The notes below the pieces were generated by a model. The model was not told the DNA's origin. It worked only from the letters and a program-made list of their open reading frames with translations, and ran no database searches. This document shows positions 1 through 64,000 of a DNA stretch of 64,000 nt, piece by piece (positions within the stretch are counted from its first letter, which is position 1; the number at the start of each line of letters is the position of its first letter). The stretch is from Gimesia alba (lineage in GTDB: Bacteria; Planctomycetota; Planctomycetia; Planctomycetales; Planctomycetaceae). Where the stretch lies: contig NZ_CP036269.1 in assembly GCF_007744675.1 (NCBI RefSeq), positions 2,521,546 through 2,585,545 on the forward strand, in the 5' to 3' direction. The position numbers and the translations under genes are program-made.

Positions 1-1
1 A

Positions 2-1075
2 CTGGTGGTCGCGGGTTTTGTCGTGCTGGTACTGTCGATTGCCTGGCTTTCGGGGATGTTTGAGCCGAAGGTGAAATCAGACTGGCATGAACGAGGCGTG
101 CGGCGGCATACCACCGAGCCGGTATCCGAAGTGCATGAGGTGACGAAACCTTATGTTGAGGAAGCGGTCGGAACGCTCAAAGCATCGAGTCGCACGATTG
201 TGGCGTCCAAGGTTCTGGCGACGATTGAAAAGATCAACGTGAAAGCCGGGGATCAGGTCACCAAAGGGCAGACGTTAATTGTGCTGGATGCCAAAGAGTA
301 TCAGGCGCGTCTGAGTCAGGCGAAACAATCACTGGTAGCCGCAACCGCCACCCGTGACGAGGCGGAAAAAGAGTTTAAAAGAGTTGAAACACTCTTGAGA
401 AAGAACGTGGTGACGAAGTCTGACTTCGATCGGGCGAAGCGGCAACTGGAAGTGGCGAAAGCGGAAGAGTCACGCGCCAAACAGGCGGTTACGGAAGCGG
501 AAATCTTATTATCCTATACCACGATCAAGGCGGCGAAGAACGGTCGAATTGTGGATCGCTTTGCTGAACCGGGCGACATCGCGAATCCGGGGGCACCACT
601 ATTGGTATTATATGACGCGACTTCCTTGAGGCTCGAAGCACCAGTGATGGAGCATCTGGCCGTCAAACTGAGGCCCGGGGATGAACTCAAGGTCTATGTG
701 GATGCATTGAACCGTGAGTTCAACGCGACGATTGACGAAATTGTGCCTCAGGCGGATGCGCCCAGTCGCTCGTTTCTGGTCAAAGCCAGTTTGCCTCGTT
801 CGGAAGATCTGTATGAAGGAATGTTCGGCCGACTGCGGATTCCCGCCGGAAGTCGCAAGCATCTTTGTCTGGATATGGATGCGATCGAGCGCATCGGTCA
901 ACTCGAATTTGTGAATGTGCTTCGTCCCGATGGAACTCTGGAACGACGTTTTATCAAAACCGGACAAGTCGGCATTCCCGGTCGCCAGGAGGTCTTAAGC
1001 GGCCTTCAGGCGGGAGAGCAGGTGATTCTGAAACCGAATTCTCCAGCGAAGGAGTCCAGCACCGATGACAAATAA
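2..1075 (+). CDS. RND efflux periplasmic adaptor subunit (HlyD/MFP family), 5' partial
   Basis: Adaptor (membrane fusion) protein that would link the inner-membrane RND pump encoded next to it with an outer-membrane channel. The visible N-terminus is a hydrophobic membrane anchor. Then come the first half of a lipoyl/barrel-sandwich domain (about residues 50-95, including VKAGDQVTKGQTL), an alpha-helical hairpin rich in Ala, Lys and Glu (about 95-165), the second lipoyl half (FAEPGDIANPGAPLL) and beta-barrel and membrane-proximal domains. The reading frame stays open to the left edge, so the GTG at position 5 is probably internal and the true start lies outside the window. The 3' end overlaps the pump gene by 11 bases, which implies an operon with translational coupling. 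The substrate cannot be told from the sequence. Confidence 0.9.
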   Translation: MVVAGFVVLVLSIAWLSGMFEPKVKSDWHERGVRRHTTEPVSEVHEVTKPYVEEAVGTLKASSRTIVASKVLATIEKINVKAGDQVTKGQTLIVLDAKEYQARLSQAKQSLVAATATRDEAEKEFKRVETLLRKNVVTKSDFDRAKRQLEVAKAEESRAKQAVTEAEILLSYTTIKAAKNGRIVDRFAEPGDIANPGAPLLVLYDATSLRLEAPVMEHLAVKLRPGDELKVYVDALNREFNATIDEIVPQADAPSRSFLVKASLPRSEDLYEGMFGRLRIPAGSRKHLCLDMDAIERIGQLEFVNVLRPDGTLERRFIKTGQVGIPGRQEVLSGLQAGEQVILKPNSPAKESSTDDK

Positions 1076-4000
1076 GCGGGATGAGATTTCCGACGAAAAT
1101 GTTGGTTTCCTGACGCGTGTGGTGGAAGTCTTTCTGCGTGGCGACGTGGCGATTCTGCTGATTATTGTTTCGCTGATGTTAGGCGCTGCCGCCTTATGGC
1201 TGACGCCTCGTGAAGAGGAACCACAGATCGTGGTCCCGATGGCGGATGTCTTTGTGAGTGCGCCCGGCCTGTCAGCCGAAGAGGTCGAAGCCAAGGTCAC
1301 GGATCGACTGGAGAAGCTGCTGTACCAGATTGATGGCGTGGAGTACTTGTATTCGATGTCCAAGCCCGGTCAGTGTGTGGTCACAGTCCGATTTTATGTC
1401 GGTGAGGATCGGGAAGACTCTCTGGTGAAGCTGTACAACAAGATCAATTCATCGACCGATCTGATTCCGCCGGGGGTCACCTCGTGGGTGATTAAACCGA
1501 TTGAAGTGGACGATGTTCCGATTGTGATTGCCACGCTCTGGAGTGAGGATCCCGAACTTCACAGCGACCACGAATTACGCCGGATCGCCGAAGAAGTTCA
1601 GCTTGAACTGCAAGCGATTCCCAACACCAACCGTGTAGAAGTGGTCGGCGGCCGTCCGCGGCGGATTCGTGTCGAGCTCGATGCGCAGCGACTGGCGGCT
1701 CACAAGACATCACCTCTGCAGATTCGTAATGCGCTCAAGGTCAGCAATGTGATGATTCGGGCGGGGGAATTTGAACAACAGGACCAGCAGTTCATTGTTG
1801 AGTCGGGTACGTTTATCAAGGATGTGTCCGATCTGGAAAATATCGTGGTGAATGTATCGGGAGACCGACCGGTTTACCTCAAAAATGTCGCGAAGGTGGT
1901 GGATGGTCCGGCTGAAGTCGAAGGTTACAGTTGGATCGGCTTCGGAGCCGCAGATGAATCGCATGCCAGCGAAGACCAGTTGTATCCCGCCGTCCATCTT
2001 TCCGTTGCCAAACGGAAGGGGACAAATGCGGTCTGGGTGGCGACAGCGGTGGAAGAGCGACTGCAAGCGCTGTCTATCACCCACTTACCTGATGGCGTTG
2101 AATATCGCATCACCCGCGATTACGGCGAGACTGCTAATGAAAAAGTGAACGAACTGGTCGAAGGTCTGATTGTCGCCGTGCTGACGGTGATTGCGCTGAT
2201 TGGGTTTGTGATCGGTTGGAGAGCGGCGCTGGTGATTGCGCTGGCGATACCCGTCTGTTACAGCCTGACGTTGTTCGTCAATCTGACCGCCGGATATACG
2301 ATCAACCGCGTAACCATGTTCGCGCTGATTCTGGCGTTAGGACTGCTGGTGGACGATCCGATTACAGACGTCGAAAATATCGCCCGATACTTTGCGATGC
2401 GAATTCTACCGCCGCGTCAATCGGTGTTGCGTGCGGTGCAGGAAGTGCGCCCCGCGTTAATACTTTCCACATTGGCGATCATCGTCAGCTTTTTGCCTTT
2501 AGCATTTATTACCGGCATGATGGGCCCTTACATGGCGCCGATGGCGTTAAACGTGCCGCTGACCGTGACGTTTTCAACATTCGTGGCATTTATGATTACG
2601 CCCTGGCTGGCGATGGTCTCTCTCAGGAAACTTTCACAAACTAAGGAAGAGAGTGAACGTTCTTATGACCTGACAAAACAGCCGTTGTATCGGTTGTCGC
2701 GTGCGATTCTCGGGCCAATTCTCTCCAGGCGAATTTATTCCTGGGGGGTATTGTTTGGAATCGTATTACTGCTCATCGGTGCGATGACGCTGCCGGTCAT
2801 GCGGCTGGTGCCTGTCAAAATGCTGCCTTATGACAATAAGAATGAATTTCAGGTGGTGCTGGATATGCCGGAAGGGACCTCTCTCGAACGGACGGCCGCC
2901 GCAGCCACGCAGATCGGCGAATATTTAAGCGGTGTCTCGGAAGTACGCGATTATGAAATCTACGTCGGGCAGGCTTCGCCGATGGACTTCAACGGAATGG
3001 TGCGGCACTACTTTCTGCGAAACGCCTCTTCTCTAGCCGACATCCGTGTGAATCTGATTGGGAAAGATCATCGCGTTGCCCAGTCTCACGAAATCATCTT
3101 GCGTCTCCGTGAGCCCTTAACGGAATTGGCCAACACACTGGGGGCAAAATTAAAGCTGGTGGAAGTGCCGCCGGGACCTCCGGTACTGTCAACGATCACC
3201 GCGGAAGTTTATGGGCCTCCGGGAAAAACGTATTCCGATCTGATCGATGTGGCCCGTCAAGTGGAAGGTCGTCTGGCTGGCGAACCGGGTGTGGTAGATG
3301 TCGACTTGAGTGCCGAAGAGGATCAGATCCGCTGGGTGTTTGACGTCGATAAACCGAAGGCGGCGCTGTCAGGAATTTCCACAGAAGCGGTCGCTGAAAC
3401 GATTCGCATCGCACTCAACGGAGATAAATCAACGGTCCTGCATCTGCCGCATGAGGTGGAGCCGCTCTGGATCGAACTTAAGCTGCCGCGGTCCAACCGG
3501 TCTGCCATTGATGATCTGGAAGAACTCTATGTGCAGGGGAGCGGCGGTCAGGTCGTGCAACTGGGGGCGCTCGGAAAATTCAAGAAAACACTCGAAGACA
3601 AAACCATCTATCATAAAAATTTGAAACGCGTTGTATACGTCTATGCGGAAGTCGCCGGCCGACCGCCGGCCGATGCGATTCTGGATTTGGAAGCCGATCG
3701 GCAAACAGGTCCTGTCCAGAATTCAGGTGAGGTGCGACCTGTGGAAGACCGCACGTGGATGTCACCAGGTGGATGGGTTGGCTGGTGGATCCCCGCCGGC
3801 TATTCCGTGAACTGGGCGGGTGAAGGGGAATGGAAGATTACCCTGGATGTCTTTCGAGATCTGGGCTTCGCGTTTGCAGCAGCGTTACTGAGTATTTTTA
3901 TTATTTTGATGTTTCAAACCGGCTCGCGGACATTGCCGGTGTTGATCATGCTGGCGATCCCGCTGACGTTAATCGGCATTTTGCCCGGCTTCTGGTTGCT

Positions 4001-4406
4001 GAACGTAATCATGGATGTGCCGGTGGGCGGGTATCCCAATCCGGTCTTCTTCACAGCAACAGCCATGATCGGCATGATTGCGCTGGCGGGAATCGTGGTG
4101 CGGAATTCGGTCGTGTTGATTGACTTTATTCACCTGGCGCGAAAAGAAGGCTTCCCGCTTCAGGAAGCGGTCATTCGCTCGGTTGCCGTTCGCACGCGAC
4201 CGATTTTACTGACAGCGGGCACCACGCTGCTGGCGAATTGGGTGATCACGCTCGATCCGGTCTTTTCCGGGTTGGCCTGGGCAATCATTTTCGGCATTCT
4301 GACATCAACCATGTTCACACTGATAGTGATTCCGGTGACCTACTGGTTGCTGTATCAGCGCGAAGAAACGGAGCAGACCGCTCCGGTCGCAGAAAGCGAT
4401 GTCTGA
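1065..4406 (+). CDS. Efflux RND transporter permease subunit (AcrB/HAE family)
   Basis: Proton-driven inner-membrane pump of 1113 residues, near the usual length of about 1030-1100. One transmembrane helix lies at about residues 27-47, followed by a large periplasmic loop. A cluster of helices spans about 365-530, a second periplasmic loop follows, and the last helices lie at about 940-1100, giving the two-repeat RND layout. The proton-relay helix keeps the Asp pair (GLLVDDPITDVENI, about residue 430), although the segment after it differs from the common DDAIVVVEN. In the later relay helix the usual Lys appears as Arg (AGIVVRNSVVLID). It overlaps the adaptor gene. Drug-type versus metal-type substrate is unresolved; the absence of Met clusters in the helices argues mildly against a CusA-type metal pump. 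Confidence 0.93.
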   Translation: MTNKRDEISDENVGFLTRVVEVFLRGDVAILLIIVSLMLGAAALWLTPREEEPQIVVPMADVFVSAPGLSAEEVEAKVTDRLEKLLYQIDGVEYLYSMSKPGQCVVTVRFYVGEDREDSLVKLYNKINSSTDLIPPGVTSWVIKPIEVDDVPIVIATLWSEDPELHSDHELRRIAEEVQLELQAIPNTNRVEVVGGRPRRIRVELDAQRLAAHKTSPLQIRNALKVSNVMIRAGEFEQQDQQFIVESGTFIKDVSDLENIVVNVSGDRPVYLKNVAKVVDGPAEVEGYSWIGFGAADESHASEDQLYPAVHLSVAKRKGTNAVWVATAVEERLQALSITHLPDGVEYRITRDYGETANEKVNELVEGLIVAVLTVIALIGFVIGWRAALVIALAIPVCYSLTLFVNLTAGYTINRVTMFALILALGLLVDDPITDVENIARYFAMRILPPRQSVLRAVQEVRPALILSTLAIIVSFLPLAFITGMMGPYMAPMALNVPLTVTFSTFVAFMITPWLAMVSLRKLSQTKEESERSYDLTKQPLYRLSRAILGPILSRRIYSWGVLFGIVLLLIGAMTLPVMRLVPVKMLPYDNKNEFQVVLDMPEGTSLERTAAAATQIGEYLSGVSEVRDYEIYVGQASPMDFNGMVRHYFLRNASSLADIRVNLIGKDHRVAQSHEIILRLREPLTELANTLGAKLKLVEVPPGPPVLSTITAEVYGPPGKTYSDLIDVARQVEGRLAGEPGVVDVDLSAEEDQIRWVFDVDKPKAALSGISTEAVAETIRIALNGDKSTVLHLPHEVEPLWIELKLPRSNRSAIDDLEELYVQGSGGQVVQLGALGKFKKTLEDKTIYHKNLKRVVYVYAEVAGRPPADAILDLEADRQTGPVQNSGEVRPVEDRTWMSPGGWVGWWIPAGYSVNWAGEGEWKITLDVFRDLGFAFAAALLSIFIILMFQTGSRTLPVLIMLAIPLTLIGILPGFWLLNVIMDVPVGGYPNPVFFTATAMIGMIALAGIVVRNSVVLIDFIHLARKEGFPLQEAVIRSVAVRTRPILLTAGTTLLANWVITLDPVFSGLAWAIIFGILTSTMFTLIVIPVTYWLLYQREETEQTAPVAESDV

Positions 4407-4443
4407 CCGCGGCGTTGCGACTCTCTGAGACTATTGCTATTTT

Positions 4444-4475
4444 CTAAAGTGATGAATCAATCAAAGTCACTTTAG
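4444..4475. promoter_or_regulatory. Perfect 9-bp inverted repeat between the RND operon and the oxidoreductase gene
   Basis: CTAAAGTGA (4444-4452) and TCACTTTAG (4467-4475) are exact reverse complements separated by 14 bases. The repeat ends just before the AGAGGAA ribosome-binding site of the next gene. The stem is AT-rich and no T-run follows, so a regulator-binding site or an RNA hairpin near the start codon is as likely as a terminator. Confidence 0.5.
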
Positions 4476-4489
4476 AGGAATCGGTACTT

Positions 4490-5866
4490 ATGTCAGACCT
4501 GCCGGAAACAATCAGTCGCACGTGGGAGATTCCGTTACGTGCTTCCGTGGACGTGGCTGTGATCGGTGGTGGCTCCGCCGGGGTGGCTGCTGCGGCAGCG
4601 GCCGCGCGGAATGGAGCGTCGACCGTGCTGGTTGAACGCTATGGTTTTCTCGGTGGGACCTCGACGGCCGGGATGGTCGGTCCTTTTATGACGTCGTATA
4701 CTCCGGATGGTAAACGCCAACTCGTTGCGGGACTGTTTCAGGAAGTCATCGATCGCATGGTGGCGATGGGAGGCGCCGTCGATCCTGCGACGACAGAAGC
4801 CGGTTCTGCCTGGGCCTCGTTTATCGAACTGGGACATGCCAACGTGACGCCGTTTCACGTTGAAGCTTTGAAGATGGCGACTCTGGAAATGGTGTGTGAT
4901 GCCGGTGCGCAAATTCGTTTTCATACGTCGTTTGTTGATGTCGTGATGGATGGGGAACGAATTCGCGATATCATCATCCTTGATAAGGCCGGCCTGGGAT
5001 TGCTGCGCCCCCAAGTGGTGATTGATACTTCGGGAGATGGTGATATCGCTGCGAAAGCAGGGGCGCCGTTTGAAGTGGGCCGACGTGAAGATGGCAAGAT
5101 GATGCCGGTCACGTTGTTTCTGACGATAGGAAATGTCGATGATGCGCGTGTGGAAGCCTGGATGCGGGAACACGAAAAGTTGCATCCCGGGGAGCGTCTG
5201 TTTGAGTGCATTGTGAAGGAAGCGCGAGAACGCGGCGAATGGACGTTGGAACGCGAGTTTCTGAATATCTATCGCGAGCCGACGCCCGGTCAATGGCGGG
5301 TGAATTCGACGCGTATTCAAAATGTGGACGGGACCAACCCCGATGATCTGTCGCGAGCGGAAATCGAAGGGCGGCGTCAAGCGTGGGAGTTGATCCGCTT
5401 TTTCCGTTCCCACTGTCCCGGACTGGAACATGCGCAGTTGATCGCGACGGGAACGCAGGTTGGTGTTCGCGAAACGCGGCATATTCTGGGAGACTATGTG
5501 CTCAACGGTCAGGATGTACTCGAAGGTCATAAGTTTGAGGATGGGATCGCCCAGTGTTCGTATCCGATTGACATTCATGATCCGCAGGGACCGCGGGGGC
5601 GACTGGAAGGAATTCATGCCGACCATTATGAGATACCGTACCGCTGTCTGGTGCCGCGACAGGTGAATAATCTGCTGGTGGCCGGCCGACCGATCTCCGC
5701 CGACCATGAAGGCGCCGCTTCGGCTCGCGTCATTCCGCCCTGTTATGCGACCGGAGAGGCGGCAGGTACCGCGGCGAGTCTGTCGATCAAGCAAGGTGTG
5801 ACTCCACGAGAAGTGGATGTTGAGTTACTTCGTTCGACACTGCGAGAGCAGGGTGCCATTGTGTAA
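4490..5866 (+). CDS. FAD-dependent oxidoreductase
   Basis: 458-residue flavoprotein of the FAD-dependent oxidoreductase family common in planctomycetes (PF12831-like). A dinucleotide-binding fold begins at about residue 21 with VAVIGGGSAGVAAAA, followed by the acidic end of strand two (LVERYG) and a glycine-rich GGTSTAGMVGPF segment. A second FAD-contact region is at VVIDTSGDGDIAAKAGAPF. The C-terminal part carries the NNLLVAGRPISADHEG and GEAAGTAASL motifs seen in this family. The start is supported by AGAGGAA about 10 bases upstream. There is no signal peptide, so it is cytoplasmic. The substrate is unknown. It lies 72 bases ahead of a Gfo/Idh/MocA dehydrogenase, so the two probably serve one sugar or polyol catabolic step, which is inference. 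Confidence 0.88.
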   Translation: MSDLPETISRTWEIPLRASVDVAVIGGGSAGVAAAAAAARNGASTVLVERYGFLGGTSTAGMVGPFMTSYTPDGKRQLVAGLFQEVIDRMVAMGGAVDPATTEAGSAWASFIELGHANVTPFHVEALKMATLEMVCDAGAQIRFHTSFVDVVMDGERIRDIIILDKAGLGLLRPQVVIDTSGDGDIAAKAGAPFEVGRREDGKMMPVTLFLTIGNVDDARVEAWMREHEKLHPGERLFECIVKEARERGEWTLEREFLNIYREPTPGQWRVNSTRIQNVDGTNPDDLSRAEIEGRRQAWELIRFFRSHCPGLEHAQLIATGTQVGVRETRHILGDYVLNGQDVLEGHKFEDGIAQCSYPIDIHDPQGPRGRLEGIHADHYEIPYRCLVPRQVNNLLVAGRPISADHEGAASARVIPPCYATGEAAGTAASLSIKQGVTPREVDVELLRSTLREQGAIV

Positions 5867-5938
5867 ATGCCGCGGGTGCGTCTCATCACTAATTCCGAAT
5901 CTATCTGTTCGACGTCCTGAGCCAATTGAGGTGATACC

Positions 5939-6946
5939 ATGAGTCAATCAAACAATGTTCGCTGGGCTGTGATTGGTCTGGGGTGGTTTGGAGAAGTCCA
6001 CGCCGACAATCTGTCTGAAATGCCGGAGATTGAACTGGCGGCACTCTGTACGCGACGCCCTGACAGGTTGAACGAAGTGAGCGATCGGTTGGGAGTCGAA
6101 CGGCGGTATACTGACTATCGTGAGCTGCTGGCGGACCCCGAGATTGATGTCGTCAGCATTACGACGCACATCAATGATCACCGCGAGATTGCAATCGACG
6201 CTTTGCGCAGCGGGAAGCATGTGTTGCTGGAAAAGCCGATGGCACCGACGCTGGCAGACTGTGAGCAAATCATGGAAGCCGCCCGGAATGCAGACGGCTT
6301 TTTGATGGTCGGTCATATTTGCCGCTTTGATCCGCGGGTGACGATGGCCAAACAGGCCATCGAGGAGGGGCGAATTGGAGACATCATTTCGATGCACGCA
6401 CGACGGAATCTATCGAAGGAAATCGGCGAGACCGCGCTCGAGAATATTTCGGCTTTGATGGGGGACGGCATTCATGACGCGGACCTGATGCTCTGGTTCA
6501 GTCAGGCGAATGTGTCCACGGTCTATGCGCAGGAAGTGCATCCTGGTCAGAGTAAATATCCGGATGCTGGCTGGTCGATAGCGCGACTCGATAGTGGCGC
6601 GGTTGCGGTGGTTGAGTCGGTCTGGCATCTACCGAAAACGACACCGTATACGATTGACGCGCGCATGGAAATCATCGGTACTGAAGGGGCACTGTATATC
6701 AACTGCGGCGAGGCGGGCCTGGCGATACACGATGCGCAAGGCGTCAAGCTGCCGGATACGATGTACTGGCCGCGTCCGTTGGGCAGCTATTTTGGCGTGT
6801 TACAGGAAGAACTGCGTTATTTCGCTAAATGTGTTCGCAGCGGCGAGACGCCACAGCGGATTACACCAGCGGAGTCGTGTGCGGCTGTCGCCTGGATGGC
6901 GGCGGCGACAGAGTCGGCACAGACGGGAGCGGTGATCACGCTTTGA
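5939..6946 (+). CDS. Gfo/Idh/MocA family NAD(P)-dependent oxidoreductase
   Basis: 335-residue dehydrogenase of the glucose-fructose oxidoreductase / inositol dehydrogenase family. The N-terminal Rossmann fold starts at about residue 9 with AVIGLGWFGEVHADNL. The family EKPMAPT motif, whose Lys is normally catalytic, is at about residue 99. The C-terminal alpha/beta dimerisation domain contains MGDGIHDADLMLWF, where the His corresponds to the usual catalytic HxxD region. GAGGTGAT lies 6 bases before the ATG and fixes the start. It follows the FAD oxidoreductase on the same strand and is likely cotranscribed. The substrate (inositol, a sugar or another cyclitol) cannot be read from the sequence. 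Confidence 0.93.
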   Translation: MSQSNNVRWAVIGLGWFGEVHADNLSEMPEIELAALCTRRPDRLNEVSDRLGVERRYTDYRELLADPEIDVVSITTHINDHREIAIDALRSGKHVLLEKPMAPTLADCEQIMEAARNADGFLMVGHICRFDPRVTMAKQAIEEGRIGDIISMHARRNLSKEIGETALENISALMGDGIHDADLMLWFSQANVSTVYAQEVHPGQSKYPDAGWSIARLDSGAVAVVESVWHLPKTTPYTIDARMEIIGTEGALYINCGEAGLAIHDAQGVKLPDTMYWPRPLGSYFGVLQEELRYFAKCVRSGETPQRITPAESCAAVAWMAAATESAQTGAVITL

Positions 6947-7250
6947 TTTTGCTCCTGAAATTTTAGAAAACCGTGAACTGAAGAATACGGATTAGGGAAG
7001 CAGGGTAACTGGCTCAGTTCGAAGTTTTCTCTGGCATTTTCCTGAAATTTTGATATGCTATTCTATTGATGCGTGTGTTCTGTTGAGGACAGATGTTTCA
7101 ACAGGATGCCTCGCTCTCCTACCTGTATTCTCGCCCGCGATGTGAGCGCTTTTGCTCGCAGTGCCGAATTTGATAACCCTGATTTATCTGCGTCTTTTTG
7201 CTGTGACTTTTTTGTCAACTGCATTCGCGTAGAACTCCGATGGTTAAAAT
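6947..7250. other. Intergenic region with direct repeat and promoter-like sequence
   Basis: No convincing gene. The 11-mer CCTGAAATTTT occurs twice, at 6954-6964 and 7041-7051. An AT-rich stretch with TATGCT/TATTCT boxes follows the second copy at about 7054-7065 and could be the -10 region for the cytochrome gene starting at 7251. A 102-codon open frame crosses into the next gene out of frame and has no coding character. Confidence 0.4.
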
Positions 7251-9884
7251 ATGAACGGATTGAACAAACGAGTGATTTGTGTGCTGCTTCTGGTCTCAGG
7301 ATGGGGAATCTGCACTCCCGCCTGGGCGAATCCAGCGAACCGCCGTGCGTTTACCCGCTACTTCGGCAATTATCTTTCTAAGAACCTGAATTCGTGCGGC
7401 GTCTGTCACGTGGGGGCCCATGCCGAAGGGGCTGAGTCGCTGGATGACTTTCCGCACAATCCGTTTGGAACGCAGTTGCGGCTCGAAGGGGAAAAACTGA
7501 GCGAAGCGAATCGCGATCCCGAGATCGCGCTGCGGCTGAAATTGCTCGCCGACCAGGATGCCGACGGAGACGGCTTTTCCAATCTGCAGGAAATTCTGGT
7601 CGGAACGGCTCCCGGTGACAAAACCAAATATCCCGATGCGGCGGCAGTTCAAAAGCTGAAGACGTTGACCGCTGAATTCAGCGAGTATCAAAATCGTTAT
7701 GCCTGGAAACCGTTCAAACCGGTGAAACGCCCTGAAGTACCGCTAATCAAAGATGCGGACTGGGCACGGAATCCCATCGACCATTTCATCGCCGCCGGTC
7801 ACGAACAGAAAGGCCTGAAACGAGCCGGTGAAGCGGCGGCATCAATTTTGTTAAGACGCGTTTCTCTGGATCTGATCGGATTGAATCCGACGCCGGAAGA
7901 AATTCGTGCGTTTCTCAAAGAGAGCGAAACGAATCCACGGGCCTACGAAGAGGCAGTGGATCGGTTGCTCGCGCATCCCGCTTACGGCGAGCGCTGGGGA
8001 CGCCACTGGATGGATGTCTGGCGGTACAGCGACTGGGCCGGTTATAAAGAGGCGCTCCGGGTGAGCCAGCGGCATATCTGGCATTGGCGGGATTGGATTA
8101 TTGAATCGTTGAATGCCGACAAGGGCTACGATCAGATGGTCGTCGAGATGCTGGCTGCGGACGAATTGAAACCCGACGACTGGGATACCTTGCGCGCAAC
8201 CGGCTTTCTGGCACGCAACTATCACGCCGTCCGGGACCAGTGGATGGACGATGTGGTGAAGCATACCTCGCAGGCCTTTCTGGGGATTACCGTGGGCTGT
8301 GCGAAGTGCCACGATCATATGTACGATCCGATCAAGCAAGACGAGTACTATCAGATGCGTGCGGTGTTTGAAACTTATCATGTACGCACCGATCGCGTGG
8401 AAGGCGTGCTGGATACCTCCGAGAATGGGATTCCGCGGGCCTATGATAAATCGGTGACTGCCAAAACCTGGTTCTTCGAAAAAGGGGATGAGCGGCGGCC
8501 CGTCAAAGATAAAAGCATTCCCCCCGGGGTACCGAAGTTCCTGGGGGGCGCGTATGAAGTACAACCGGTTTCCCTGCCTCTGGTGGCCAGTCAACCGGCG
8601 CGACGGGACTTCGTCAAACAGGACTTCCTGGCCCAGATGCGTGGTGCGATGGAGCAGGCAAAGCAGCCGGAACAGCGTCTGGCTGCCGAGAGTGCGCTCG
8701 CCGTCTTAGAAGCGCAGTTTGCGATTGAAGAGATGGAAGCCGCGGGAGATAAGAAATCGGATGCGTGGAAGACCGCTGCCAAAGAGTTGGTGCAGTTACA
8801 GCGCGAGGCGGCGCTCAAGGACGCGCAATGGAAGTTGATGTCCGCGGTTGAGAAACAGGAGCAGGCGAAACAGACGCTGGCGAAGGCAGAAAAAGGAAAG
8901 AAAAAATCAGCCATCAGCAAAGCGAAACAACAACTCAAGAAAGCCGATCAAGCGCACAAGGCTGCAGAAAAAAGTCTGAAGAAAGCAGAAGAAGCGGCTC
9001 AGGCGAAAGTGACGACGAAGTACACGCCGCGCAAACAGCCGACGTATCCGAAACAGAGTTCGGGGCGTCGTCTGGCATTTGCCCGCTGGTTGACAGATAA
9101 GAACAACCCGCTGACTGCGCGGGTGGCGATGAATCATATCTGGCTGCGGCACTTCGGTCAGCCCATTGTCCCAACGGTAAATGAATTTGGCGGCAACGGA
9201 CGCGAACCAACGCACCCGGCACTATTGGACTGGCTGGCTGCGGAACTGATGAAACGCAACTGGAGCATGAAAGAGATGCACCGGTTGATCGTCACCAGTG
9301 CGACTTACCGGATGGCGGGCACCGGTTCGAAAGCGAATTCCAAAATTGACCCGGATAATCTGTATCTCTGGAAAAAGTCAGCCCGCCGCATGGAAGGTGA
9401 GATCGTCCGCGATAATCTGCTGTCGATTCCCGGACGACTTGATCCGCAACTGGGGGGCCCGGATATCAGCAATGAACAGGCCCAGGATTCTCGCCGCAAG
9501 AGTATTTATTTGAGACACGCGCACGAAAAACTGGTCGAGTTCGTTCAAATCTTCGATGGGCCGAGTGTCTCAGAGTGTTATATGCGTGAGACGAGCGTCC
9601 AGCCGCACCAGGCGTTGGCGCTGGCAAACAGTAAGTTATCGTTTCTTGCCAGTGAAGCGTTGACGGCGAAAATCGAACAACAGACCACGGGCGATGTAGA
9701 CGCCTTCATTGAGGAAGCGTTTCTGTCGATTATTTCCCGTCTGCCAAACGCGGAAGAAAAAAAGCTGTGTCGTGAATTTCTGTTTGATGGGACCGAGGGG
9801 GGCCAAGGGACGCCCTCTCAAGATCAGTTTCAGAAGTTGATTACCGTGCTGTTTAACCATAATGATTTCGTCACGATTCGCTAA
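7251..9884 (+). CDS. Secreted planctomycete-cytochrome protein with DUF1549 and DUF1553 domains
   Basis: 877 residues with a signal peptide (cleavage near AWA-NPAN, residue 26-28). A c-type haem motif CGVCH is at C49-H53. A calcium-loop-like segment DQDADGDGFSNLQE is at about 101-116. PSCyt2/DUF1549 (PF07583) spans about 170-370 and includes a second CxxCH (CAKCH, C350-H354). A strongly charged Lys/Ala/Glu coiled coil covers about 485-590, and PSD1/DUF1553 (PF07587) covers about 600-850. These proteins are expanded in Planctomycetes and are presumed periplasmic or cell-surface, but their biochemical role is not established. The first haem-like domain is not a standard PSCyt1. The partner DUF1501 gene follows after 35 bases, the usual arrangement for this pair. 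Confidence 0.9.
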   Translation: MNGLNKRVICVLLLVSGWGICTPAWANPANRRAFTRYFGNYLSKNLNSCGVCHVGAHAEGAESLDDFPHNPFGTQLRLEGEKLSEANRDPEIALRLKLLADQDADGDGFSNLQEILVGTAPGDKTKYPDAAAVQKLKTLTAEFSEYQNRYAWKPFKPVKRPEVPLIKDADWARNPIDHFIAAGHEQKGLKRAGEAAASILLRRVSLDLIGLNPTPEEIRAFLKESETNPRAYEEAVDRLLAHPAYGERWGRHWMDVWRYSDWAGYKEALRVSQRHIWHWRDWIIESLNADKGYDQMVVEMLAADELKPDDWDTLRATGFLARNYHAVRDQWMDDVVKHTSQAFLGITVGCAKCHDHMYDPIKQDEYYQMRAVFETYHVRTDRVEGVLDTSENGIPRAYDKSVTAKTWFFEKGDERRPVKDKSIPPGVPKFLGGAYEVQPVSLPLVASQPARRDFVKQDFLAQMRGAMEQAKQPEQRLAAESALAVLEAQFAIEEMEAAGDKKSDAWKTAAKELVQLQREAALKDAQWKLMSAVEKQEQAKQTLAKAEKGKKKSAISKAKQQLKKADQAHKAAEKSLKKAEEAAQAKVTTKYTPRKQPTYPKQSSGRRLAFARWLTDKNNPLTARVAMNHIWLRHFGQPIVPTVNEFGGNGREPTHPALLDWLAAELMKRNWSMKEMHRLIVTSATYRMAGTGSKANSKIDPDNLYLWKKSARRMEGEIVRDNLLSIPGRLDPQLGGPDISNEQAQDSRRKSIYLRHAHEKLVEFVQIFDGPSVSECYMRETSVQPHQALALANSKLSFLASEALTAKIEQQTTGDVDAFIEEAFLSIISRLPNAEEKKLCREFLFDGTEGGQGTPSQDQFQKLITVLFNHNDFVTIR

Positions 9885-9919
9885 CGATCAGACGTTGATT
9901 CCATAAGAAAGAGATTACT

Positions 9920-11398
9920 ATGTCATCGCCTCACATGAACCGTCGGACGTTTCTGGGAGATACCGGTATGGGTATGACCGGTATGGCGTTGACATCGCTG
10001 TTGTTTCAGAATGGGGAATTGCAAGCTTCGGAATCCGGATCAGGCCGCCATCTGGCACCGCGAGCGAAATCGGTGATCTGGATCTTTCTGATTGGAGGCT
10101 TGAGCCATCTGGAGAGTTTTGATCCCAAGCCGGCGCTCAACAAATACGCGGGCAAGTCGATCGATGAAACGCCGTTCGGAGATGCGGTCCTCAATAAAGA
10201 CAAGATTAACAAAGTATTGCTAGATCCCTCGAAGCAGAAACGAAAAATCTATAAATCACTGATGCCGCTACAGACCGGCTTCAAAAAATATGGCGAGAGC
10301 GGATTAGAAATCAGCGACTGGTTCCCCCACATGGGTTCCTGTGCCGACGATCTGACGCTGGTCCGTTCGATGTGGACGATTGATAATAATCATGGTGCCC
10401 AGTTGACTTACCATACCGGCCGGAAAATCACCGAAGGGGCGTTTCCTACGGTTGGCTCGTGGGTCAGTTATGGACTCGGTTCGGGTAATCAAAATCTGCC
10501 GCATTATGTGGTGCTCGGAAATCCCAGTGCCGATTGTTGCGGTGCTGCCTGGACGCACGGCTCTGCTTATTTAGGACCGGAGCATGCAGGCGTGCGGATG
10601 AAAGTCGACGCAAAACAACCGCTGTCCTTCGTGCGTTCGGCTGATGAAAGGCTGACTTCGGCCGAACAAAAGAAAATGTTTGGTCTCTTAGGAAAATTGA
10701 ATCGGCAAACCGGAATTCAATACCCGGACGATCAATATCTGCAGGCGCGGATCAAATCGTACGAACTGGCATTTCAGATGCAATCCACGGTTCCGGAAGT
10801 CATGCAATTTCAGGAAGAAACCGAGTCGGTTCAAAACCTGTACGGTCTGAATGATAAAGTCACGAAAGACTTTGGTGAGAAGTGTCTGGCTGCACGTCGT
10901 CTGACGGAGCAGGGCGTGCGGTTTATTCAGTTGTTCCACGGTTATCGTGGCAACGCCGGGGCCTGGGATTCGCATCGAGACATCAAGCGGCTGCATTCGA
11001 AACTTGCAGCGCAGGTCGATCAACCGATCGCCGGACTCATTAAAGATTTGAAACTGCGTGGTCTGCTGGATGAGACGATGGTGGTGATCGGATCGGAATT
11101 CGGACGCACCCCCGGAGCCGAGCACCGCGAAGGAAACAGTACCGTGCAGGGCTCGGGACGCGATCATCACCCGCACGGTTTCAGTGTGGCGATGGCCGGG
11201 GGCGGCATTAAGGGAGGCCACATTCATGGGGCCACCGATGAACTCGGTTTTCATGCCGTTGAAGATCGTCACTATGTGACCGACCTGCATGCGACGGTGT
11301 TGCATCAGATGGGCCTCGATACGACGCAACTAAACTATCCGGGCCGACAACGGCTGGAACGGGATTACGGGGCCGTGATTCACGATATTCTGAGCTAG
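9920..11398 (+). CDS. DUF1501 domain-containing secreted protein (set 1)
   Basis: 492 residues of the DUF1501 family (PF07394), distantly related to sulfatase/alkaline-phosphatase-like folds. The N-terminus has a twin-arginine-type export signal, NRRTFLGDTGMGMTGMAL. Family marks are GGLSHLESFDPKP near the start, SWVSYGLGS in the middle, and SEFGRTPG followed by GRDHHPHGFS near the C-terminus. AGAAAGAGA precedes the ATG. The gene is the downstream partner of the DUF1549/DUF1553 gene and probably shares its transcript. DUF1501 proteins are thought to act with their haem-like partners on an extracellular substrate, but no activity is proven. Confidence 0.92.
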   Translation: MSSPHMNRRTFLGDTGMGMTGMALTSLLFQNGELQASESGSGRHLAPRAKSVIWIFLIGGLSHLESFDPKPALNKYAGKSIDETPFGDAVLNKDKINKVLLDPSKQKRKIYKSLMPLQTGFKKYGESGLEISDWFPHMGSCADDLTLVRSMWTIDNNHGAQLTYHTGRKITEGAFPTVGSWVSYGLGSGNQNLPHYVVLGNPSADCCGAAWTHGSAYLGPEHAGVRMKVDAKQPLSFVRSADERLTSAEQKKMFGLLGKLNRQTGIQYPDDQYLQARIKSYELAFQMQSTVPEVMQFQEETESVQNLYGLNDKVTKDFGEKCLAARRLTEQGVRFIQLFHGYRGNAGAWDSHRDIKRLHSKLAAQVDQPIAGLIKDLKLRGLLDETMVVIGSEFGRTPGAEHREGNSTVQGSGRDHHPHGFSVAMAGGGIKGGHIHGATDELGFHAVEDRHYVTDLHATVLHQMGLDTTQLNYPGRQRLERDYGAVIHDILS

Positions 11399-11501
11399 AC
11401 TGTGTCCAGTTTTATTGTAGCGTCTCCAAGGCCATTTGGATTGAGTATATTAGATTGAGACACGCTATGGTTAAATGTGATGCGCTCTAGGTAGCGTTGA
11501 A

Positions 11502-11600
11502 TAATTCAAATGCCTCTTAGCAAATGCAAGGAACCGGGGCTAACGCCCTTCGGCTAATAAGTTATTCCGGCTCGAAAACATTAAAAACCGGATCAGCCGA
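11502..11600. repeat. REP-like palindromic repeat copy 1 (with truncated second arm)
   Basis: The core AACCGGGGCTAACGCC continues through CTTCGGCTAATAA (11532-11560). It is preceded by an AATTCAAATGCCTCTTAGC-like lead-in that also precedes the copy at 28801. A truncated inverted partner (TCAGCCG at 11593-11599) ends just short of the stop codon of the next gene. Other copies lie at 19195-19223 (inverted), 27658-27683 and 28801-28888. Confidence 0.75.
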
Positions 11601-11603
11601 CGT

Positions 11604-13415
11604 TTAAAACAGCAGCGATGGTTTGATCATCAGAACCAGTCCCAGTAGAAGGATCACGACGCCGCTGAAGAGTTTGAGATACCGTCCTTGCGTTTCCTGC
11701 AATTTGTGACGGCCCAGCGTGACCACCACAATCGTGACCATGATGGTATCGTCCAGCATGTAGGCCACGATATACAGGCAGAGGTACGAGTACGATTTCC
11801 AGGCAGGGTAGTTCTGCATGGTGAGGACTTCTGTGTAAAGCGCTGGCAGGCCGGCGGTACAGAGCAGTTCGATGATGTTGACCAGCACGGCAAGAATCGA
11901 CGCGCCGATGATCGCGCCAGTCAGATTTTCGGCGTTCACAATCCGCCGCATGCGGGCGTAGAGTCCCGGTTTGGCCCATTCGGGAATCGAAAGCGAGATG
12001 CCTTTTTTAAACGCAAAATAATCTTTGACGTGAATCAATCCGATCATCACGGCGAAGAGTCCCAACAGAAACTGCACTGTCGGCAGATAGCCGATCAGCA
12101 AAAAGACGTTGAGCCAGGCCGCCATAAAAGCCAGATAGGCTAGGCCGCTGATCAGGACAAACGTGCCCGCCACGGCCACGATTTTAGCGCGACTCTTCAG
12201 GTTCACCAGCAACGACAGCAGAAACAGCAGAACCCACATGGCACAGGGATTAAACCCGTCTACAAGACCGATTAAAAAAGTAAAAGCCGGCATTCCTAAC
12301 CGGCTTTGGCTTAACTCTCCCAGAAAGGGAACCTCGATGGTGTCCCCCTCTTCTAACGTGGGAGGGGGCTGTTTTTCGCCTGCCACCACCGGCGGTTGAC
12401 CAAAGGGGAGTGGTGGCGGGCTGGAATCACCGCCCGGGATCGGGGGAAGCCCCTCATCGGCAGGTGGAATCGGTGGCAGCGGATCTGACGCTTCGTCGTC
12501 CGAATCAGAAAGACTTGCTAGTCGCTCGGGGGGAATGATACTGACTGAATGCTTGATACTGTGAAAGTCCCGATGTGCGCTTAAATCGAGGTGTTGAAAT
12601 TGCCATGCGCTATTCGACACAAAGGACACGTTGATAATTTTATGAGAATTTAGTGCAGGCGATTGGTGAAGCTGGTCTGTGCTGCTGGAACTCTGATTTT
12701 CGTCTGCTGGCTTTGCCTTTGGTTTCTCTTTCGGGCAGGCCTTCGTCCAGAACTGCATTGTCTCTTCCAGCTTCTCGCCCGTCGATTGTTCACTCACCCA
12801 GCCAACGATCAATTTATTGCAGAAATGGAAGACGGGCACACTGACGGCTTGTTTTCCATATCGCTCTGAGAGTTTCTGAACCCGTTCCAGCGCGCTGTTA
12901 TCGCTGACGATATCATAGATCTTGTATTGAAAGACCGGATATTGCTCTTTGAGCAGAGGCAGGAACTGCTTGGCGGCTGCACATTTGGCACAGCCTGCTC
13001 TGGTATAGATAGAGACCGTTAACAGGGACTGGATCCGTGTGTCTGTTGTTTCATCGGGCTTGAGTTTTCTGAGCAGATAATTACATCCATACAGAGCCGG
13101 AGTTTCGGCGGTTTCCAGATGAAAATACTTTAAAATCTGCTGGAAGCGTTCGTCATGCTTTTTATCTTCATCAAGATTGTGAATATAGAGTTTGATGTGC
13201 CCGTTTTTTTCCGCGAACGCTTTGACTCGCTTGATGACCTGCGTGTTCTCTTCATCGTCGTTACGGATGAAGAGTTCCAGCGACGCACATCGCGGTTCCT
13301 CTGAGAAAGCAGGCTGGGCACCCGCGAACTGGGAGAGCAGGATCAGGCCGAGAAAAAGGAGTCTCAGCAGATGCTGGTTTGGTCTGACGAATTCAATGAT
13401 TGACGCGTTCCTCAT
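11604..13415 (-). CDS. Membrane thiol-redox protein: glutaredoxin-like domain fused to CcdA/DsbD-like transmembrane domain
   Basis: 603 residues. A signal peptide or anchor (residues about 18-36) is followed by a thioredoxin-like region (about 40-125) and a glutaredoxin-like domain (about 132-225) with the redox motif CAKC in YTRAGCAKCAAAKQF. A Pro-rich low-complexity linker (about 305-350) comes next. The C-terminal half has about six hydrophobic helices. Two conserved Cys contexts, GFNPCAMW and ELLCTAGLPA, match the Cys pair that moves electrons across the membrane in CcdA/DsbD proteins. It probably carries reducing power from the cytoplasm to an extracytoplasmic thioredoxin-like domain. 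AGAGG lies 4 bases before the ATG. It is encoded opposite to, and between, two sets of CxxCH proteins, so a role in cytochrome c thiol maintenance is a reasonable inference. Confidence 0.82.
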   Translation of the reverse strand: MRNASIIEFVRPNQHLLRLLFLGLILLSQFAGAQPAFSEEPRCASLELFIRNDDEENTQVIKRVKAFAEKNGHIKLYIHNLDEDKKHDERFQQILKYFHLETAETPALYGCNYLLRKLKPDETTDTRIQSLLTVSIYTRAGCAKCAAAKQFLPLLKEQYPVFQYKIYDIVSDNSALERVQKLSERYGKQAVSVPVFHFCNKLIVGWVSEQSTGEKLEETMQFWTKACPKEKPKAKPADENQSSSSTDQLHQSPALNSHKIINVSFVSNSAWQFQHLDLSAHRDFHSIKHSVSIIPPERLASLSDSDDEASDPLPPIPPADEGLPPIPGGDSSPPPLPFGQPPVVAGEKQPPPTLEEGDTIEVPFLGELSQSRLGMPAFTFLIGLVDGFNPCAMWVLLFLLSLLVNLKSRAKIVAVAGTFVLISGLAYLAFMAAWLNVFLLIGYLPTVQFLLGLFAVMIGLIHVKDYFAFKKGISLSIPEWAKPGLYARMRRIVNAENLTGAIIGASILAVLVNIIELLCTAGLPALYTEVLTMQNYPAWKSYSYLCLYIVAYMLDDTIMVTIVVVTLGRHKLQETQGRYLKLFSGVVILLLGLVLMIKPSLLF

Positions 13416-13630
13416 GATCCTCTATTTCCAGAAATAAATCGGTCTCTTCCAGTGATGGCTTTATTATTCACTTTGGGTCCCGTGTGGTCTATACTCAAGT
13501 GTGAAAAATGAGAACGCTGAGCTAGGAAATGCCGCCGTGCGTATTTACACTAGAGTAATCAGGCGTTGATTGGATTCCGTGTCAGATTTAGTTGCTTTGA
13601 TGATTTATCATGAGTTGGAGTATGCGCGAT

Positions 13631-16600
13631 ATGAGACTCAGTATAGTGATCGCTGTTTGCCTTTGTTTTCGGGGGGCTGGTGCATTTGCAGAGGCTCCCG
13701 TCGAGTTCAATCGCGACATACGTCCGATTCTGTCGGATAAATGTTTTGCCTGTCATGGACCGGACGAAAAGACGCGTGAAGCCGATCTGCGACTGGATGA
13801 TCGTGAGGCGGCCCTCGTAGATTTAGGGGGGCATCGTGCGATTGTCGCAGGCAAGGCAGCAGAGAGTGAACTGATGCGGCGGATTCTCGCCACCGATGAG
13901 AGTGAATTGATGCCGCCCGCGGATCACGACAAGCCGCTTACCAAAGCCGAGATTGAACTGCTGCGAAACTGGATCAATCAGGGCGCACAATACCAGCAAC
14001 ACTGGTCGCTGACGCCGCTGGTGCGTCCGGATATTCCGGCAAAGACAGCCGCTGCGACAGTGAATCCCGTTGATGGCTTTATCCAGCGCAAACTGAAACA
14101 GGAAGGGTTTGCATCGAGTCCGACCGCTGATCCGCGCACCCTGGTACGGCGTCTCTCGTTTGATCTGACCGGTCTGCCACCAGAGCCGTCGGTGGTTGCC
14201 GCGTTTGCAGCAGATCCGAGCGAGGAAGCGTATTCCCGGTTGGTGGATCAATATTTGAGTTCACCCCATTTTGGCGAACGGATGGCGTTGTACTGGTTGG
14301 ATCTGGTGCGATATGCGGATACGCTGGGCTACCACGGAGATCAGGTTCAGAGTGTCTCGCCTTACCGGGATTATGTAATCAACGCGTTCAACAGTAATAA
14401 ACCTTTCGATCAATTTACAACCGAACAACTGGCCGGTGACTTGCTGCCCGAGGCGACTCTCTGGCAGAAAGTGGCATCCACTTATAACCGCTTGAATCGC
14501 GCTTCGGCGGAAGGGGGCGTTCAGCCCAAGGAATATCTGGCAAAGTACTCCGCGGACCGGGTGCGTACGACGGGCGCGGTCTGGCTCGGTTCAACGCTGG
14601 GCTGTGCGGAGTGCCACGATCATAAATTTGATCCATTTACGACAAAAGACTTTTATCGTTTCGCTGCCTTTTTTGCCGACATTAAAGAGCAGGGGATTGT
14701 GAGTGGTGCGAACCACGTCGCCAAACTTCAGGTGCCGACCGAAGCGCAGGCAAAACGCACGCAGGAGCTGGATGTCTCGCTCAAACAGGCGGAAACCGAA
14801 TTTGCGAAAACGACTCCCGAGTTACAGGCGGACCGAAGCAGGTGGGAGCAGGAGATCAAGACAGGGACCGACCGCTGGACGGTCTGGAAGCCGAAGCAGG
14901 TCCGCTCGGAAGGGGGCGCGAAACTGAAAGTGCTGGAGGATGGTTCGGTGCTGGCGAGCGGGAAGAATCCCGCAAAAGATGTGTATGTCCTCGATTTCAG
15001 TGACAGTAAACTTCCAGACGACAAACCGTTCGCGCTGCGGATTGAACTCATGCCCGATAAATCTCTGCCTCAACAGGGGCCGGGACGTGCCGGCAATGGG
15101 AACCTGGTTCTGAATGCTGTGGAAATGACCGTCAATGATGCACCGGTAAAATGGCAGAAAGCGACGGCTTCCCATTCTCAAGGCAATCATTCACCCGAAT
15201 ATGTCATCAATGGGCATAAGAATGGCTGGGCGATTCTGCCACACATCGGAAAACGCCAGCAAATGCTTCTGGCAGGAAAGCTGACCGAGCCCAAAAACGG
15301 GAAGCCGGAAACAGAGGAGTTCAATACCGAAGAGCCTGCGAAGAAAGAGGACGAAAAGAACACCTGTGAAATTCGTCTGGTGCAGAATTTTGTCGCGGGT
15401 CATAACCTGGGACGTTTTCGGATTTCGTTTTCAACAAACGTCGATATCAGTAAACCGGAGGTTTCTGCTTCCGAACAGCTTCAGGAACTCGTTACACTTC
15501 CGGCTGAAAAACGGACAGCGGAACAGCAGAAGCAGATCGACACTGCGTTTCGTGAGGCGACGCCGTTATTGAGTAAAGAACGCGCACAGCTGGCACAGTT
15601 ACGAAAAGAGAAAGATCAGTTAGAAAAAAGTATTGTGACGACATTAGCGACGTCGGCGACGAAGCCGCGCACGATGCGGGTGCTGCCTCGCGGTAACTGG
15701 ATGGACGACTCGGGGGACATTGTTGAGCCGGGGGTGCCTCATTTTCTGTCGCAGATCAAAGTCGCTGAAAACACGCGTCCGACGCGATTGGATCTGGCAC
15801 GCTGGATGACCGCACGCGAAAATCCGCTGGTCGCACGCACGTTTGTGAATCGACTGTGGATGCTGATGTTCGGTCAGGGGCTGGCACGTTCGGTGGATGA
15901 CCTGGGTTCACAGGGAGAGATGCCGACGCATCCCGAACTGCTCGACTGGCTGGCGACCGAATTTGTGGAAAGCGGCTGGGATGTCAAGCACATGCTGCGA
16001 TTGATGGTCACCTCGCACACGTATCAACAATCTTCGGCATTGCCAGACGCACTGCGCGAACGCGATCCTTATAACCGGCTCTATGCCCGACAGTCGCGCT
16101 GGCGGCTGGAAGCGGAAATGATTCGTGATAATGCACTCGCATTGAGCGGGCTGTTGAATGAGGAAATCGGGGGCGTGAGTGCCAAACCGTATCAGCCAGC
16201 CGGGTACTGGGCGCAATTGAATTTTCCCAAACGGACCTATCAGCAGGATAACGGCCCACAACAGTATCGACGTGGCTTATATACCCACTGGCAGCGGACG
16301 TTTCTTCATCCGAGTCTGCTGGCCTTTGATGCGCCGGCCCGTGAAGAATGTACGGCGCGGCGTCCCCGCTCAAATACGCCGCTACAGTCACTGGTGTTAT
16401 TGAATGATCCGACGTTTGTTGAATCGGCACGCGTTTTGGCGACCCGCGTTCTGAAAGAAAGTCCAAAGTCGGAGTTTGAAGCACGATTGAACTGGCTCAC
16501 GCAGCAGACATTAATGCGTGCGCCGCGTGACGATGAAAAAACATTGTTAAAGTCTCTGTATGAAGCAGACTTGAAACTTTACCAAACACAACAGGCAGAA

Positions 16601-16726
16601 GCGGAACGCATTTTGTCCGTCGGTCTGGCCAAACCGTCTGGCGACATCGATCCCGCTGAGCTGGCGGCCTGGACCAGCGTGGCGCGGGCGGTTCTGAACT
16701 TGCACGAAACGATCACACGATATTAA
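13631..16726 (+). CDS. Secreted planctomycete cytochrome with PSCyt1, DUF1549 and DUF1553 domains
   Basis: About 1031 residues from the ATG at 13631. That start is chosen because GGAG (13617-13620) lies 10 bases upstream and a hydrophobic signal peptide begins there; an in-frame ATG at 13610 would add seven residues. PSCyt1 (PF07635) holds the haem motif CFACH (C38-H42) in DIRPILSDKCFACHGPDE, with LMPP as a candidate Met-ligand region. PSCyt2/DUF1549 covers about 130-340 with a second CxxCH (CAECH, C325-H329). A beta-rich insert of about 150 residues, perhaps carbohydrate-binding-like, and a helical segment precede PSD1/DUF1553 (about 715-975). The partner DUF1501 gene starts 12 bases downstream. 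Extracytoplasmic; activity unknown. Confidence 0.91.
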   Translation: MRLSIVIAVCLCFRGAGAFAEAPVEFNRDIRPILSDKCFACHGPDEKTREADLRLDDREAALVDLGGHRAIVAGKAAESELMRRILATDESELMPPADHDKPLTKAEIELLRNWINQGAQYQQHWSLTPLVRPDIPAKTAAATVNPVDGFIQRKLKQEGFASSPTADPRTLVRRLSFDLTGLPPEPSVVAAFAADPSEEAYSRLVDQYLSSPHFGERMALYWLDLVRYADTLGYHGDQVQSVSPYRDYVINAFNSNKPFDQFTTEQLAGDLLPEATLWQKVASTYNRLNRASAEGGVQPKEYLAKYSADRVRTTGAVWLGSTLGCAECHDHKFDPFTTKDFYRFAAFFADIKEQGIVSGANHVAKLQVPTEAQAKRTQELDVSLKQAETEFAKTTPELQADRSRWEQEIKTGTDRWTVWKPKQVRSEGGAKLKVLEDGSVLASGKNPAKDVYVLDFSDSKLPDDKPFALRIELMPDKSLPQQGPGRAGNGNLVLNAVEMTVNDAPVKWQKATASHSQGNHSPEYVINGHKNGWAILPHIGKRQQMLLAGKLTEPKNGKPETEEFNTEEPAKKEDEKNTCEIRLVQNFVAGHNLGRFRISFSTNVDISKPEVSASEQLQELVTLPAEKRTAEQQKQIDTAFREATPLLSKERAQLAQLRKEKDQLEKSIVTTLATSATKPRTMRVLPRGNWMDDSGDIVEPGVPHFLSQIKVAENTRPTRLDLARWMTARENPLVARTFVNRLWMLMFGQGLARSVDDLGSQGEMPTHPELLDWLATEFVESGWDVKHMLRLMVTSHTYQQSSALPDALRERDPYNRLYARQSRWRLEAEMIRDNALALSGLLNEEIGGVSAKPYQPAGYWAQLNFPKRTYQQDNGPQQYRRGLYTHWQRTFLHPSLLAFDAPAREECTARRPRSNTPLQSLVLLNDPTFVESARVLATRVLKESPKSEFEARLNWLTQQTLMRAPRDDEKTLLKSLYEADLKLYQTQQAEAERILSVGLAKPSGDIDPAELAAWTSVARAVLNLHETITRY

Positions 16727-16738
16727 GGCGCTTTCAAT

Positions 16739-18145
16739 ATGTTTGACTTTTATTCTTCGCGACGCAGTTTTCTCCGTCAATCGGCACTGGGCATTGGACC
16801 GGCGGCTCTGTTGTCGCTGTTATCCCGCGATGCAAGTGCCAACGATCTCGGTCAGGGTGTGATTTCCAAGCCGCACTTTAAGCCGCGCGTCAAGCGGGTG
16901 ATCCATCTCTGTATGGCGGGCGGGCCTTCGCACCTGGAAACGTTTGACGATAAACCGACGTTACGCGAGATGCATGGCAAGCCGATGCCGGAATCGCTGA
17001 CGAAAGGGCAGCAGGTGGCGCAGCTGCAGGGGCGCGAGCTCAAATGTTTCGCACCACAGTTTGATTTTACCAGTTTCGGCGAAAGTGGCCAGCGGATCTG
17101 TTCACAGTTTCCCAACATCGGTTCGGTGGCCGACGACTTGTGCATCATTCGATCGATGTATACCGACCAGATTAACCATGATCCCGCGCATACGCTGTTT
17201 AATACCGGGTCTTCCCAGGCGGGCCGCCCGAGTATGGGTTCGTGGTTGTTGTACGGACTGGGACAGGAGTGCGATAATCTTCCCGGCTATGTCGTCTTGA
17301 CCAGTGTGGGGAAAGGGGGGCAGGCTCAGCCGATCGCCGCACGTCAATGGCACAGTGGTTTTCTGCCTTCGCGTTTTCAGGGCGTTCAGTTTCAGGCCAC
17401 CGGGGCGCCGGTGTTGTATCTGAATCGACCGGAGGGCGTCTCGATGCAGCAGCAGCGCCGGCTCGTGGATACGGTCAATCAGTTGAATCGGGGCTTCGAT
17501 GATCTAGTGCACGATCCCGAAATCGCGACCCGCATCGGCCAATACGAAATGGCGTTTCGCATGCAGACCAGTGTGCCGGGTTTGATGGATCTGAAAAACG
17601 AATCGAAGGAAACGATGGCGGCCTATGGTACCGAAGGCGGCGATGGCACTTATGCCTCAAATTGTCTGCTTGCGCGAAGACTGCTCGAACGGGGCGTCCG
17701 CTTCGTGCAGCTCTATCACCGCGCCTGGGACCACCATGGCGGTATTAAACGTTCGATCGAGATCACCGCCAAAGAAGTCGATCAGGCCACCGCGGCTCTG
17801 ATTAAAGATCTGAAACAGCGGGGCCTGTATGATGACACACTGATCGTCTTCGGCGGCGAATTCGGCAGAACGCCGATGGCTCAGGGGACCGGTCGCGATC
17901 ATCATATCAAAGGCTTTTCCATGGTGCTGGGAGGCGGCGCCGTCCAAGGGGGTAAGAGTTATGGCACGACTGACGATTTCGGTTATGCGGCTGCAGAAAA
18001 TCCGGTGCATGTGCGTGACTTTCATGCGACGTTGCTGCATCTGTTCGGCATCGATCACAAGCGGTTCAGTTACAAATTCCAGGGGCTCGATTTCCGGCTC
18101 ACCGGTGTCGAAGAAGCTCACGTCGTCAAAGAAATTATTGCATAG
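16739..18145 (+). CDS. DUF1501 domain-containing secreted protein (set 2)
   Basis: 468 residues of the DUF1501 family. The N-terminus SSRRSFLRQSALGIGPAALL is a twin-arginine-type signal. Family motifs are MAGGPSHLETFDDKP near residue 60, SMGSWLLYGLG, GGEFGRTPMAQ and GRDHHIKGFS. AAGGCG lies about 9 bases before the ATG. The 12-base gap to the preceding haem-like gene implies cotranscription. An IS5-family element is inserted 71 bases after the stop codon, so any native terminator is either in that short gap or beyond the element. Confidence 0.92.
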   Translation: MFDFYSSRRSFLRQSALGIGPAALLSLLSRDASANDLGQGVISKPHFKPRVKRVIHLCMAGGPSHLETFDDKPTLREMHGKPMPESLTKGQQVAQLQGRELKCFAPQFDFTSFGESGQRICSQFPNIGSVADDLCIIRSMYTDQINHDPAHTLFNTGSSQAGRPSMGSWLLYGLGQECDNLPGYVVLTSVGKGGQAQPIAARQWHSGFLPSRFQGVQFQATGAPVLYLNRPEGVSMQQQRRLVDTVNQLNRGFDDLVHDPEIATRIGQYEMAFRMQTSVPGLMDLKNESKETMAAYGTEGGDGTYASNCLLARRLLERGVRFVQLYHRAWDHHGGIKRSIEITAKEVDQATAALIKDLKQRGLYDDTLIVFGGEFGRTPMAQGTGRDHHIKGFSMVLGGGAVQGGKSYGTTDDFGYAAAENPVHVRDFHATLLHLFGIDHKRFSYKFQGLDFRLTGVEEAHVVKEIIA

Positions 18146-18298
18146 GTAGTGTTTATTTAGTAGTGCTGAGGACTGCAACATTACCTGATGAATCATTCAT
18201 AGTGGCCAACACTCTAGAGGTTGTCTCATAACGTCAAAAAAAGTGAACGGTTTGGCGCGTCTTTTGCATGAAGTGTTCTCCTGAAAGGAGAATTTCTT

Positions 18299-18745
18299 AT
18301 GTATATGACGCTGGTCTGGTGGCCCAAACGAAAACGGGTTTCCACAAAAACAGCGTCCAGGACGGAACGCCCGGTCGTTTTGACCGATAAACAATGGTCT
18401 TTAGTCGCAAAACTGTTTCCCTGGACTCCCCCTTCCAAAAAGGGAGGACGTCCAAAAGCCCATCCACGAGATTGCCTGGAAGGCATTCTCTGGATTTTGG
18501 TGACAGGAGCACGATGGAAAGATTTACCAAGAGAGTATCCCTCAAAAGCGACGTGCCATCGACGTTTCCAGCAATGGACGATCGAAGGGCGGCTCTTATC
18601 TGCCTGGCAAATCATCTTGGAACGAATGGATGATGCTGGCCAGATTGATTTCTCGGAAACCTTTGCTGATGGCACTTTTGCCTCGGCAAAAAAAGGGGTA
18701 GAAGAGTTGGCCCGACTCGTCGTGGCAAAGGCACAAAGGTCATGA
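18299..18745 (+). CDS. IS5-family transposase, first frame (orfA)
   Basis: 148 residues holding the N-terminal DUF4096 part of the transposase (LTDKQWSLVAKLFP, GGRPKAHPRDCLEGILWILVTG, WKDLPREYPSKATCHRRFQQW) and the first catalytic Asp region (DGTFASAKKG). The frame runs out shortly after an A7GGGG tract at 18688-18698. Reading on after a -1 slip there gives RGRRVGPTRRGKGTKV joined to the second frame, the normal continuation of this family. The single long product is therefore probably made by programmed -1 frameshifting. A ribosome-binding site GAAAGGAGA lies about 9 bases before the ATG. Confidence 0.88.
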   Translation: MYMTLVWWPKRKRVSTKTASRTERPVVLTDKQWSLVAKLFPWTPPSKKGGRPKAHPRDCLEGILWILVTGARWKDLPREYPSKATCHRRFQQWTIEGRLLSAWQIILERMDDAGQIDFSETFADGTFASAKKGVEELARLVVAKAQRS

Positions 18746-19143
18746 TTTTTGTCGATCGTCACGGGACACCTGTGGCGATCGACACAGAATCGGCCCGTCG
18801 TAGCGAAGTCAAGCTGATCGAACCGCTGCTTGAAAAAATCACATTGCAAAATCGACAACCCGAGCGACTTGTTTATGACAAAGCCGCCGATTCGGACTCG
18901 TTGCGCAAACGGCTGATGGAAAAGAATATCGATCTGATCTGCCCGCATCGAAAATCGAGAGTCAAACCGCCGACGCAAGATGGTCGAAAGCTTCCACGCT
19001 TCAAACGACGTTGGATTGTGGAACGCAGTATTGCCTGGCTCCACAACTATCGTCGCATTGTCACGCGCTGGGAATATCACGATTACCTCTACGAAAGCTT
19101 TGTAATTCTTGGGTGTTTATTTACACTATTAAAAAGGTTTTGA
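18742..19143 (+). CDS. IS5-family transposase, second frame (orfB, DDE catalytic part)
   Basis: 133 residues in the -1 frame relative to orfA, overlapping it by 4 bases (ATGA). It carries the second catalytic Asp (LVYDKAADSD) and the C-terminal ERSIAWLHNYRR motif with the catalytic Glu (WIVERSIAWL). The ATG at 18742 is an in-frame codon of the fused product (KVMIFVDRHGTPVAIDTE) and need not be a real start. Both frames are intact, so the element may be active. Confidence 0.87.
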   Translation: MIFVDRHGTPVAIDTESARRSEVKLIEPLLEKITLQNRQPERLVYDKAADSDSLRKRLMEKNIDLICPHRKSRVKPPTQDGRKLPRFKRRWIVERSIAWLHNYRRIVTRWEYHDYLYESFVILGCLFTLLKRF

Positions 19144-19184
19144 GATGCCCTCTAATGTCGTTCTTGTTTTAAGTACTTCTACAA

Positions 19185-19223
19185 CGGGAAAGACTTATTA
19201 GCCGAAGGGCGTTAGCCCCGGTT
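19185..19223. repeat. REP-like palindromic repeat copy 2 (inverted)
   Basis: The reverse complement reads AACCGGGGCTAACGCC, then CTTCGGCTAATAA and AAGTCTTTCC. This matches the copy at 28801-28837 and the core at 11532-11560. It lies just outside the right end of the IS. Confidence 0.8.
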
Positions 19224-19283
19224 CACATACTTTTAATTGGTCCATTGGAATTAAGAAATACTACCTGGGATCTTTGAATGACC

Positions 19284-20057
19284 TCAAGGCAGCATGCAGC
19301 GACCGCCGCTGATGACGAGCGTCTGTCCCGTGGTGAAGCTGCTTTCATCGGACAGCAAAAACGATACCATCGACGCGACCTCCGAAACTTCACCCATCCG
19401 TGGAATTGGCGTGGCCTCGATGATTTTATCGAGGTCGTCCTGGTTGACGCCTGTCAGGATTTCGGTGTCGATCAATCCGGGGGCGACCGCGTTGACGCGG
19501 ATATTGTCTTTCGCCCAGGCGACCGCGGTACTTTGTGTGAACGAGACCACGCCCGCTTTACTGACGGCATACGCGATCGACATCGGACGCGGCTGCAGGC
19601 CGGAGAGCGAACTCATATTCACGATGCGACCATAGTTATTTTTCAGCATGCCTTCCTTCACACGCCAGGTCACCAGAAACGTTCCCGTCAGATTCACATC
19701 CAGCATCTGCCGCCAGTCGTTTTCCGTTAATTCGGTGTGCGACTGATAAATGAAGATTCCCGAATTGTTCACCAGCAACTCAACGGGCCCCCAGTTTGAT
19801 TCGATCTCCCCGACCATGCGATCCACGTCCTGGCTGTCGGAGACATCCGCCTGCACGAGCATGCCCGTTCCACCGGCTGCTTCGATCTGCTTCAGTGTTT
19901 CCTGTGCATCTTCCTGACCGCTGCGATAATTAATGGCGACACGGGCGCCCTCTTTTGCCAGACGTAAGCAACAGGCTCGACCGATTCCGCGGGAACCTCC
20001 GGTCACCAGGGCGACACGGTTTTGAAAACGAGTGGGATGAATATTTGATTCGGGCAT
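19284..20057 (-). CDS. SDR family oxidoreductase (FabG-like)
   Basis: 257-residue classical short-chain dehydrogenase. The cofactor motif TGGSRGIG is at about residues 19-26. NNSG, the NNAG-equivalent, is at about 97, the catalytic Ser region is NMSSLSG, and Tyr/Lys lie in YAVSK at about 162-166. The PG motif APGLIDTEI and the C-terminal LVISGG are also present. The length and ISGG ending match 3-oxoacyl-ACP-reductase-like enzymes, but members of this group reduce many substrates. The gene stands alone on the minus strand with no fatty-acid genes nearby, so a FabG role is not assumed. Confidence 0.92.
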   Translation of the reverse strand: MPESNIHPTRFQNRVALVTGGSRGIGRACCLRLAKEGARVAINYRSGQEDAQETLKQIEAAGGTGMLVQADVSDSQDVDRMVGEIESNWGPVELLVNNSGIFIYQSHTELTENDWRQMLDVNLTGTFLVTWRVKEGMLKNNYGRIVNMSSLSGLQPRPMSIAYAVSKAGVVSFTQSTAVAWAKDNIRVNAVAPGLIDTEILTGVNQDDLDKIIEATPIPRMGEVSEVASMVSFLLSDESSFTTGQTLVISGGRCMLP

Positions 20058-20355
20058 GATGGTTCTCTGATCTCGGTGTGTTGAATTGGAAGCGGCTTCA
20101 ATTGTACGTCAGGTTTATTTGATGATATCGCTCAGGGATCGTTGGTTCTACTGATGCTCAGTGGATATCAGCGATCTCGGTCTAAGTCTGGATTCCGCCT
20201 GATTTCGACCTGTGAGGGAAATGCTGAAAAAATGGCTGAATGCAGAGATTTTGTTGAAATGAGCCCTGAATTTCGATAGAATAAATATACTCCGATATAT
20301 GGCCGCTCCTCCGTCGGTCCCTACTTGCTTAACCCTACCTAAACGGCGTGACCTT

Positions 20356-22035
20356 ATGAGATTACGTTCCATCCCACAACTGGTTTTCTGCACGGCCCTG
20401 CTGGTTGCCGGGTCGGTTTCTGCGTTCTCTGCTGAAGTTCCGCTGCATCAACAGATCGATTCTTTGATCAGTGCGGGAAAACCGGAGTTCGAAGCCCAAG
20501 CGGCGCCTCTCGCCGATGATGCAACTTTTTTGCGAAGAGTCAGACTCGATCTCACCGGAACCATTCCGACCGTTGAAGAAGTACAAGCTTTTTTAGCCGA
20601 CACAACACCGGAAAAACGGACGTTGTTAGTCGATCGGCTACTGGCATCACCCGAACATGGGCGGCGGATGCAATATGTGTTCGACACGATGTTAATGGAA
20701 CGCCGTCGCGACAAACATGTGCCTGCCGCTGAGTGGCGGAACTATCTGCGAAAATCATTTTTGGAAAACAAACCCTGGGACACGCTGGTTCAGGAAATGC
20801 TAACGGTTGACGGCACCGATGAGAAAACACGACCGGCGGCCAAGTTTCTGCTCGATCGGGAATTGAAAGCCGAAGTCGTAACCCGCGATCTGGGGCGACT
20901 GTTTTTGGGTCGCGATCTGGAATGTGCACAGTGTCACAATCATCCGAATGTGGATGATTATCTGCAGCGGCACTATCACGGTTTGAACGCGTTTTTGAGT
21001 CGCAGTTATCTCTTCAAAGATCCCAAGACCAAGAAAATGACGATCGGCGAAAAAGCGGAAGGGCTGGTGACGTTCACGTCCGTGTTTACGAACGAAGAAG
21101 GGAAGACAGCGCCGCGAATGCTGGACTTGCCGGAAATTCCTGACCCGGAGAAAAAGAAAGTACTCTACAAAGTCAAACCGGCCAAAAATGTGCGTTCGGT
21201 GCCGGTTTACAGCAGACGACTGCAGTTAGCGGATGCGATGACGAATTCGGACAACATCGCCTTTCAGCAGAACATTGTGAATCGCTTGTGGGCAATGATG
21301 ATGGGCCGCGGCTTCGTGGAACCACTCGACATGTGGCATGCCGACAATCCTCCCTCGCATCCCAAGGTGTTGGCGCTATTGACAAAAGCATTTCAGGAAC
21401 ACGACTCTGACATGCGATTTCTGTTACGTGAACTGGCACTGTCAAAAACCTATCAGCGCAGCAGCCATGTTTCTGTAGACGCGGAATATCCTGAAAAAGT
21501 CAATTTTGGCGTCGGGCTGTTGAAACCGCTCTCTCCCGAGCAACTTGCCTGGGCGATGATGCAGGCGACCGGTGTCACAGACAAAACTCTAGCCAGCGTG
21601 AAAGCAAAACAGGCCAAGGTAGACGCTAAAAAAGGGACAAAGCAAGCAGACGACCCACAGTGGCAGGAAGAAAAACTGCACGACGCGTTAAAAGGAAACG
21701 TGACTTCCTTCGTCACCACCTTCGGGACGGTGGGCGCACAATCTTCGCGGTTTGACGCTTCGGCGAATCAGGCTTTGTTCCTGCTAAACGGGCCGCTGGT
21801 GCAATCTTGGTTAAAACCTTCCGGTACAAACTTAACGGCCCGACTGAAGAAACTGAAAACAGCGCCCGAAATTGCGGAAGCTCTGTATCTCGCCGTCTTT
21901 TCGCGTTTACCCGAGCAGACAGAAATCGAACAGGTGGCGGCTTACCTGAAAGCCAGCCAGGATCAGCCTGATATGGGTTTACCTCAGCTGGTCTGGGCGG
22001 CACTCTCGTCCGATGAATTCCGCTTCAATCACTAA
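20356..22035 (+). CDS. Secreted DUF1549/DUF1553 protein, short form
   Basis: 559 residues from the ATG at 20356, chosen because a clean signal peptide (MRLRSIPQLVFCTALLVAG, cleavage near FSA-EVP) starts there. The frame is open upstream, but those residues look non-coding. PSCyt2/DUF1549 covers about 20-230 with one CxxCH (CAQCH, C190-H194), and PSD1/DUF1553 covers about 290-555. It lacks the N-terminal PSCyt1 and the long inserts of the other two homologues here. A Lys-rich segment is at about 415-440. It is followed by a DUF1501 gene after 43 bases and then by a WD40 gene. Extracytoplasmic; activity unknown. Confidence 0.9.
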   Translation: MRLRSIPQLVFCTALLVAGSVSAFSAEVPLHQQIDSLISAGKPEFEAQAAPLADDATFLRRVRLDLTGTIPTVEEVQAFLADTTPEKRTLLVDRLLASPEHGRRMQYVFDTMLMERRRDKHVPAAEWRNYLRKSFLENKPWDTLVQEMLTVDGTDEKTRPAAKFLLDRELKAEVVTRDLGRLFLGRDLECAQCHNHPNVDDYLQRHYHGLNAFLSRSYLFKDPKTKKMTIGEKAEGLVTFTSVFTNEEGKTAPRMLDLPEIPDPEKKKVLYKVKPAKNVRSVPVYSRRLQLADAMTNSDNIAFQQNIVNRLWAMMMGRGFVEPLDMWHADNPPSHPKVLALLTKAFQEHDSDMRFLLRELALSKTYQRSSHVSVDAEYPEKVNFGVGLLKPLSPEQLAWAMMQATGVTDKTLASVKAKQAKVDAKKGTKQADDPQWQEEKLHDALKGNVTSFVTTFGTVGAQSSRFDASANQALFLLNGPLVQSWLKPSGTNLTARLKKLKTAPEIAEALYLAVFSRLPEQTEIEQVAAYLKASQDQPDMGLPQLVWAALSSDEFRFNH

Positions 22036-22078
22036 GACTTTTCAATGTGTTCCTGCTTGACAGGCAGAAGGACTGACA

Positions 22079-23338
22079 ATGCGACGAAATCAAGGATGCA
22101 ATCCCCTGGACCATCAAGTGGCCCGGCGCCAGTTTTTAGCGGGTGCCGCCGGCGGTGCGATCAGTTTGGGATTGTCTGGCGCACCCGCCATTGCCGAACA
22201 AGTACAAGGCCAGCACAAACGCATCCTGCAGGTGTATCTGCAGGGGGGCGTCAGCCAGCTGGAATCGTGGGATCCCAAACCGGGTACCGAATTCGGCGGA
22301 CCGTTTCGAGCCATTCCGACGTCAGTTCCGGGCATGCACATTTCCGAACTCCTGCCTTACACGGCGCAACGGATGCATTTGCTCTCAATCGTGCGCAGTA
22401 TCAATTTGAAAACCAACGATCACAGCCAGGGTCGTCTGTTTATGGAAAAGGGCCGACGGGCCGGCGAGTATCCTTACATCGGTTCGATTGCCTCGAAATA
22501 TCTGGCACCGGCAAACAGCGAATTGCCCGGTTATATTCATATCTCGACCCGCGGACTCAACGACAGCACGTCTGCGTTTCTGGGAGCGCAACACGGACAA
22601 TTGAAATTTGAAGGTGTCAAACCACCGAAAAACTTAGGCTTGCCCAAAGGACTGGATCAAACGGCGGCGGCTCGCCGCATTCAGTTGCGGCAGCAGTTCA
22701 ACAAACAGTTCGGGCGCGGGCGTCCGAAATCGATGACGGAATCGTTTGATGTGTCGTTTCAGCAGGCGGCCAAGCTGATGGCCCGGAAAACATTTTTCGA
22801 GAAAGAGCCCGACGGGAAAGATCTCGAACGCTACGGCAAACACGATTTCGGGCGGAACTGTCTGTTGGCACGCACGCTGCTCGAAAACAATGCGACCTGT
22901 GTGAAGGTGACGCATCATGGCTACGATTCCCATGCTGAGAATTTCAACTTCCACCTCGAGCAACTGGGCGAATTCGACAAAACGTTTGCGATGCTGATCG
23001 ACGATCTGCATGAACGGGGCATGCTGGAAAGCACGCTGGTCATGGTCTATTCGGAATTCGGACGTACTCCCAAAATCAATGTTCGCTATGGACGCGATCA
23101 CTGGGGCACGGCGTGGTCGATTGCATTAGGCGGTTGTGGCATTCAGCCGGGGGCGGTTATCGGAAAAACCAACGAGAAGGGGACCGCGGTCGCCGATCGC
23201 GAAGTGGATGCCGGCCACCTGTTCCATACCTACCTGCAGGCACTCGGCATTGATTCCACGAACGACCACGAGATCGCCGGCCGATCGATTCCCATCGGCG
23301 ACCCGACTGCCGATGCCATCAAGGAGTTGCTAGCATGA
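22079..23338 (+). CDS. DUF1501 domain-containing secreted protein (set 3)
   Basis: 419 residues with a twin-arginine-type signal (VARRQFLAGAAGGAISLGL). Family motifs are LQGGVSQLESWDPKPG, RSINLKTNDHSQG, YSEFGRTPKIN and GRDHWGTAWS, where His-Trp replaces the His-His of the two other copies in this window. The central part is shorter than in sets 1 and 2. AGAAGGA lies about 8 bases upstream. The stop overlaps the start of the WD40 gene (ATGA), so the two are translationally coupled. Confidence 0.92.
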   Translation: MRRNQGCNPLDHQVARRQFLAGAAGGAISLGLSGAPAIAEQVQGQHKRILQVYLQGGVSQLESWDPKPGTEFGGPFRAIPTSVPGMHISELLPYTAQRMHLLSIVRSINLKTNDHSQGRLFMEKGRRAGEYPYIGSIASKYLAPANSELPGYIHISTRGLNDSTSAFLGAQHGQLKFEGVKPPKNLGLPKGLDQTAAARRIQLRQQFNKQFGRGRPKSMTESFDVSFQQAAKLMARKTFFEKEPDGKDLERYGKHDFGRNCLLARTLLENNATCVKVTHHGYDSHAENFNFHLEQLGEFDKTFAMLIDDLHERGMLESTLVMVYSEFGRTPKINVRYGRDHWGTAWSIALGGCGIQPGAVIGKTNEKGTAVADREVDAGHLFHTYLQALGIDSTNDHEIAGRSIPIGDPTADAIKELLA

Positions 23339-24408
23339 ACGCGAAACAGAAAAACACAACCGAAGTGCTTGTCGCTCCTAAGCCCGACTCCGCTTATTAT
23401 GCGATTGATCCGACCAAAACTCACGAGGTGGCGCAGTTCAAGCATTCGTGCCCACTGACCTCCTGCCGCGTCGATCCCACGGGTCGTTATTTCGTTGCCG
23501 GGGCACAAGACTTGGATATCCATGTCTGGGACCTGGCGACACAAGCGCAGCGGACTTTAAAAGGGCACACGAGCTGGGTACGGTCGTTTGATTTCTCGGC
23601 CGATGGGAATACGCTTTTTTCCGCCTGCTGGGGCGGGGATATCAAAGTCTGGAACATGACCGAGGCTGAGCCGAAGCCGACAATGACGATTCCGGCTCAC
23701 AAAGGGTCGGCGCGCTGGGTGCGGGTTTCTCCCGACCAGACAAAACTGGTGACCTGCGGTAACGATTTACTGGTGAAGGTCTGGAAGATCGAAGACGGCA
23801 GTCTGTTGCATACGTTCGCCGGCCACGAGCGGCACGTTTACGCGGCGGACTTTCATCCGGACGGTCAACATCTGGTGTCTCAGGATTTGATGGGCGTCAT
23901 GAAAGTCTGGGATCTCAAAGCAGACAAAGCAGTGCGCAGCATCGATGCGAGTGTGATGACCGGCTACGATAATAAATTTGCCGCTGATATGGGGGGCGCC
24001 CGCGACCTGCAGTTCAGCCCGGACGGCAGCGAACTGGCGAGTGCCGGCATTACCAAAGTGGTGAACTCGTTCGCCGGCGTGCAGGATCCGATTATCATGC
24101 TGTTCGACTGGAAAACCGGCAAAGAAACCGCCCAGCTCAAACCGGACAAAACGTTTCAAGGCATCGCCTGGGGCGTCCGCTTTCATCCGGATGGCTTCCT
24201 GATTGGAGCCGGTGCAGACCGGAGCGGCAAGGGAGAACTCTGGTTCCGCAAGCCGGGCGAAGCCGAATTCTTCCACACCATGAAACTCGCCAAGGCAGCC
24301 CGCGGTCTCGATCTGTTTTCCGATGGTCGTCACCTGGCAGTCGCCCACGCAGACGGCACCGCCCGCGTCTATCGCATGTCGGCTGCAGCCGAAAAAGCCA
24401 AAGTGTGA
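23335..24408 (+). CDS. WD40-repeat protein coupled to the DUF1501 gene
   Basis: 357 residues with about seven WD40-type blades. Clear examples end in HVWDLATQ, KVWNMTEA, KVWKIEDG, KVWDLKAD and MLFDWKTG, each preceded by FSADG, VSPDQ, FHPDG or FSPDG turns. There is no signal peptide, although its two upstream partners are exported, so it is probably cytoplasmic unless carried out with a partner. The ATGA overlap places it in the third DUF1549/DUF1501 operon. A scaffold or sensor role is inference. Confidence 0.9.
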   Translation: MNAKQKNTTEVLVAPKPDSAYYAIDPTKTHEVAQFKHSCPLTSCRVDPTGRYFVAGAQDLDIHVWDLATQAQRTLKGHTSWVRSFDFSADGNTLFSACWGGDIKVWNMTEAEPKPTMTIPAHKGSARWVRVSPDQTKLVTCGNDLLVKVWKIEDGSLLHTFAGHERHVYAADFHPDGQHLVSQDLMGVMKVWDLKADKAVRSIDASVMTGYDNKFAADMGGARDLQFSPDGSELASAGITKVVNSFAGVQDPIIMLFDWKTGKETAQLKPDKTFQGIAWGVRFHPDGFLIGAGADRSGKGELWFRKPGEAEFFHTMKLAKAARGLDLFSDGRHLAVAHADGTARVYRMSAAAEKAKV

Positions 24409-24467
24409 AGAGATTTTGCAGGTGCGCCGGCTGGTGCCTTGCTGGTCAGTTTTGTGTTACCGCTTTG

Positions 24468-24905
24468 TCACTCGCCGATGTCTTCGTTCCATATTTCGGG
24501 GTTGGCGGCGATGAAGTCCTGCATGAGTTGGATGCAGCGTTCGTTTTGCAGGACTTCGAGTTCGATGCCGCTGGATTTGAGCAGTGCTTCGTCACCCAGG
24601 AAGGTCTGGTTTTCGCCGATGACGACGCGGGGGATCTGATACAGGCGAATCGCACCGCTGCACATCGGGCAGGGGGAGAGGGTAGTGTAAATCACACTGT
24701 TGCGATAGACGCGGGCGGTCTGGCGGCTGGCGTTTTCCAGGGCTGACATCTCGCCGTGCAGAATGGCGCTGTTCTGCTGCTGCCTTTGGTTATGGCCGCG
24801 GCCGATGATTTTGCCTTCAAAAACCAGCACCGAACCGATGGGCACGCCCCCTTCTGCCAGACCCTGTTCGGCTTCCTCGATTGCTGCCTGCATGAATTCG
24901 TCCAT
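24468..24905 (-). CDS. Nucleoside/cytosine deaminase, closely similar to yeast FCY1
   Basis: 145-residue zinc deaminase of the CMP/dCMP family. Zinc ligands and the catalytic Glu are in HGE (H50, E52) and PCPMC (C79, C82). Around these the sequence follows, from memory, yeast cytosine deaminase very closely: EGGVPIGSVLV, GRGHN, HGEMSALEN, LYTTLSPC-type and CSGAI motifs, VVIGEN, and the terminal EDIGE. It is the small fungal-type cytosine deaminase, not the large amidohydrolase CodA of enterics. The likely reaction is cytosine to uracil in pyrimidine salvage. GAGGGAG lies 10 bases before the ATG. It points towards the convergent WD40 gene. Confidence 0.87.
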   Translation of the reverse strand: MDEFMQAAIEEAEQGLAEGGVPIGSVLVFEGKIIGRGHNQRQQQNSAILHGEMSALENASRQTARVYRNSVIYTTLSPCPMCSGAIRLYQIPRVVIGENQTFLGDEALLKSSGIELEVLQNERCIQLMQDFIAANPEIWNEDIGE

Positions 24906-24982
24906 GGTTAGAACACTCCCTCATTTTTCTGGCTTCGGTTTGATTGTGCACGATCGACTCAAGTTGGCGTTCGTTGATCACC

Positions 24983-25183
24983 TCAAAATCCTATTTTTCG
25001 CCAATCAAAATCAAGATCGGTTTTCGATTTGGGGACTTTTCTTGTATCTAGAATCAAACCATCATCAATTTGATAGAAATAGGTGAATTCTTCATTCTCA
25101 AAAGAATGATCGTATTCAAAAGGCGCTCCGTTTATCTCTACAACGTTCCTTGTTGTAGTGGGCTCAATTCCTGTTTGTGACAC
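24983..25183 (-). CDS. Small acidic hypothetical protein
   Basis: 66 residues, rich in Asp, Glu, Tyr and Phe, with no membrane segment and no family I recognise. The start is GTG, supported by AGGGAG about 8 bases upstream. That site and the lack of any overlapping gene are the reasons to accept it. It lies on the same strand as the cytosine deaminase, 77 bases upstream of it. Function unknown. Confidence 0.5.
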   Translation of the reverse strand: MSQTGIEPTTTRNVVEINGAPFEYDHSFENEEFTYFYQIDDGLILDTRKVPKSKTDLDFDWRKIGF

Positions 25184-25320
25184 TGTTTTACTCCCTGACT
25201 AAATCGAAAATAAATTACCAGACCCATCATTATATCGCAGTGTCCTGTTTTGGACAGTTCTATTTCTCATGCTTCTATTTGCAGGGGGAAAGATCGTGGA
25301 TTCTTGAGATGTGTTTAGGT

Positions 25321-25881
25321 TCATACTTCGTTCGGTTTTTTCCATTCACACGCGGAAAACTCCTGGTCGAGTGGTGTTCCCGCGATATGGTTGGTGTAGT
25401 TAGAAAGCACTTTAGTGGAAACAAATACGATAATTTCCAAGACATGCTTTTGGGTGAATCCAGCGTCCAGAAATTGAGTCACTGCTTCCGGGGGAATGAC
25501 TCCTCGCTGATTCACAACGTTTTGCGTGAACTCGCGCAGGATCTGAAGCCGCTCGTCGTGATAGGTAGTGCCGTTGCGCGCTGCTTCGATGACGGCTTCC
25601 GGAATCTCTTCCAGCCTTGCGACCGCTGTATGAGCTGCCATGCAGTATTGGCATTCATGTACATCATTAACGGCGAACCAGGTGACGTGCCTTTCTGTGG
25701 GAGTCATACTTGAGCGTCGACATAGATCAATCATGCTCAGATAGGCTTCAGCAGCGACGGGGGCTTCGGCTAAGACTCCTAGTAAGTTAGGGATGAAGCC
25801 AAAGTTGTTCCGAGCTTTCTTGAGAACTTCATGCGCGTCTTCAGGGGCCGAATCTTGTGTGTGGACAGAAAATGTGGTCAT
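25321..25881 (-). CDS. Carboxymuconolactone decarboxylase / AhpD-like protein
   Basis: 186 residues of the CMD/AhpD fold. The redox motif is CQYCMAAH (ECQYCMAAHTAVA, about residues 77-89), with the Cys pair and following His as in alkylhydroperoxidase-like members. NFGFIPNLLGVLAEAP near the N-terminus is typical of the family. AAGGA lies 7 bases before the ATG. It is downstream of the DinB-like and TetR genes on the same strand and may be controlled by that regulator. A peroxide or thiol stress role is inference. Confidence 0.88.
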   Translation of the reverse strand: MTTFSVHTQDSAPEDAHEVLKKARNNFGFIPNLLGVLAEAPVAAEAYLSMIDLCRRSSMTPTERHVTWFAVNDVHECQYCMAAHTAVARLEEIPEAVIEAARNGTTYHDERLQILREFTQNVVNQRGVIPPEAVTQFLDAGFTQKHVLEIIVFVSTKVLSNYTNHIAGTPLDQEFSACEWKKPNEV

Positions 25882-25973
25882 GGGATCTTCCTTTGCAGCC
25901 GTAATTTGTTGTCGTTGATTGAAACTGAAAAGGAATCACAGCACCAATATGCGCTGTGATTCCCTGCAATGCG

Positions 25974-26474
25974 TTATGCAAATAATGGTTTGCGGTCTGC
26001 CATACGACGCGCGTCAGCCACTTGCCCGCGATGCATTGTGGGATGCAACATCAGTACCAGCAGACAACCTGCCACGGTACCTAAAAACTGCTCACGTCCT
26101 GGAGGGCAGTTCTTGCTGGGCAAATCCAGGTCGTCATCGGAAAACCCGTCTAAGACCTGCATCGTTTGTGCGCGGACTTCATCGAACGTTTGGCGAACCT
26201 GGTCCCAGGGAAGATAACTGTTCGCATCGATCACAGGCTCGCGCTCGCTGCCGAACATCTCTTTCCAGTCAATTAAGGGGTTCTCGTTTCCGAGGATGAC
26301 ATGATTCACGAGATTGGCTTCGGAGTAAGTTAAATGGCCTAGAATCCAGAGTGGATGGTTCCCTCCTTTGGACGTGGGCTGGGTGAGCGGGGCATCCTGC
26401 ATGTCGTCAAGCAGTCCCAGTGTTAAGTTCCGGCTTGCTTCGAGGCCCATTTTGATGAAATCAAGCGTGTTCAT
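25974..26474 (-). CDS. DinB-like (DUF664/DinB superfamily) four-helix protein
   Basis: 166 residues. A helical bundle has His residues placed as in metal-binding DinB-like proteins: HPLWILGHLTYSE near residue 40 and LHPTMHRGQVADARR near 145. The family includes thiol-dependent S-transferases and proteins of unknown function. AGGAG lies 7 bases before the ATG. Two palindromes matching the site upstream of tetR lie just ahead of this gene, so it is the best candidate target of that regulator. Confidence 0.82.
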   Translation of the reverse strand: MNTLDFIKMGLEASRNLTLGLLDDMQDAPLTQPTSKGGNHPLWILGHLTYSEANLVNHVILGNENPLIDWKEMFGSEREPVIDANSYLPWDQVRQTFDEVRAQTMQVLDGFSDDDLDLPSKNCPPGREQFLGTVAGCLLVLMLHPTMHRGQVADARRMADRKPLFA

Positions 26475-26535
26475 AGTCTGCTCCTGTTTCAGTTGGTAAA
26501 AGAAAAAAGTCGGTCAGTCGCTGTAAAACATATAA

Positions 26536-26553
26536 ATTGAACGATCATTCATT
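26536..26553. promoter_or_regulatory. Candidate TetR operator 1 upstream of dinB-like gene
   Basis: ATTGAACGATCATTCATT fits the pattern ATTGAA-N6-TTCAWW shared with two other sites here. It lies 62 bases before the dinB-like start codon and 32 bases centre to centre from operator 2, about three helical turns. Confidence 0.6.
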
Positions 26554-26567
26554 AAATAGGCAAATAA

Positions 26568-26585
26568 ATTGAAAGGTCATTCAAT
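26568..26585. promoter_or_regulatory. Candidate TetR operator 2 upstream of dinB-like gene
   Basis: ATTGAAAGGTCATTCAAT has perfect six-base outer arms. It lies between the tetR stop codon and the dinB-like gene, in phase with operator 1. Confidence 0.65.
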
Positions 26586-26606
26586 AAATGGGTAAAAAAA
26601 GGATTA

Positions 26607-27188
26607 TTAGAGCATTGCCAACGCCGTTTGGGTAATACTTTGGATTGCTTCTTTTCCTGCGTTCGCACGTGCCATTACGTTTAACCCTTGTGCCATATTA
26701 ACCAGAAACAACGCCATTTCCGTAGGGGCAACGTTTTCGGACAGCTCTCCCGATTCTTGAGCTGCTTTTAGTTTTTGCTCCAATGCGGTCTGAAAATGTT
26801 TCATCACCCGCCGGGCCATTTCGGCAATTTCTTTATTTTCCGCCCCGAATTCAATGAGGGTATTGCCTACAAAACAACCTTTACATTCGGGAGATGACAT
26901 ATGATCGGAAATACCCTGAATCATAGCCTTCACATTTTCTAACGGAGTACCCGGGCCATCCAGGGCTGCTGCTCCTTTGGAAAAGACGGTCTCGCAGTAA
27001 AGCTCAAACGCTTTGTCGTACAATGCTTGTTTGTCACCGAAGGCTGCATACATGCTCCCCGCGTTCAGCCCCATCGCAGACAGCAGTTCGTCACAGGAGG
27101 CACCCTCGTAGCCCTTGCGCCAGAAGACTTCCAGAGCCGCTTCGAGAGCTTTTTTCTCGTCAAATTCTCTTGGTCTGCCACGTGTCAT
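26607..27188 (-). CDS. TetR/AcrR family transcriptional regulator
   Basis: 193 residues. The N-terminal helix-turn-helix (about 8-55) runs from RPREFDEKKALEAALEVF through GYEGASCDELLSAMGLNAGSMYAAFGDKQALY. The ligand domain carries SPECKGCFVGNTLIEFG, typical of a TetR subgroup related to LmrA/YxaF-like repressors. There is no ribosome-binding site. A good -35/-10 pair (27224-27197, minus strand) places transcription within a few bases of the ATG, so the message may be leaderless. It is followed by the dinB-like and CMD genes. Matching palindromes upstream of tetR and of dinB suggest autorepression and control of those genes. Confidence 0.92.
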   Translation of the reverse strand: MTRGRPREFDEKKALEAALEVFWRKGYEGASCDELLSAMGLNAGSMYAAFGDKQALYDKAFELYCETVFSKGAAALDGPGTPLENVKAMIQGISDHMSSPECKGCFVGNTLIEFGAENKEIAEMARRVMKHFQTALEQKLKAAQESGELSENVAPTEMALFLVNMAQGLNVMARANAGKEAIQSITQTALAML

Positions 27189-27196
27189 GCAGATAG

Positions 27197-27224
27197 GTTA
27201 TCGATTTTTTGAACGCTCTGTCAA
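27197..27224 (-). promoter_or_regulatory. Predicted tetR promoter
   Basis: On the minus strand TTGACA (27219-27224) and GATAAC (27197-27202) are separated by 16 bases. The -35 is perfect and the -10 matches 4 of 6. The expected start of transcription is almost at the ATG at 27188. Confidence 0.55.
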
Positions 27225-27241
27225 GATATGACCGGCTATTT

Positions 27242-27259
27242 ATTGAATATGTATTCAAA
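27242..27259. promoter_or_regulatory. Candidate TetR operator 3 upstream of tetR
   Basis: ATTGAATATGTATTCAAA contains a perfect 7-bp inverted repeat (TTGAATA / TATTCAA, 2-base centre). It lies 18 bases upstream of the predicted tetR -35 box and shares the ATTGAA-N6-TTCA pattern of the sites ahead of dinB. Confidence 0.6.
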
Positions 27260-27412
27260 ATAGATATTGGCTGTCATTCTTTTCTGTCAGGGTGGAGGCT
27301 GAATGTCCTGACTGTTGACTTTGTGTTGATGAAACCTCAGCCACCAGTGCCACCCCGCCGATTAAATAAATACGACCTGGCGCTGAGCCGATCACTATGA
27401 AACTGGGTAGGA

Positions 27413-27427
27413 CCGAATGTAATTCGG
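27413..27427. repeat. Short palindrome CCGAAT-gta-ATTCGG
   Basis: Perfect 6-bp arms with a 3-base loop. It is related to the longer hairpin at 27567-27585, with the same arms and loop size. Confidence 0.55.
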
Positions 27428-27566
27428 GCCGAGCGTAGCGAGCGGGAGGTTGCGCTCTGATTGGTCAAAGAAAAAGAGTCTCACCGATTTCTGTTTGAAT
27501 TTTCAATTCCCAGGTGACTCAAAGATGCGCCAGCTAGATCTAAGACCTCCGGTTGTCTGGCGACAA

Positions 27567-27585
27567 CACCGAATTTCATTCGGTG
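27567..27585. repeat. Short palindrome CACCGAAT-ttc-ATTCGGTG
   Basis: Perfect 8-bp arms with a 3-base loop. It appears to be a fuller member of the same family as 27413-27427. Confidence 0.6.
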
Positions 27586-27657
27586 CTACCCGACGCTCAT
27601 TTTGTGGTCTGAATTTCCTAATAGGGTATTCCGATTGGAAAGTTACCAAAAACCGGA

Positions 27658-27683
27658 TCAGCCACACGGCGTTAGTCGCGGTT
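27658..27683. repeat. REP-like repeat copy 3 (second-arm type)
   Basis: TCAGCCACACGGCGTTAG followed by TCGCGGTT matches 28863-28888 in 23 of 26 positions, the second arm of the two-arm copy. The flanks also match: an ACCAAAAACCGGA-like lead and GGTAAAGGTTGCG after. Confidence 0.7.
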
Positions 27684-27786
27684 TAGACCAATCTCGGTAA
27701 AGGTTGCGAGACGGCTCGCTACATTTTAAAACACGCATCAATGTTATCACTATGGGTTTTGATCGTTTTTACCGGCGGGCGGGTGG

Positions 27787-27809
27787 CACTGTTGGCTTGT
27801 CCAACAGTG
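27787..27809. repeat. Hairpin repeat CACTGTTGG-cttgt-CCAACAGTG
   Basis: Perfect 9-bp stem with the loop CTTGT, preceded by GGCGGGCGGGTGG. A second member with the same loop is at 29044-29067, and a third with a shorter loop at 27970-27991. Confidence 0.65.
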
Positions 27810-27969
27810 TTGAGAGTTGACGTCCCATCCAGGAACAAACTCTTGGGTAATAAGAGGGGCTCCCTTCGTCACAACTTCATGAAAGCAGTGACTTGTTCGT
27901 GTGTGAAAATATTCGATCTATGAATGGCTTCAATCAATCAAAAGAGATGGGAACACCTTTACTGTCTTT

Positions 27970-27991
27970 CACTGGTGGCAAGCCACCAGTG
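27970..27991. repeat. Hairpin repeat CACTGGTGGC-aa-GCCACCAGTG
   Basis: Perfect 10-bp stem with a 2-base loop. It is followed by CCACCCCGCCGAT, which is also found after the related sequence at 27341. Confidence 0.65.
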
Positions 27992-28022
27992 CCACCCCGC
28001 CGATGAAAACTCAACCGGAATT

Positions 28023-28436
28023 TTATCGGTTCAAGTGCTGTTTCAGCAGTCGCGCGTTGCGGCGGTTTGATTTGAAGAAGGCGTCGAAGACGTCTCCCAG
28101 CAGGGGGATCGCGCCGAGCACGGAATCGAGCGCTACGTTTCCGATCATGCGTGCCAGGACCCACCGGGAAGCGCCCAGCTGTTTCGCTTCATAGATCAGA
28201 TAACCAGAGAGCGTGGCCGAAATCATGTCTCCTAGTCCCGGTACGATTCCGATCAGGGTATCCCAGCCAATTCGCAAATTCGTGCCGGGGACTTTGAAGG
28301 CATCGTCCAGAAAGTGGGTGAGCCGTTCGAAACGCGCCATGCGATTGGTTCGCTCCGGGTGGTACGAATTACTGGTTGCAGATTTAAATCGCAGACTTGT
28401 CAGAGGCGGACTGATATTTTTTATCTGTTGAGACAC
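28023..28436 (-). CDS. DUF4112 domain-containing membrane-associated protein
   Basis: 137 residues. The DUF4112 core covers about 36-130: RLTHFLDDAFKVPGTN, IGWDTLIGIVPGLGD and LGAIPLLGDVFDAFFKSN, two Gly/Pro-rich amphipathic segments typical of the family. The start is taken as GTG at 28436 because AAGGG lies 7 bases before it. An ATG 96 bases further in, just ahead of the domain, is the alternative. Function of the family is unknown. The gene stands alone between two repeat-rich regions. Confidence 0.85.
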   Translation of the reverse strand: MSQQIKNISPPLTSLRFKSATSNSYHPERTNRMARFERLTHFLDDAFKVPGTNLRIGWDTLIGIVPGLGDMISATLSGYLIYEAKQLGASRWVLARMIGNVALDSVLGAIPLLGDVFDAFFKSNRRNARLLKQHLNR

Positions 28437-28771
28437 GCTGTTTCCCTTTTCGTTTTGGAGATCATCGCCTGTGTGCCTGAATGCTCAGGATTCGCTTTTA
28501 TTGATAAAGCAATTCGTATGCCACATTTCCAGAAGTCTGGTTCACACCCCGAAAGGGCGGTTTTTAGTAGTGAACACAGTTGAGAAGTGATCAGTCAGAG
28601 CGCGATCTGGTCTGAAATCATCCAATCAACGCGCTCGGGTACGATTGATTGATCTGCTGTTTTGTTTCTGCTGGTGCTGGATGTTTATCTGTGGTGCGGG
28701 GAAGGCATCGGGTAGGATTTGTGGAACGCTGGTTTACTTTGGCTTTTACCGGCGGCCAGGTCGTATTTATT

Positions 28772-28888
28772 AATTCGAATGCCTCTTTGCAAATGGAAGG
28801 AACCGGGGCTAACGCCCTTCGGCTAATAAGTCTTTCCTGCTGGCATAGTACCCAAAACAAGATCAGCCGCATGGCGTTAGCCGCGGTT
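28772..28888. repeat. REP-like repeat copy 4, two inverted arms
   Basis: Arm a (28801-28829) begins AACCGGGGCTAACGCC. Arm b (28863-28888) is its imperfect reverse complement: read backwards it begins AACCGCGGCTAACGCC. The arms are 33 bases apart, as in a BIME. The lead-in AATTCGAATGCCTC from 28772 is shared with the copy at 11502. Confidence 0.8.
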
Positions 28889-29043
28889 AATTCTGACTTG
28901 GGTAAGGTTGCGGCCCTGGGAATCACATTCAAAACCAATCAATAAACGCTACCTGGTGCCGACCCACTCACGGTAGGTACACGCAATGGTATTCAAGGCC
29001 TGAAAAGATCAGATTGTCGGATTCGGTTTCCACTGGCGTGTGC

Positions 29044-29067
29044 CACTGATCGGCTTGTCCGACAGTG
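29044..29067. repeat. Hairpin repeat CACTG-a-TCGG-cttgt-CCGACAGTG
   Basis: The same design and the same CTTGT loop as 27787-27809, with one bulged base and compensating changes in the stem. Stem conservation with sequence change suggests the structure matters or that the unit spread as a hairpin. Confidence 0.6.
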
Positions 29068-29595
29068 CTTATTGGCTTCAGTTGAGATTGTGGATTTCGA
29101 TGTGGGAGGTTTACCTGCGCGGTGGGGGATATCTGGTAGGATTTGTTTGGCGTGGGAGTGCAGATGTGTGTTGGCGTTGTGGTGAGCGTGGTTGGGAGGG
29201 GCAGTTGTGTGTTGATATGTGTCGACCCGCATAACTTTGAGAGGCTGTTTTTTGTTGAATATGGCTGAAACGAGGGGGTTTTATGGTGCTGTTTTTTTCA
29301 GGGATTCATGGAGTTCAGCTGAACCAGTAGTGTTCTCGCGCGCGACGCATAAGGGACCATCTTTCCAAACGGCAGGAGGGCGTCAAGTCGAAAATGAGCA
29401 CCGTCGGTGATAAAAAGCGCACTGGAACAGCGACAACGATTTCGGATCAAAGTACAATTTATGAAATCGCTTACCAATAAATTTTAAAGCATTGGTGGTG
29501 ATTCTTAGTAGAATGGAAAATTGGGGCTGTTGGAACGCGTCTCGTATTCCTTCAAACCTGTCAGCGCTCACTTATTAATAAAGAGGTAACAACCT

Positions 29596-30324
29596 GTGAA
29601 ACGACTACTTATTTCCGCCTGGACTCTTTGCGTCTGTTTGTCTGCACCTGTTTTTGCTGATGAGCGTGGCACATTAATTTTTGAAGATGATTTCGAACGC
29701 AACGAGTCTCAGGAAACCAAAGATGAAATTGGAAAAGGCTGGGGATCGAACAGTCGGAGTCGTGCGAAAGGGAATAAGCAGGTCGATCTCAAAAACGGGG
29801 CCATGTATATTTACATTCACAAGGTGGCAGACCACGCCGTTTCTGTGACACACCCTGCTGAGTTCAAAGATGGTGCGATTGCGCTGCGATTCATGCTGGA
29901 AGATCCACAGGACAGTCTGGGGCTGAACTTTGCCGACCTGAAGTACAAGCCGGTGCATGCCGGGCATTTGTTCGTTGCGAAAATCAGTACAAAACGTGTA
30001 GAACTGACCGACCTGAAGACGGGAAACATGGAACTGAAAACGCGCGAGCTGAGAAAAGCCGGCAAGTTACCTGCCGCCTTGAAAGAAAAGTTGAAGACAA
30101 AGACCAAGCGTTTTCCGAACAAACTGGAAACGGGAAAATGGTACGACCTACTGGTCAGCGTTTCCGGTGATACGCTGACGGTTTCGATTGATGGCAAAAA
30201 AGTGGGTTCGTTTTCTTCGGAAGGAATTGCGCATCCCACCAAGCGGTTGCTGCGTCTGGCGGTGCCTCGCAATGCGGTGGTGGATGATGTGAAGATCTAC
30301 TCGCGATCCAGCGAAACCAACTAG
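29596..30324 (+). CDS. Secreted LamG/DUF1080-like protein
   Basis: 242 residues starting at a GTG, with AAGAGGTAA 6-7 bases upstream. The signal peptide is KRLLISAWTLCVCLSAPVFA. The mature part opens with LIFEDDFERNES and continues as beta strands ending in DGKKVGSFSSEGIAHPTKRLLRLAV and VVDDVKIYSR, the pattern of concanavalin-like jellyroll domains found in planctomycete DUF1080/LamG proteins. A basic Lys-rich loop sits at about 155-175. A carbohydrate-binding role is inference. It precedes an SGNH hydrolase and a sialidase-like gene on the same strand. Confidence 0.78.
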   Translation: MKRLLISAWTLCVCLSAPVFADERGTLIFEDDFERNESQETKDEIGKGWGSNSRSRAKGNKQVDLKNGAMYIYIHKVADHAVSVTHPAEFKDGAIALRFMLEDPQDSLGLNFADLKYKPVHAGHLFVAKISTKRVELTDLKTGNMELKTRELRKAGKLPAALKEKLKTKTKRFPNKLETGKWYDLLVSVSGDTLTVSIDGKKVGSFSSEGIAHPTKRLLRLAVPRNAVVDDVKIYSRSSETN

Positions 30325-30374
30325 AAATTATTTCGAATTGTCCTGAAATTCTCCTGCGACTGGAAAGAGTCTGA

Positions 30375-31361
30375 ATGATGTTGAACCGTTTTCGATTGAT
30401 CGTCTCATTGTTGTGTCTGTTTCTGATTCTGAATCTTGATAGTTCCTGTTTGAGGGCTGCGGAGGCTGAGAAAAAAGAGACGTTGAATGTGCTGTTTATT
30501 GGAAACAGTTACACCGCTCGGCATAAGCTGGCTCAAGTCGTGAAGCAGATGGCAGAGGCCGGGAATCCCGGTTTGACGTTGAACCCGACGACTGTCATTT
30601 ACGGGGGGCGGCGGCTGGTCGATCACTGGAACCTGGGTACGCAGAACTATGTCAAGCAGCATGCCTTAACGCGCGCTGAGCAGGAGCAGACGATTGCCAC
30701 TCTGAAAGAAGCCGCAAAAGATCCGGAGAATCGCTATGCGAAAGGAGCACTGGCGCGTCATCGGAAACTGCTGAAGGATTTCGAGTCACAGCGGACGAAA
30801 TGGGATGTTGTGGTATTGCAGTCGTATCGTGATGATCTGAATGGGAAGGATTCCCTGTATGCCCAGTATGCTCCGAAATTCGCTGCGCTGGCGAAAGCAC
30901 AGGGGGCACGTGTCATTTTGTACGAAACGACGCCGAATACTCAAAACGCGAAGGCTTTGAAAAATCCTCCCGAATCAAAAGCGGTCATGAAAAAGGCGAA
31001 AGCAATTGCTGCACTGGCAAAACAGATTGATGCGTCGGCGGCTCCGATGTCGTTGGCGGGATTGCATTGTCAGACAGAACGCCCCGATCTGACGTTGCGT
31101 TTTGTGAACGATGCGCATTTGAATCAGACGATGGCGTATCTGACGGCCTGTTGTCTGTACGCGGCGCTGTTTGATCGCAGCCCGGAAGGACTGCCCGTGG
31201 ATTCGATTACCGATATTCGGTTTTGGAAGAATAAAGAGCGTGAAAAAGACCGTGATGGAAAACCGATTACGAAAACGTTTTCCGAGAAAGATCGTACTGA
31301 CCTGCAACGAATTGCCTGGAAGAGTTACCAGCAGTTCAACCAACTTCGCGATGATTCGTGA
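30375..31361 (+). CDS. Secreted SGNH/GDSL-like hydrolase
   Basis: 328 residues with a hydrophobic export signal (about residues 4-28). Block I is LFIGNSYTARH, where the Ser of GNSYT is the predicted nucleophile. A Gly-containing block (YGGRRLVDHW), VVLQSYRDD and the C-terminal NDAHLNQ segment give the Asp-x-x-His-like pair. The usual reaction is ester hydrolysis, often deacetylation of sugars. GAAAGAG lies about 7 bases before the first ATG. It is flanked by a jellyroll protein and a sialidase-like protein, which suggests glycan work. Confidence 0.8.
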   Translation: MMLNRFRLIVSLLCLFLILNLDSSCLRAAEAEKKETLNVLFIGNSYTARHKLAQVVKQMAEAGNPGLTLNPTTVIYGGRRLVDHWNLGTQNYVKQHALTRAEQEQTIATLKEAAKDPENRYAKGALARHRKLLKDFESQRTKWDVVVLQSYRDDLNGKDSLYAQYAPKFAALAKAQGARVILYETTPNTQNAKALKNPPESKAVMKKAKAIAALAKQIDASAAPMSLAGLHCQTERPDLTLRFVNDAHLNQTMAYLTACCLYAALFDRSPEGLPVDSITDIRFWKNKEREKDRDGKPITKTFSEKDRTDLQRIAWKSYQQFNQLRDDS

Positions 31362-31397
31362 TAAAATCGAATTAAAGTGCATTGTGAGGCATAGGCT

Positions 31398-32444
31398 ATG
31401 AAGAGATCGCTTCAGTTCGTTTCGTTTCTTGTTTTGCTGTCGCTGGGATTAACCCCAGTTACCCACGCGGAAGAGAAACCGGTTTCGATTCTTGCTCAGC
31501 GGATCGGCGGTCATATTCATCCCTCCATTTGTCGTGCCAGCGATGGGACTTTGATTGTTGTGTTTAAGGGTGAGAACGTGTTGATGTGTTCTCGTTCCAG
31601 TGATTCTGGTGCGAGCTGGTCAACACTCCGGCCCATTCCGACTTCAGCGAAGCGACCGGATTTGATTCGGGCAGTGAAAAAATTCGAGGTCTATCCGGGC
31701 ACTGCCGATACTTTGCCTGACGGTCGAATTCTGGTGACCTGGAATTATATCGCCGATGATAAGTCGAAAGACGGATATTATGAGCGTGCTTTACTTTTTT
31801 CGATCAGTGAGGATCAGGGACGCAGCTGGAGCGAACAGCGCTTGATTGGCCCTGTTGACGGGAAGCATCTGGGAGCAGTGCGGCATAATGTTTTGCCTTG
31901 GAGTGAGGGGCGGTGGTTGCTACCGCTACGCGTGGGAATGCCGCGACTGTTTGACCCGCAGACCGGTGCACTCACGAGTTTTCCTGTTGTGGGGCCGGAT
32001 GGAAAACAGCACGAGTTTCAGCAAATTGTGCGTACGGCGAACGGTTCGCTGCTGGCGATGGGGCCAGTGCTGTTGCACTCTCAGGATCAGGGTCAGAACT
32101 GGAAATTGATCAAAGACTTCCCGGCTGTTCCGGACAAGCGAGACAACGCCGAGGGGCGGTATTTGACGACGCTTTCTGACGGCCGCGTGCTGGTAACGTG
32201 GGGCAGGGACCATCAGAATCAGGGGCTGAGTTATAATCTATCAACCGATGATGGTCAGACATGGGATGCTGAGCGCACGGTGATTTTGCTGCCGAAAACT
32301 GCTGTGGCGGCCCGATACTATTCTGCTCGCACAATACAGATTGATGAGCAGCATGTTGGCACCGTTTTCATGAACCGGAACGGAGTGCACTTTCTGAAGG
32401 TGCCCCTCAGGCGTTTGAATGCGCCTCAGGCGTCAGATGAATAA
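31398..32444 (+). CDS. Secreted sialidase-like (BNR repeat) protein
   Basis: 348 residues with a signal peptide (cleavage near THA-EEK). Four Asp-box/BNR motifs are visible: SSDSGASWS, SEDQGRSWS, SQDQGQNWK and STDDGQTWD. Together they indicate a six-bladed sialidase-type propeller. Other sialidase marks are GHIHPSICRASDGTLIVVF near the N-terminus and LSDGRVLVTWGRD. Planctomycete members of this family are numerous and their substrates are mostly untested, so true sialidase activity is not assumed. The next gene on the other strand ends 27 bases away. Confidence 0.85.
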   Translation: MKRSLQFVSFLVLLSLGLTPVTHAEEKPVSILAQRIGGHIHPSICRASDGTLIVVFKGENVLMCSRSSDSGASWSTLRPIPTSAKRPDLIRAVKKFEVYPGTADTLPDGRILVTWNYIADDKSKDGYYERALLFSISEDQGRSWSEQRLIGPVDGKHLGAVRHNVLPWSEGRWLLPLRVGMPRLFDPQTGALTSFPVVGPDGKQHEFQQIVRTANGSLLAMGPVLLHSQDQGQNWKLIKDFPAVPDKRDNAEGRYLTTLSDGRVLVTWGRDHQNQGLSYNLSTDDGQTWDAERTVILLPKTAVAARYYSARTIQIDEQHVGTVFMNRNGVHFLKVPLRRLNAPQASDE

Positions 32445-32470
32445 ATGGTCTTTCTGTGAACTCTGTTGTT

Positions 32471-35400
32471 TTAAAAGAACAACATTTCGGTGTCATCAGT
32501 CAGGTCTGAGAAGAAGTCATCGAGATCTTCACCCCATGTCGGCAGGTTGCGAACGCCGGGGGCGAGGCCGTCCTGCATGACGCCTTCGTTTTCGTGTTCG
32601 TAGCCCAGGATGTGTCCGAGTTCGTGAAGGATGACGGTCAGGAGGTCGATCTGTCCAGCCGCTTCGCTGTCGGGTAACGCGATCAACGTCAGTTCGCTGG
32701 ACCCGGCAAATTCACTATGGTCGGTGGGTGTGGTATCGACGAACCAGCCATAACCGGCGGCGTTGACGTCGATATAGATTGTGCCGGCAGCAGCACGGCC
32801 TAACGTGTCTCCCTCCAGATCGACAACCTGGATGTCGATCTGTTCGAGCGTTTCACTCTCACTGGCTGAGAGCGCGGGGCTGACCTGCTCGACGACAGAT
32901 TCCAGCGCCGTTTCCGCCGTTGATTGTGAGATGGTCTGTGGTGTGGACGGCGGTTCTGTCTCTGCGTCTACGGTCAGTAAATCATTCCAGTCATCGGGGT
33001 AATTGTCAGGATAGTTGACCGGGGAAGAGCCTGACTTGTTTTTGCCATAGTTGCCGATAAACAGGATCAGATCCCGGATATTGACATGGTCGTTTTGATC
33101 AAGGTCTGCGAACCAGGAATAGTCGGAACTCGATGTACTGGGAACACTGTTATACACGTTGATAAAGATGATAAGGTCGCGGATATTGATGGCGTCATTG
33201 TCATCAAAGTCTAAAGGATTTGCATAGATGCTGGCTCCGTTGAAGGATCCCGGATTCGTCGTTGCAGGGATGTTGCCTTCTAAATTAACTTGCGCTGAAC
33301 TGACGCCAAGACCCAGGTCATGGGGACCAATACTTTTGCCTGACAGATCGAGGGCGACCTGGTCATCAGCCAGCGGTTCAAATTTGATGCGGGCAAAGAG
33401 AAGCTGGTTCTTGGCTCCCAGTCTTGAGGCGTTCGTTTCTGCAGACAGACTTTCGACGGTTCCCGTCTGATCGTTGATCACACCGGTTTGGTTCTGCGTA
33501 AAGGCGGCTCCAAATTGGATCTCTGTGGCTGAAGTATATTCGGTGGTGTAATTGAAGTCTAAAGCGGCAGAGAAGACTCCCTGCTCAGTCGGGTTATGAG
33601 CATCGATCCAGATTTCGACCCAGTAGGTCGACCATTCACTGATCCAGTTCTGATTTTCCGGAAGAGCAGCTGCTTCTCCGTTGGGCTGGGTGCTTGTCGG
33701 AGTATTCACCACCCGCACATTGATCTCTGCCGTGGCAATTTCATCGTCGAGAATTGTGACTTCCGCCTGACTGTCGGTCAGTGTCACGTTGCGGCCGTCA
33801 GCCTGGAGATTGAACAGATTCACCAGAAATGTTTCATCCGGTTCGAGCAGATCGGAATCAACGAGGGAGACTGTAATCGATTTTTGTTGATCTCCCGGGT
33901 TGAAGGTTAGTGTGCCGCTGGTGCTGGTGTAATCATCGGAAGCGGCAGCAGTCTGGTCGGCGGTGGCGAAGTCCACACTGACGGTGGTATCGACGGGCGA
34001 GTCCAGCGAGACGGTAAGTGTCGCGGTGCCTGCGTTTTCATCGACGGACACATCATCGATCGAGATGCCGGCTTGATCATTATCTGTGATGGTAACGATC
34101 GCTTGATTATCTCCCAGAATGATGTCTGCGCCGTTTGCCTGCAGATTGGTCAGATTGACCAGGAATGTTTCATCCAGTTCGATTTGGTCCGTATCGGTGA
34201 TTGGAATGACAATTGTCTGAGACAGGTCACCGGGGTTGAAGGTCAGTGTGCCGCTGGTATTGGTGTAATCATTGGGGCTGCTGGCGGTCCCCTCGGCAGT
34301 GGTATAGTCAACGCTAATAGCTGTGTCGACGGGTAAATTCAGCGAGACGGTAAGTATCGCGGTGCCTGCGTTTTCATCAACGGTCACATCATTGATTGAG
34401 ATTGCGGCCTGATCATCATCTGTGATGGTGACGGTTGCCTGATTATCTCCCAGAATGATGTTAGCGCCGTTTGCCTGCAGATTGGTCAGATTGACCAGGA
34501 ACGTTTCATCCAGTTCGATCTGGTCTGAATTGGTGATCGGAATGACAAATGTCTGGGACTGGTCACCCGGATTGAAGGTCAGTGTGCCGCTGGTGCTGGT
34601 AAAATCATTGGGAGCGGCAGCAGTCTGGTCAGCAGTCGCATAGTCCACGCTGATGGTGGTATCAACGGGCAAATCCAACGAGACGGTGAGCATCGCAGTA
34701 CCCGTGTTTTCATCGACCGTCACATCATCGATTGAGATTGTCGCCTGATCATCATCGTGAATCGTAACCTGCGCCTGATCGTCGGCAAAGGATATATTAC
34801 GTCCATTGGCCTGAATTCCCGAGAGGTTGACCAGGAATGTTTCAGTGAGTTCGACCTGGTCTGAATTGGTGATCGAGATGACAATTGTCTGGGACTGGTC
34901 ACCCGGATTGAAGGTCAGTGTGCCGCTGGTGCTGGTGAAATCATCGGGAGCGGTAGCAGTCTGGTCGGCAGTGGTGTAGTCCACGCTGACGCTGGTATCA
35001 ACGGGCGAGTCCAGTGAGACGGTGAGTGTCGCGGTGCCTGCGTTTTCATCAACCGTCAGGTCATCGATAGTTAAGCTGGCCTGATCATCATCAGTGATGG
35101 TGACGGTCGCTTGGTCATCTCCCAGAATGACATCTGCGCCGTTTGCCTGCAGATTAGTCAGGTTGATCAGAAAGGTTTCATCCAGTTCCACAAGATCAGA
35201 ATTGATGATCGAGACGGTGAAGGTTTTCGTCTGCTCTTCGGCATTGAAGGTCACAGTGCCAGATGTACTGAGATAGTCGAACGTGCTCGTTGCCGAATTG
35301 TTGGCGGCGGTAGCGAAGTCTACGCTGATACTTGTGTTTAATGGTTGATCCAATGATACTGTCAGCGTGGCGGTACCCATAGCTTCATTGACGGTCACAT

Positions 35401-38400
35401 CATCGATCGAGATCGCAGCCTGATCATCATTTTGAATCGTAATGGTACTCATTGATTGAGTGAGTTGTGCATACCCCGTTAGATTCGATAGTTCGATACC
35501 AAAAGTTTCGTCAAATTCGACACGTGTATCACCAAAAACCTGAAAGGTGATGGTTTCCGTTTGAGTTAAAGATGTTATTTCACTGCCAAAATTAATTGTT
35601 CCTAAAATGACTTGATAATCACCTGCGGAAACGGTTGCTGTACCATCAATGCTCTGGAAATCGACAGAGGCAGGCATAATTAAGTCACCTGGATTTGTCC
35701 CCGTTCGTGTTACATCAACACTGACTGTATGTAATCCATTATCCCCTTCTGAGACAATCAAATTTCCGATTGAAACTTCAGGTAATTTTTTAGGTCCAAA
35801 TACGTAGACCGATCCAGAGTTTTCGAATTCATCATCGTCTAAATTCGAGCTTACAAAGATAGATCCGTTGGAGAGGTCAAATTCACGCCCGAAGCTATCC
35901 CCTTTGACTGATTGTGCAGGGTCCAGTTTTTGCTGTTCCACCCAATTCAAGTTCTCTTTTTCGAAGACATAGACTGCACCATAAGTGTAGCTGCTATAGG
36001 GATCGAAATTGTTACTTGCAGGATCGTAAACCGCTCCGATCAAAATGAGATCTTCTTTGATAAGGACATCGATACCAAAATGTGAATTATGAGCAGCGTC
36101 CGATGCCGTTAAAGTCTGGGAATGATTCCAAAGATTGTTCTCTGGATCGAATGTATAAAGGTCAGCTTTACCACTACTGTATGACAGATCGCGGTTGGAG
36201 GAAGAACCAATTAACAGATCGTTTCCTTCCAGACTGATAGAGACACCAAATTCTCGCCGAAATCCAGGGGTTGAATCCTTGATCTTCTGCGTTTGCGACC
36301 AGATACCATTTTCGAAATTAAATACATAAACGGCTCCACTTTGGGAAATCGTTTCAGAGTCATGGCGTGCGCCGATGACGATTGTCGCGTTTTCAATGTC
36401 GACTGCATTACCAAAGTAGTCATTCTCATCTGCATCTTCTGCAACTAAGGTGGTTGACTTGGACCAGATTCCATTGGCTCGATTAAAGACATATGCGGCA
36501 CCAGTGAAATTATCAGTGGATTGCACACCCACAACAATTGTATCGCCTTCGATGGCAATCACATTACCAAAATAATCATTGTCGGTTGTCTCCGGAACAG
36601 AGAGCTCCTGCTGAAAACTCCAGGTATTTCCTGATCGCGTATAGACATAGAGAGATCCACTGTTGACCCCACTTCCATCCTGGTATGGCGCCCCTACAAC
36701 AGCGGTGTCACCACTGATGGCGACTTTCCAACCAAATCGGTCTGAATCGCCTACGGCAGGGTTGGGAGCCAGTAGCGTTGCCTGGTATTCCCAGGTATCG
36801 TCCTCTGGATGATTGGGGGTTCCCTGATCATTTCGTACATAGATAAACGCGGCTCCCTGATTGGGTTGGTCCGCATCCCAGTAGAGAGCACTTGAAATCA
36901 TGGTGTCACCATCGACGGCAACATCAGAACCGAATAAATCATTATTCACTTCTGGATTGACTGCATGTAGTTTAGACTTGAATTCGTAGTCGACGAGGTC
37001 GTTGTCCTGAATTGTGACTACTGCATGATGGTCAGAGACTATTACATCGAATCCGTTGAAATTAAAATTACTGAGATCAACGAAAAACGTTTCATCCAAT
37101 TCTATGAATTGATCATCAACAAGATCGACTGTTATGTTTCGAGATTTCGAACCGGAATAGAAAGTGACATTTCCTGATTTGCTGAGGTAGTCAACTGAAT
37201 CAAAGGCTGTCTGATCTGTCGTGGCATAATTAAGACTGATGTCGGTATCGACAGCCTGACTGAGTGAGACGGAAATTGTAGCGGTTCCCGCAGCTTCGTT
37301 AACTGTGACGTCATTGATTGAGATCGTAGCCTGATCATCGTCAACAATCGTAACCTCTCCTTGATTATCAGCGAAAACGACATCTGCGGTAGAAGACTGG
37401 ATGTTGCTCAAATTAACCCCAAAGGTCTCGTCTGCTTCCACGCGATCAAGATCAATGAGGCTGACGGTAATTGTTTTCGTGTGCTCACGGAAATTGAAAG
37501 TGAGCGTACCTGAAGTAGCCAAATAATCTGATCCACTGATTGCAGTACCATTGAATGTTGAGTAATCAATGGTAACAGGAGTCGTTACAATCTGAGGGAG
37601 TGAAACTGTTAATACCGCAGTCCCCGCGTCTTCATCAACTGAGACATCATCAATCGTGATTGTCGCCTGGTCATCGTCCACAATTGTGACCTGGCCTATT
37701 ACGTCAACAAAAATTACATCTGAATTATTTGACTGAAGCTTGTTGAGAAATACTCGAAACGTTTCATCAATCTCTACTAGTTCATTATCGACCAGATTGA
37801 TCGTGATTTTTTGGGTGAGTACATCGGGATTAAAGGTTAGTGTGCCTGCAGAGTGTTCATAGTCAACACCAGAGAATGCACTCTGTTGGCTGGTGAAGAA
37901 GTCGACAGTCACTAAGTTGTCGACTGCCTGACTGAGCGAAACAGTGAGTTCTGCGAATCCCAAATTTTCATTTACTGAAACATCATCAATCGAGATTGTC
38001 GCCTGATCATCATCGAGGATCTCAATCTCACCCTGGGGATCTGGCATACTGACCAGATTGTCTGCTACCTGAAGATTGGTCAGCAGAACCTGCATGCTTT
38101 CAGTCTGTTCCACAGTGTCCGAGTTGATGATGGAGACTGTGATCGTCTGAGAGACATCACCGGGATTGAAGGTCACAGTTCCGGTGCTGGAGAGAAAATC
38201 CAAATTTTCAACGGCGGTTCCGTTTACAGTCTGGTAATCGACTGAAACGGCTGTTTCCAGAATATGATCCAGTGAGACCGTTAGAGTTGCAGTCCCGACA
38301 TCTTCGTTGACCACAATATCATCGATTGAGAGGATTGCCTGGTCATCATCTGTGATCGTAATTTCCGCCTGATCGTTTCCAAGGGCCACGTTGAAGCCAT

Positions 38401-41400
38401 TGGCATGCAGGTTGGTGAGATTGACGAAAAATGATTCCGGTGATTCGGTGAGGCCATCGTCAATGATTGTCAGAGTGATGGTTTGCGTGGTTTCGCCCGG
38501 ATTAAACGTCAGCGTTCCCGAGGTTGTCGTATAATCAGAAGCATTGAGAGCCGTTCCGTTTAGCGTTTCAAAGTCGACAGAGACCGTAGTGTCGACGGGG
38601 CGATCGAGTGATACTGTGAGGGCCACGGTACCGGCATTTTCATCAACGGATAGATCGTTAATCGAGATGCTGGCCTGGTCGTCATCGTGGATTGTGACGA
38701 CTCCTTGAGTATCAGCGAGAATTACATTGGCACCATTCGCTTGAAGATTCGACAGATTGACAAAAAACGTTTCGTCCATTTCAACCAGAGCGGAATCATG
38801 AATTGAGATGGTGACTGTTTTAGAAGTCTCGCCAGGAGCAAATGCCAGGATACCTGATGTAGATTGATAGTCTGAGCTGCTCAACGCAGACCCGTCAGCT
38901 GTGCTGTAATTGATTGAAATGGGTGCCTCAACCTCGTGATCGAGTGAGACGGTGAGTGTTGCCGTTTCCATATTCTCGTTGATCGTAACGTCATTGATTG
39001 AGATTGTACTCTGGTCATCATCTTGAATTGTGACCACAGATTGACTATCTGAAAGCGTGATCTGGTACTCGCTGGACTGAGGGTTCGTCAGATTGATCAG
39101 GAAGATTTCATTCGGTTCTACGACATCAGAATCGATGATCGAAATATTGATTGACTTACTGGTTTCGCCGGGATTGAAGGTTAATGTTCCTGAAAGCGCC
39201 TGATAGTCAGATGGACTGGCAGCCGAGTCATTAGCGGTTGTGAAGTCAACTGTTAAAGCAGAGCTCAATGCCTGGTTGAGCGAAACGGTGACGGTCGCGG
39301 TTCCTGCATCTTCATTGATCACAACATCGTTGATCGAAAGGGATGGCTGATCTGAATCAAGAATGGTGACTTCTGCCTGACTATCTGGCAGTATCACATC
39401 CAGCCCCGAGTTCTGAAGATTAGACAAGTTGACAAGAAACGTTTTATCGACTTCGAGCAGATCGGAGTTGATGAGATCAACGATAATTGTTTTTGACTGC
39501 TCGCCCGGATTAAAGGTCAGTGTGCCGGATGTAGCCTGGTAATCCTCACCGGCAAGTGCGGTCTGGTCTGTGGTGGCGTAGTCAATTGTGATGGTTCCAT
39601 CAACTGGATTATCCAGTGAGACAACAAGACTGGCAGTACCTGATTCTTCATCGACACTCACGTCGTCAATTGAAACTATGGCCTGATCATCATCCACAAT
39701 AGTGATGTCCGCTGTGGAATTAGTGAATTGGAGGTCAGTCGGCGATACATCGGCCACGATGTTCACCCAGAACGTTTCATCCAACTCTACTTTATCATCG
39801 TCAACGATCGGAACGGTGAAGGTTTTTGATAACTCTCCGGGATTAAAAGTGACCGAGCCGTCTGCCTGTTGAAAATCGTTAAAAAGAATGGCAGTACCGG
39901 AATGAAAGTAATAGTTTACTGTAAATGGGTATTCAATTTCCTTATCGAGCGTGAGAGTCAGTGTGGCTGTTCCATCCCCTTCATAGGCTGTCGTGTCGGA
40001 AATGTTCAAGAACGCTGTATCATTATCTCGAATTGTGACAGTCGCTTTTTCACGTGGGATCAGTGCTTTGATCGATGGGTTTTTGAGGATGACTGAGAAG
40101 TATTCATGGGGTTCTATTTTTTCGTCGCCATTGATCTGAATGGAAATCGTTCTGGTTTGAGTCGCAGTTCCCGCTGCAAGATTAAAGCTTAATGTACCCG
40201 TCTGTGCCTGATAATCGCCGGATGCCGTGGTGGCAGTTCCATCGAGCGTTGTATAATCGATGGTGATGTTCTGATCGTACAGATCGGACGTTAATCCTCC
40301 CAGGGTTACGGTCAGGTTCAGAGTCTGGGTGCCATCATTTCCTTCAACAATTTCGGTATTGTCGATGATGAAGGTGGGGACCGGTCTCGTATATGCGTTG
40401 ATACGAGTGACGCGTTTCCGATCATCTTCAGGTAGAGGTGTTCCGTATATCGGGATATCGTCGTCGGTGATCAGGTGATTGCCATAATAGGCAATGCTTT
40501 GATCATCTCGAGTTGATCCACTTGAGTAGTATGATGGTGAATAAACCACGGATTCGTTTTGTGTTTCCCAACCTGCTGACCCATCATAAAAAAAGGTGGG
40601 GCCGTGTGTTGATGCAACAATCAGGGTATTGTCCACTGCAATGAGTTTCTTGCCGTATCCGTAGAAGTTATCCCAAGCCGTCGGGAGATATTCAATTTCC
40701 TCTGCATTCTCCCAGCCCATTGATCCATCAAAAATATAGACAGCACCGCTATCGGCCCTCTGTTCAATGCTTCTCGGGGAACCAACAAACACCGTGTCTC
40801 CGGAAATGGCGACAGCAGAACCATATTCACCTCCGCCAGTATAAACTGTGGAATTATAGAGGCTGGTTTCAACAGCATCGTTCCAGTCGGTCTGTTTTTC
40901 GTAAACGTAGACAGTCCAGCCATTGAGCCATCCCGGGGTGCCAACGACAATCGTGTCTCCATCAATATCGACGGCAGCTCCAAATTCTCTGTCTGTTGCT
41001 CCATTGGTCGCATACAGTATCGATTCTTCCGGCGCCAGACTGGACCAGTCAGTACCATTTCTGGTGTAGACGTAGACGACTCCCGAATTTGCCTCGACGC
41101 CATCTCCCTCAGGGTTTCCGATGACAATCGTATCACCTGTGAAGGCAATCAGATCCTCATATGTGTTGTTCAGATCGATATTGACTGTCCGGGATACGGT
41201 GTCAAACAGGGAAGTGACTGTCGGGGGCGTTGTGGTCCAGTCTGAACCATTCTTTTCATAGATAAAGACTTCGTACTGCCCTGATTTTGTATAGGTTCCG
41301 ACGACAATTGTGTCACCAAAGATGGCTATGCTGGATCCAAACAGGGTGAGTTCTTCAGGGTTTGGGCCAGAGAGTGTGGTTTCGTAAATCCAACTGTCAT

Positions 41401-44400
41401 CGGAATCGAAATCAGGCGTGCCGTGATCGTTTTTTGCATAAATATAAACGCCTCCTCCGGGAGCAAGAGTCGAATCCGTTCCGGGAGCCCCTACGATCAG
41501 GTAGTCGTCATTCATGGCCAGAGTGTGACCGTAGAAATCCTCCACATTCGATGCCGTGAGAGGGCCTCCGGGGGGCAGTTCGCTATTCAGATGAAATTCC
41601 CCATAGCTCTTGTTGGTATAGTCTGGCCCGTAAAATACGTAAGCACCACCACTGTCGATACCATCCATGTCGGCGCCTGTGGCACCGACCGCAATAGTTG
41701 TTCCGTCAAGGGCAACCGCTGAACCGAAGTGTTCCCTGTCTTGGGTGTCAACCGAAATTACTCTCTGTTTCAGTGCACTGTTAGACCAGTAGCCTGCAAA
41801 CTCGTAATAAAATGCGGCACCGGTAATCGCATTCTCGTTATCAGGCAGCACGGTTCCGGTCGCTCCAATCAGAAGGCCTGTGGTACTGATCGCGACAGAA
41901 TACCCGAAGAGCGTGGTTGAAATAGTGTCGAGATGGGGAGTAAATTTCAATTCATAGGGGCCATAAGAATTAGCAAGAAAACCATTGCTCTCGTATAAAT
42001 AGGCGCCGCCTCTGATGGCTCCCACTAAAACAGCATAACCGTTGGTTGCGACCGCTCCTCCGAATTCGTCGTAGATCTCACCGTCGGAAGCGGTCAGTCT
42101 GGTTTCATGGATTGAACTGCTGATCCAGCTCGAACCTGATTTGGCATAAACATACGCAGCGCCACTGGTGAGTCCATTCTCGTCATCTCCATAGGCGCCG
42201 ACGACAATCAAATTTCCTTCAATCGCAACTGAGTTCCCAAACTGATCTCCTGAAGAGAGTGTAGCAGGTTGTAATTTTCGAACCGCGGGAGTCGTCCAGG
42301 AATTTCCCTGTTTCTCCAGAATATAAGCGGCTCCTCCTGTCGAAACTCCAGTAGCGCCCGCAACAATGGTATTGCCGTCGATGGCTACCGAGTAACCAAG
42401 GTGAGCGCTGTAACTCAATCCAGAGAGTCTGATCCGCTCGATCTGGGGCGCTTCGGTTACCCAATCGTCTCCCGATTTTGTAAAAGCATAGATTGTACCT
42501 CCATTATCGTCGTAAGCTCCTGTGATGATGGTATTACCTTCGATGGCGACCGATCTACCAAAACCATCCGTATAAAGAGTTGATGTTGGGTTTAGAACGG
42601 TTTCGTATTCCCAGGTATCGTCAGACTGGTCAGCAGTTGTGCCATGATCATTACGCGCGTAGACATAAATGGTGTGCTTCTCCTCGGCACCAACGACCAT
42701 GTAATTCCCGTCTACTGCAATCGAATTTCCCGCCTCGTAGCCGGTATGATTGGCATGGATATCTTCCGGGTAATAGGGCTCCTGAAATTCAAAATTGTTC
42801 TCAAGCAGATCGTCGTTGGTAATCTCTCCTGTGGCCTCTAGTGTGTCGACGTTTCCTGCAAGAATACTTTCTCCCGTGGGATTGCTCAGCTGACCAAACA
42901 GGGTCTCTGAGTCTTCAATGATCAGGTCCCCCTGGACATTGATGGTCACCGTCTGGCTTTGTGTAATTCCCGTGGCACTAGCAGCGAAGGTTAGTGTGGT
43001 TGACAGTGCTGTATAGTCGATGCCCGCTATCGCAGTACCATCCAGGGTTGAGAAATTGACACTCGATACAAAATTCAAGTCACCGGGCGAAGCTCCTGTC
43101 CGGGTAATTTCGAAAGTCAATGCTTGTGTTCCGTCTGCTCCTTCCAGCACGCTGGTTGGTGTCAGACTGAAAATGGATTGTAATCCCTGATCAAGAATTG
43201 TAACACTGGCACGATCGTCAGCGAAGATTACATCGGCTAAGCCAGAGTTGATTCCAGACAACTGAATTGCAAATGATTCGGTACCTTCAACCAAGCTTGA
43301 ATCAATCAGGGGGACCTCAATGGTTTTTGTGGTTTCTCCCGGATTGAAAGTCACTGTTCCTGATGCGGACAGATAGTCCTCGCTGCTGGTGGCACTCTCG
43401 TCTTCTGTGGTATAAGCCACTGTGACAGTTTTCTCAACTTCCTGGTCGAGAGAGACCGTCACAAATGCGGTTCCGTCTCCTTCATTGACCGTGAGGTCTT
43501 CAATGGAAACGGTGGCCTGTTCACTTTTTTGAATGGTGACTGATCCGAGGTTGTCTGCGAGGATCACTCCAATTGTTCCGGTTTGCACATTAGACAACCA
43601 GACCAGAATTGATTCATAACTTTCTACCAGTTCATCATCGAAGATGGGGATAGAAATGGTTTTCGAAGTCTGTCCGACACCGAAATAAAGAGTACCGGAA
43701 GTTGCCTGGTAGTCCAGTCCGGCCTGAGCACCGCTGTCGGCGGTGGTGTAATCAACGCTGAATGGCTGGGCGTGTGGTTTTGATAGCGTGACAGTCAAAG
43801 TTGCTGTTCCGGCTTCTTCATATACGGGAGCAGAACCGATCGTCAATTCGGGCTGATCTTCGTCTACGATAGTTACAACTGCCTGATCGTTCGTGAAATC
43901 AAGCAGATAATCTGCTGATTGAATATTGTCTAATACGATCAGGAATGTTTCGTCCGGTTCGGCTACGTCATCATTTATGAGGGGGATCGTAATTGCTTTT
44001 GTCGTTTCGTGGGAAGCAAAGACAAGGGTGCCGGATGTGTCAGTATAATCACTTGTGGAAAGAGCCGTCTGGGAATACGTATCAAAATCAACACTGAAGG
44101 CACTGTCAATCGACTGATTGAGTGAGACGTACAGTGTTGCAGTTCCCCCGGATTCGTTGACAGTGACAGCGTCAATGGACAGTCTGAGTGGAATGGAATC
44201 AACGATAGTCACTTCGGCCTGATTGTCTGCGAGTGTGACGATCAAGCCGTTCGATTGAACGTGGCTTAAATTGACCAGGAACGTTTTGTTCGCTTCCAGA
44301 GGCGTCGAATTAACGATCGGGACGGTAATGGTTTTGGTCTGCTCATTGGCACTGAAATGCAGTGTGCCTGACGTGGCTGCATAATCACCGGGACTGGTGG

Positions 44401-47400
44401 CAGTCTGATCCGAGGTGGAAAAATCGACAAATACGTCTCCATTGACTGGGGCACTCAACGAAACTTGAAGTGTGGCTGTGCCTGCATCTTCGTGTACTGT
44501 AATATCATCGATCGAGATGGTGGCCTGGTCATCGTCCTGGATGATGACCTGAGCCTGGTTGTCTAATATGCTTACATTGAGCGAGCCGTCCTGCAGATTG
44601 AAGAGGTTGACGAGAAACGTTTCATCAGCTTCAACCAGATCATCATCGGTGAGGGGAATATCAATCGTTTGTATGGTTTCGCCTGCTTCAAATGTCAGGA
44701 CGCCGGTTGAAGACTGAAAGTCGGTTGTCGAATAGGCCGAAACGTCCTCTGTGGCATATTCGACGGTAAATGCTTCGGTCTGTGCTTTCGTCAAATTGAC
44801 CGAGAGTGTGGCGGTTGCCGCGGATTCATTGACAATGAGATCACTGATTGTGAGACGCGGACGGTCCTTATCTAGAATCGTGACCAATGCCTGGTCATCG
44901 TTCATCAGAACCTGGTAAACTCCTGATTGAATATTGCTCAGAAAGACATAAAACGTTTCATCGGCTTCGACTGTATCCGAGTTGAAAATGGGTATGGTGA
45001 TTGTTCTGGCTGTTTCCAGGGGATTGAACGTGATTGTGCCAGATCGGGCCAGGTAGTCATTGGGAGAGACAGCGGTGTCGTTGGCCGTGATATAATCGAC
45101 CGTCACCGTCGTGGGAATGGCTGAACTGAGTGAGACATTCAGCGTCGCTGTTCCCGCATCTTCATTCACAGCCACATCTTCGATCGTCAGGAGCGGGATA
45201 ACGGTCTGGTCATCGTCCTGGATGGTGACCTCGCCCTGACTGTCACCGAAGTCGACATTGGCTCCTTCAGATTGAATATGGCTCAGGTTTATATAAAACG
45301 ATTCTTCTGTTTCCACCTGGCTGTTGTTCACAATCGGCACTGTGATGGCCTGTGATTGCGTGCCTGCGGTAAACGTGATCGTTCCCGATGTGCTGATGTA
45401 GTCAGCAGTGGAATAGGCAGTACGGTTGGCTGTGCTGTAATCGACACTGACCGTTGCATCGACTGGTTTGTCCAGCGTCACATAGATTGTCGCTGTTCCC
45501 TCATTTTCATGTAAGCTGACATCATCAATGCGAACCAGTGACTGATCATCTTCAATGATGGTGATGGTCGCTGTCTTGTCTAACAGTCGGGCATTTCCCA
45601 GGGGATTTGAGAGTTTGACCAGAAACGTTTCATTTTTTTCAACAAAGGTGTCACCAAAGATCTGGACCGTGAAAGTGCGCGTTTGAAAAATCGCATCCGG
45701 ATCACCTTCAAAAGACAATGTTCCCGAATTTCCCAGATAGTCCCCCGTCATGACTTTGGCATCACCATCCATAGTGGCGAAGTGGACCAGCGCAGGGATG
45801 CTCAAATCGCCGGGAGTTGTGCTGGTGCGAGTGACCTCAATCGTCACGTATTTCGACCCCGTATCACCTTCCGTAAAGCTCATGTTGTCAATGGAGATGG
45901 TCGGAAGGTCCGTCGGGCGGTAGACGTAAATGGATCCAGCCGCTTGCTCCTGTTCATTATCATGTACCGCATTGATCAGGATCAAATCATGGGAGATGGC
46001 TATCTTTCGGCCAAAGTAAGCATCATCATTCAGATCTAAATCTCTCAGGATGTCTACCTGCACCCAGGTTGAGTTTTCTTTTCTGAAAAGGTAAGTGGCA
46101 CCATTTTCCGTTATCAGGTGAGAAGCCGGGTCTCTTATTGAACTGACCAGAATCAAATCACCCTGAATGTCTACAGAGGTTCCAAAGTAGGAGTTAAACA
46201 CATCGGGTGTGATTGTCAGCGTTTGTGTTTCCAGCCAGACATCGTCAACTCTGGTAAACACATAGGCGGCCCCGGTGTTATCTAACTGCTCGGTATCAGG
46301 GTTGAACGACTCATGAAAAACAGCGCCAACCACAAGGTTGTCTCCATCCAGAGCCACACTGTTCCCGAAGTATTCGCCATCGTGAGGCGAATCAGATTTC
46401 AGCTTTTGGACTTCGATCCAGTTTCCGTCCTGCAGATCGAATACATAGACTGCACCACTGTTATAATGCAGATTATCATCTGAATCTGCCACCGCACCTA
46501 CGACGAGCGTCGTGCCATCGACATCAATTGAATCTCCGAAGTGTTTATATGTCTCAGGGTCTGACGCAGTGAGTCTGGCCATCTCTGACCAGGTATTACC
46601 AGAGCGGGAAAATACATAAACGGCACCTTGGCCATGATCAGAATAGGGATAACTGGAACCGGGAATTAATTCACCATTAGCATTGGCGACGCCAACGAAG
46701 ATCATATCGCTTTCGATCTTCAGTACATGGCCAAATTCGGCGACTCTTTGAGGTTCTGAAGCTTTCAGTTTCTGCTGAAAAGTCCAGACATTATTCGAAC
46801 GTGTGTAGACATAGATGGCACCACTGTTTTCAGCGCCTTCATCATCCCGGTAATCAGAGACGACTGCAGTATTACCATTGATGGCTACTGAATATCCAAA
46901 ACCATCTGTTGTATAGCCAACTGGAGGCAATAATGTCGCCTGATAATCCCAGGTGTCATCGGAAAATATTGTGGGAGTTCCCTGGTTGTTTCGAGTGTAT
47001 ACAAAGGCAGCACCTATATTCTCTCCCGCTTCATCCCAGCCACGGCTACTGACAATCATCGAGTTATCATCAATATCGAATGATCTTCCATATTCATCAA
47101 AGGAACCAGCAGTTCCTGGCGAAAAGAGCTTTGACTGCAGTTCAAACTGATGAACGAAATCATAATCCGGTTCAATTGTGACGACTCCGAGATCGTCAGT
47201 AATGAAAACATCGGAACGGTATGAACGAACACCAGTTAAATGAACCTCAAAAGACTCTTCAAATTCAAAGCGTTCATCGTTAAAAATGTTTATGGAGATG
47301 GTTTTTGACTGTTCTCCTGCCGCGAAATAAATGTCTCCTGAGGAACTCAAGAAATCGCCACTGGTTGCCGTGTCTGGGGCAGTTGCATAATCAATTAATA

Positions 47401-48031
47401 AATAAGAATCTACGGGTTTATCGATCGATACCGTCAATACTGCAGTCCCCGCAGCTTCGTTGACGGTCACATCATTAATCGAAATCCGTGCCTGGTCGTC
47501 GTTCGCAATCCGTTCATCCGCGGTCGAGGTTCGGATTGTGGTACCTGAACTGTTATGCGAAATGATGCCCTTAAATTTCTCTTCTTCTTCGACCAGAATA
47601 TCCCCGTTAATGATCACTTCCACGGTCTGAGTCTGTTTCAGGGATGTTGAATCTGCTCCAAAAGTGAGTGTGGTCGAGACTGGGACATAGTCCCCCTCTG
47701 CGGACAGTGCCGTGTCGTCTTCGGTATGGAAATCCACCGTTGCGATTGAGTTGAGACTCCCGGCATAACTCCCATTTCTCGTGATCGTGAATGTAGCGAT
47801 TGTGTCCCCGGAATCTCCTTCATCAATCCTGAAGTCTGAACTGATGCTAAACTCCGACGTCAGCATCGTCCGGTCTTCCAGCGCCTCAATCGTGTTCAGC
47901 TGGCGATTTTCAGAATTGAAAGATCGAGACAGGGAAACGTTTTGTGATTGACGTCGTTGTAGTTTGCGATTGTGTTTACGCGGGGAACGACAACGGTTTG
48001 CGATCGACCTAAGCCAGTTCGTCAGGAGCAT
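32471..48031 (-). CDS. Giant extracellular protein: Calx-beta modules, FG-GAP propellers, dockerin-like segment and metalloprotease-type motif
   Basis: 5186 residues in one uninterrupted frame. The N-terminus is basic and contains IEALEDRTML (about residue 48), the LEPR-type motif of large planctomycete exported proteins. Then follow 2 Calx-beta-like modules (about 58-290), 7 FG-GAP repeats (290-702), 9 Calx-beta (703-1745), 14 FG-GAP (1747-2554), 10 Calx-beta (2555-3680), 7 FG-GAP (3682-4084) and 6 Calx-beta (4085-4760). A cohesin-like beta domain is at about 4770-4935. A dockerin-like pair of Asp-rich loops (DFDDNDAINIRDL, DLDQNDHVNIRDL) is at about 4940-5000. A C-terminal matrixin-like segment has HELGHILGYEH at 5136-5146, with VMQDG after it as a possible Met-turn. 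Probably a calcium-dependent adhesin or surface protein. No ribosome-binding site is evident. Confidence 0.9.
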   Translation of the reverse strand: MLLTNWLRSIANRCRSPRKHNRKLQRRQSQNVSLSRSFNSENRQLNTIEALEDRTMLTSEFSISSDFRIDEGDSGDTIATFTITRNGSYAGSLNSIATVDFHTEDDTALSAEGDYVPVSTTLTFGADSTSLKQTQTVEVIINGDILVEEEEKFKGIISHNSSGTTIRTSTADERIANDDQARISINDVTVNEAAGTAVLTVSIDKPVDSYLLIDYATAPDTATSGDFLSSSGDIYFAAGEQSKTISINIFNDERFEFEESFEVHLTGVRSYRSDVFITDDLGVVTIEPDYDFVHQFELQSKLFSPGTAGSFDEYGRSFDIDDNSMIVSSRGWDEAGENIGAAFVYTRNNQGTPTIFSDDTWDYQATLLPPVGYTTDGFGYSVAINGNTAVVSDYRDDEGAENSGAIYVYTRSNNVWTFQQKLKASEPQRVAEFGHVLKIESDMIFVGVANANGELIPGSSYPYSDHGQGAVYVFSRSGNTWSEMARLTASDPETYKHFGDSIDVDGTTLVVGAVADSDDNLHYNSGAVYVFDLQDGNWIEVQKLKSDSPHDGEYFGNSVALDGDNLVVGAVFHESFNPDTEQLDNTGAAYVFTRVDDVWLETQTLTITPDVFNSYFGTSVDIQGDLILVSSIRDPASHLITENGATYLFRKENSTWVQVDILRDLDLNDDAYFGRKIAISHDLILINAVHDNEQEQAAGSIYVYRPTDLPTISIDNMSFTEGDTGSKYVTIEVTRTSTTPGDLSIPALVHFATMDGDAKVMTGDYLGNSGTLSFEGDPDAIFQTRTFTVQIFGDTFVEKNETFLVKLSNPLGNARLLDKTATITIIEDDQSLVRIDDVSLHENEGTATIYVTLDKPVDATVSVDYSTANRTAYSTADYISTSGTITFTAGTQSQAITVPIVNNSQVETEESFYINLSHIQSEGANVDFGDSQGEVTIQDDDQTVIPLLTIEDVAVNEDAGTATLNVSLSSAIPTTVTVDYITANDTAVSPNDYLARSGTITFNPLETARTITIPIFNSDTVEADETFYVFLSNIQSGVYQVLMNDDQALVTILDKDRPRLTISDLIVNESAATATLSVNLTKAQTEAFTVEYATEDVSAYSTTDFQSSTGVLTFEAGETIQTIDIPLTDDDLVEADETFLVNLFNLQDGSLNVSILDNQAQVIIQDDDQATISIDDITVHEDAGTATLQVSLSAPVNGDVFVDFSTSDQTATSPGDYAATSGTLHFSANEQTKTITVPIVNSTPLEANKTFLVNLSHVQSNGLIVTLADNQAEVTIVDSIPLRLSIDAVTVNESGGTATLYVSLNQSIDSAFSVDFDTYSQTALSTSDYTDTSGTLVFASHETTKAITIPLINDDVAEPDETFLIVLDNIQSADYLLDFTNDQAVVTIVDEDQPELTIGSAPVYEEAGTATLTVTLSKPHAQPFSVDYTTADSGAQAGLDYQATSGTLYFGVGQTSKTISIPIFDDELVESYESILVWLSNVQTGTIGVILADNLGSVTIQKSEQATVSIEDLTVNEGDGTAFVTVSLDQEVEKTVTVAYTTEDESATSSEDYLSASGTVTFNPGETTKTIEVPLIDSSLVEGTESFAIQLSGINSGLADVIFADDRASVTILDQGLQSIFSLTPTSVLEGADGTQALTFEITRTGASPGDLNFVSSVNFSTLDGTAIAGIDYTALSTTLTFAASATGITQSQTVTINVQGDLIIEDSETLFGQLSNPTGESILAGNVDTLEATGEITNDDLLENNFEFQEPYYPEDIHANHTGYEAGNSIAVDGNYMVVGAEEKHTIYVYARNDHGTTADQSDDTWEYETVLNPTSTLYTDGFGRSVAIEGNTIITGAYDDNGGTIYAFTKSGDDWVTEAPQIERIRLSGLSYSAHLGYSVAIDGNTIVAGATGVSTGGAAYILEKQGNSWTTPAVRKLQPATLSSGDQFGNSVAIEGNLIVVGAYGDDENGLTSGAAYVYAKSGSSWISSSIHETRLTASDGEIYDEFGGAVATNGYAVLVGAIRGGAYLYESNGFLANSYGPYELKFTPHLDTISTTLFGYSVAISTTGLLIGATGTVLPDNENAITGAAFYYEFAGYWSNSALKQRVISVDTQDREHFGSAVALDGTTIAVGATGADMDGIDSGGAYVFYGPDYTNKSYGEFHLNSELPPGGPLTASNVEDFYGHTLAMNDDYLIVGAPGTDSTLAPGGGVYIYAKNDHGTPDFDSDDSWIYETTLSGPNPEELTLFGSSIAIFGDTIVVGTYTKSGQYEVFIYEKNGSDWTTTPPTVTSLFDTVSRTVNIDLNNTYEDLIAFTGDTIVIGNPEGDGVEANSGVVYVYTRNGTDWSSLAPEESILYATNGATDREFGAAVDIDGDTIVVGTPGWLNGWTVYVYEKQTDWNDAVETSLYNSTVYTGGGEYGSAVAISGDTVFVGSPRSIEQRADSGAVYIFDGSMGWENAEEIEYLPTAWDNFYGYGKKLIAVDNTLIVASTHGPTFFYDGSAGWETQNESVVYSPSYYSSGSTRDDQSIAYYGNHLITDDDIPIYGTPLPEDDRKRVTRINAYTRPVPTFIIDNTEIVEGNDGTQTLNLTVTLGGLTSDLYDQNITIDYTTLDGTATTASGDYQAQTGTLSFNLAAGTATQTRTISIQINGDEKIEPHEYFSVILKNPSIKALIPREKATVTIRDNDTAFLNISDTTAYEGDGTATLTLTLDKEIEYPFTVNYYFHSGTAILFNDFQQADGSVTFNPGELSKTFTVPIVDDDKVELDETFWVNIVADVSPTDLQFTNSTADITIVDDDQAIVSIDDVSVDEESGTASLVVSLDNPVDGTITIDYATTDQTALAGEDYQATSGTLTFNPGEQSKTIIVDLINSDLLEVDKTFLVNLSNLQNSGLDVILPDSQAEVTILDSDQPSLSINDVVINEDAGTATVTVSLNQALSSALTVDFTTANDSAASPSDYQALSGTLTFNPGETSKSINISIIDSDVVEPNEIFLINLTNPQSSEYQITLSDSQSVVTIQDDDQSTISINDVTINENMETATLTVSLDHEVEAPISINYSTADGSALSSSDYQSTSGILAFAPGETSKTVTISIHDSALVEMDETFFVNLSNLQANGANVILADTQGVVTIHDDDQASISINDLSVDENAGTVALTVSLDRPVDTTVSVDFETLNGTALNASDYTTTSGTLTFNPGETTQTITLTIIDDGLTESPESFFVNLTNLHANGFNVALGNDQAEITITDDDQAILSIDDIVVNEDVGTATLTVSLDHILETAVSVDYQTVNGTAVENLDFLSSTGTVTFNPGDVSQTITVSIINSDTVEQTESMQVLLTNLQVADNLVSMPDPQGEIEILDDDQATISIDDVSVNENLGFAELTVSLSQAVDNLVTVDFFTSQQSAFSGVDYEHSAGTLTFNPDVLTQKITINLVDNELVEIDETFRVFLNKLQSNNSDVIFVDVIGQVTIVDDDQATITIDDVSVDEDAGTAVLTVSLPQIVTTPVTIDYSTFNGTAISGSDYLATSGTLTFNFREHTKTITVSLIDLDRVEADETFGVNLSNIQSSTADVVFADNQGEVTIVDDDQATISINDVTVNEAAGTATISVSLSQAVDTDISLNYATTDQTAFDSVDYLSKSGNVTFYSGSKSRNITVDLVDDQFIELDETFFVDLSNFNFNGFDVIVSDHHAVVTIQDNDLVDYEFKSKLHAVNPEVNNDLFGSDVAVDGDTMISSALYWDADQPNQGAAFIYVRNDQGTPNHPEDDTWEYQATLLAPNPAVGDSDRFGWKVAISGDTAVVGAPYQDGSGVNSGSLYVYTRSGNTWSFQQELSVPETTDNDYFGNVIAIEGDTIVVGVQSTDNFTGAAYVFNRANGIWSKSTTLVAEDADENDYFGNAVDIENATIVIGARHDSETISQSGAVYVFNFENGIWSQTQKIKDSTPGFRREFGVSISLEGNDLLIGSSSNRDLSYSSGKADLYTFDPENNLWNHSQTLTASDAAHNSHFGIDVLIKEDLILIGAVYDPASNNFDPYSSYTYGAVYVFEKENLNWVEQQKLDPAQSVKGDSFGREFDLSNGSIFVSSNLDDDEFENSGSVYVFGPKKLPEVSIGNLIVSEGDNGLHTVSVDVTRTGTNPGDLIMPASVDFQSIDGTATVSAGDYQVILGTINFGSEITSLTQTETITFQVFGDTRVEFDETFGIELSNLTGYAQLTQSMSTITIQNDDQAAISIDDVTVNEAMGTATLTVSLDQPLNTSISVDFATAANNSATSTFDYLSTSGTVTFNAEEQTKTFTVSIINSDLVELDETFLINLTNLQANGADVILGDDQATVTITDDDQASLTIDDLTVDENAGTATLTVSLDSPVDTSVSVDYTTADQTATAPDDFTSTSGTLTFNPGDQSQTIVISITNSDQVELTETFLVNLSGIQANGRNISFADDQAQVTIHDDDQATISIDDVTVDENTGTAMLTVSLDLPVDTTISVDYATADQTAAAPNDFTSTSGTLTFNPGDQSQTFVIPITNSDQIELDETFLVNLTNLQANGANIILGDNQATVTITDDDQAAISINDVTVDENAGTAILTVSLNLPVDTAISVDYTTAEGTASSPNDYTNTSGTLTFNPGDLSQTIVIPITDTDQIELDETFLVNLTNLQANGADIILGDNQAIVTITDNDQAGISIDDVSVDENAGTATLTVSLDSPVDTTVSVDFATADQTAAASDDYTSTSGTLTFNPGDQQKSITVSLVDSDLLEPDETFLVNLFNLQADGRNVTLTDSQAEVTILDDEIATAEINVRVVNTPTSTQPNGEAAALPENQNWISEWSTYWVEIWIDAHNPTEQGVFSAALDFNYTTEYTSATEIQFGAAFTQNQTGVINDQTGTVESLSAETNASRLGAKNQLLFARIKFEPLADDQVALDLSGKSIGPHDLGLGVSSAQVNLEGNIPATTNPGSFNGASIYANPLDFDDNDAINIRDLIIFINVYNSVPSTSSSDYSWFADLDQNDHVNIRDLILFIGNYGKNKSGSSPVNYPDNYPDDWNDLLTVDAETEPPSTPQTISQSTAETALESVVEQVSPALSASESETLEQIDIQVVDLEGDTLGRAAAGTIYIDVNAAGYGWFVDTTPTDHSEFAGSSELTLIALPDSEAAGQIDLLTVILHELGHILGYEHENEGVMQDGLAPGVRNLPTWGEDLDDFFSDLTDDTEMLFF
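33745..35425 (-). repeat. Five tandem Calx-beta modules with an exact 336-bp period
   Basis: An anchor (GTGCC(G/A) context) recurs at 33914, 34250, 34586, 34922 and 35258, which is 336 bp (112 codons) each time. The four modules nearest the C-terminus are very similar at DNA level, for example CTGGTGCTGGT and GTCTGGTC blocks, which points to recent duplication. Confidence 0.85.
35781..36990 (-). repeat. FG-GAP block 3: seven repeats (one predicted propeller)
   Basis: Seven FG-GAP-type motifs: DLFGSDVAVDGDT, DRFGWKVAISGDT, DYFGNVIAIEGDT, DYFGNAVDIENAT, REFGVSISLEGND, SHFGIDVLIKEDL and DSFGREFDLSNGS. Confidence 0.85.
40371..42795 (-). repeat. FG-GAP block 2: fourteen repeats (two predicted propellers)
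   Basis: First set of seven runs from YEAGNSIAVDGNY to EHFGSAVALDGTT, the second from DFYGHTLAMNDDY to RDDQSIAYYGNHL. The block is about twice the length of blocks 1 and 3. Two repeats in the second set have lost the FG. Confidence 0.8.
45925..47165 (-). repeat. FG-GAP block 1: seven repeats (one predicted propeller)
   Basis: Seven motifs: DEYGRSFDIDDNS, DGFGYSVAINGNT, AEFGHVLKIESDM, KHFGDSIDVDGTT, EYFGNSVALDGDN, SYFGTSVDIQGDL and AYFGRKIAISHDL. Confidence 0.85.
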
Positions 48032-48452
48032 GTTGCAATAGACCTTTAGCCAGACTGTGTATGATCAGTTTTGTTTTGTGGATGCGTTAACTATGGGTAG
48101 AGAACGTACAGAGGATGGATTGATTGAAATCCGCAGAAGCTTGTCAGAGTTAGAGTTAGGGTATGGTATCTATACAAACATTCTATTGAACTTAAACGTA
48201 TCAAGGTTCTGGATATAATTCCAGTGAATTTCTTAAGAAATAATAAGAATTGGTATTCTGCAAAAAAGGGATAAATACACGCTTGTGGTCATGGCAACGG
48301 CTTGATCTTTCCACCAAAGAGGGGGCAAGGAATAGCCCCACTCGATTTTCGGGAACCTGGTCCGGATTTCGTTAGTTGACTACTGCACTGGCGTACGCTA
48401 CTTTGGGGCCTTGCAAAGCACTCAGTAGAAGACCTCGACATGGGATGATCCA
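48032..48452. other. Divergent intergenic region between giant gene and TPR gene
   Basis: No gene. It separates two divergent large genes, so it should hold promoters for both. A perfect TATAAT on the plus strand is listed separately. No clear -35/-10 pair was found for the minus-strand giant gene. Confidence 0.5.
48214..48219 (+). promoter_or_regulatory. Candidate -10 box for the large TPR gene
   Basis: A perfect TATAAT lies inside TGGATATAATTCCA, whose ends TGGA/TCCA are complementary. The -35 position 17 bases upstream (CTTAAA) matches only 3 of 6. It is 239 bases before the first possible start codon. Confidence 0.35.
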
Positions 48453-51400
48453 ATGCTATTTTTTCATAAACACGCGCGTGTTTTCTTTGGGCGAGACCCG
48501 ATTCAGAGTTTTGTCATACTATCGAGAGATCGCTGTCTGCGAATGCTTCTGCTTCTGTTTCTCGTTTCATTCGGGGGCACTGATCGAGCAACACAGGCAA
48601 GTCAAAAACAGCCCGCTCCGGCACAACGGAAGCTTGTCTACCTGGATTTTCAGAAGTTCGATAGCCAGTACAACACCCGGGCACCCAGCCTGCTGACGAG
48701 AGAGTTGTTTCGACAGGCGTTTCTAGTGGCAGCCCGCGATGAATTGGGTTACCGGACGCGCGATGTCTCTCTGGGAGATCAAATCCCTGGGAAGGATACC
48801 AAAGGGGATCTGGTTTTTAATGTGCATCTTGTGATGGATCGCAGGCGCAAAATTGAAGTGCGGATCTTCAAACAGGAAGGCGACACCGAGACGCTGATTG
48901 AGAAACGCAAGCTGAAGATGACGAATCTGACTCCGGTCTCGGAAGTTGTTGCCTTCACAGAAGAATTATCACGTACCTGGTTTAAGGACCTCCTGCAAAA
49001 AGCGGGCTATGCACCACAGGAACTACAAGCACCTTCGACAGAACTGTCTCGATTGCATGCGCTTTTCATTAAGCCGAACGAGTTGAATTACCGCGATCAG
49101 TTCAGCCGGTTGAATGAGCTACATCAGTCGATTGCCGAAGAGGGAGAGAACCCGGAACGACTGGCGCTGCTGGCCCAGAGCTACGCACTGTATGGAACAT
49201 TAACGGAGCAGTACTGGTGTCTGATTCCGCTGGCAACAAAGGCGCGTGCCTTGCTCTATGCAGAACGTCTTCACCAGAAATGCCCGCAAACCGTATTTGC
49301 ACTTTCCTATCGGGCATTGGTGCGCACTCTCGTCGGTCTGGAGCAGAACGCGCTGGATGACATTCAGAAACTATCAGACCCGGAAGTAGAACAGACTCCC
49401 AGGCCAATCTGGCTGCCCATAATCGAAGCATATTGCCTGCATGATGCGGATCGACTTTCAGGAAACAAATTCGCATCGCAGAATGAACTGCTGTGGCGAT
49501 ATCTGAATCTGCTGCAAGCGACCTATTACGGAACAACAACCGAACAGAATGCGGTCGTCGATGCCTTTATGAAGCTAGTTCCCGATTCGGCTCGTGCCTT
49601 TTACACCAGGCCGAAAACAATTGGTTATCGCCAGAGTGAAAAGATGATCGAGACGGAAAATATTCGTTTTATCAATTCCGCATTTTCATATTTCGAGGAG
49701 CAGAACGCGCTTCGCATGTTACCGGAACGAACCGGGAGCCAATTAAAAAATCTGATCGAGAGCCGTAATAAAATCGTGTCAGACCTGTTGACCCAGGCGG
49801 TGAAGCCGGACCAGGAAACAGAGCCTTCGCTGGCTCTGTTCGCCAACAGCATGAAAGAACTGACGTTTCTGCAAGCGACGGATCTCATGATCCGCCTGCG
49901 TCAAATGCAAGGGGTGAAAGCCGATGTCCCTCTGCAGATATTTTTAACTTCGGTGCCGAACCATCCGTTCAAAAAGTACCTGGAAAGCTTTGCCTGGGAA
50001 AACGGTGTCGCAACCGAGGCGTTCCAGGAATTACGCTTTGTACCAGACGAATATGTCGTGCCCGCCGCGTATCCGATTTTCCTCCGCGACCGGAAACTGA
50101 ATCTGATCGACAAGCCGCTTGAGTCGATCTGGAGGGAATATGTCAAAAATGCCAGCCATGTGATTTCGGAACTGGCTTACTCCATTGATTACGCGTTGCC
50201 AGAAGTACAAAAAGGGGCGTGGGTTCCTTATTTGCGCCCGGTCAGTCCTCATTCGCCTTATACAGCCATGCGGGAGATCGGTTTCAAGTTTGAACAGAAT
50301 CAGGACCGGATTCCGCATCTGCTGAAAAAATATGAAGACTCTTATTTGTTACTTCATGCGATCGCAAGCCAGTACCTGGTTCGTTTTGATTATCCCCACG
50401 CAGAATGGGTTTTTAAGAGAATGTATCGTAGTGATCCCTCATATGAAACCATCTATCCTTTAATTCAACTGGCCCAATTGCAGAATAAAAGCAAGCAGGA
50501 ATTGAGGCTGCGCCAGGAAGCCCTGGGAATACCGAATACGTTGATGCGGCGGTGTCGACAGGAACATGATCTGGCGGAATATTATCTTCGTCAGGGAGAC
50601 TATGAGGCTGCTTTGCCTCATGCGGAGCGGGCAACAAAAAGTAATTCTGGTTGGGCAATGCGGATGCAGGCGCTCTGCCATGAGTTGCTGGGGGATCTGG
50701 ATACTGCATTAGAAATCCGTCAACGGGAGTCAAAACGTTATCAGCAGTGGTACATTTTTCATGCCTGGTGCCGTTCGCGTGGGCTGGAACCTCCCGAGCA
50801 GAATCGAACAGCGCTCAAGCCGGCGCTGGAATATTATGCGAAGGTTCCACTACCGAGCAATCGCCATTTGATCTCGGATCAATTGGTTTATGAGCAGTTG
50901 TCAGCAGTGGCTGTTGTCCTGTATCTGGAAAATCAATTGAAGACTGCGCTGGAAGTCATGCAGTACGCCAGCGAAGAATATGATTATGTGGGAGAAACGT
51001 TTCCCGCGGTCCTGGCGGCGCTGATTGCGGATGAACTGGGGTTGAATCAGGAGCGAGATAAAAGTCTGAGCAGGGCGATTGAAATTGAGTATAAGTCCCG
51101 CGGCAAAGAATATTATCTGCCTCAACTCAATCAGATCTTGTTGATCAAGCAGATTCTCACCGAGGATAACACACCGGAACTGTCTCCCACGTTGATTGAC
51201 TGGTATCTGCAGGAACTTCCTGATCAAAGGGTGCGGAGTAACTATCTCTACCTGATCGGCAAAGCTTTATTGCAGAAAAAACAGACTGAACTGGGAAGCC
51301 GTTATTTGAAGCTGGCCGCTGCCTCTCCGTTGCAGACTCTGAGTACGTCCCGCATGGCCGCCTATACGCTGCTTAAATTAAAGATCGAAAAAGACCCGTA

Positions 51401-52040
51401 TCATGAAAACATGTTCGATGCGGACACCGATCAGATGTTACGACTGGTCGATGGTGCCTACGCTTACCAGTATTATAAAAAACGTGAACTGGAACTGGTG
51501 AATTTGAATCGTGCTGTGCAGCTCTTTCCGGAGGCAAGCCTGCCTTATTTGCGACGAGCCGAGTATTACGCTGCTCAGAAAAAACGCGATCAGGCTGATC
51601 AGGATTTTGCGAAAGCGATGGAATTGACGCCGCAAGTACCAGAACTGTGGATGAGTCGCGGCAAGTTCTATCAATCGACGGGCCAAGATCAGGCGGCGGT
51701 CGAAGATTATCGACAGGTGTTAGAACGAGATCCAGAATCGTTTTTAGCGCATCAGAAATTAGCCTTGCTGTTGGCCGCCAGCCCCGATGATCAGGTTCGA
51801 GACGGAAAGCAGGCTCTGCAGCATGCACAACAGGCGGCTAAGTTACTTCCTCAGCAGAAATCCACTAATCTGGCTCTGATTGCAATTGCTTATGCGGAAC
51901 TCAAACAGTTTGATAAGGCGAAGCAATACAATCGGGATGCCATCAAAAGCCAAAAGCATTTTCGAATCAAACGTCTATTAGAAAAACGGGAAAAACTCTT
52001 TGTGACGAGAAAGCCCTATCGTTTGAAGAAACGCTCTTAA
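48453..52040 (+). CDS. Large secreted TPR-repeat protein
   Basis: 1195 residues from the first ATG. An internal ATG at 48543 would remove 30 residues and start directly at a hydrophobic signal (MLLLLFLVSFGG), so that start is also likely; neither has a strong ribosome-binding site. Residues about 60-180 form an alpha/beta domain (LVYLDFQKFDSQYNTR, LVFNVHLVMDRRRKIEVRIF), perhaps a small outer-membrane-lipoprotein-like or sensor domain. The remainder is helical. TPR motifs are clearest at about 700-740 (AEYYLRQGDYEAALPHAERA) and at the C-terminus, about 1020-1170 (YYAAQKKRDQADQDFAKAMELTP, YQSTGQDQAAVEDYRQVLERDP, AYAELKQFDKAKQYNRDA). Presumed periplasmic scaffold. Function unknown. Confidence 0.8.
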   Translation: MLFFHKHARVFFGRDPIQSFVILSRDRCLRMLLLLFLVSFGGTDRATQASQKQPAPAQRKLVYLDFQKFDSQYNTRAPSLLTRELFRQAFLVAARDELGYRTRDVSLGDQIPGKDTKGDLVFNVHLVMDRRRKIEVRIFKQEGDTETLIEKRKLKMTNLTPVSEVVAFTEELSRTWFKDLLQKAGYAPQELQAPSTELSRLHALFIKPNELNYRDQFSRLNELHQSIAEEGENPERLALLAQSYALYGTLTEQYWCLIPLATKARALLYAERLHQKCPQTVFALSYRALVRTLVGLEQNALDDIQKLSDPEVEQTPRPIWLPIIEAYCLHDADRLSGNKFASQNELLWRYLNLLQATYYGTTTEQNAVVDAFMKLVPDSARAFYTRPKTIGYRQSEKMIETENIRFINSAFSYFEEQNALRMLPERTGSQLKNLIESRNKIVSDLLTQAVKPDQETEPSLALFANSMKELTFLQATDLMIRLRQMQGVKADVPLQIFLTSVPNHPFKKYLESFAWENGVATEAFQELRFVPDEYVVPAAYPIFLRDRKLNLIDKPLESIWREYVKNASHVISELAYSIDYALPEVQKGAWVPYLRPVSPHSPYTAMREIGFKFEQNQDRIPHLLKKYEDSYLLLHAIASQYLVRFDYPHAEWVFKRMYRSDPSYETIYPLIQLAQLQNKSKQELRLRQEALGIPNTLMRRCRQEHDLAEYYLRQGDYEAALPHAERATKSNSGWAMRMQALCHELLGDLDTALEIRQRESKRYQQWYIFHAWCRSRGLEPPEQNRTALKPALEYYAKVPLPSNRHLISDQLVYEQLSAVAVVLYLENQLKTALEVMQYASEEYDYVGETFPAVLAALIADELGLNQERDKSLSRAIEIEYKSRGKEYYLPQLNQILLIKQILTEDNTPELSPTLIDWYLQELPDQRVRSNYLYLIGKALLQKKQTELGSRYLKLAAASPLQTLSTSRMAAYTLLKLKIEKDPYHENMFDADTDQMLRLVDGAYAYQYYKKRELELVNLNRAVQLFPEASLPYLRRAEYYAAQKKRDQADQDFAKAMELTPQVPELWMSRGKFYQSTGQDQAAVEDYRQVLERDPESFLAHQKLALLLAASPDDQVRDGKQALQHAQQAAKLLPQQKSTNLALIAIAYAELKQFDKAKQYNRDAIKSQKHFRIKRLLEKREKLFVTRKPYRLKKRS

Positions 52041-52381
52041 GAAGCCTGCGCAGGTCTTGAGACATCAGATCTTCTATAGCCAGTTGAAATTTTCGCAACC
52101 TGATCCGCTCCTTCGGATTCTTCCTGTTTCATAGTCAGCTGTCATTTTTGAGGAACTGACAGGACTTGAGATACGTCATGAAAACGGATGAAAGTAGTTG
52201 ACAGCCTGTGACTCGGGATTTTAAGATACACTGTGCTCTTGTTTATACGACAGAACCATTGTTTAGATCGTAATCACCTTTCCAATCACTGTTGAGGGGC
52301 ACACTGTTTCTCTTCATGCAATAGAACCGTAGTTCCGCTTGCAGCGTAAGCATTTCAATAAAAAATAGCCTGAAACGAAGG
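52041..52381. other. Intergenic region ahead of the moxR operon
   Basis: No gene. A weak inverted repeat CTGTCA / TGACAG lies at about 52139-52163, and a good promoter is present at 52198-52227. The remaining 155 bases would be a long 5' leader. Confidence 0.5.
52198..52227 (+). promoter_or_regulatory. Predicted promoter of the moxR/Bat-like operon
   Basis: A perfect TTGACA (52198-52203) is followed after 18 bases by TAAGAT (52222-52227), which matches 4 of 6 of the -10 consensus. The expected leader is about 150 bases. Confidence 0.55.
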
Positions 52382-52387
52382 ATGACG

Positions 52388-53428
52388 ATGAATTCTTCCA
52401 TGACTGATCACAACGACGTCTCTGATGAAGTTCTCGAAAAGACCCGCTTTATTCAGGATGTGCGTGATCAGGTCGCGACTGTGGTGGTTGGCCAGGATGA
52501 GGTCGTCGAACGCTTACTGATTTCCCTGTTCACAGGCGGCCACATTCTATTGCAGGGGGTGCCCGGGCTGGCCAAGACGCTGCTGGTTTCGGTGTTGTCG
52601 AAATCGATTGAGCTCGATTTTTCCCGGATTCAGTTTACGATCGATCTGCTGCCATCGGATATTCTGGGATCACAAATCCTGGATCAGAAGTCGAATGAAT
52701 TCGTCACCCGCACCGGGCCGATCTTTACCAACCTGTTACTGGCGGATGAAATCAACCGCGCTGCACCGAAAGTGCAGGGGGCACTCCTTGAAGCAATGCA
52801 GGAGCGAAAAGTGACGATTGGGAACGAGACGCTGTCCCTGCCCGCACCGTTCTTGGTGATCGCGACCCAGAATCCGGTAGAACAGGCCGGTACCTTCGAA
52901 CTGCCGGAAGCACAGCTCGACCGGTTCATGCTCTGTCATCGCTTGAATTATCCGGAGCCTTCCGAAGAACGTGAGGTCTTGAAACGCAACATGGCACTCG
53001 GCATTCGTAAAGAAGACCGGGGGGCGGTTGTGAATACGGAATTTGATGTGATGCAACACAAACCGGTTGGCTCGTCGGAAGATCTGGTGAGTTGTATGCA
53101 GGCAGTGAATGACATTCATGTCAGCGATACGTTTCTGGAGCATGTGATTGAGGTCATTAACCGGACAAGAAATCATCCGAATATTGAACTGGGTTGCAGT
53201 CCTCGTGGCGGGATTGCCTTGATCAAAGCCTCACGGGCGCGGGCGTTGATCAATGGTCGGAATTATGTCATACCCGAAGATCTATTTGTGCTGGCGGAAG
53301 ACGTCATTCTGCATCGCATCCGGTTGAATTACGAAGCATTGGCCGACGGTCTGACCGGCCAGGCGGTCCTGCAGGATATGCTGCGTGATCTGGGCGCTAC
53401 GCCCTCCTCGATCTCCCGGGAGGCTTAG
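52388..53428 (+). CDS. MoxR-family AAA+ ATPase
   Basis: 346 residues from the ATG at 52388, preferred because AAGG lies 6 bases upstream; the ATG at 52382 directly abuts that site. Counting from 52388, Walker A is GVPGLAKT (about 57-64), Walker B is NLLLADE (about 115-121) with INRAAPKVQGALLEAMQE after it, and the sensor region is IATQNPVEQAGTFELPEAQLDRF. The C-terminal lid domain contains GCSPRGGIALIKASRA, typical of MoxR. MoxR ATPases act as chaperones for VWA-domain proteins, and this gene leads an operon with a DUF58 and two VWA genes. Cytoplasmic. Confidence 0.95.
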   Translation: MNSSMTDHNDVSDEVLEKTRFIQDVRDQVATVVVGQDEVVERLLISLFTGGHILLQGVPGLAKTLLVSVLSKSIELDFSRIQFTIDLLPSDILGSQILDQKSNEFVTRTGPIFTNLLLADEINRAAPKVQGALLEAMQERKVTIGNETLSLPAPFLVIATQNPVEQAGTFELPEAQLDRFMLCHRLNYPEPSEEREVLKRNMALGIRKEDRGAVVNTEFDVMQHKPVGSSEDLVSCMQAVNDIHVSDTFLEHVIEVINRTRNHPNIELGCSPRGGIALIKASRARALINGRNYVIPEDLFVLAEDVILHRIRLNYEALADGLTGQAVLQDMLRDLGATPSSISREA

Positions 53429-53482
53429 CCGGTGTTTTTTTAGTCGTTTACCAATTTCTCTCCGAGTTGAAACAGGTTATTC

Positions 53483-54343
53483 ATGGAAGGCTTGCTGGAA
53501 CAGATTGATCCGCTGAATGCGCGGCAGTTTTATATTGCGGTGAAGCGTCTGGCCGACAGCTTGAGCTATGGAACCGACCGGTCTCCTTTTCTCGGCTCGG
53601 GGCTCGAATTCTTTCAGTCGCGGCCTTACCAGGAAGGAGATCCGATCAAAAGCATCGACTGGCGGGTGACCGCCCGCACCGGGAAGCTTTATATCAAAGA
53701 GTACGAAACTCCCAAGCGGCTCCCCTGTTATCTGCTGATCGATACGTCCGCCTCGATGATGATCAGTTCCACTGCGAAAAGTAAATACGCGCTGGCTCTG
53801 CATATTGCGGGAGGACTTGCATTCGCGTGCCTGGAGCGAGTCAGTCCGGTCGGCGTCTTGGGAGTCGGCGAAACCGATTTTCGCATTCACCCCAGCCTGT
53901 CGAAAGATCAGGTCATGCAGTGGCTGGTGCGTTTAAGACGCTTTCGCTACGACGAACAGACGACGTTGGGACAGAGAGTTGCTGAATTCAGTCCGAGCCT
54001 GAAAAACCGGGCGCTGATCATTGTTCTCTCTGATCTACATGACCCGCGCGCCGTGCCGGCTCTCAAACAACTTTCGCAAGTTCATGACACAGTGGTCATT
54101 CAGTTTCGCGATCCCGCAGAAGTCCATTTGAAAGGCGCGGGGCTGATGCGGGCTCAGGAAGCAGAAACAGGCGCTGATTTTGTCACCCACGGGCGACAGA
54201 ACTGGCTCGATCAGGAACAGATCGATTTTCAGTTGAAACGGAGCGGCATTGACCATCTGCTGATCGAGACGGATGAGCCGTTTGTGCCTCAGTTGCGTCA
54301 GTTCTTTTCGGCACGCGATATTCTCTCACGAGGGAGCCGTTAA
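53483..54343 (+). CDS. DUF58 domain-containing protein
   Basis: 286 residues. The DUF58 signature runs through about 38-75: SGLEFFQSRPYQEGDPIK then SIDWRVTARTGKLYIKEYE. A VWA-like fold follows with LIDTSASM at about 88-95 and IIVLSDLHDPR near 175. There is no membrane helix, unlike many longer DUF58 proteins. Its stop codon overlaps the next start (TAATG), so the two are coupled. DUF58 proteins are regular partners of MoxR ATPases. Confidence 0.93.
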   Translation: MEGLLEQIDPLNARQFYIAVKRLADSLSYGTDRSPFLGSGLEFFQSRPYQEGDPIKSIDWRVTARTGKLYIKEYETPKRLPCYLLIDTSASMMISSTAKSKYALALHIAGGLAFACLERVSPVGVLGVGETDFRIHPSLSKDQVMQWLVRLRRFRYDEQTTLGQRVAEFSPSLKNRALIIVLSDLHDPRAVPALKQLSQVHDTVVIQFRDPAEVHLKGAGLMRAQEAETGADFVTHGRQNWLDQEQIDFQLKRSGIDHLLIETDEPFVPQLRQFFSARDILSRGSR

Positions 54344-55203
54344 TGCCCGGGAAACAGAAACGAAATCGCCTGTTGGATCTGATGCGTATTTTCGCTGGGC
54401 TCGCGTTCTGCCTTGTCTACGCGCAAGCTGGATTCGCGGGGAGTCAATCGACGGCCTCGGTCGGAATGTCCGCACGCATCGAAGAAGTCATTCTGCCGGG
54501 TTCAGAGCTGCAGGTGAAAAAGATCGTAGACGGCGATCCGATTATTTTACGAATCATCAGCACGCATCCCCACGGGCCGGACATGTTCCGGTATGAACTG
54601 GAATATTATGGTTTGCAGCCGGGTGAATATAATCTCGCCGATTTTCTGGAACGCAAAGATGGGACACCTCTCGGTGAAGTCTCCGCTGTTCCCGTGCAGG
54701 TGGAATCGATTCTGGCTGCGGACCGGGTCGAGCCGAACAGTCCTGATGCGGTTTCCATTCCCCGGATTGGCGGATATCGATTCTGGATGACGCTGATTTT
54801 CATCATGTGGGGAGTGGGAGTGTTCTTGATTGTGTTCGCCAGACGGAAGACTGCTGCAGAGGGAGAGGAACACCAGCAGCCTCCCCCCACCTTATCGGAG
54901 CGACTCCAGCCGATGGTGGAGAAGGCGATTTCGGGAGAATTGAGCAATTCGCAAATGGCGGAACTGGAGATGATGCTGGTCGCCTTCTGGCGTAAGCGGT
55001 TGCAGCTGGAACAGACAGACGTTGCCGAGGTCACACAAATATTGAAACAACACAAAGAAGCCGGCCCGTTGCTTCAGCAGTTGGAAATTCTGCTGCATCA
55101 GCCGGATGCAAATCAGGAAGTGAATGTCGCTCAGATGCTGGAGCCCTATCAACATCTACCGGCGGAAGCTTTAGATGAGGAATTGGCGGCACTGGCATCC
55201 TGA
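54343..55203 (+). CDS. Membrane-anchored protein of the MoxR/Bat-like operon
   Basis: 286 residues. A signal or anchor helix is at about 13-30, then a beta-rich extracytoplasmic domain of about 110 residues, a transmembrane helix at about 148-165 (FWMTLIFIMWGVGVFLIVF), and a cytoplasmic helical tail of about 120 residues rich in Gln, Glu and Leu. I recognise no named domain. The beta domain followed by a single helix resembles the layout of small BatD-like proteins, which is inference. It begins on the stop codon of the DUF58 gene, and 107 bases separate it from the VWA gene. Confidence 0.78.
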   Translation: MPGKQKRNRLLDLMRIFAGLAFCLVYAQAGFAGSQSTASVGMSARIEEVILPGSELQVKKIVDGDPIILRIISTHPHGPDMFRYELEYYGLQPGEYNLADFLERKDGTPLGEVSAVPVQVESILAADRVEPNSPDAVSIPRIGGYRFWMTLIFIMWGVGVFLIVFARRKTAAEGEEHQQPPPTLSERLQPMVEKAISGELSNSQMAELEMMLVAFWRKRLQLEQTDVAEVTQILKQHKEAGPLLQQLEILLHQPDANQEVNVAQMLEPYQHLPAEALDEELAALAS

Positions 55204-55310
55204 ATGGGAAGCCGATGGAATTAACAGTTGCTATTGAAAAGGAGACCGGGGGATTGCCCCGTTATGATTAAAATGGAACATGGTTTTCTTATGTCAGGTC
55301 ATCAGACGCG

Positions 55311-56231
55311 ATGAGTTTCACTCACCCCTGGATACTTCTGTTTTTAATCTTTCCGATCTTGCTGCTGACCTGGGTCTGGCGGCGGGAAGGGGGGCGTGTC
55401 GTGATGCCGTTTGACCATGGTACTCAATCGCGCGGACGAGGCTGGGGTACGGCTGTTAATTTTGCACAGTCAATACCGGCACTGTTGCTGGCGGTAGTGG
55501 TGCTGATTCTGGCAGGACCTCAGCAGTTGAGTGCACCGAAATCCAGACGCGTGCTCACGAATATCGAACTTTGTGTCGATGTCTCCGGCAGTATGACGTC
55601 TTCATTTGGAGAAGGCACACGCTACGATGCATCGATGGCCGCGATCAATAAATTTCTTGATTATCGTGAAGGTGATGCCTTCGGACTGACATTTTTCGGC
55701 AACGAAGTACTGCATTGGGTGCCTCTGACCACCGATGTTTCCGCCATCAAATGCGCGCCTCCATTTATGGACCCAACCAGTCCCGGGCATCCATACTGGC
55801 TGGGAGGCACGTCGATCGGGAAAGCCTTGCGCGCGTGTCGGGAGGTTCTGATCTCACGTGAAGAAGGAGACCGGATGATTGTACTCGTTTCTGATGGCTA
55901 CAGTTTCGATTTGAGTAACGGACAGGATCTGGAAATTGCCGCGAAGTTGAAAGAAGACGGGATCGTGGTTTATGCGATTCATATCGCCTCCAGCGAGGTT
56001 CCCGGCTCTGTTGTCAATATCACCGGTTTGACAGGGGGCGAAGTCTTTGAGCCGGAAAATCCAACGGCACTCGAAACTGTATTCCAACATATCGACAAAA
56101 TGCAGGAAACGCGGATGGAACGGACGGCGGCAGAATCGATGGATGATTTTTATCCCTATAGTCTGGCTGGTTTGATTCTGCTGGGCAGCAGCACACTTTC
56201 TTTATTCGGATTGAGGTACACCCCTTGGTAG
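55311..56231 (+). CDS. VWA domain-containing membrane protein, BatA-like
   Basis: 306 residues. Two N-terminal transmembrane helices (about 7-22 and 50-69) are followed by a von Willebrand A domain with the metal-ion site DVSGS (D90, S92, S94), the LGGTSIGKALRAC region carrying the Thr, and VLVSDG with the Asp. A C-terminal helix is at about 287-303. This arrangement is that of BatA/BatB proteins. The last seven bases overlap the TTG start of the next VWA gene. Confidence 0.92.
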   Translation: MSFTHPWILLFLIFPILLLTWVWRREGGRVVMPFDHGTQSRGRGWGTAVNFAQSIPALLLAVVVLILAGPQQLSAPKSRRVLTNIELCVDVSGSMTSSFGEGTRYDASMAAINKFLDYREGDAFGLTFFGNEVLHWVPLTTDVSAIKCAPPFMDPTSPGHPYWLGGTSIGKALRACREVLISREEGDRMIVLVSDGYSFDLSNGQDLEIAAKLKEDGIVVYAIHIASSEVPGSVVNITGLTGGEVFEPENPTALETVFQHIDKMQETRMERTAAESMDDFYPYSLAGLILLGSSTLSLFGLRYTPW

Positions 56232-57262
56232 CGGAACTGGCGGCACTTGTTGTGTTGGTGATTGCCATTGGAGCAGAACAGCTCCATTCCCGGCGCGTCA
56301 GGCGGATTGCGCCGCTGGTGTTCGGTCCTGATGCGCAGCCCGCTCACTGGGCCCGGTTTGCTCCCGCGCTTCGCGTGCTGACGCTGACAGCGCTCTCTTG
56401 GGGACTGGTGACCTTAATGCTGTTGCCCCCGAAAATTCATGTGGCGGAAACGATCGAGGATGATGAAATGAAGCATCTGCTGATTGTGCTTGATGTCTCT
56501 CCCAGTATGCGGCTCGAAGATGCCGGCACGGAGAAAGATCAATCTCGCATGAAGCGGGCGGCGGTGATCATGAATTCATTTTTCCAGCGAGCCAATATGA
56601 ATCGCTATCGTACCAGTGTGGTCGCCGTCTATAACGCAGCCAAACGGGTTGTCGAAGAAACAAAAGATCTGGAAGTGATTCGGAACATTTTTAATGACCT
56701 GCCAATGCATCATGCGTTTGTATCCGGCGAGACCGACCTGTTTTCCGGCTTGAAAGAAGCCCGCGAATTATCAAAACCATGGAATCCCCGCAGTACCACG
56801 CTCTTATTGATCAGCGATGGAGATACGGTTCCCGGCGTGGGCATGCCGAAAATGCCCGTCTCGATCGCGAATACCGTTGTGATTGGTGTCGGCGATTCAC
56901 TCAAGGGATCGTTCATTAACGGCCATCATTCACGGCAGGATGTCTCGACATTGCGGCAGATGGCAATCCGCTTAAACGGAACCTATCACAACGGAAATGA
57001 AAAACATCTCAGTACCGATCTGATTGACCAACTGGCAGTCGGCGGTGAAGAGAATCCGTTCGAAAAACTGACCCGTCGCGAATATGCTCTGGCGATCTGC
57101 GGCTTGTCTGCTTTGATTTATGCACTCTTGCCCTGGTTGCTCCATCATTGGGGAACCGGCTGGAAACCTGGTGTCTTAACGAGTCGAAACAACAGGGAGA
57201 AGTCCCGTCGAATGTCGGACCGCTCCCAAAATTCAAAACAATTACACCCGTCGGCCTCATGA
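56225..57262 (+). CDS. VWA domain-containing membrane protein, BatB-like, TTG start
   Basis: 345 residues. The TTG at 56225 lies inside the end of the preceding VWA gene; no ATG precedes the first helix, so the unusual start is accepted. Helices are at about 3-18 and 50-67, and a VWA domain follows with DVSPS (D90, S92, S94), the same spacing from the N-terminus as in the upstream gene. SGETDLFSGLKEA carries the Thr and LLISDGD the Asp. A C-terminal helix is at about 285-303, followed by a basic Ser/Arg tail. The paired VWA genes look like an ancient duplication. Confidence 0.9.
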   Translation: MVAELAALVVLVIAIGAEQLHSRRVRRIAPLVFGPDAQPAHWARFAPALRVLTLTALSWGLVTLMLLPPKIHVAETIEDDEMKHLLIVLDVSPSMRLEDAGTEKDQSRMKRAAVIMNSFFQRANMNRYRTSVVAVYNAAKRVVEETKDLEVIRNIFNDLPMHHAFVSGETDLFSGLKEARELSKPWNPRSTTLLLISDGDTVPGVGMPKMPVSIANTVVIGVGDSLKGSFINGHHSRQDVSTLRQMAIRLNGTYHNGNEKHLSTDLIDQLAVGGEENPFEKLTRREYALAICGLSALIYALLPWLLHHWGTGWKPGVLTSRNNREKSRRMSDRSQNSKQLHPSAS

Positions 57263-57337
57263 CCGTCGGGAAAACGGAAACAGGAAACGTAATTTAACTG
57301 TCGCGCAATTGGATCTGATTGCAGGAAGGAAAGTCCA

Positions 57338-58063
57338 ATGAGAATCATGCTGCTACTCTGCTGGGGATTGGTTCCTTGTTTTTTAGGAGCTTATCATTAT
57401 GGACCAGGTCAGGCACAGCTAAAGCTTGATGACGTGGATCAGAGGATCAAGGCTGCACAAGCAGCAGGCAAGCAGGGAGACTGGGACCAGGCGGTTCAGC
57501 TCTATAACGATGCGCTGCCTCTGGTTCCCGCCGATCGAGTGAAAGAAGCACAGAAATTACGGCTGGAACGGAATAAGGCCATGATGTTGAACGGGCAGCT
57601 TCCCGATGCCTACCTCGACCTGCAGGCCCTGTTAGACGAACTTCAAGCAGAACCCCAGCCCGATGCAGAACTGCTCAAAGAGACGCGTTCCGCAATGGCC
57701 AATGCGGAATATTATGTGACCTGGACCTTACGGCTCGAGGGAGTCGGCAAAGAAGGTTGGGAACCGATTATCGAATCAGCGCGTCAAAATTATCGTATGC
57801 TGGCAGAGAACGCGGCTGAGTCAGGAAAGTCAGACGAATTAAAAGAGCAGCAGGAAAATCTGGAAGCCGTCATTCGACTGGCCAATCTGGATCTGACTGA
57901 CTTGCAGGGAATGCCGATTCCCAGGCAATGTAAATGCAAGGGCTGTTGCAACGGTGTCTGTAACGGCAATAAAAAGAGCAAGAAAAAAGGAGGCGGGAAG
58001 AAAAAGCCCAAAGATCATCGGGGCGCAAGCTCTGGTCCGCCGCCTGACAAGCGAGGTTCATAA
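57338..58063 (+). CDS. Exported TPR protein with a Cys/Lys-rich tail
   Basis: 241 residues. A short signal (MRIMLLLCWGLVPCFLGA) is followed by TPR-like helices (IKAAQAAGKQGDWDQAVQLYNDALPLVP, residues about 35-62, and a second pair near 80-110). The end is unusual: CKCKGCCNGVC at about 204-214 is followed by a strongly basic Lys/Gly stretch and a Ser/Pro tail. In Bat operons a TPR gene (BatC/BatE type) follows the VWA genes, which fits this position. GGAAGGAAAG lies about 8 bases upstream. The Cys cluster could bind metal or form disulfides, which is inference. Confidence 0.78.
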   Translation: MRIMLLLCWGLVPCFLGAYHYGPGQAQLKLDDVDQRIKAAQAAGKQGDWDQAVQLYNDALPLVPADRVKEAQKLRLERNKAMMLNGQLPDAYLDLQALLDELQAEPQPDAELLKETRSAMANAEYYVTWTLRLEGVGKEGWEPIIESARQNYRMLAENAAESGKSDELKEQQENLEAVIRLANLDLTDLQGMPIPRQCKCKGCCNGVCNGNKKSKKKGGGKKKPKDHRGASSGPPPDKRGS

Positions 58064-58146
58064 GAGCCACAGTCGATTTTGGTTGATTTTACTCCCGAAG
58101 AGAATGCTTCTATTTATTTGATTCTGTACTAAAAAGGTGACTAGCG

Positions 58147-61100
58147 ATGCAGCGACTTCATTTCGCTCTTTCGATCACATCCGCTCTATTCCTGGTTGTC
58201 GGGAATTCCAATCTCTGTTCCGCCCAGGGGCGAGCCGTCACTTCCTCAGGGCAGGTGATCAGTGTGCCGTCACCAGCGTATGCGGCACCCTCTAGTGCGG
58301 TGCCGGCCCAGGCAGCAGTCAGGGGCACGTCAACTTCCAGTGCGTCATCCAGCTCGGCACAAGCTTCGTCTGCTGATGCGCAGGAAACAGCGCATCAGCA
58401 GAAGCGACTGGCGGCGATTAAAAAGTTAAAGTTTGATCGACGCTCATCGGCCATCATCAAAGTCTGGGCCACTCCCACGGAGAAGAAAGCCGAAACGAAT
58501 TCAGAGAAGTCCACGAGCTCGGATCAACCTCTCGTTGCAGAGCGCCCTCTGACTCCGGAACAGCAGAAAGCAGCTGATAAAAAGGCACTGCAGCAGAAGC
58601 TGGATGCCGAGTTGAAAGCGTTTGAAGAACAACTGAAAACTCTACAGCAGGACGTCACACTCGGAAAGTGGAGTCAAGTCAAAGTGTTCTTCAAGTCACT
58701 CCCGAAAGAAGAGTCGAAGGCACTCTATCTGCAACTGCTGACGTCACTACAGAATCCGGTACGGCCCTCCGGTTCGCGTTATCCACAGTTGGCGGAAAAG
58801 AATGTCATCACCGTTGACGATTTTTTTGAACTGGCGGCACTATTACAGGTAGTGGCGTCTGAGAACGTTGACACGGATAAGCAGGATGCGTCAAAAAAGC
58901 CGGAAGGCTCTGACAGCTCCGCGCCGTTGAAACAGAAAGATCCTTTATTCACTCAGTTGGCTGGCGTGTTTCGCATCTCGATGCAAAGCGGGTTTTCCAT
59001 TCAGGAGTATCTGAACCGCTTTCGGGAAATGCATCAAACGACGCCTGAAAAAAAGTCGAAAGCAGCTTCCGAGAAAACTTTGCTGACGAAGCGTCAGATC
59101 GCCCGACTCCTGGCCGATTCCGGGCAGGCCCAGTATCTGGCGGAGTTTCTGCCTGGTCTCGATGAGGCTATCAAACAGGATGATCGTGAAGCACTCAATT
59201 TATTGTCGCGGTATTATCTTGCACTTCCCCAGCATGAGAAGCGGAACGAACATCTGGAAAACGCATGGACGGCTCTGCAGGCAGTCCTTGCAGTTGGTGA
59301 GATCAGTCCGTCTGAAAAGGAAGAAGCGTTGAAGCGTGCGGTGGAATTGACGCCACGGATTAAAGAGGAATTAGGACAAGCCTGGCTGAATGAAAGTTTC
59401 AGTAAGCGTCCCGAACGCGGCAAAGAAATTCTTTCGACCATTGGTTCCGCCGTCGCCACCGGACTGCAGACGCAGACCAGTAACACTCAGTTTCGGTTGA
59501 AGGGTCTGGAGCTTCAGAAAACCGCCGTTGATGCCCTGCTGGCTGCAGCTCCCGAACAGGCTAGTGAGTGGCAGCCGACTTTACAGATGATGGCAGTCAA
59601 CTGGTTACGGGAAGCGCAAACCTCTCAGACCTATGATTACTCCACCAGTCGGGGACGGATGATGCAACGGGATTATTACGGAAACTACTATTATTCCAGT
59701 AGTATATCGATGCAACCTCAAATGTCGCGGTCGAATCGAATCCGGGCGATTGAGACGGGGAAAATTCTCGAACTGATTCCAAACGAGAAATGGATGGCAC
59801 TCATTGAGCCATCACTGCATCTGCAATTCATGACCACTATCTCCCAACTGTACCTGAAAGTCGAAGAAGAAGACGAAGCGTTCCCCTATATTGAAAAGCT
59901 GGCGCCCCTTGATCCGCGTGCGGCGAAGTCTCAGGTCGAGCAGTTTTTACGCGTCTGGACGAAAAACCATAATCCTAATTCCGAACGACAGCGGACCAGC
60001 ATCTATATGTTTTCGTGGGGGTTTAATCAGCGTGCGCAGGGAATTCCGCTGACACGTTCGAAACAGGTGCGTAATCTGGAAGAACTCGCAAAGTGGTTGC
60101 AACGCATCAATGAACTGCCCATCGAACCGATTGATGAGAAACTCATCACGCAGGCGTTCACACAGGTGCATAGTTCCGCAGAAGTGTATCAGCTGGACGC
60201 GATTGAAAAAATCTACGGAACCGTGGATGGACTGAGTCCCGATACGCTGGCGTCTCTGATTCAAACGATGAGAACAAACCTGGGGAAAGTCTGGCGTTTA
60301 CCCGCGACCCAGAAGGCGGCGAAAACGAATCGCAAACAGAAAGACATTGAACGTGAAGTCTTGCAAGGGTATGCCACCGCTCAACAGGTTCTGGGGAAAG
60401 CGATTCAGAAATATCCGAAGTCCTGGTCCGTTCAGCTTGCCAAAGCGGCTCTGGATCATGATGCAAATGAATTTCAGCAGGAGTTGAACCGTACCACAGA
60501 ATTTTCCGAGCGACGACAGATTTCACTGGACGGATTTCAGAAGGCAGCGAAGCTTTATGCCGCCGAGGTGACGACACTCGAGGAGGAAAAACAGGAATCG
60601 ACGGTTTATGAAACCTGGTTCTACGCCAGCCTGGGCGCACCTGACTTGGGCAAGATTTCGAATACCTCCGTATCAGATCCGACGCAGTTTCCTTTAATCC
60701 GCGAGGCGATTGAAGGACTGCCTGGAGAAATTGCGAAACGGCACATGGATCAGTTTGCAAATTCTCTGTTTGTGCGGCTTAGTGCGCTGAACCCCGGTGT
60801 CAAATTCCGTTATCTCAAAGCCGGTTTTGAGATTGTGGGAGACCATGAACAGGCGCGGGAAGCCAAGAAGGTCTACGATTATTACAAGGACCTCGTGACC
60901 GAAATCAAGCTGGAAGCCGAGATTGATGGTTCCGATGTAGTAGGGCACGGCGAACCGTTTGGTCTATTTGTCAATCTGCGTCATACCAAAGAGATTGAGC
61001 GCGAGTCGGGTGGATTTGCCAAGTATCTGCAAAACCAGAATCAAGGAGGCTATTATTACTATAATTATGGTCGTCCTTTGGAAAACTACCGCGATAAATT

Positions 61101-62082
61101 TGAGGAAGCAGCCAAACTGGCATTGGAAGAACATTTCGAAATTCGCTCGATTACGTTTCAGAGCGAAGACGTGCATTCCCGGGCAACGGAAAAGTATGGC
61201 TGGCGCGTGACGCCTTATGCCTACCTCTTATTGAAGCCGAAAGGACCAGAAGTCGATAAGATTCCGAGCCTGACCCTCGATATGGATTTCATGGATACGT
61301 CGGGCTATGCCGTGATTCCGGTCAGTTCACCGCCGCTACCCATTGATGCCGCGCCGGAGCAGGGGGATCTGCGACCTTTTAAGAAACTGCAAATCACACA
61401 GACCCTTGATGAACGCGAAGCCAAAGAGGGAAAACTCAAACTGGAAGTCCGTGCGACCGGGGTCGGGTTGATTCCCGATCTGGATCAGATTGTGGATTTA
61501 AAACCAAAAGAATTTGAGATCACTTCGATTGAAAATGAAGGGGTTTCCGTTTCACAGTTTGATAAAACAGGCCCAGAAAACGCGGTCAATTCAGAACGCA
61601 TCTGGATGGTTTCGATGGAAGCCCGGCCGGACCTGACGAAGCACCCGGAATCATTCTCGTTTGGGTTACCGAAACTGAAGGAACACGAAGTCACCTACCA
61701 GCGTTTCGACGATGCGGATCTGGTGTCTGTTGAACCGGAAATCATGTTGCAACAGGAATACGGCACTCCGGAACGATCCTGGATTCTGCCGATCACGGGC
61801 GTGGTCGCCGTTCTGTTGTTGATTCTGATTATTTTCAAATTGAGTACTCGAAAACCGCAAACCGTGACGGCGGCCCGTTACCAGGTTCCGGAACACATTA
61901 CGCCGTTTACCGTCCTGGGGCTTCTGAAAGACATTGAACGCAATAATGGTTTAAGTCCTGCAGGGAAACAGGAACTGGGAGTCTCGATTTCCCGGCTGGA
62001 ACATTATTACTTCGAAGCTCCGAAAGGTGAAGAACCCGATTTGAACGAGGTCGTCCATCGCTGGGTCAACCAGGCAGACTGA
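58147..62082 (+). CDS. Very large membrane-anchored protein ending the Bat-like operon
   Basis: 1311 residues. The signal peptide ends near LCSAQG. An Ala/Ser/Gln low-complexity stretch follows (about 35-85), then a long mostly helical region with repeat-like helices, and Tyr-rich patches at about 515-525 (GNYYYSSS) and 965-975 (GGYYYYNYG). A beta-rich part begins near 920 (IKLEAEIDGSDVVGHGEPFGL) and resembles the protein-interaction beta domains of BatD-like proteins. One transmembrane helix is at about 1213-1233, and a cytoplasmic tail of about 75 residues ends in LGVSISRLEHYYFE. I recognise no named domain. It is the last gene of the operon, 83 bases after the TPR gene, and faces a convergent gene. 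Confidence 0.78.
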   Translation: MQRLHFALSITSALFLVVGNSNLCSAQGRAVTSSGQVISVPSPAYAAPSSAVPAQAAVRGTSTSSASSSSAQASSADAQETAHQQKRLAAIKKLKFDRRSSAIIKVWATPTEKKAETNSEKSTSSDQPLVAERPLTPEQQKAADKKALQQKLDAELKAFEEQLKTLQQDVTLGKWSQVKVFFKSLPKEESKALYLQLLTSLQNPVRPSGSRYPQLAEKNVITVDDFFELAALLQVVASENVDTDKQDASKKPEGSDSSAPLKQKDPLFTQLAGVFRISMQSGFSIQEYLNRFREMHQTTPEKKSKAASEKTLLTKRQIARLLADSGQAQYLAEFLPGLDEAIKQDDREALNLLSRYYLALPQHEKRNEHLENAWTALQAVLAVGEISPSEKEEALKRAVELTPRIKEELGQAWLNESFSKRPERGKEILSTIGSAVATGLQTQTSNTQFRLKGLELQKTAVDALLAAAPEQASEWQPTLQMMAVNWLREAQTSQTYDYSTSRGRMMQRDYYGNYYYSSSISMQPQMSRSNRIRAIETGKILELIPNEKWMALIEPSLHLQFMTTISQLYLKVEEEDEAFPYIEKLAPLDPRAAKSQVEQFLRVWTKNHNPNSERQRTSIYMFSWGFNQRAQGIPLTRSKQVRNLEELAKWLQRINELPIEPIDEKLITQAFTQVHSSAEVYQLDAIEKIYGTVDGLSPDTLASLIQTMRTNLGKVWRLPATQKAAKTNRKQKDIEREVLQGYATAQQVLGKAIQKYPKSWSVQLAKAALDHDANEFQQELNRTTEFSERRQISLDGFQKAAKLYAAEVTTLEEEKQESTVYETWFYASLGAPDLGKISNTSVSDPTQFPLIREAIEGLPGEIAKRHMDQFANSLFVRLSALNPGVKFRYLKAGFEIVGDHEQAREAKKVYDYYKDLVTEIKLEAEIDGSDVVGHGEPFGLFVNLRHTKEIERESGGFAKYLQNQNQGGYYYYNYGRPLENYRDKFEEAAKLALEEHFEIRSITFQSEDVHSRATEKYGWRVTPYAYLLLKPKGPEVDKIPSLTLDMDFMDTSGYAVIPVSSPPLPIDAAPEQGDLRPFKKLQITQTLDEREAKEGKLKLEVRATGVGLIPDLDQIVDLKPKEFEITSIENEGVSVSQFDKTGPENAVNSERIWMVSMEARPDLTKHPESFSFGLPKLKEHEVTYQRFDDADLVSVEPEIMLQQEYGTPERSWILPITGVVAVLLLILIIFKLSTRKPQTVTAARYQVPEHITPFTVLGLLKDIERNNGLSPAGKQELGVSISRLEHYYFEAPKGEEPDLNEVVHRWVNQAD

Positions 62083-62090
62083 TACCTCGT

Positions 62091-62915
62091 TTAGCGGTTG
62101 TTAGAACTGATGAGTGCTTCTTTTGCCGCTCGTGACATCGCTTTGATTTCCAACTCGCGTTTCAAAGCCGCGCTGCGGCTGGCTTGTGTTTCGTGATACT
62201 CAATGCTGACGGGAAGACGACTGCGGGTATAGCGGGCACCCGTTCCCGTGTTGTGCTGCTGACATCTGCGGGTCAAGTCTGTCGTGATGCCCGTGTATAA
62301 GGAACGATCAGCACACCGGAGGATATAGACAAACCAGACCGTGGGAGTCTCCGCCGAGCGGTCATTTTTTAGTTCGGCTTCTGCCAATCCCATAGCGTTC
62401 AAATCGATTGGCAAATGAAGCATCCTTTGAAATGCTTCATTGGGCGTGCAGTAACTATCCGATTTCTTTTCGACAATGGCGGATGTTAGGTAATCATTCA
62501 GTTCATAGCTGACTTCCAGCAGAGGAATTTGTTGTTCAATTAAAAGATCTTGTGCGTATTCAACCAGCAGATTCATCGAACTGGTGACAGAATGATTCAA
62601 GGCTTTGGCAAACTGAATGGATTCTCTTTCGGATGCAATGAATTTTTCGAATGTCTGTTGATGAGTATCAGCGGCTGTGAAGTCCCGGATACAGTTCAAG
62701 GCACATTCTGTGAACTGTCTTTGGTTAGTGATTCCTTTGCCGGTCATCAGGCAGGAATAAAGGGACTTTGTGTTGCTCAGCAAGATATATTGGCGGCGAT
62801 CGGCAGTAAACAGGCGACAGGACCAGTCTGCAAAAGGATTCTGGTTTAAGGGTCGGAGAGTCAGTGTTCCCGTTTTAATTTTCTGGTTGAGTTTATGGGA
62901 AAGGCGAAAGATCAT
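62091..62915 (-). CDS. DUF6933-like domain fused to a GIY-YIG endonuclease domain
   Basis: 274 residues from the ATG at 62915, chosen because the N-terminal domain begins there (MIFRLSHKLNQKIKTGTL); the frame extends 13 codons to a TTG. The first about 170 residues match the DUF6933 type: FADWSCRLFTADRRQYILLSN and TKSLYSCLMTGKGI. Residues about 190-270 are a GIY-YIG domain of the short UPF0213/YhbQ type: VWFVYILRCADRSLYTGITTD with the catalytic Tyr pair, DLTRRCQQHNTGTGARYTRSR, and the Glu-containing helix RSAALKRELEIKAMSRAAKEALI. The two domains are in one uninterrupted frame. Its 3' end is 8 bases from the convergent Bat-like operon. Target unknown. Confidence 0.82.
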   Translation of the reverse strand: MIFRLSHKLNQKIKTGTLTLRPLNQNPFADWSCRLFTADRRQYILLSNTKSLYSCLMTGKGITNQRQFTECALNCIRDFTAADTHQQTFEKFIASERESIQFAKALNHSVTSSMNLLVEYAQDLLIEQQIPLLEVSYELNDYLTSAIVEKKSDSYCTPNEAFQRMLHLPIDLNAMGLAEAELKNDRSAETPTVWFVYILRCADRSLYTGITTDLTRRCQQHNTGTGARYTRSRLPVSIEYHETQASRSAALKRELEIKAMSRAAKEALISSNNR

Positions 62916-63054
62916 TTTGTCACTACCGATTTCATCTGATACTTTAGGCTGCAATTATGGTATCTTGCGATGAATTCCATTGAGAATCAATCCAAACATG
63001 AATTTCGATGTGAAAGCAGCTTTACTTTTTTACGTTTGATGCAAGGGCAACCCA

Positions 63055-63507
63055 ATGGGGTTCTTTTCAAAATATTTTAATCGCTTTCAGCCCCAGGAGT
63101 ATTCTGACCCTGAACTAGGCGTCATGATTTCAGATCGAGATGGGAATTGGAATGGAAAATTTACGCTTCAACCTTCTGGAAAAGCAGTTCCGTTTTCAAT
63201 TCCCGGAGCTCCTGGCATCCCGCCCGGGGATCAGCTTGATTTCATGAGACAAGTGAGAGATCGTTTTGCTGAAGTAGAAATGCAACTTGGAAAAACGATG
63301 TTTCAGGGAATTGATCCTCGGAATGAAGGAGCCTCACCAGAAGAGGTGTTTTCACACATGAAGCTGACAGAGATCTTCTTTTCGAATTTGGGTGTGTCAC
63401 CCTTTAAATGGGAAATCTGGTATGAAAATGACCTGGATCAAGCGGGGCATGCATTTTGTGTTGAGATGCGGGATTGGAAATACGATGGGTTCAGTATGAA
63501 TGGTTAG
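63055..63507 (+). CDS. Hypothetical protein
   Basis: 150 residues with AAGGG 7 bases before the ATG. An aromatic N-terminus (MGFFSKYFNRFQPQEY) is followed by alternating beta strands and ends in FKWEIWYENDLDQAGHAFCVEMRDWKYDGF. This pattern of strands resembles small DUF proteins with a terminal acidic beta hairpin, but I cannot assign a family with confidence. No signal peptide or membrane helix. Its end is 25 bases from a convergent gene. Confidence 0.7.
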   Translation: MGFFSKYFNRFQPQEYSDPELGVMISDRDGNWNGKFTLQPSGKAVPFSIPGAPGIPPGDQLDFMRQVRDRFAEVEMQLGKTMFQGIDPRNEGASPEEVFSHMKLTEIFFSNLGVSPFKWEIWYENDLDQAGHAFCVEMRDWKYDGFSMNG

Positions 63508-63532
63508 CAGTTGAAACAGGCTCAATGAATCA

Positions 63533-64000
63533 TTACTGGTTCGTTGGAAATGAGCCACCTGTTTTCAGGATTTTTTCAGTTGCTCTTTCGAGTTTTCGAT
63601 TCCGTTCTTTGTACTCCAGTTCCGCTTCATCTTTGATGAGCAGTCCTGAAAGCGGGGTGTTCGAGATCAGTTGTTTTGACTTGCCGACAACAAATTTCCC
63701 GGCGTCGTAGGTATAGCCGCCCACGGTTCTGAAAACGCGGGACGTTGTTTTGGGAACACCGGTTTTACTGATCAGGCCAACGGTCGCTTTGGCTGTACCG
63801 GCTGTCGCATTTTTAAACGTGGTTCCGATCGGGAGATGATTCTTGTACGAAACTTTCGCTCCGCCATCATGGGGAAACGAAACGAGAATACGACTTTTTC
63901 CGTAACGATATTCAATCATGTCTTTTGAGTACAGCACTTCGGGAGCGCCGGGGAGCAATTGCACATCAGCATAGACTCGGCATTTCGTTTTCGGATGATT
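63533..64000 (-). CDS. Hypothetical protein, 5' end beyond the window
   Basis: The frame is open from 63533 to the right edge, giving at least 156 residues. A GTG at 63964 is available, but the codons upstream of it (ending CRVYADVQLLPGAPEVLYS) read like the same protein, so the true start is probably outside. The visible part has a beta-rich segment (IEYRYGKSRILVSFPHDGG), a Gly/Ala/Thr-rich stretch, and a charged helical C-terminus (ELEYKERNRKLERATEKILK). No family recognised. Confidence 0.65.
   Translation of the reverse strand, partial: NHPKTKCRVYADVQLLPGAPEVLYSKDMIEYRYGKSRILVSFPHDGGAKVSYKNHLPIGTTFKNATAGTAKATVGLISKTGVPKTTSRVFRTVGGYTYDAGKFVVGKSKQLISNTPLSGLLIKDEAELEYKERNRKLERATEKILKTGGSFPTNQ

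Follow-up and report, generated by a model that had tools for sequence, protein, structure and literature searches.

What kind of protein is encoded by a single uninterrupted reading frame of 5186 codons in the marine planctomycete Gimesia alba, and how far does its likeness to integrins extend? The frame lies within a 64,000-nucleotide stretch of contig NZ_CP036269.1 (the window). At 15,561 bp it exceeds the 15 kb that defines a planctomycetal giant gene, and its relatives are found in Gimesia. The translated product is a 557 kDa protein with a pI of 4.05, 9.9% aspartate and a single cysteine.

The original prediction, made from the letters of the DNA, described four seven-bladed FG-GAP propellers embedded in 27 Calx-beta modules, and named, as grounds for doubt, a frameshift within the gene or an assembly join there. 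The whole frame was inspected and no stop codon, frameshift or N was seen between 32471 and 48031. The genome is one closed contig of 7,769,723 bp, and an artefact of this kind was rejected. A search of the surroundings for tRNA or Rfam RNA found nothing. The architecture supported by our analysis is four integrin-alpha-like propellers strung along 27 rod-like Calx-beta modules in a single bacterial chain, which is apparently secreted (Table 1). The order and number of modules, the period of seven in relatives and a closed model of one propeller were computed directly.

Table 1. Features of the giant gene, in window coordinates.
Feature	Position	Strand	Residues	Basis or remark
Giant gene, 5186 aa	32471..48031	(-)		single uninterrupted ORF
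N-terminal cassette, MLLTNWLRSI...IEALEDRTMLTS, LEPR-XLL-like	47852..48031	(-)	1-60	
Calx-beta modules 1-2	47165..47839	(-)	65-289	PF03160 and own-module model
FG-GAP_2 propeller 1, seven blades	45899..47143	(-)	297-711	repeats, AlphaFold2 model, integrin alpha matches
Calx-beta modules 3-11 (nine)	42809..45901	(-)	711-1741	PF03160 and own-module model
FG-GAP_2 propeller 2, first half of 14-repeat block	41585..42745	(-)	1763-2149	repeats and spacing
FG-GAP_2 propeller 3, second half of 14-repeat block, last two blades degenerate	40379..41584	(-)	2150-2551	repeats and spacing
Calx-beta modules 12-21 (ten)	36998..40372	(-)	2554-3678	PF03160 and own-module model
FG-GAP_2 propeller 4, seven blades	35786..36985	(-)	3683-4082	repeats and spacing
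Calx-beta modules 22-27 (six)	33740..35776	(-)	4086-4764	PF03160 and own-module model
Cohesin-like beta-sandwich	33218..33736	(-)	4766-4938	PF00963 17.4 bits, fold match
Dockerin-like EF-hand-type loop pair, DFDDNDAINIRD / DLDQNDHVNIRD	33038..33211	(-)		PF00404 20.1 bits
Metzincin-like domain, NAAGYGWFxDxTP-type segment and HExGH	32513..32938	(-)	5032-5173	
Zinc motif HELGHILGYEH	32594..32626	(-)		sequence
Tract nearly identical to a paralogue	32498..35205	(-)		98.45% identity to G000:C1:4141995-4144702

Calx-beta rods and seven-bladed propellers

The Calx-beta modules had been counted by eye in groups of 2, 9, 10 and 6. Pfam model PF03160 returned the same grouping, and each of its 27 distinct matches scored above the 27-bit cut-off. 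Calx-beta E values of 1e-152 to 1e-180 leave little room for chance, and a profile made from the modules of the protein itself again recovered 27. A DNA tandem repeat with a period of 336 runs from 33894 to 35212, within modules 22-27. One aspartate and two glutamate positions are invariant in 27/27 modules and the module junctions are acidic, so that the sequence offers acidic residues suited to calcium binding. The modules are homologous to the Calx domains of Na/Ca exchangers (NCX), which serve as the analogy for calcium-stiffened rods. Because of the invariant acidic positions and acidic junctions, and by that analogy, we suggest that the arrays form calcium-stiffened rods.

Pfam identified 23 matches to FG-GAP_2 (PF14312) above 23 bits (E = 1e-69 to 1e-84). 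A more sensitive local model found 7, 12 and 7 repeats in the three blocks. Two further, degenerate repeats were seen by eye in the middle block, bringing it to 14, and the span of this block between its Calx-beta neighbours is 813 aa, against 808-832 aa for related 14-repeat blocks. The predicted counts of 7, 14 and 7 are thus borne out. The four propellers share 28-41% identity. Alignment in register was best for 5/6 propeller pairs and was clear for propellers 1 and 4, which are 41% identical. A blade-1 insertion, NDxGT..DDTW, is present in exactly four copies (residues 348, 1794, 2201 and 3734), one where each predicted ring begins, so that two of the four fall in the 14-repeat block. It is missing from some rings of relatives.

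The possibility that blade counts are irregular was examined in 44 FG-GAP blocks. These came from the 19 Gimesia proteins, the giant one among them, that carry one or more complete blocks; the proteins are related and their blocks are therefore not independent. Blocks of 7 repeats accounted for 27/44, blocks of 14 for 11/44, and one block had 21. The other five stopped short of a multiple of seven by one or two repeats, which were weak or missed: three blocks had 13, one had 12, and one had 20 with a double-length gap. The number of propellers per protein ranges from one to six with the multiple of seven kept, and irregular counts were rejected. Block sizes of 7, 14 and 21 in relatives imply that the inherited unit is the whole seven-bladed propeller.

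Propeller 1 was modelled with AlphaFold2 from a four-row alignment. The model is a closed ring of 28 strands (7 x 4; mean pLDDT 76, pTM 0.83), the kind of ring that the original prediction had named as support for its reading if obtained for all four propellers. Its best solved matches in Foldseek were integrin alpha headpieces (E 1.5e-12), and VIA-align superimposed it on integrin alphaM with a Z of 34.7 and an rmsd of 3.5 A over 352 residues. The closed ring of seven four-stranded blades is thus supported by a model for propeller 1 and by repeats and spacing for propellers 2-4.

The original prediction went further and proposed that one chain combines modules of both integrin chains. The alpha-type part of that proposal stands in fold and blade order. 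The remainder is weaker: the Calx-beta modules match NCX and are generic, no Pfam match to integrin beta head or leg domains was found anywhere in the chain, and none of the FG-GAP blocks carries a DxDxDG calcium loop. Membership among true integrins was rejected on the missing loops and beta head. Compared with the integrin alpha propeller (PF01839), the protein is a single bacterial chain with propellers of the FG-GAP_2 subtype and no beta partner domains.

Terminal cassettes

The first 60 residues form a cassette with the signature LEDRTMLT, which we take to be a form of the planctomycete N-terminal signature named LEPR-XLL. None of the family models in the Pfam and NCBIfam libraries searched matched it. 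The cassette recurs (E<1) in the same genome, where it opens at least six other large frames; the frames matched have 1928, 2710, 5278, ~13,265-13,269, 5662, 5705 and 256 aa. One of these, the frame of ~13,265 aa at G000:C1:5271347-5311144 (loci L011-L013), also contains Calx-beta modules; at 39.8 kb it is very long for a bacterial gene.

The last 421 residues form a second cassette. It was matched 14 times in this genome, and each of the other Gimesia genomes searched gave 6-19 matches. Among named sequences, those of Gimesia MAGs are closest to the C-terminus. N- and C-terminal cassettes are common to many paralogues with different middles.

A cohesin-like domain, dockerin-like loops and a HELGHILGYEH motif had been predicted here, and all three were recovered. 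The matching Pfam families were found at the C-terminus as anticipated, each below its curated cut-off: PF00963 at 17.4 against 24.1 bits, PF00404 at 20.1 against 22.9 bits and PF00413 at 23.7 against 24 bits. The cohesin-like model has the nine-stranded fold and matched cohesin 2vo8 with a Z of 12.7 (rmsd 2.6 over 132 residues). The dockerin-like part, where confidence in the structure model is low, has two DxNxD-type 12-residue loops, DFDDNDAINIRD and DLDQNDHVNIRD, as in type I dockerins. The metzincin-like domain has an intact HExxHxxGxxH followed by the conserved methionine of the Met-turn, and its nearest solved relative in a profile search was karilysin (E 8.9e-6). Cohesins filled the fold matches listed for the C-terminal part and the metzincin-like domain was absent among them, which has no bearing on its fold.

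Cyanobacteria, Desulfuromonas, Acinetobacter and others have the metzincin-like domain as well, towards the end of large repeat proteins. Its NAAGYGWF segment and HExGH are invariant across phyla (loci L028, L030-L034, L038, L042, L043 and L046), and no model of its own was matched in the Pfam and NCBIfam libraries searched.

Relatives, paralogues and neighbors

Full-length orthologues or close paralogues are present in several Gimesia species and differ in their numbers of Calx-beta modules. The larger Gimesia orthologues carry four to six rings. In other members of the phylum this type of propeller is common, usually within smaller proteins, and the larger non-Gimesia planctomycete proteins inspected have a single ring each and no Calx-beta array (one has a single Calx module). 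For this reason the multi-ring, Calx-embedded form is, judged by sequence, Gimesia-specific within the sample examined.

The 2.7-kb tract at the 3' end of the gene is nearly identical to a paralogue ~1.6 Mb away, while the rest of the gene is far more diverged. The tract breaks off abruptly a little ahead of the stop codon, a pattern that gene conversion would produce, and GC3 is higher over residues 4501-5186. Recent conversion or partial duplication would explain both the tract and the rise in GC3. Assembly collapse through the tract was judged unlikely because the two copies have 40 mismatches.

Other copies are less intact. A paralogue with the same terminal cassettes (G000:C1:4124731-4136361, L009-L010) has one in-frame TAA at codon 1921, marking either a decayed copy or a sequencing error. 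In one orthologue (genome G010) a frameshift splits the gene into two frames at about 10,120 of locus L107, near a Calx-beta module boundary. The stop and the frameshift imply that not every copy is strongly selected or correctly sequenced.

A gene for a BNR-repeat (sialidase-like) protein adjoins the giant gene and is kept beside the orthologue in genome G016. A functional link to the divergent TPR gene at 48453-52040 was rejected; in genomes G005 and G013 the TPR orthologues (51-52% identity) are separated from the giant gene by ~80-90 kb or more. Elsewhere in the window, 52382-58063 holds an operon that by eye is Bat-like (MoxR-type ATPase, DUF58-type, two von Willebrand A-type and a TPR-type protein), and 62091-62954 encodes a DUF6933 domain fused to a GIY-YIG nuclease domain.

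Function and relation to known systems

We felt that the giant protein is probably a secreted multi-headed surface adhesin or extracellular-matrix fibre, and hold this with moderate confidence. The LEPR-XLL-like N-terminus would mark the chain for export, and the 27 Calx-beta modules with their acidic junctions would form calcium-stiffened rods. The first propeller lies near the N-terminus, the next two sit in tandem at mid-chain and the last lies towards the C-terminus; the four would act as separate heads along the fibre, each binding a protein or glycan ligand. The C-terminal cassette may dock, cross-link or process fibres at the cell surface, with cross-linking by cohesin-dockerin pairing as in the hypothetical planctosome (PMC6461901) and the metzincin trimming chains. 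Four ligand-type heads on stiff rods in a secreted chain would suit such an adhesin or fibre, and Gimesia cells are described with surface fibres, stalks and rosettes (PMC7716864). Against it, the same modules also serve other functions, and the family may exist chiefly for its protease.

Alternatively, the protein could be a cell-surface degradative scaffold like the planctosome, in which cohesin and dockerin join members and enzymes, the metzincin is the working protease and the propellers hold substrate. The occurrence of a cohesin fold and dockerin-like loops in one cassette, the intact HExxHxxGxxH with its downstream methionine, the sialidase-like neighbor kept beside the G016 orthologue, and a cohesin/dockerin/peptidase complex proposed for freshwater planctomycetes (PMC6461901) are all consistent with such a scaffold. 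We nonetheless consider it unlikely, as rod and propeller make up most of the mass, the catalytic domain is short, partner binding is putative, and the dockerin and matrixin scores fall below the family cut-offs. The metzincin-like domain could instead serve a self-processing cassette, cleaving near its own N-terminal side to release or anchor the rest of the chain. Its place towards the end of large repeat proteins in several phyla, with NAAGYGWF and HExGH invariant, would suit that role, but both the cleavage site and the protease activity are putative, and we regard it as very improbable.

Variation in propeller number, four to six in larger orthologues of otherwise constant design, would also fit a protein with a structural role alone, in a fibre, stalk or matrix, whose propellers are rigid spacers without ligands, and Gimesia does make stalks and surface fibres. 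The propeller fold is a classic ligand-binding platform, however, and identities of 28-41% between propellers suggest different surfaces. This alternative seemed to us distinctly doubtful.

The original prediction also held that the combination is not a described system. Several of its elements had been reported before: giant genes in planctomycetes, integrin-type propellers in bacteria, tandem pairs among them, and Calx-beta in bacteria. Bacterial seven-bladed propellers, some in tandem pairs of 14 repeats, were reported by Chouhan et al. 2011 (PMC3192720). They share with the giant protein seven FG-GAP-type repeats per ring and tandem rings in one chain. They have a calcium site in every blade, whereas the giant protein has none and sets its four rings apart with Calx-beta arrays. 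Cyanobacterial homologues of integrin alpha and beta4 domains were described by May and Ponting 1999, as cited in PMC3192720. From that citation, both module types occur in bacteria. The modules of the giant protein are homologous to those of NCX; compared with NCX, integrin beta4 and the cyanobacterial homologues, the giant protein has 27 rod copies, another architecture and terminal cassettes.

Giant genes are a known planctomycete trait (PMC5177795 and PMC7716864), the latter paper giving seven genes >15 kb for G. alba Pan241w. The present gene resembles these in size, phylum and genus; the portions available count giant genes and give no propeller or Calx architecture. The planctosome proteins (PMC6461901) also combine cohesin, dockerin and zinc peptidase at the planctomycete surface. 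They are other proteins, with a lamin-tail anchor and P-domains and without propellers or Calx rods. No literature on FG-GAP and Calx-beta together in bacteria or planctomycetes was found in a search that mostly excluded subscription journals. Novelty therefore holds for the architecture and not for giant genes as such: the multi-propeller, Calx-embedded, cassette-bounded family is a new layout of known parts of which no description was found.

The products of planctomycete giant genes are for the most part uncharacterised, and this family offers a way into their biochemistry. Its building blocks, entire propellers and rods, are sharply delimited, which allows individual heads to be produced alone and assayed for ligands. 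The bacterial kin of the integrin alpha head gain propellers that are integrin-like, lack calcium loops and occur several to a chain. The analysis also draws attention to a conserved C-terminal metzincin-like domain, its NAAGYGWF segment invariant, that large repeat proteins from several phyla share. More tentatively, and leaning somewhat against it, we raise the idea of a modular surface-protein system in Gimesia: between the Calx-beta rods, seven-bladed propellers would come and go as complete, fixed units, and gene conversion would spread and homogenise the shared N-terminal (export) and C-terminal (cohesin-dockerin-metzincin) cassettes among paralogues. If so, the cell would change its set of binding heads and keep one route of display and processing.
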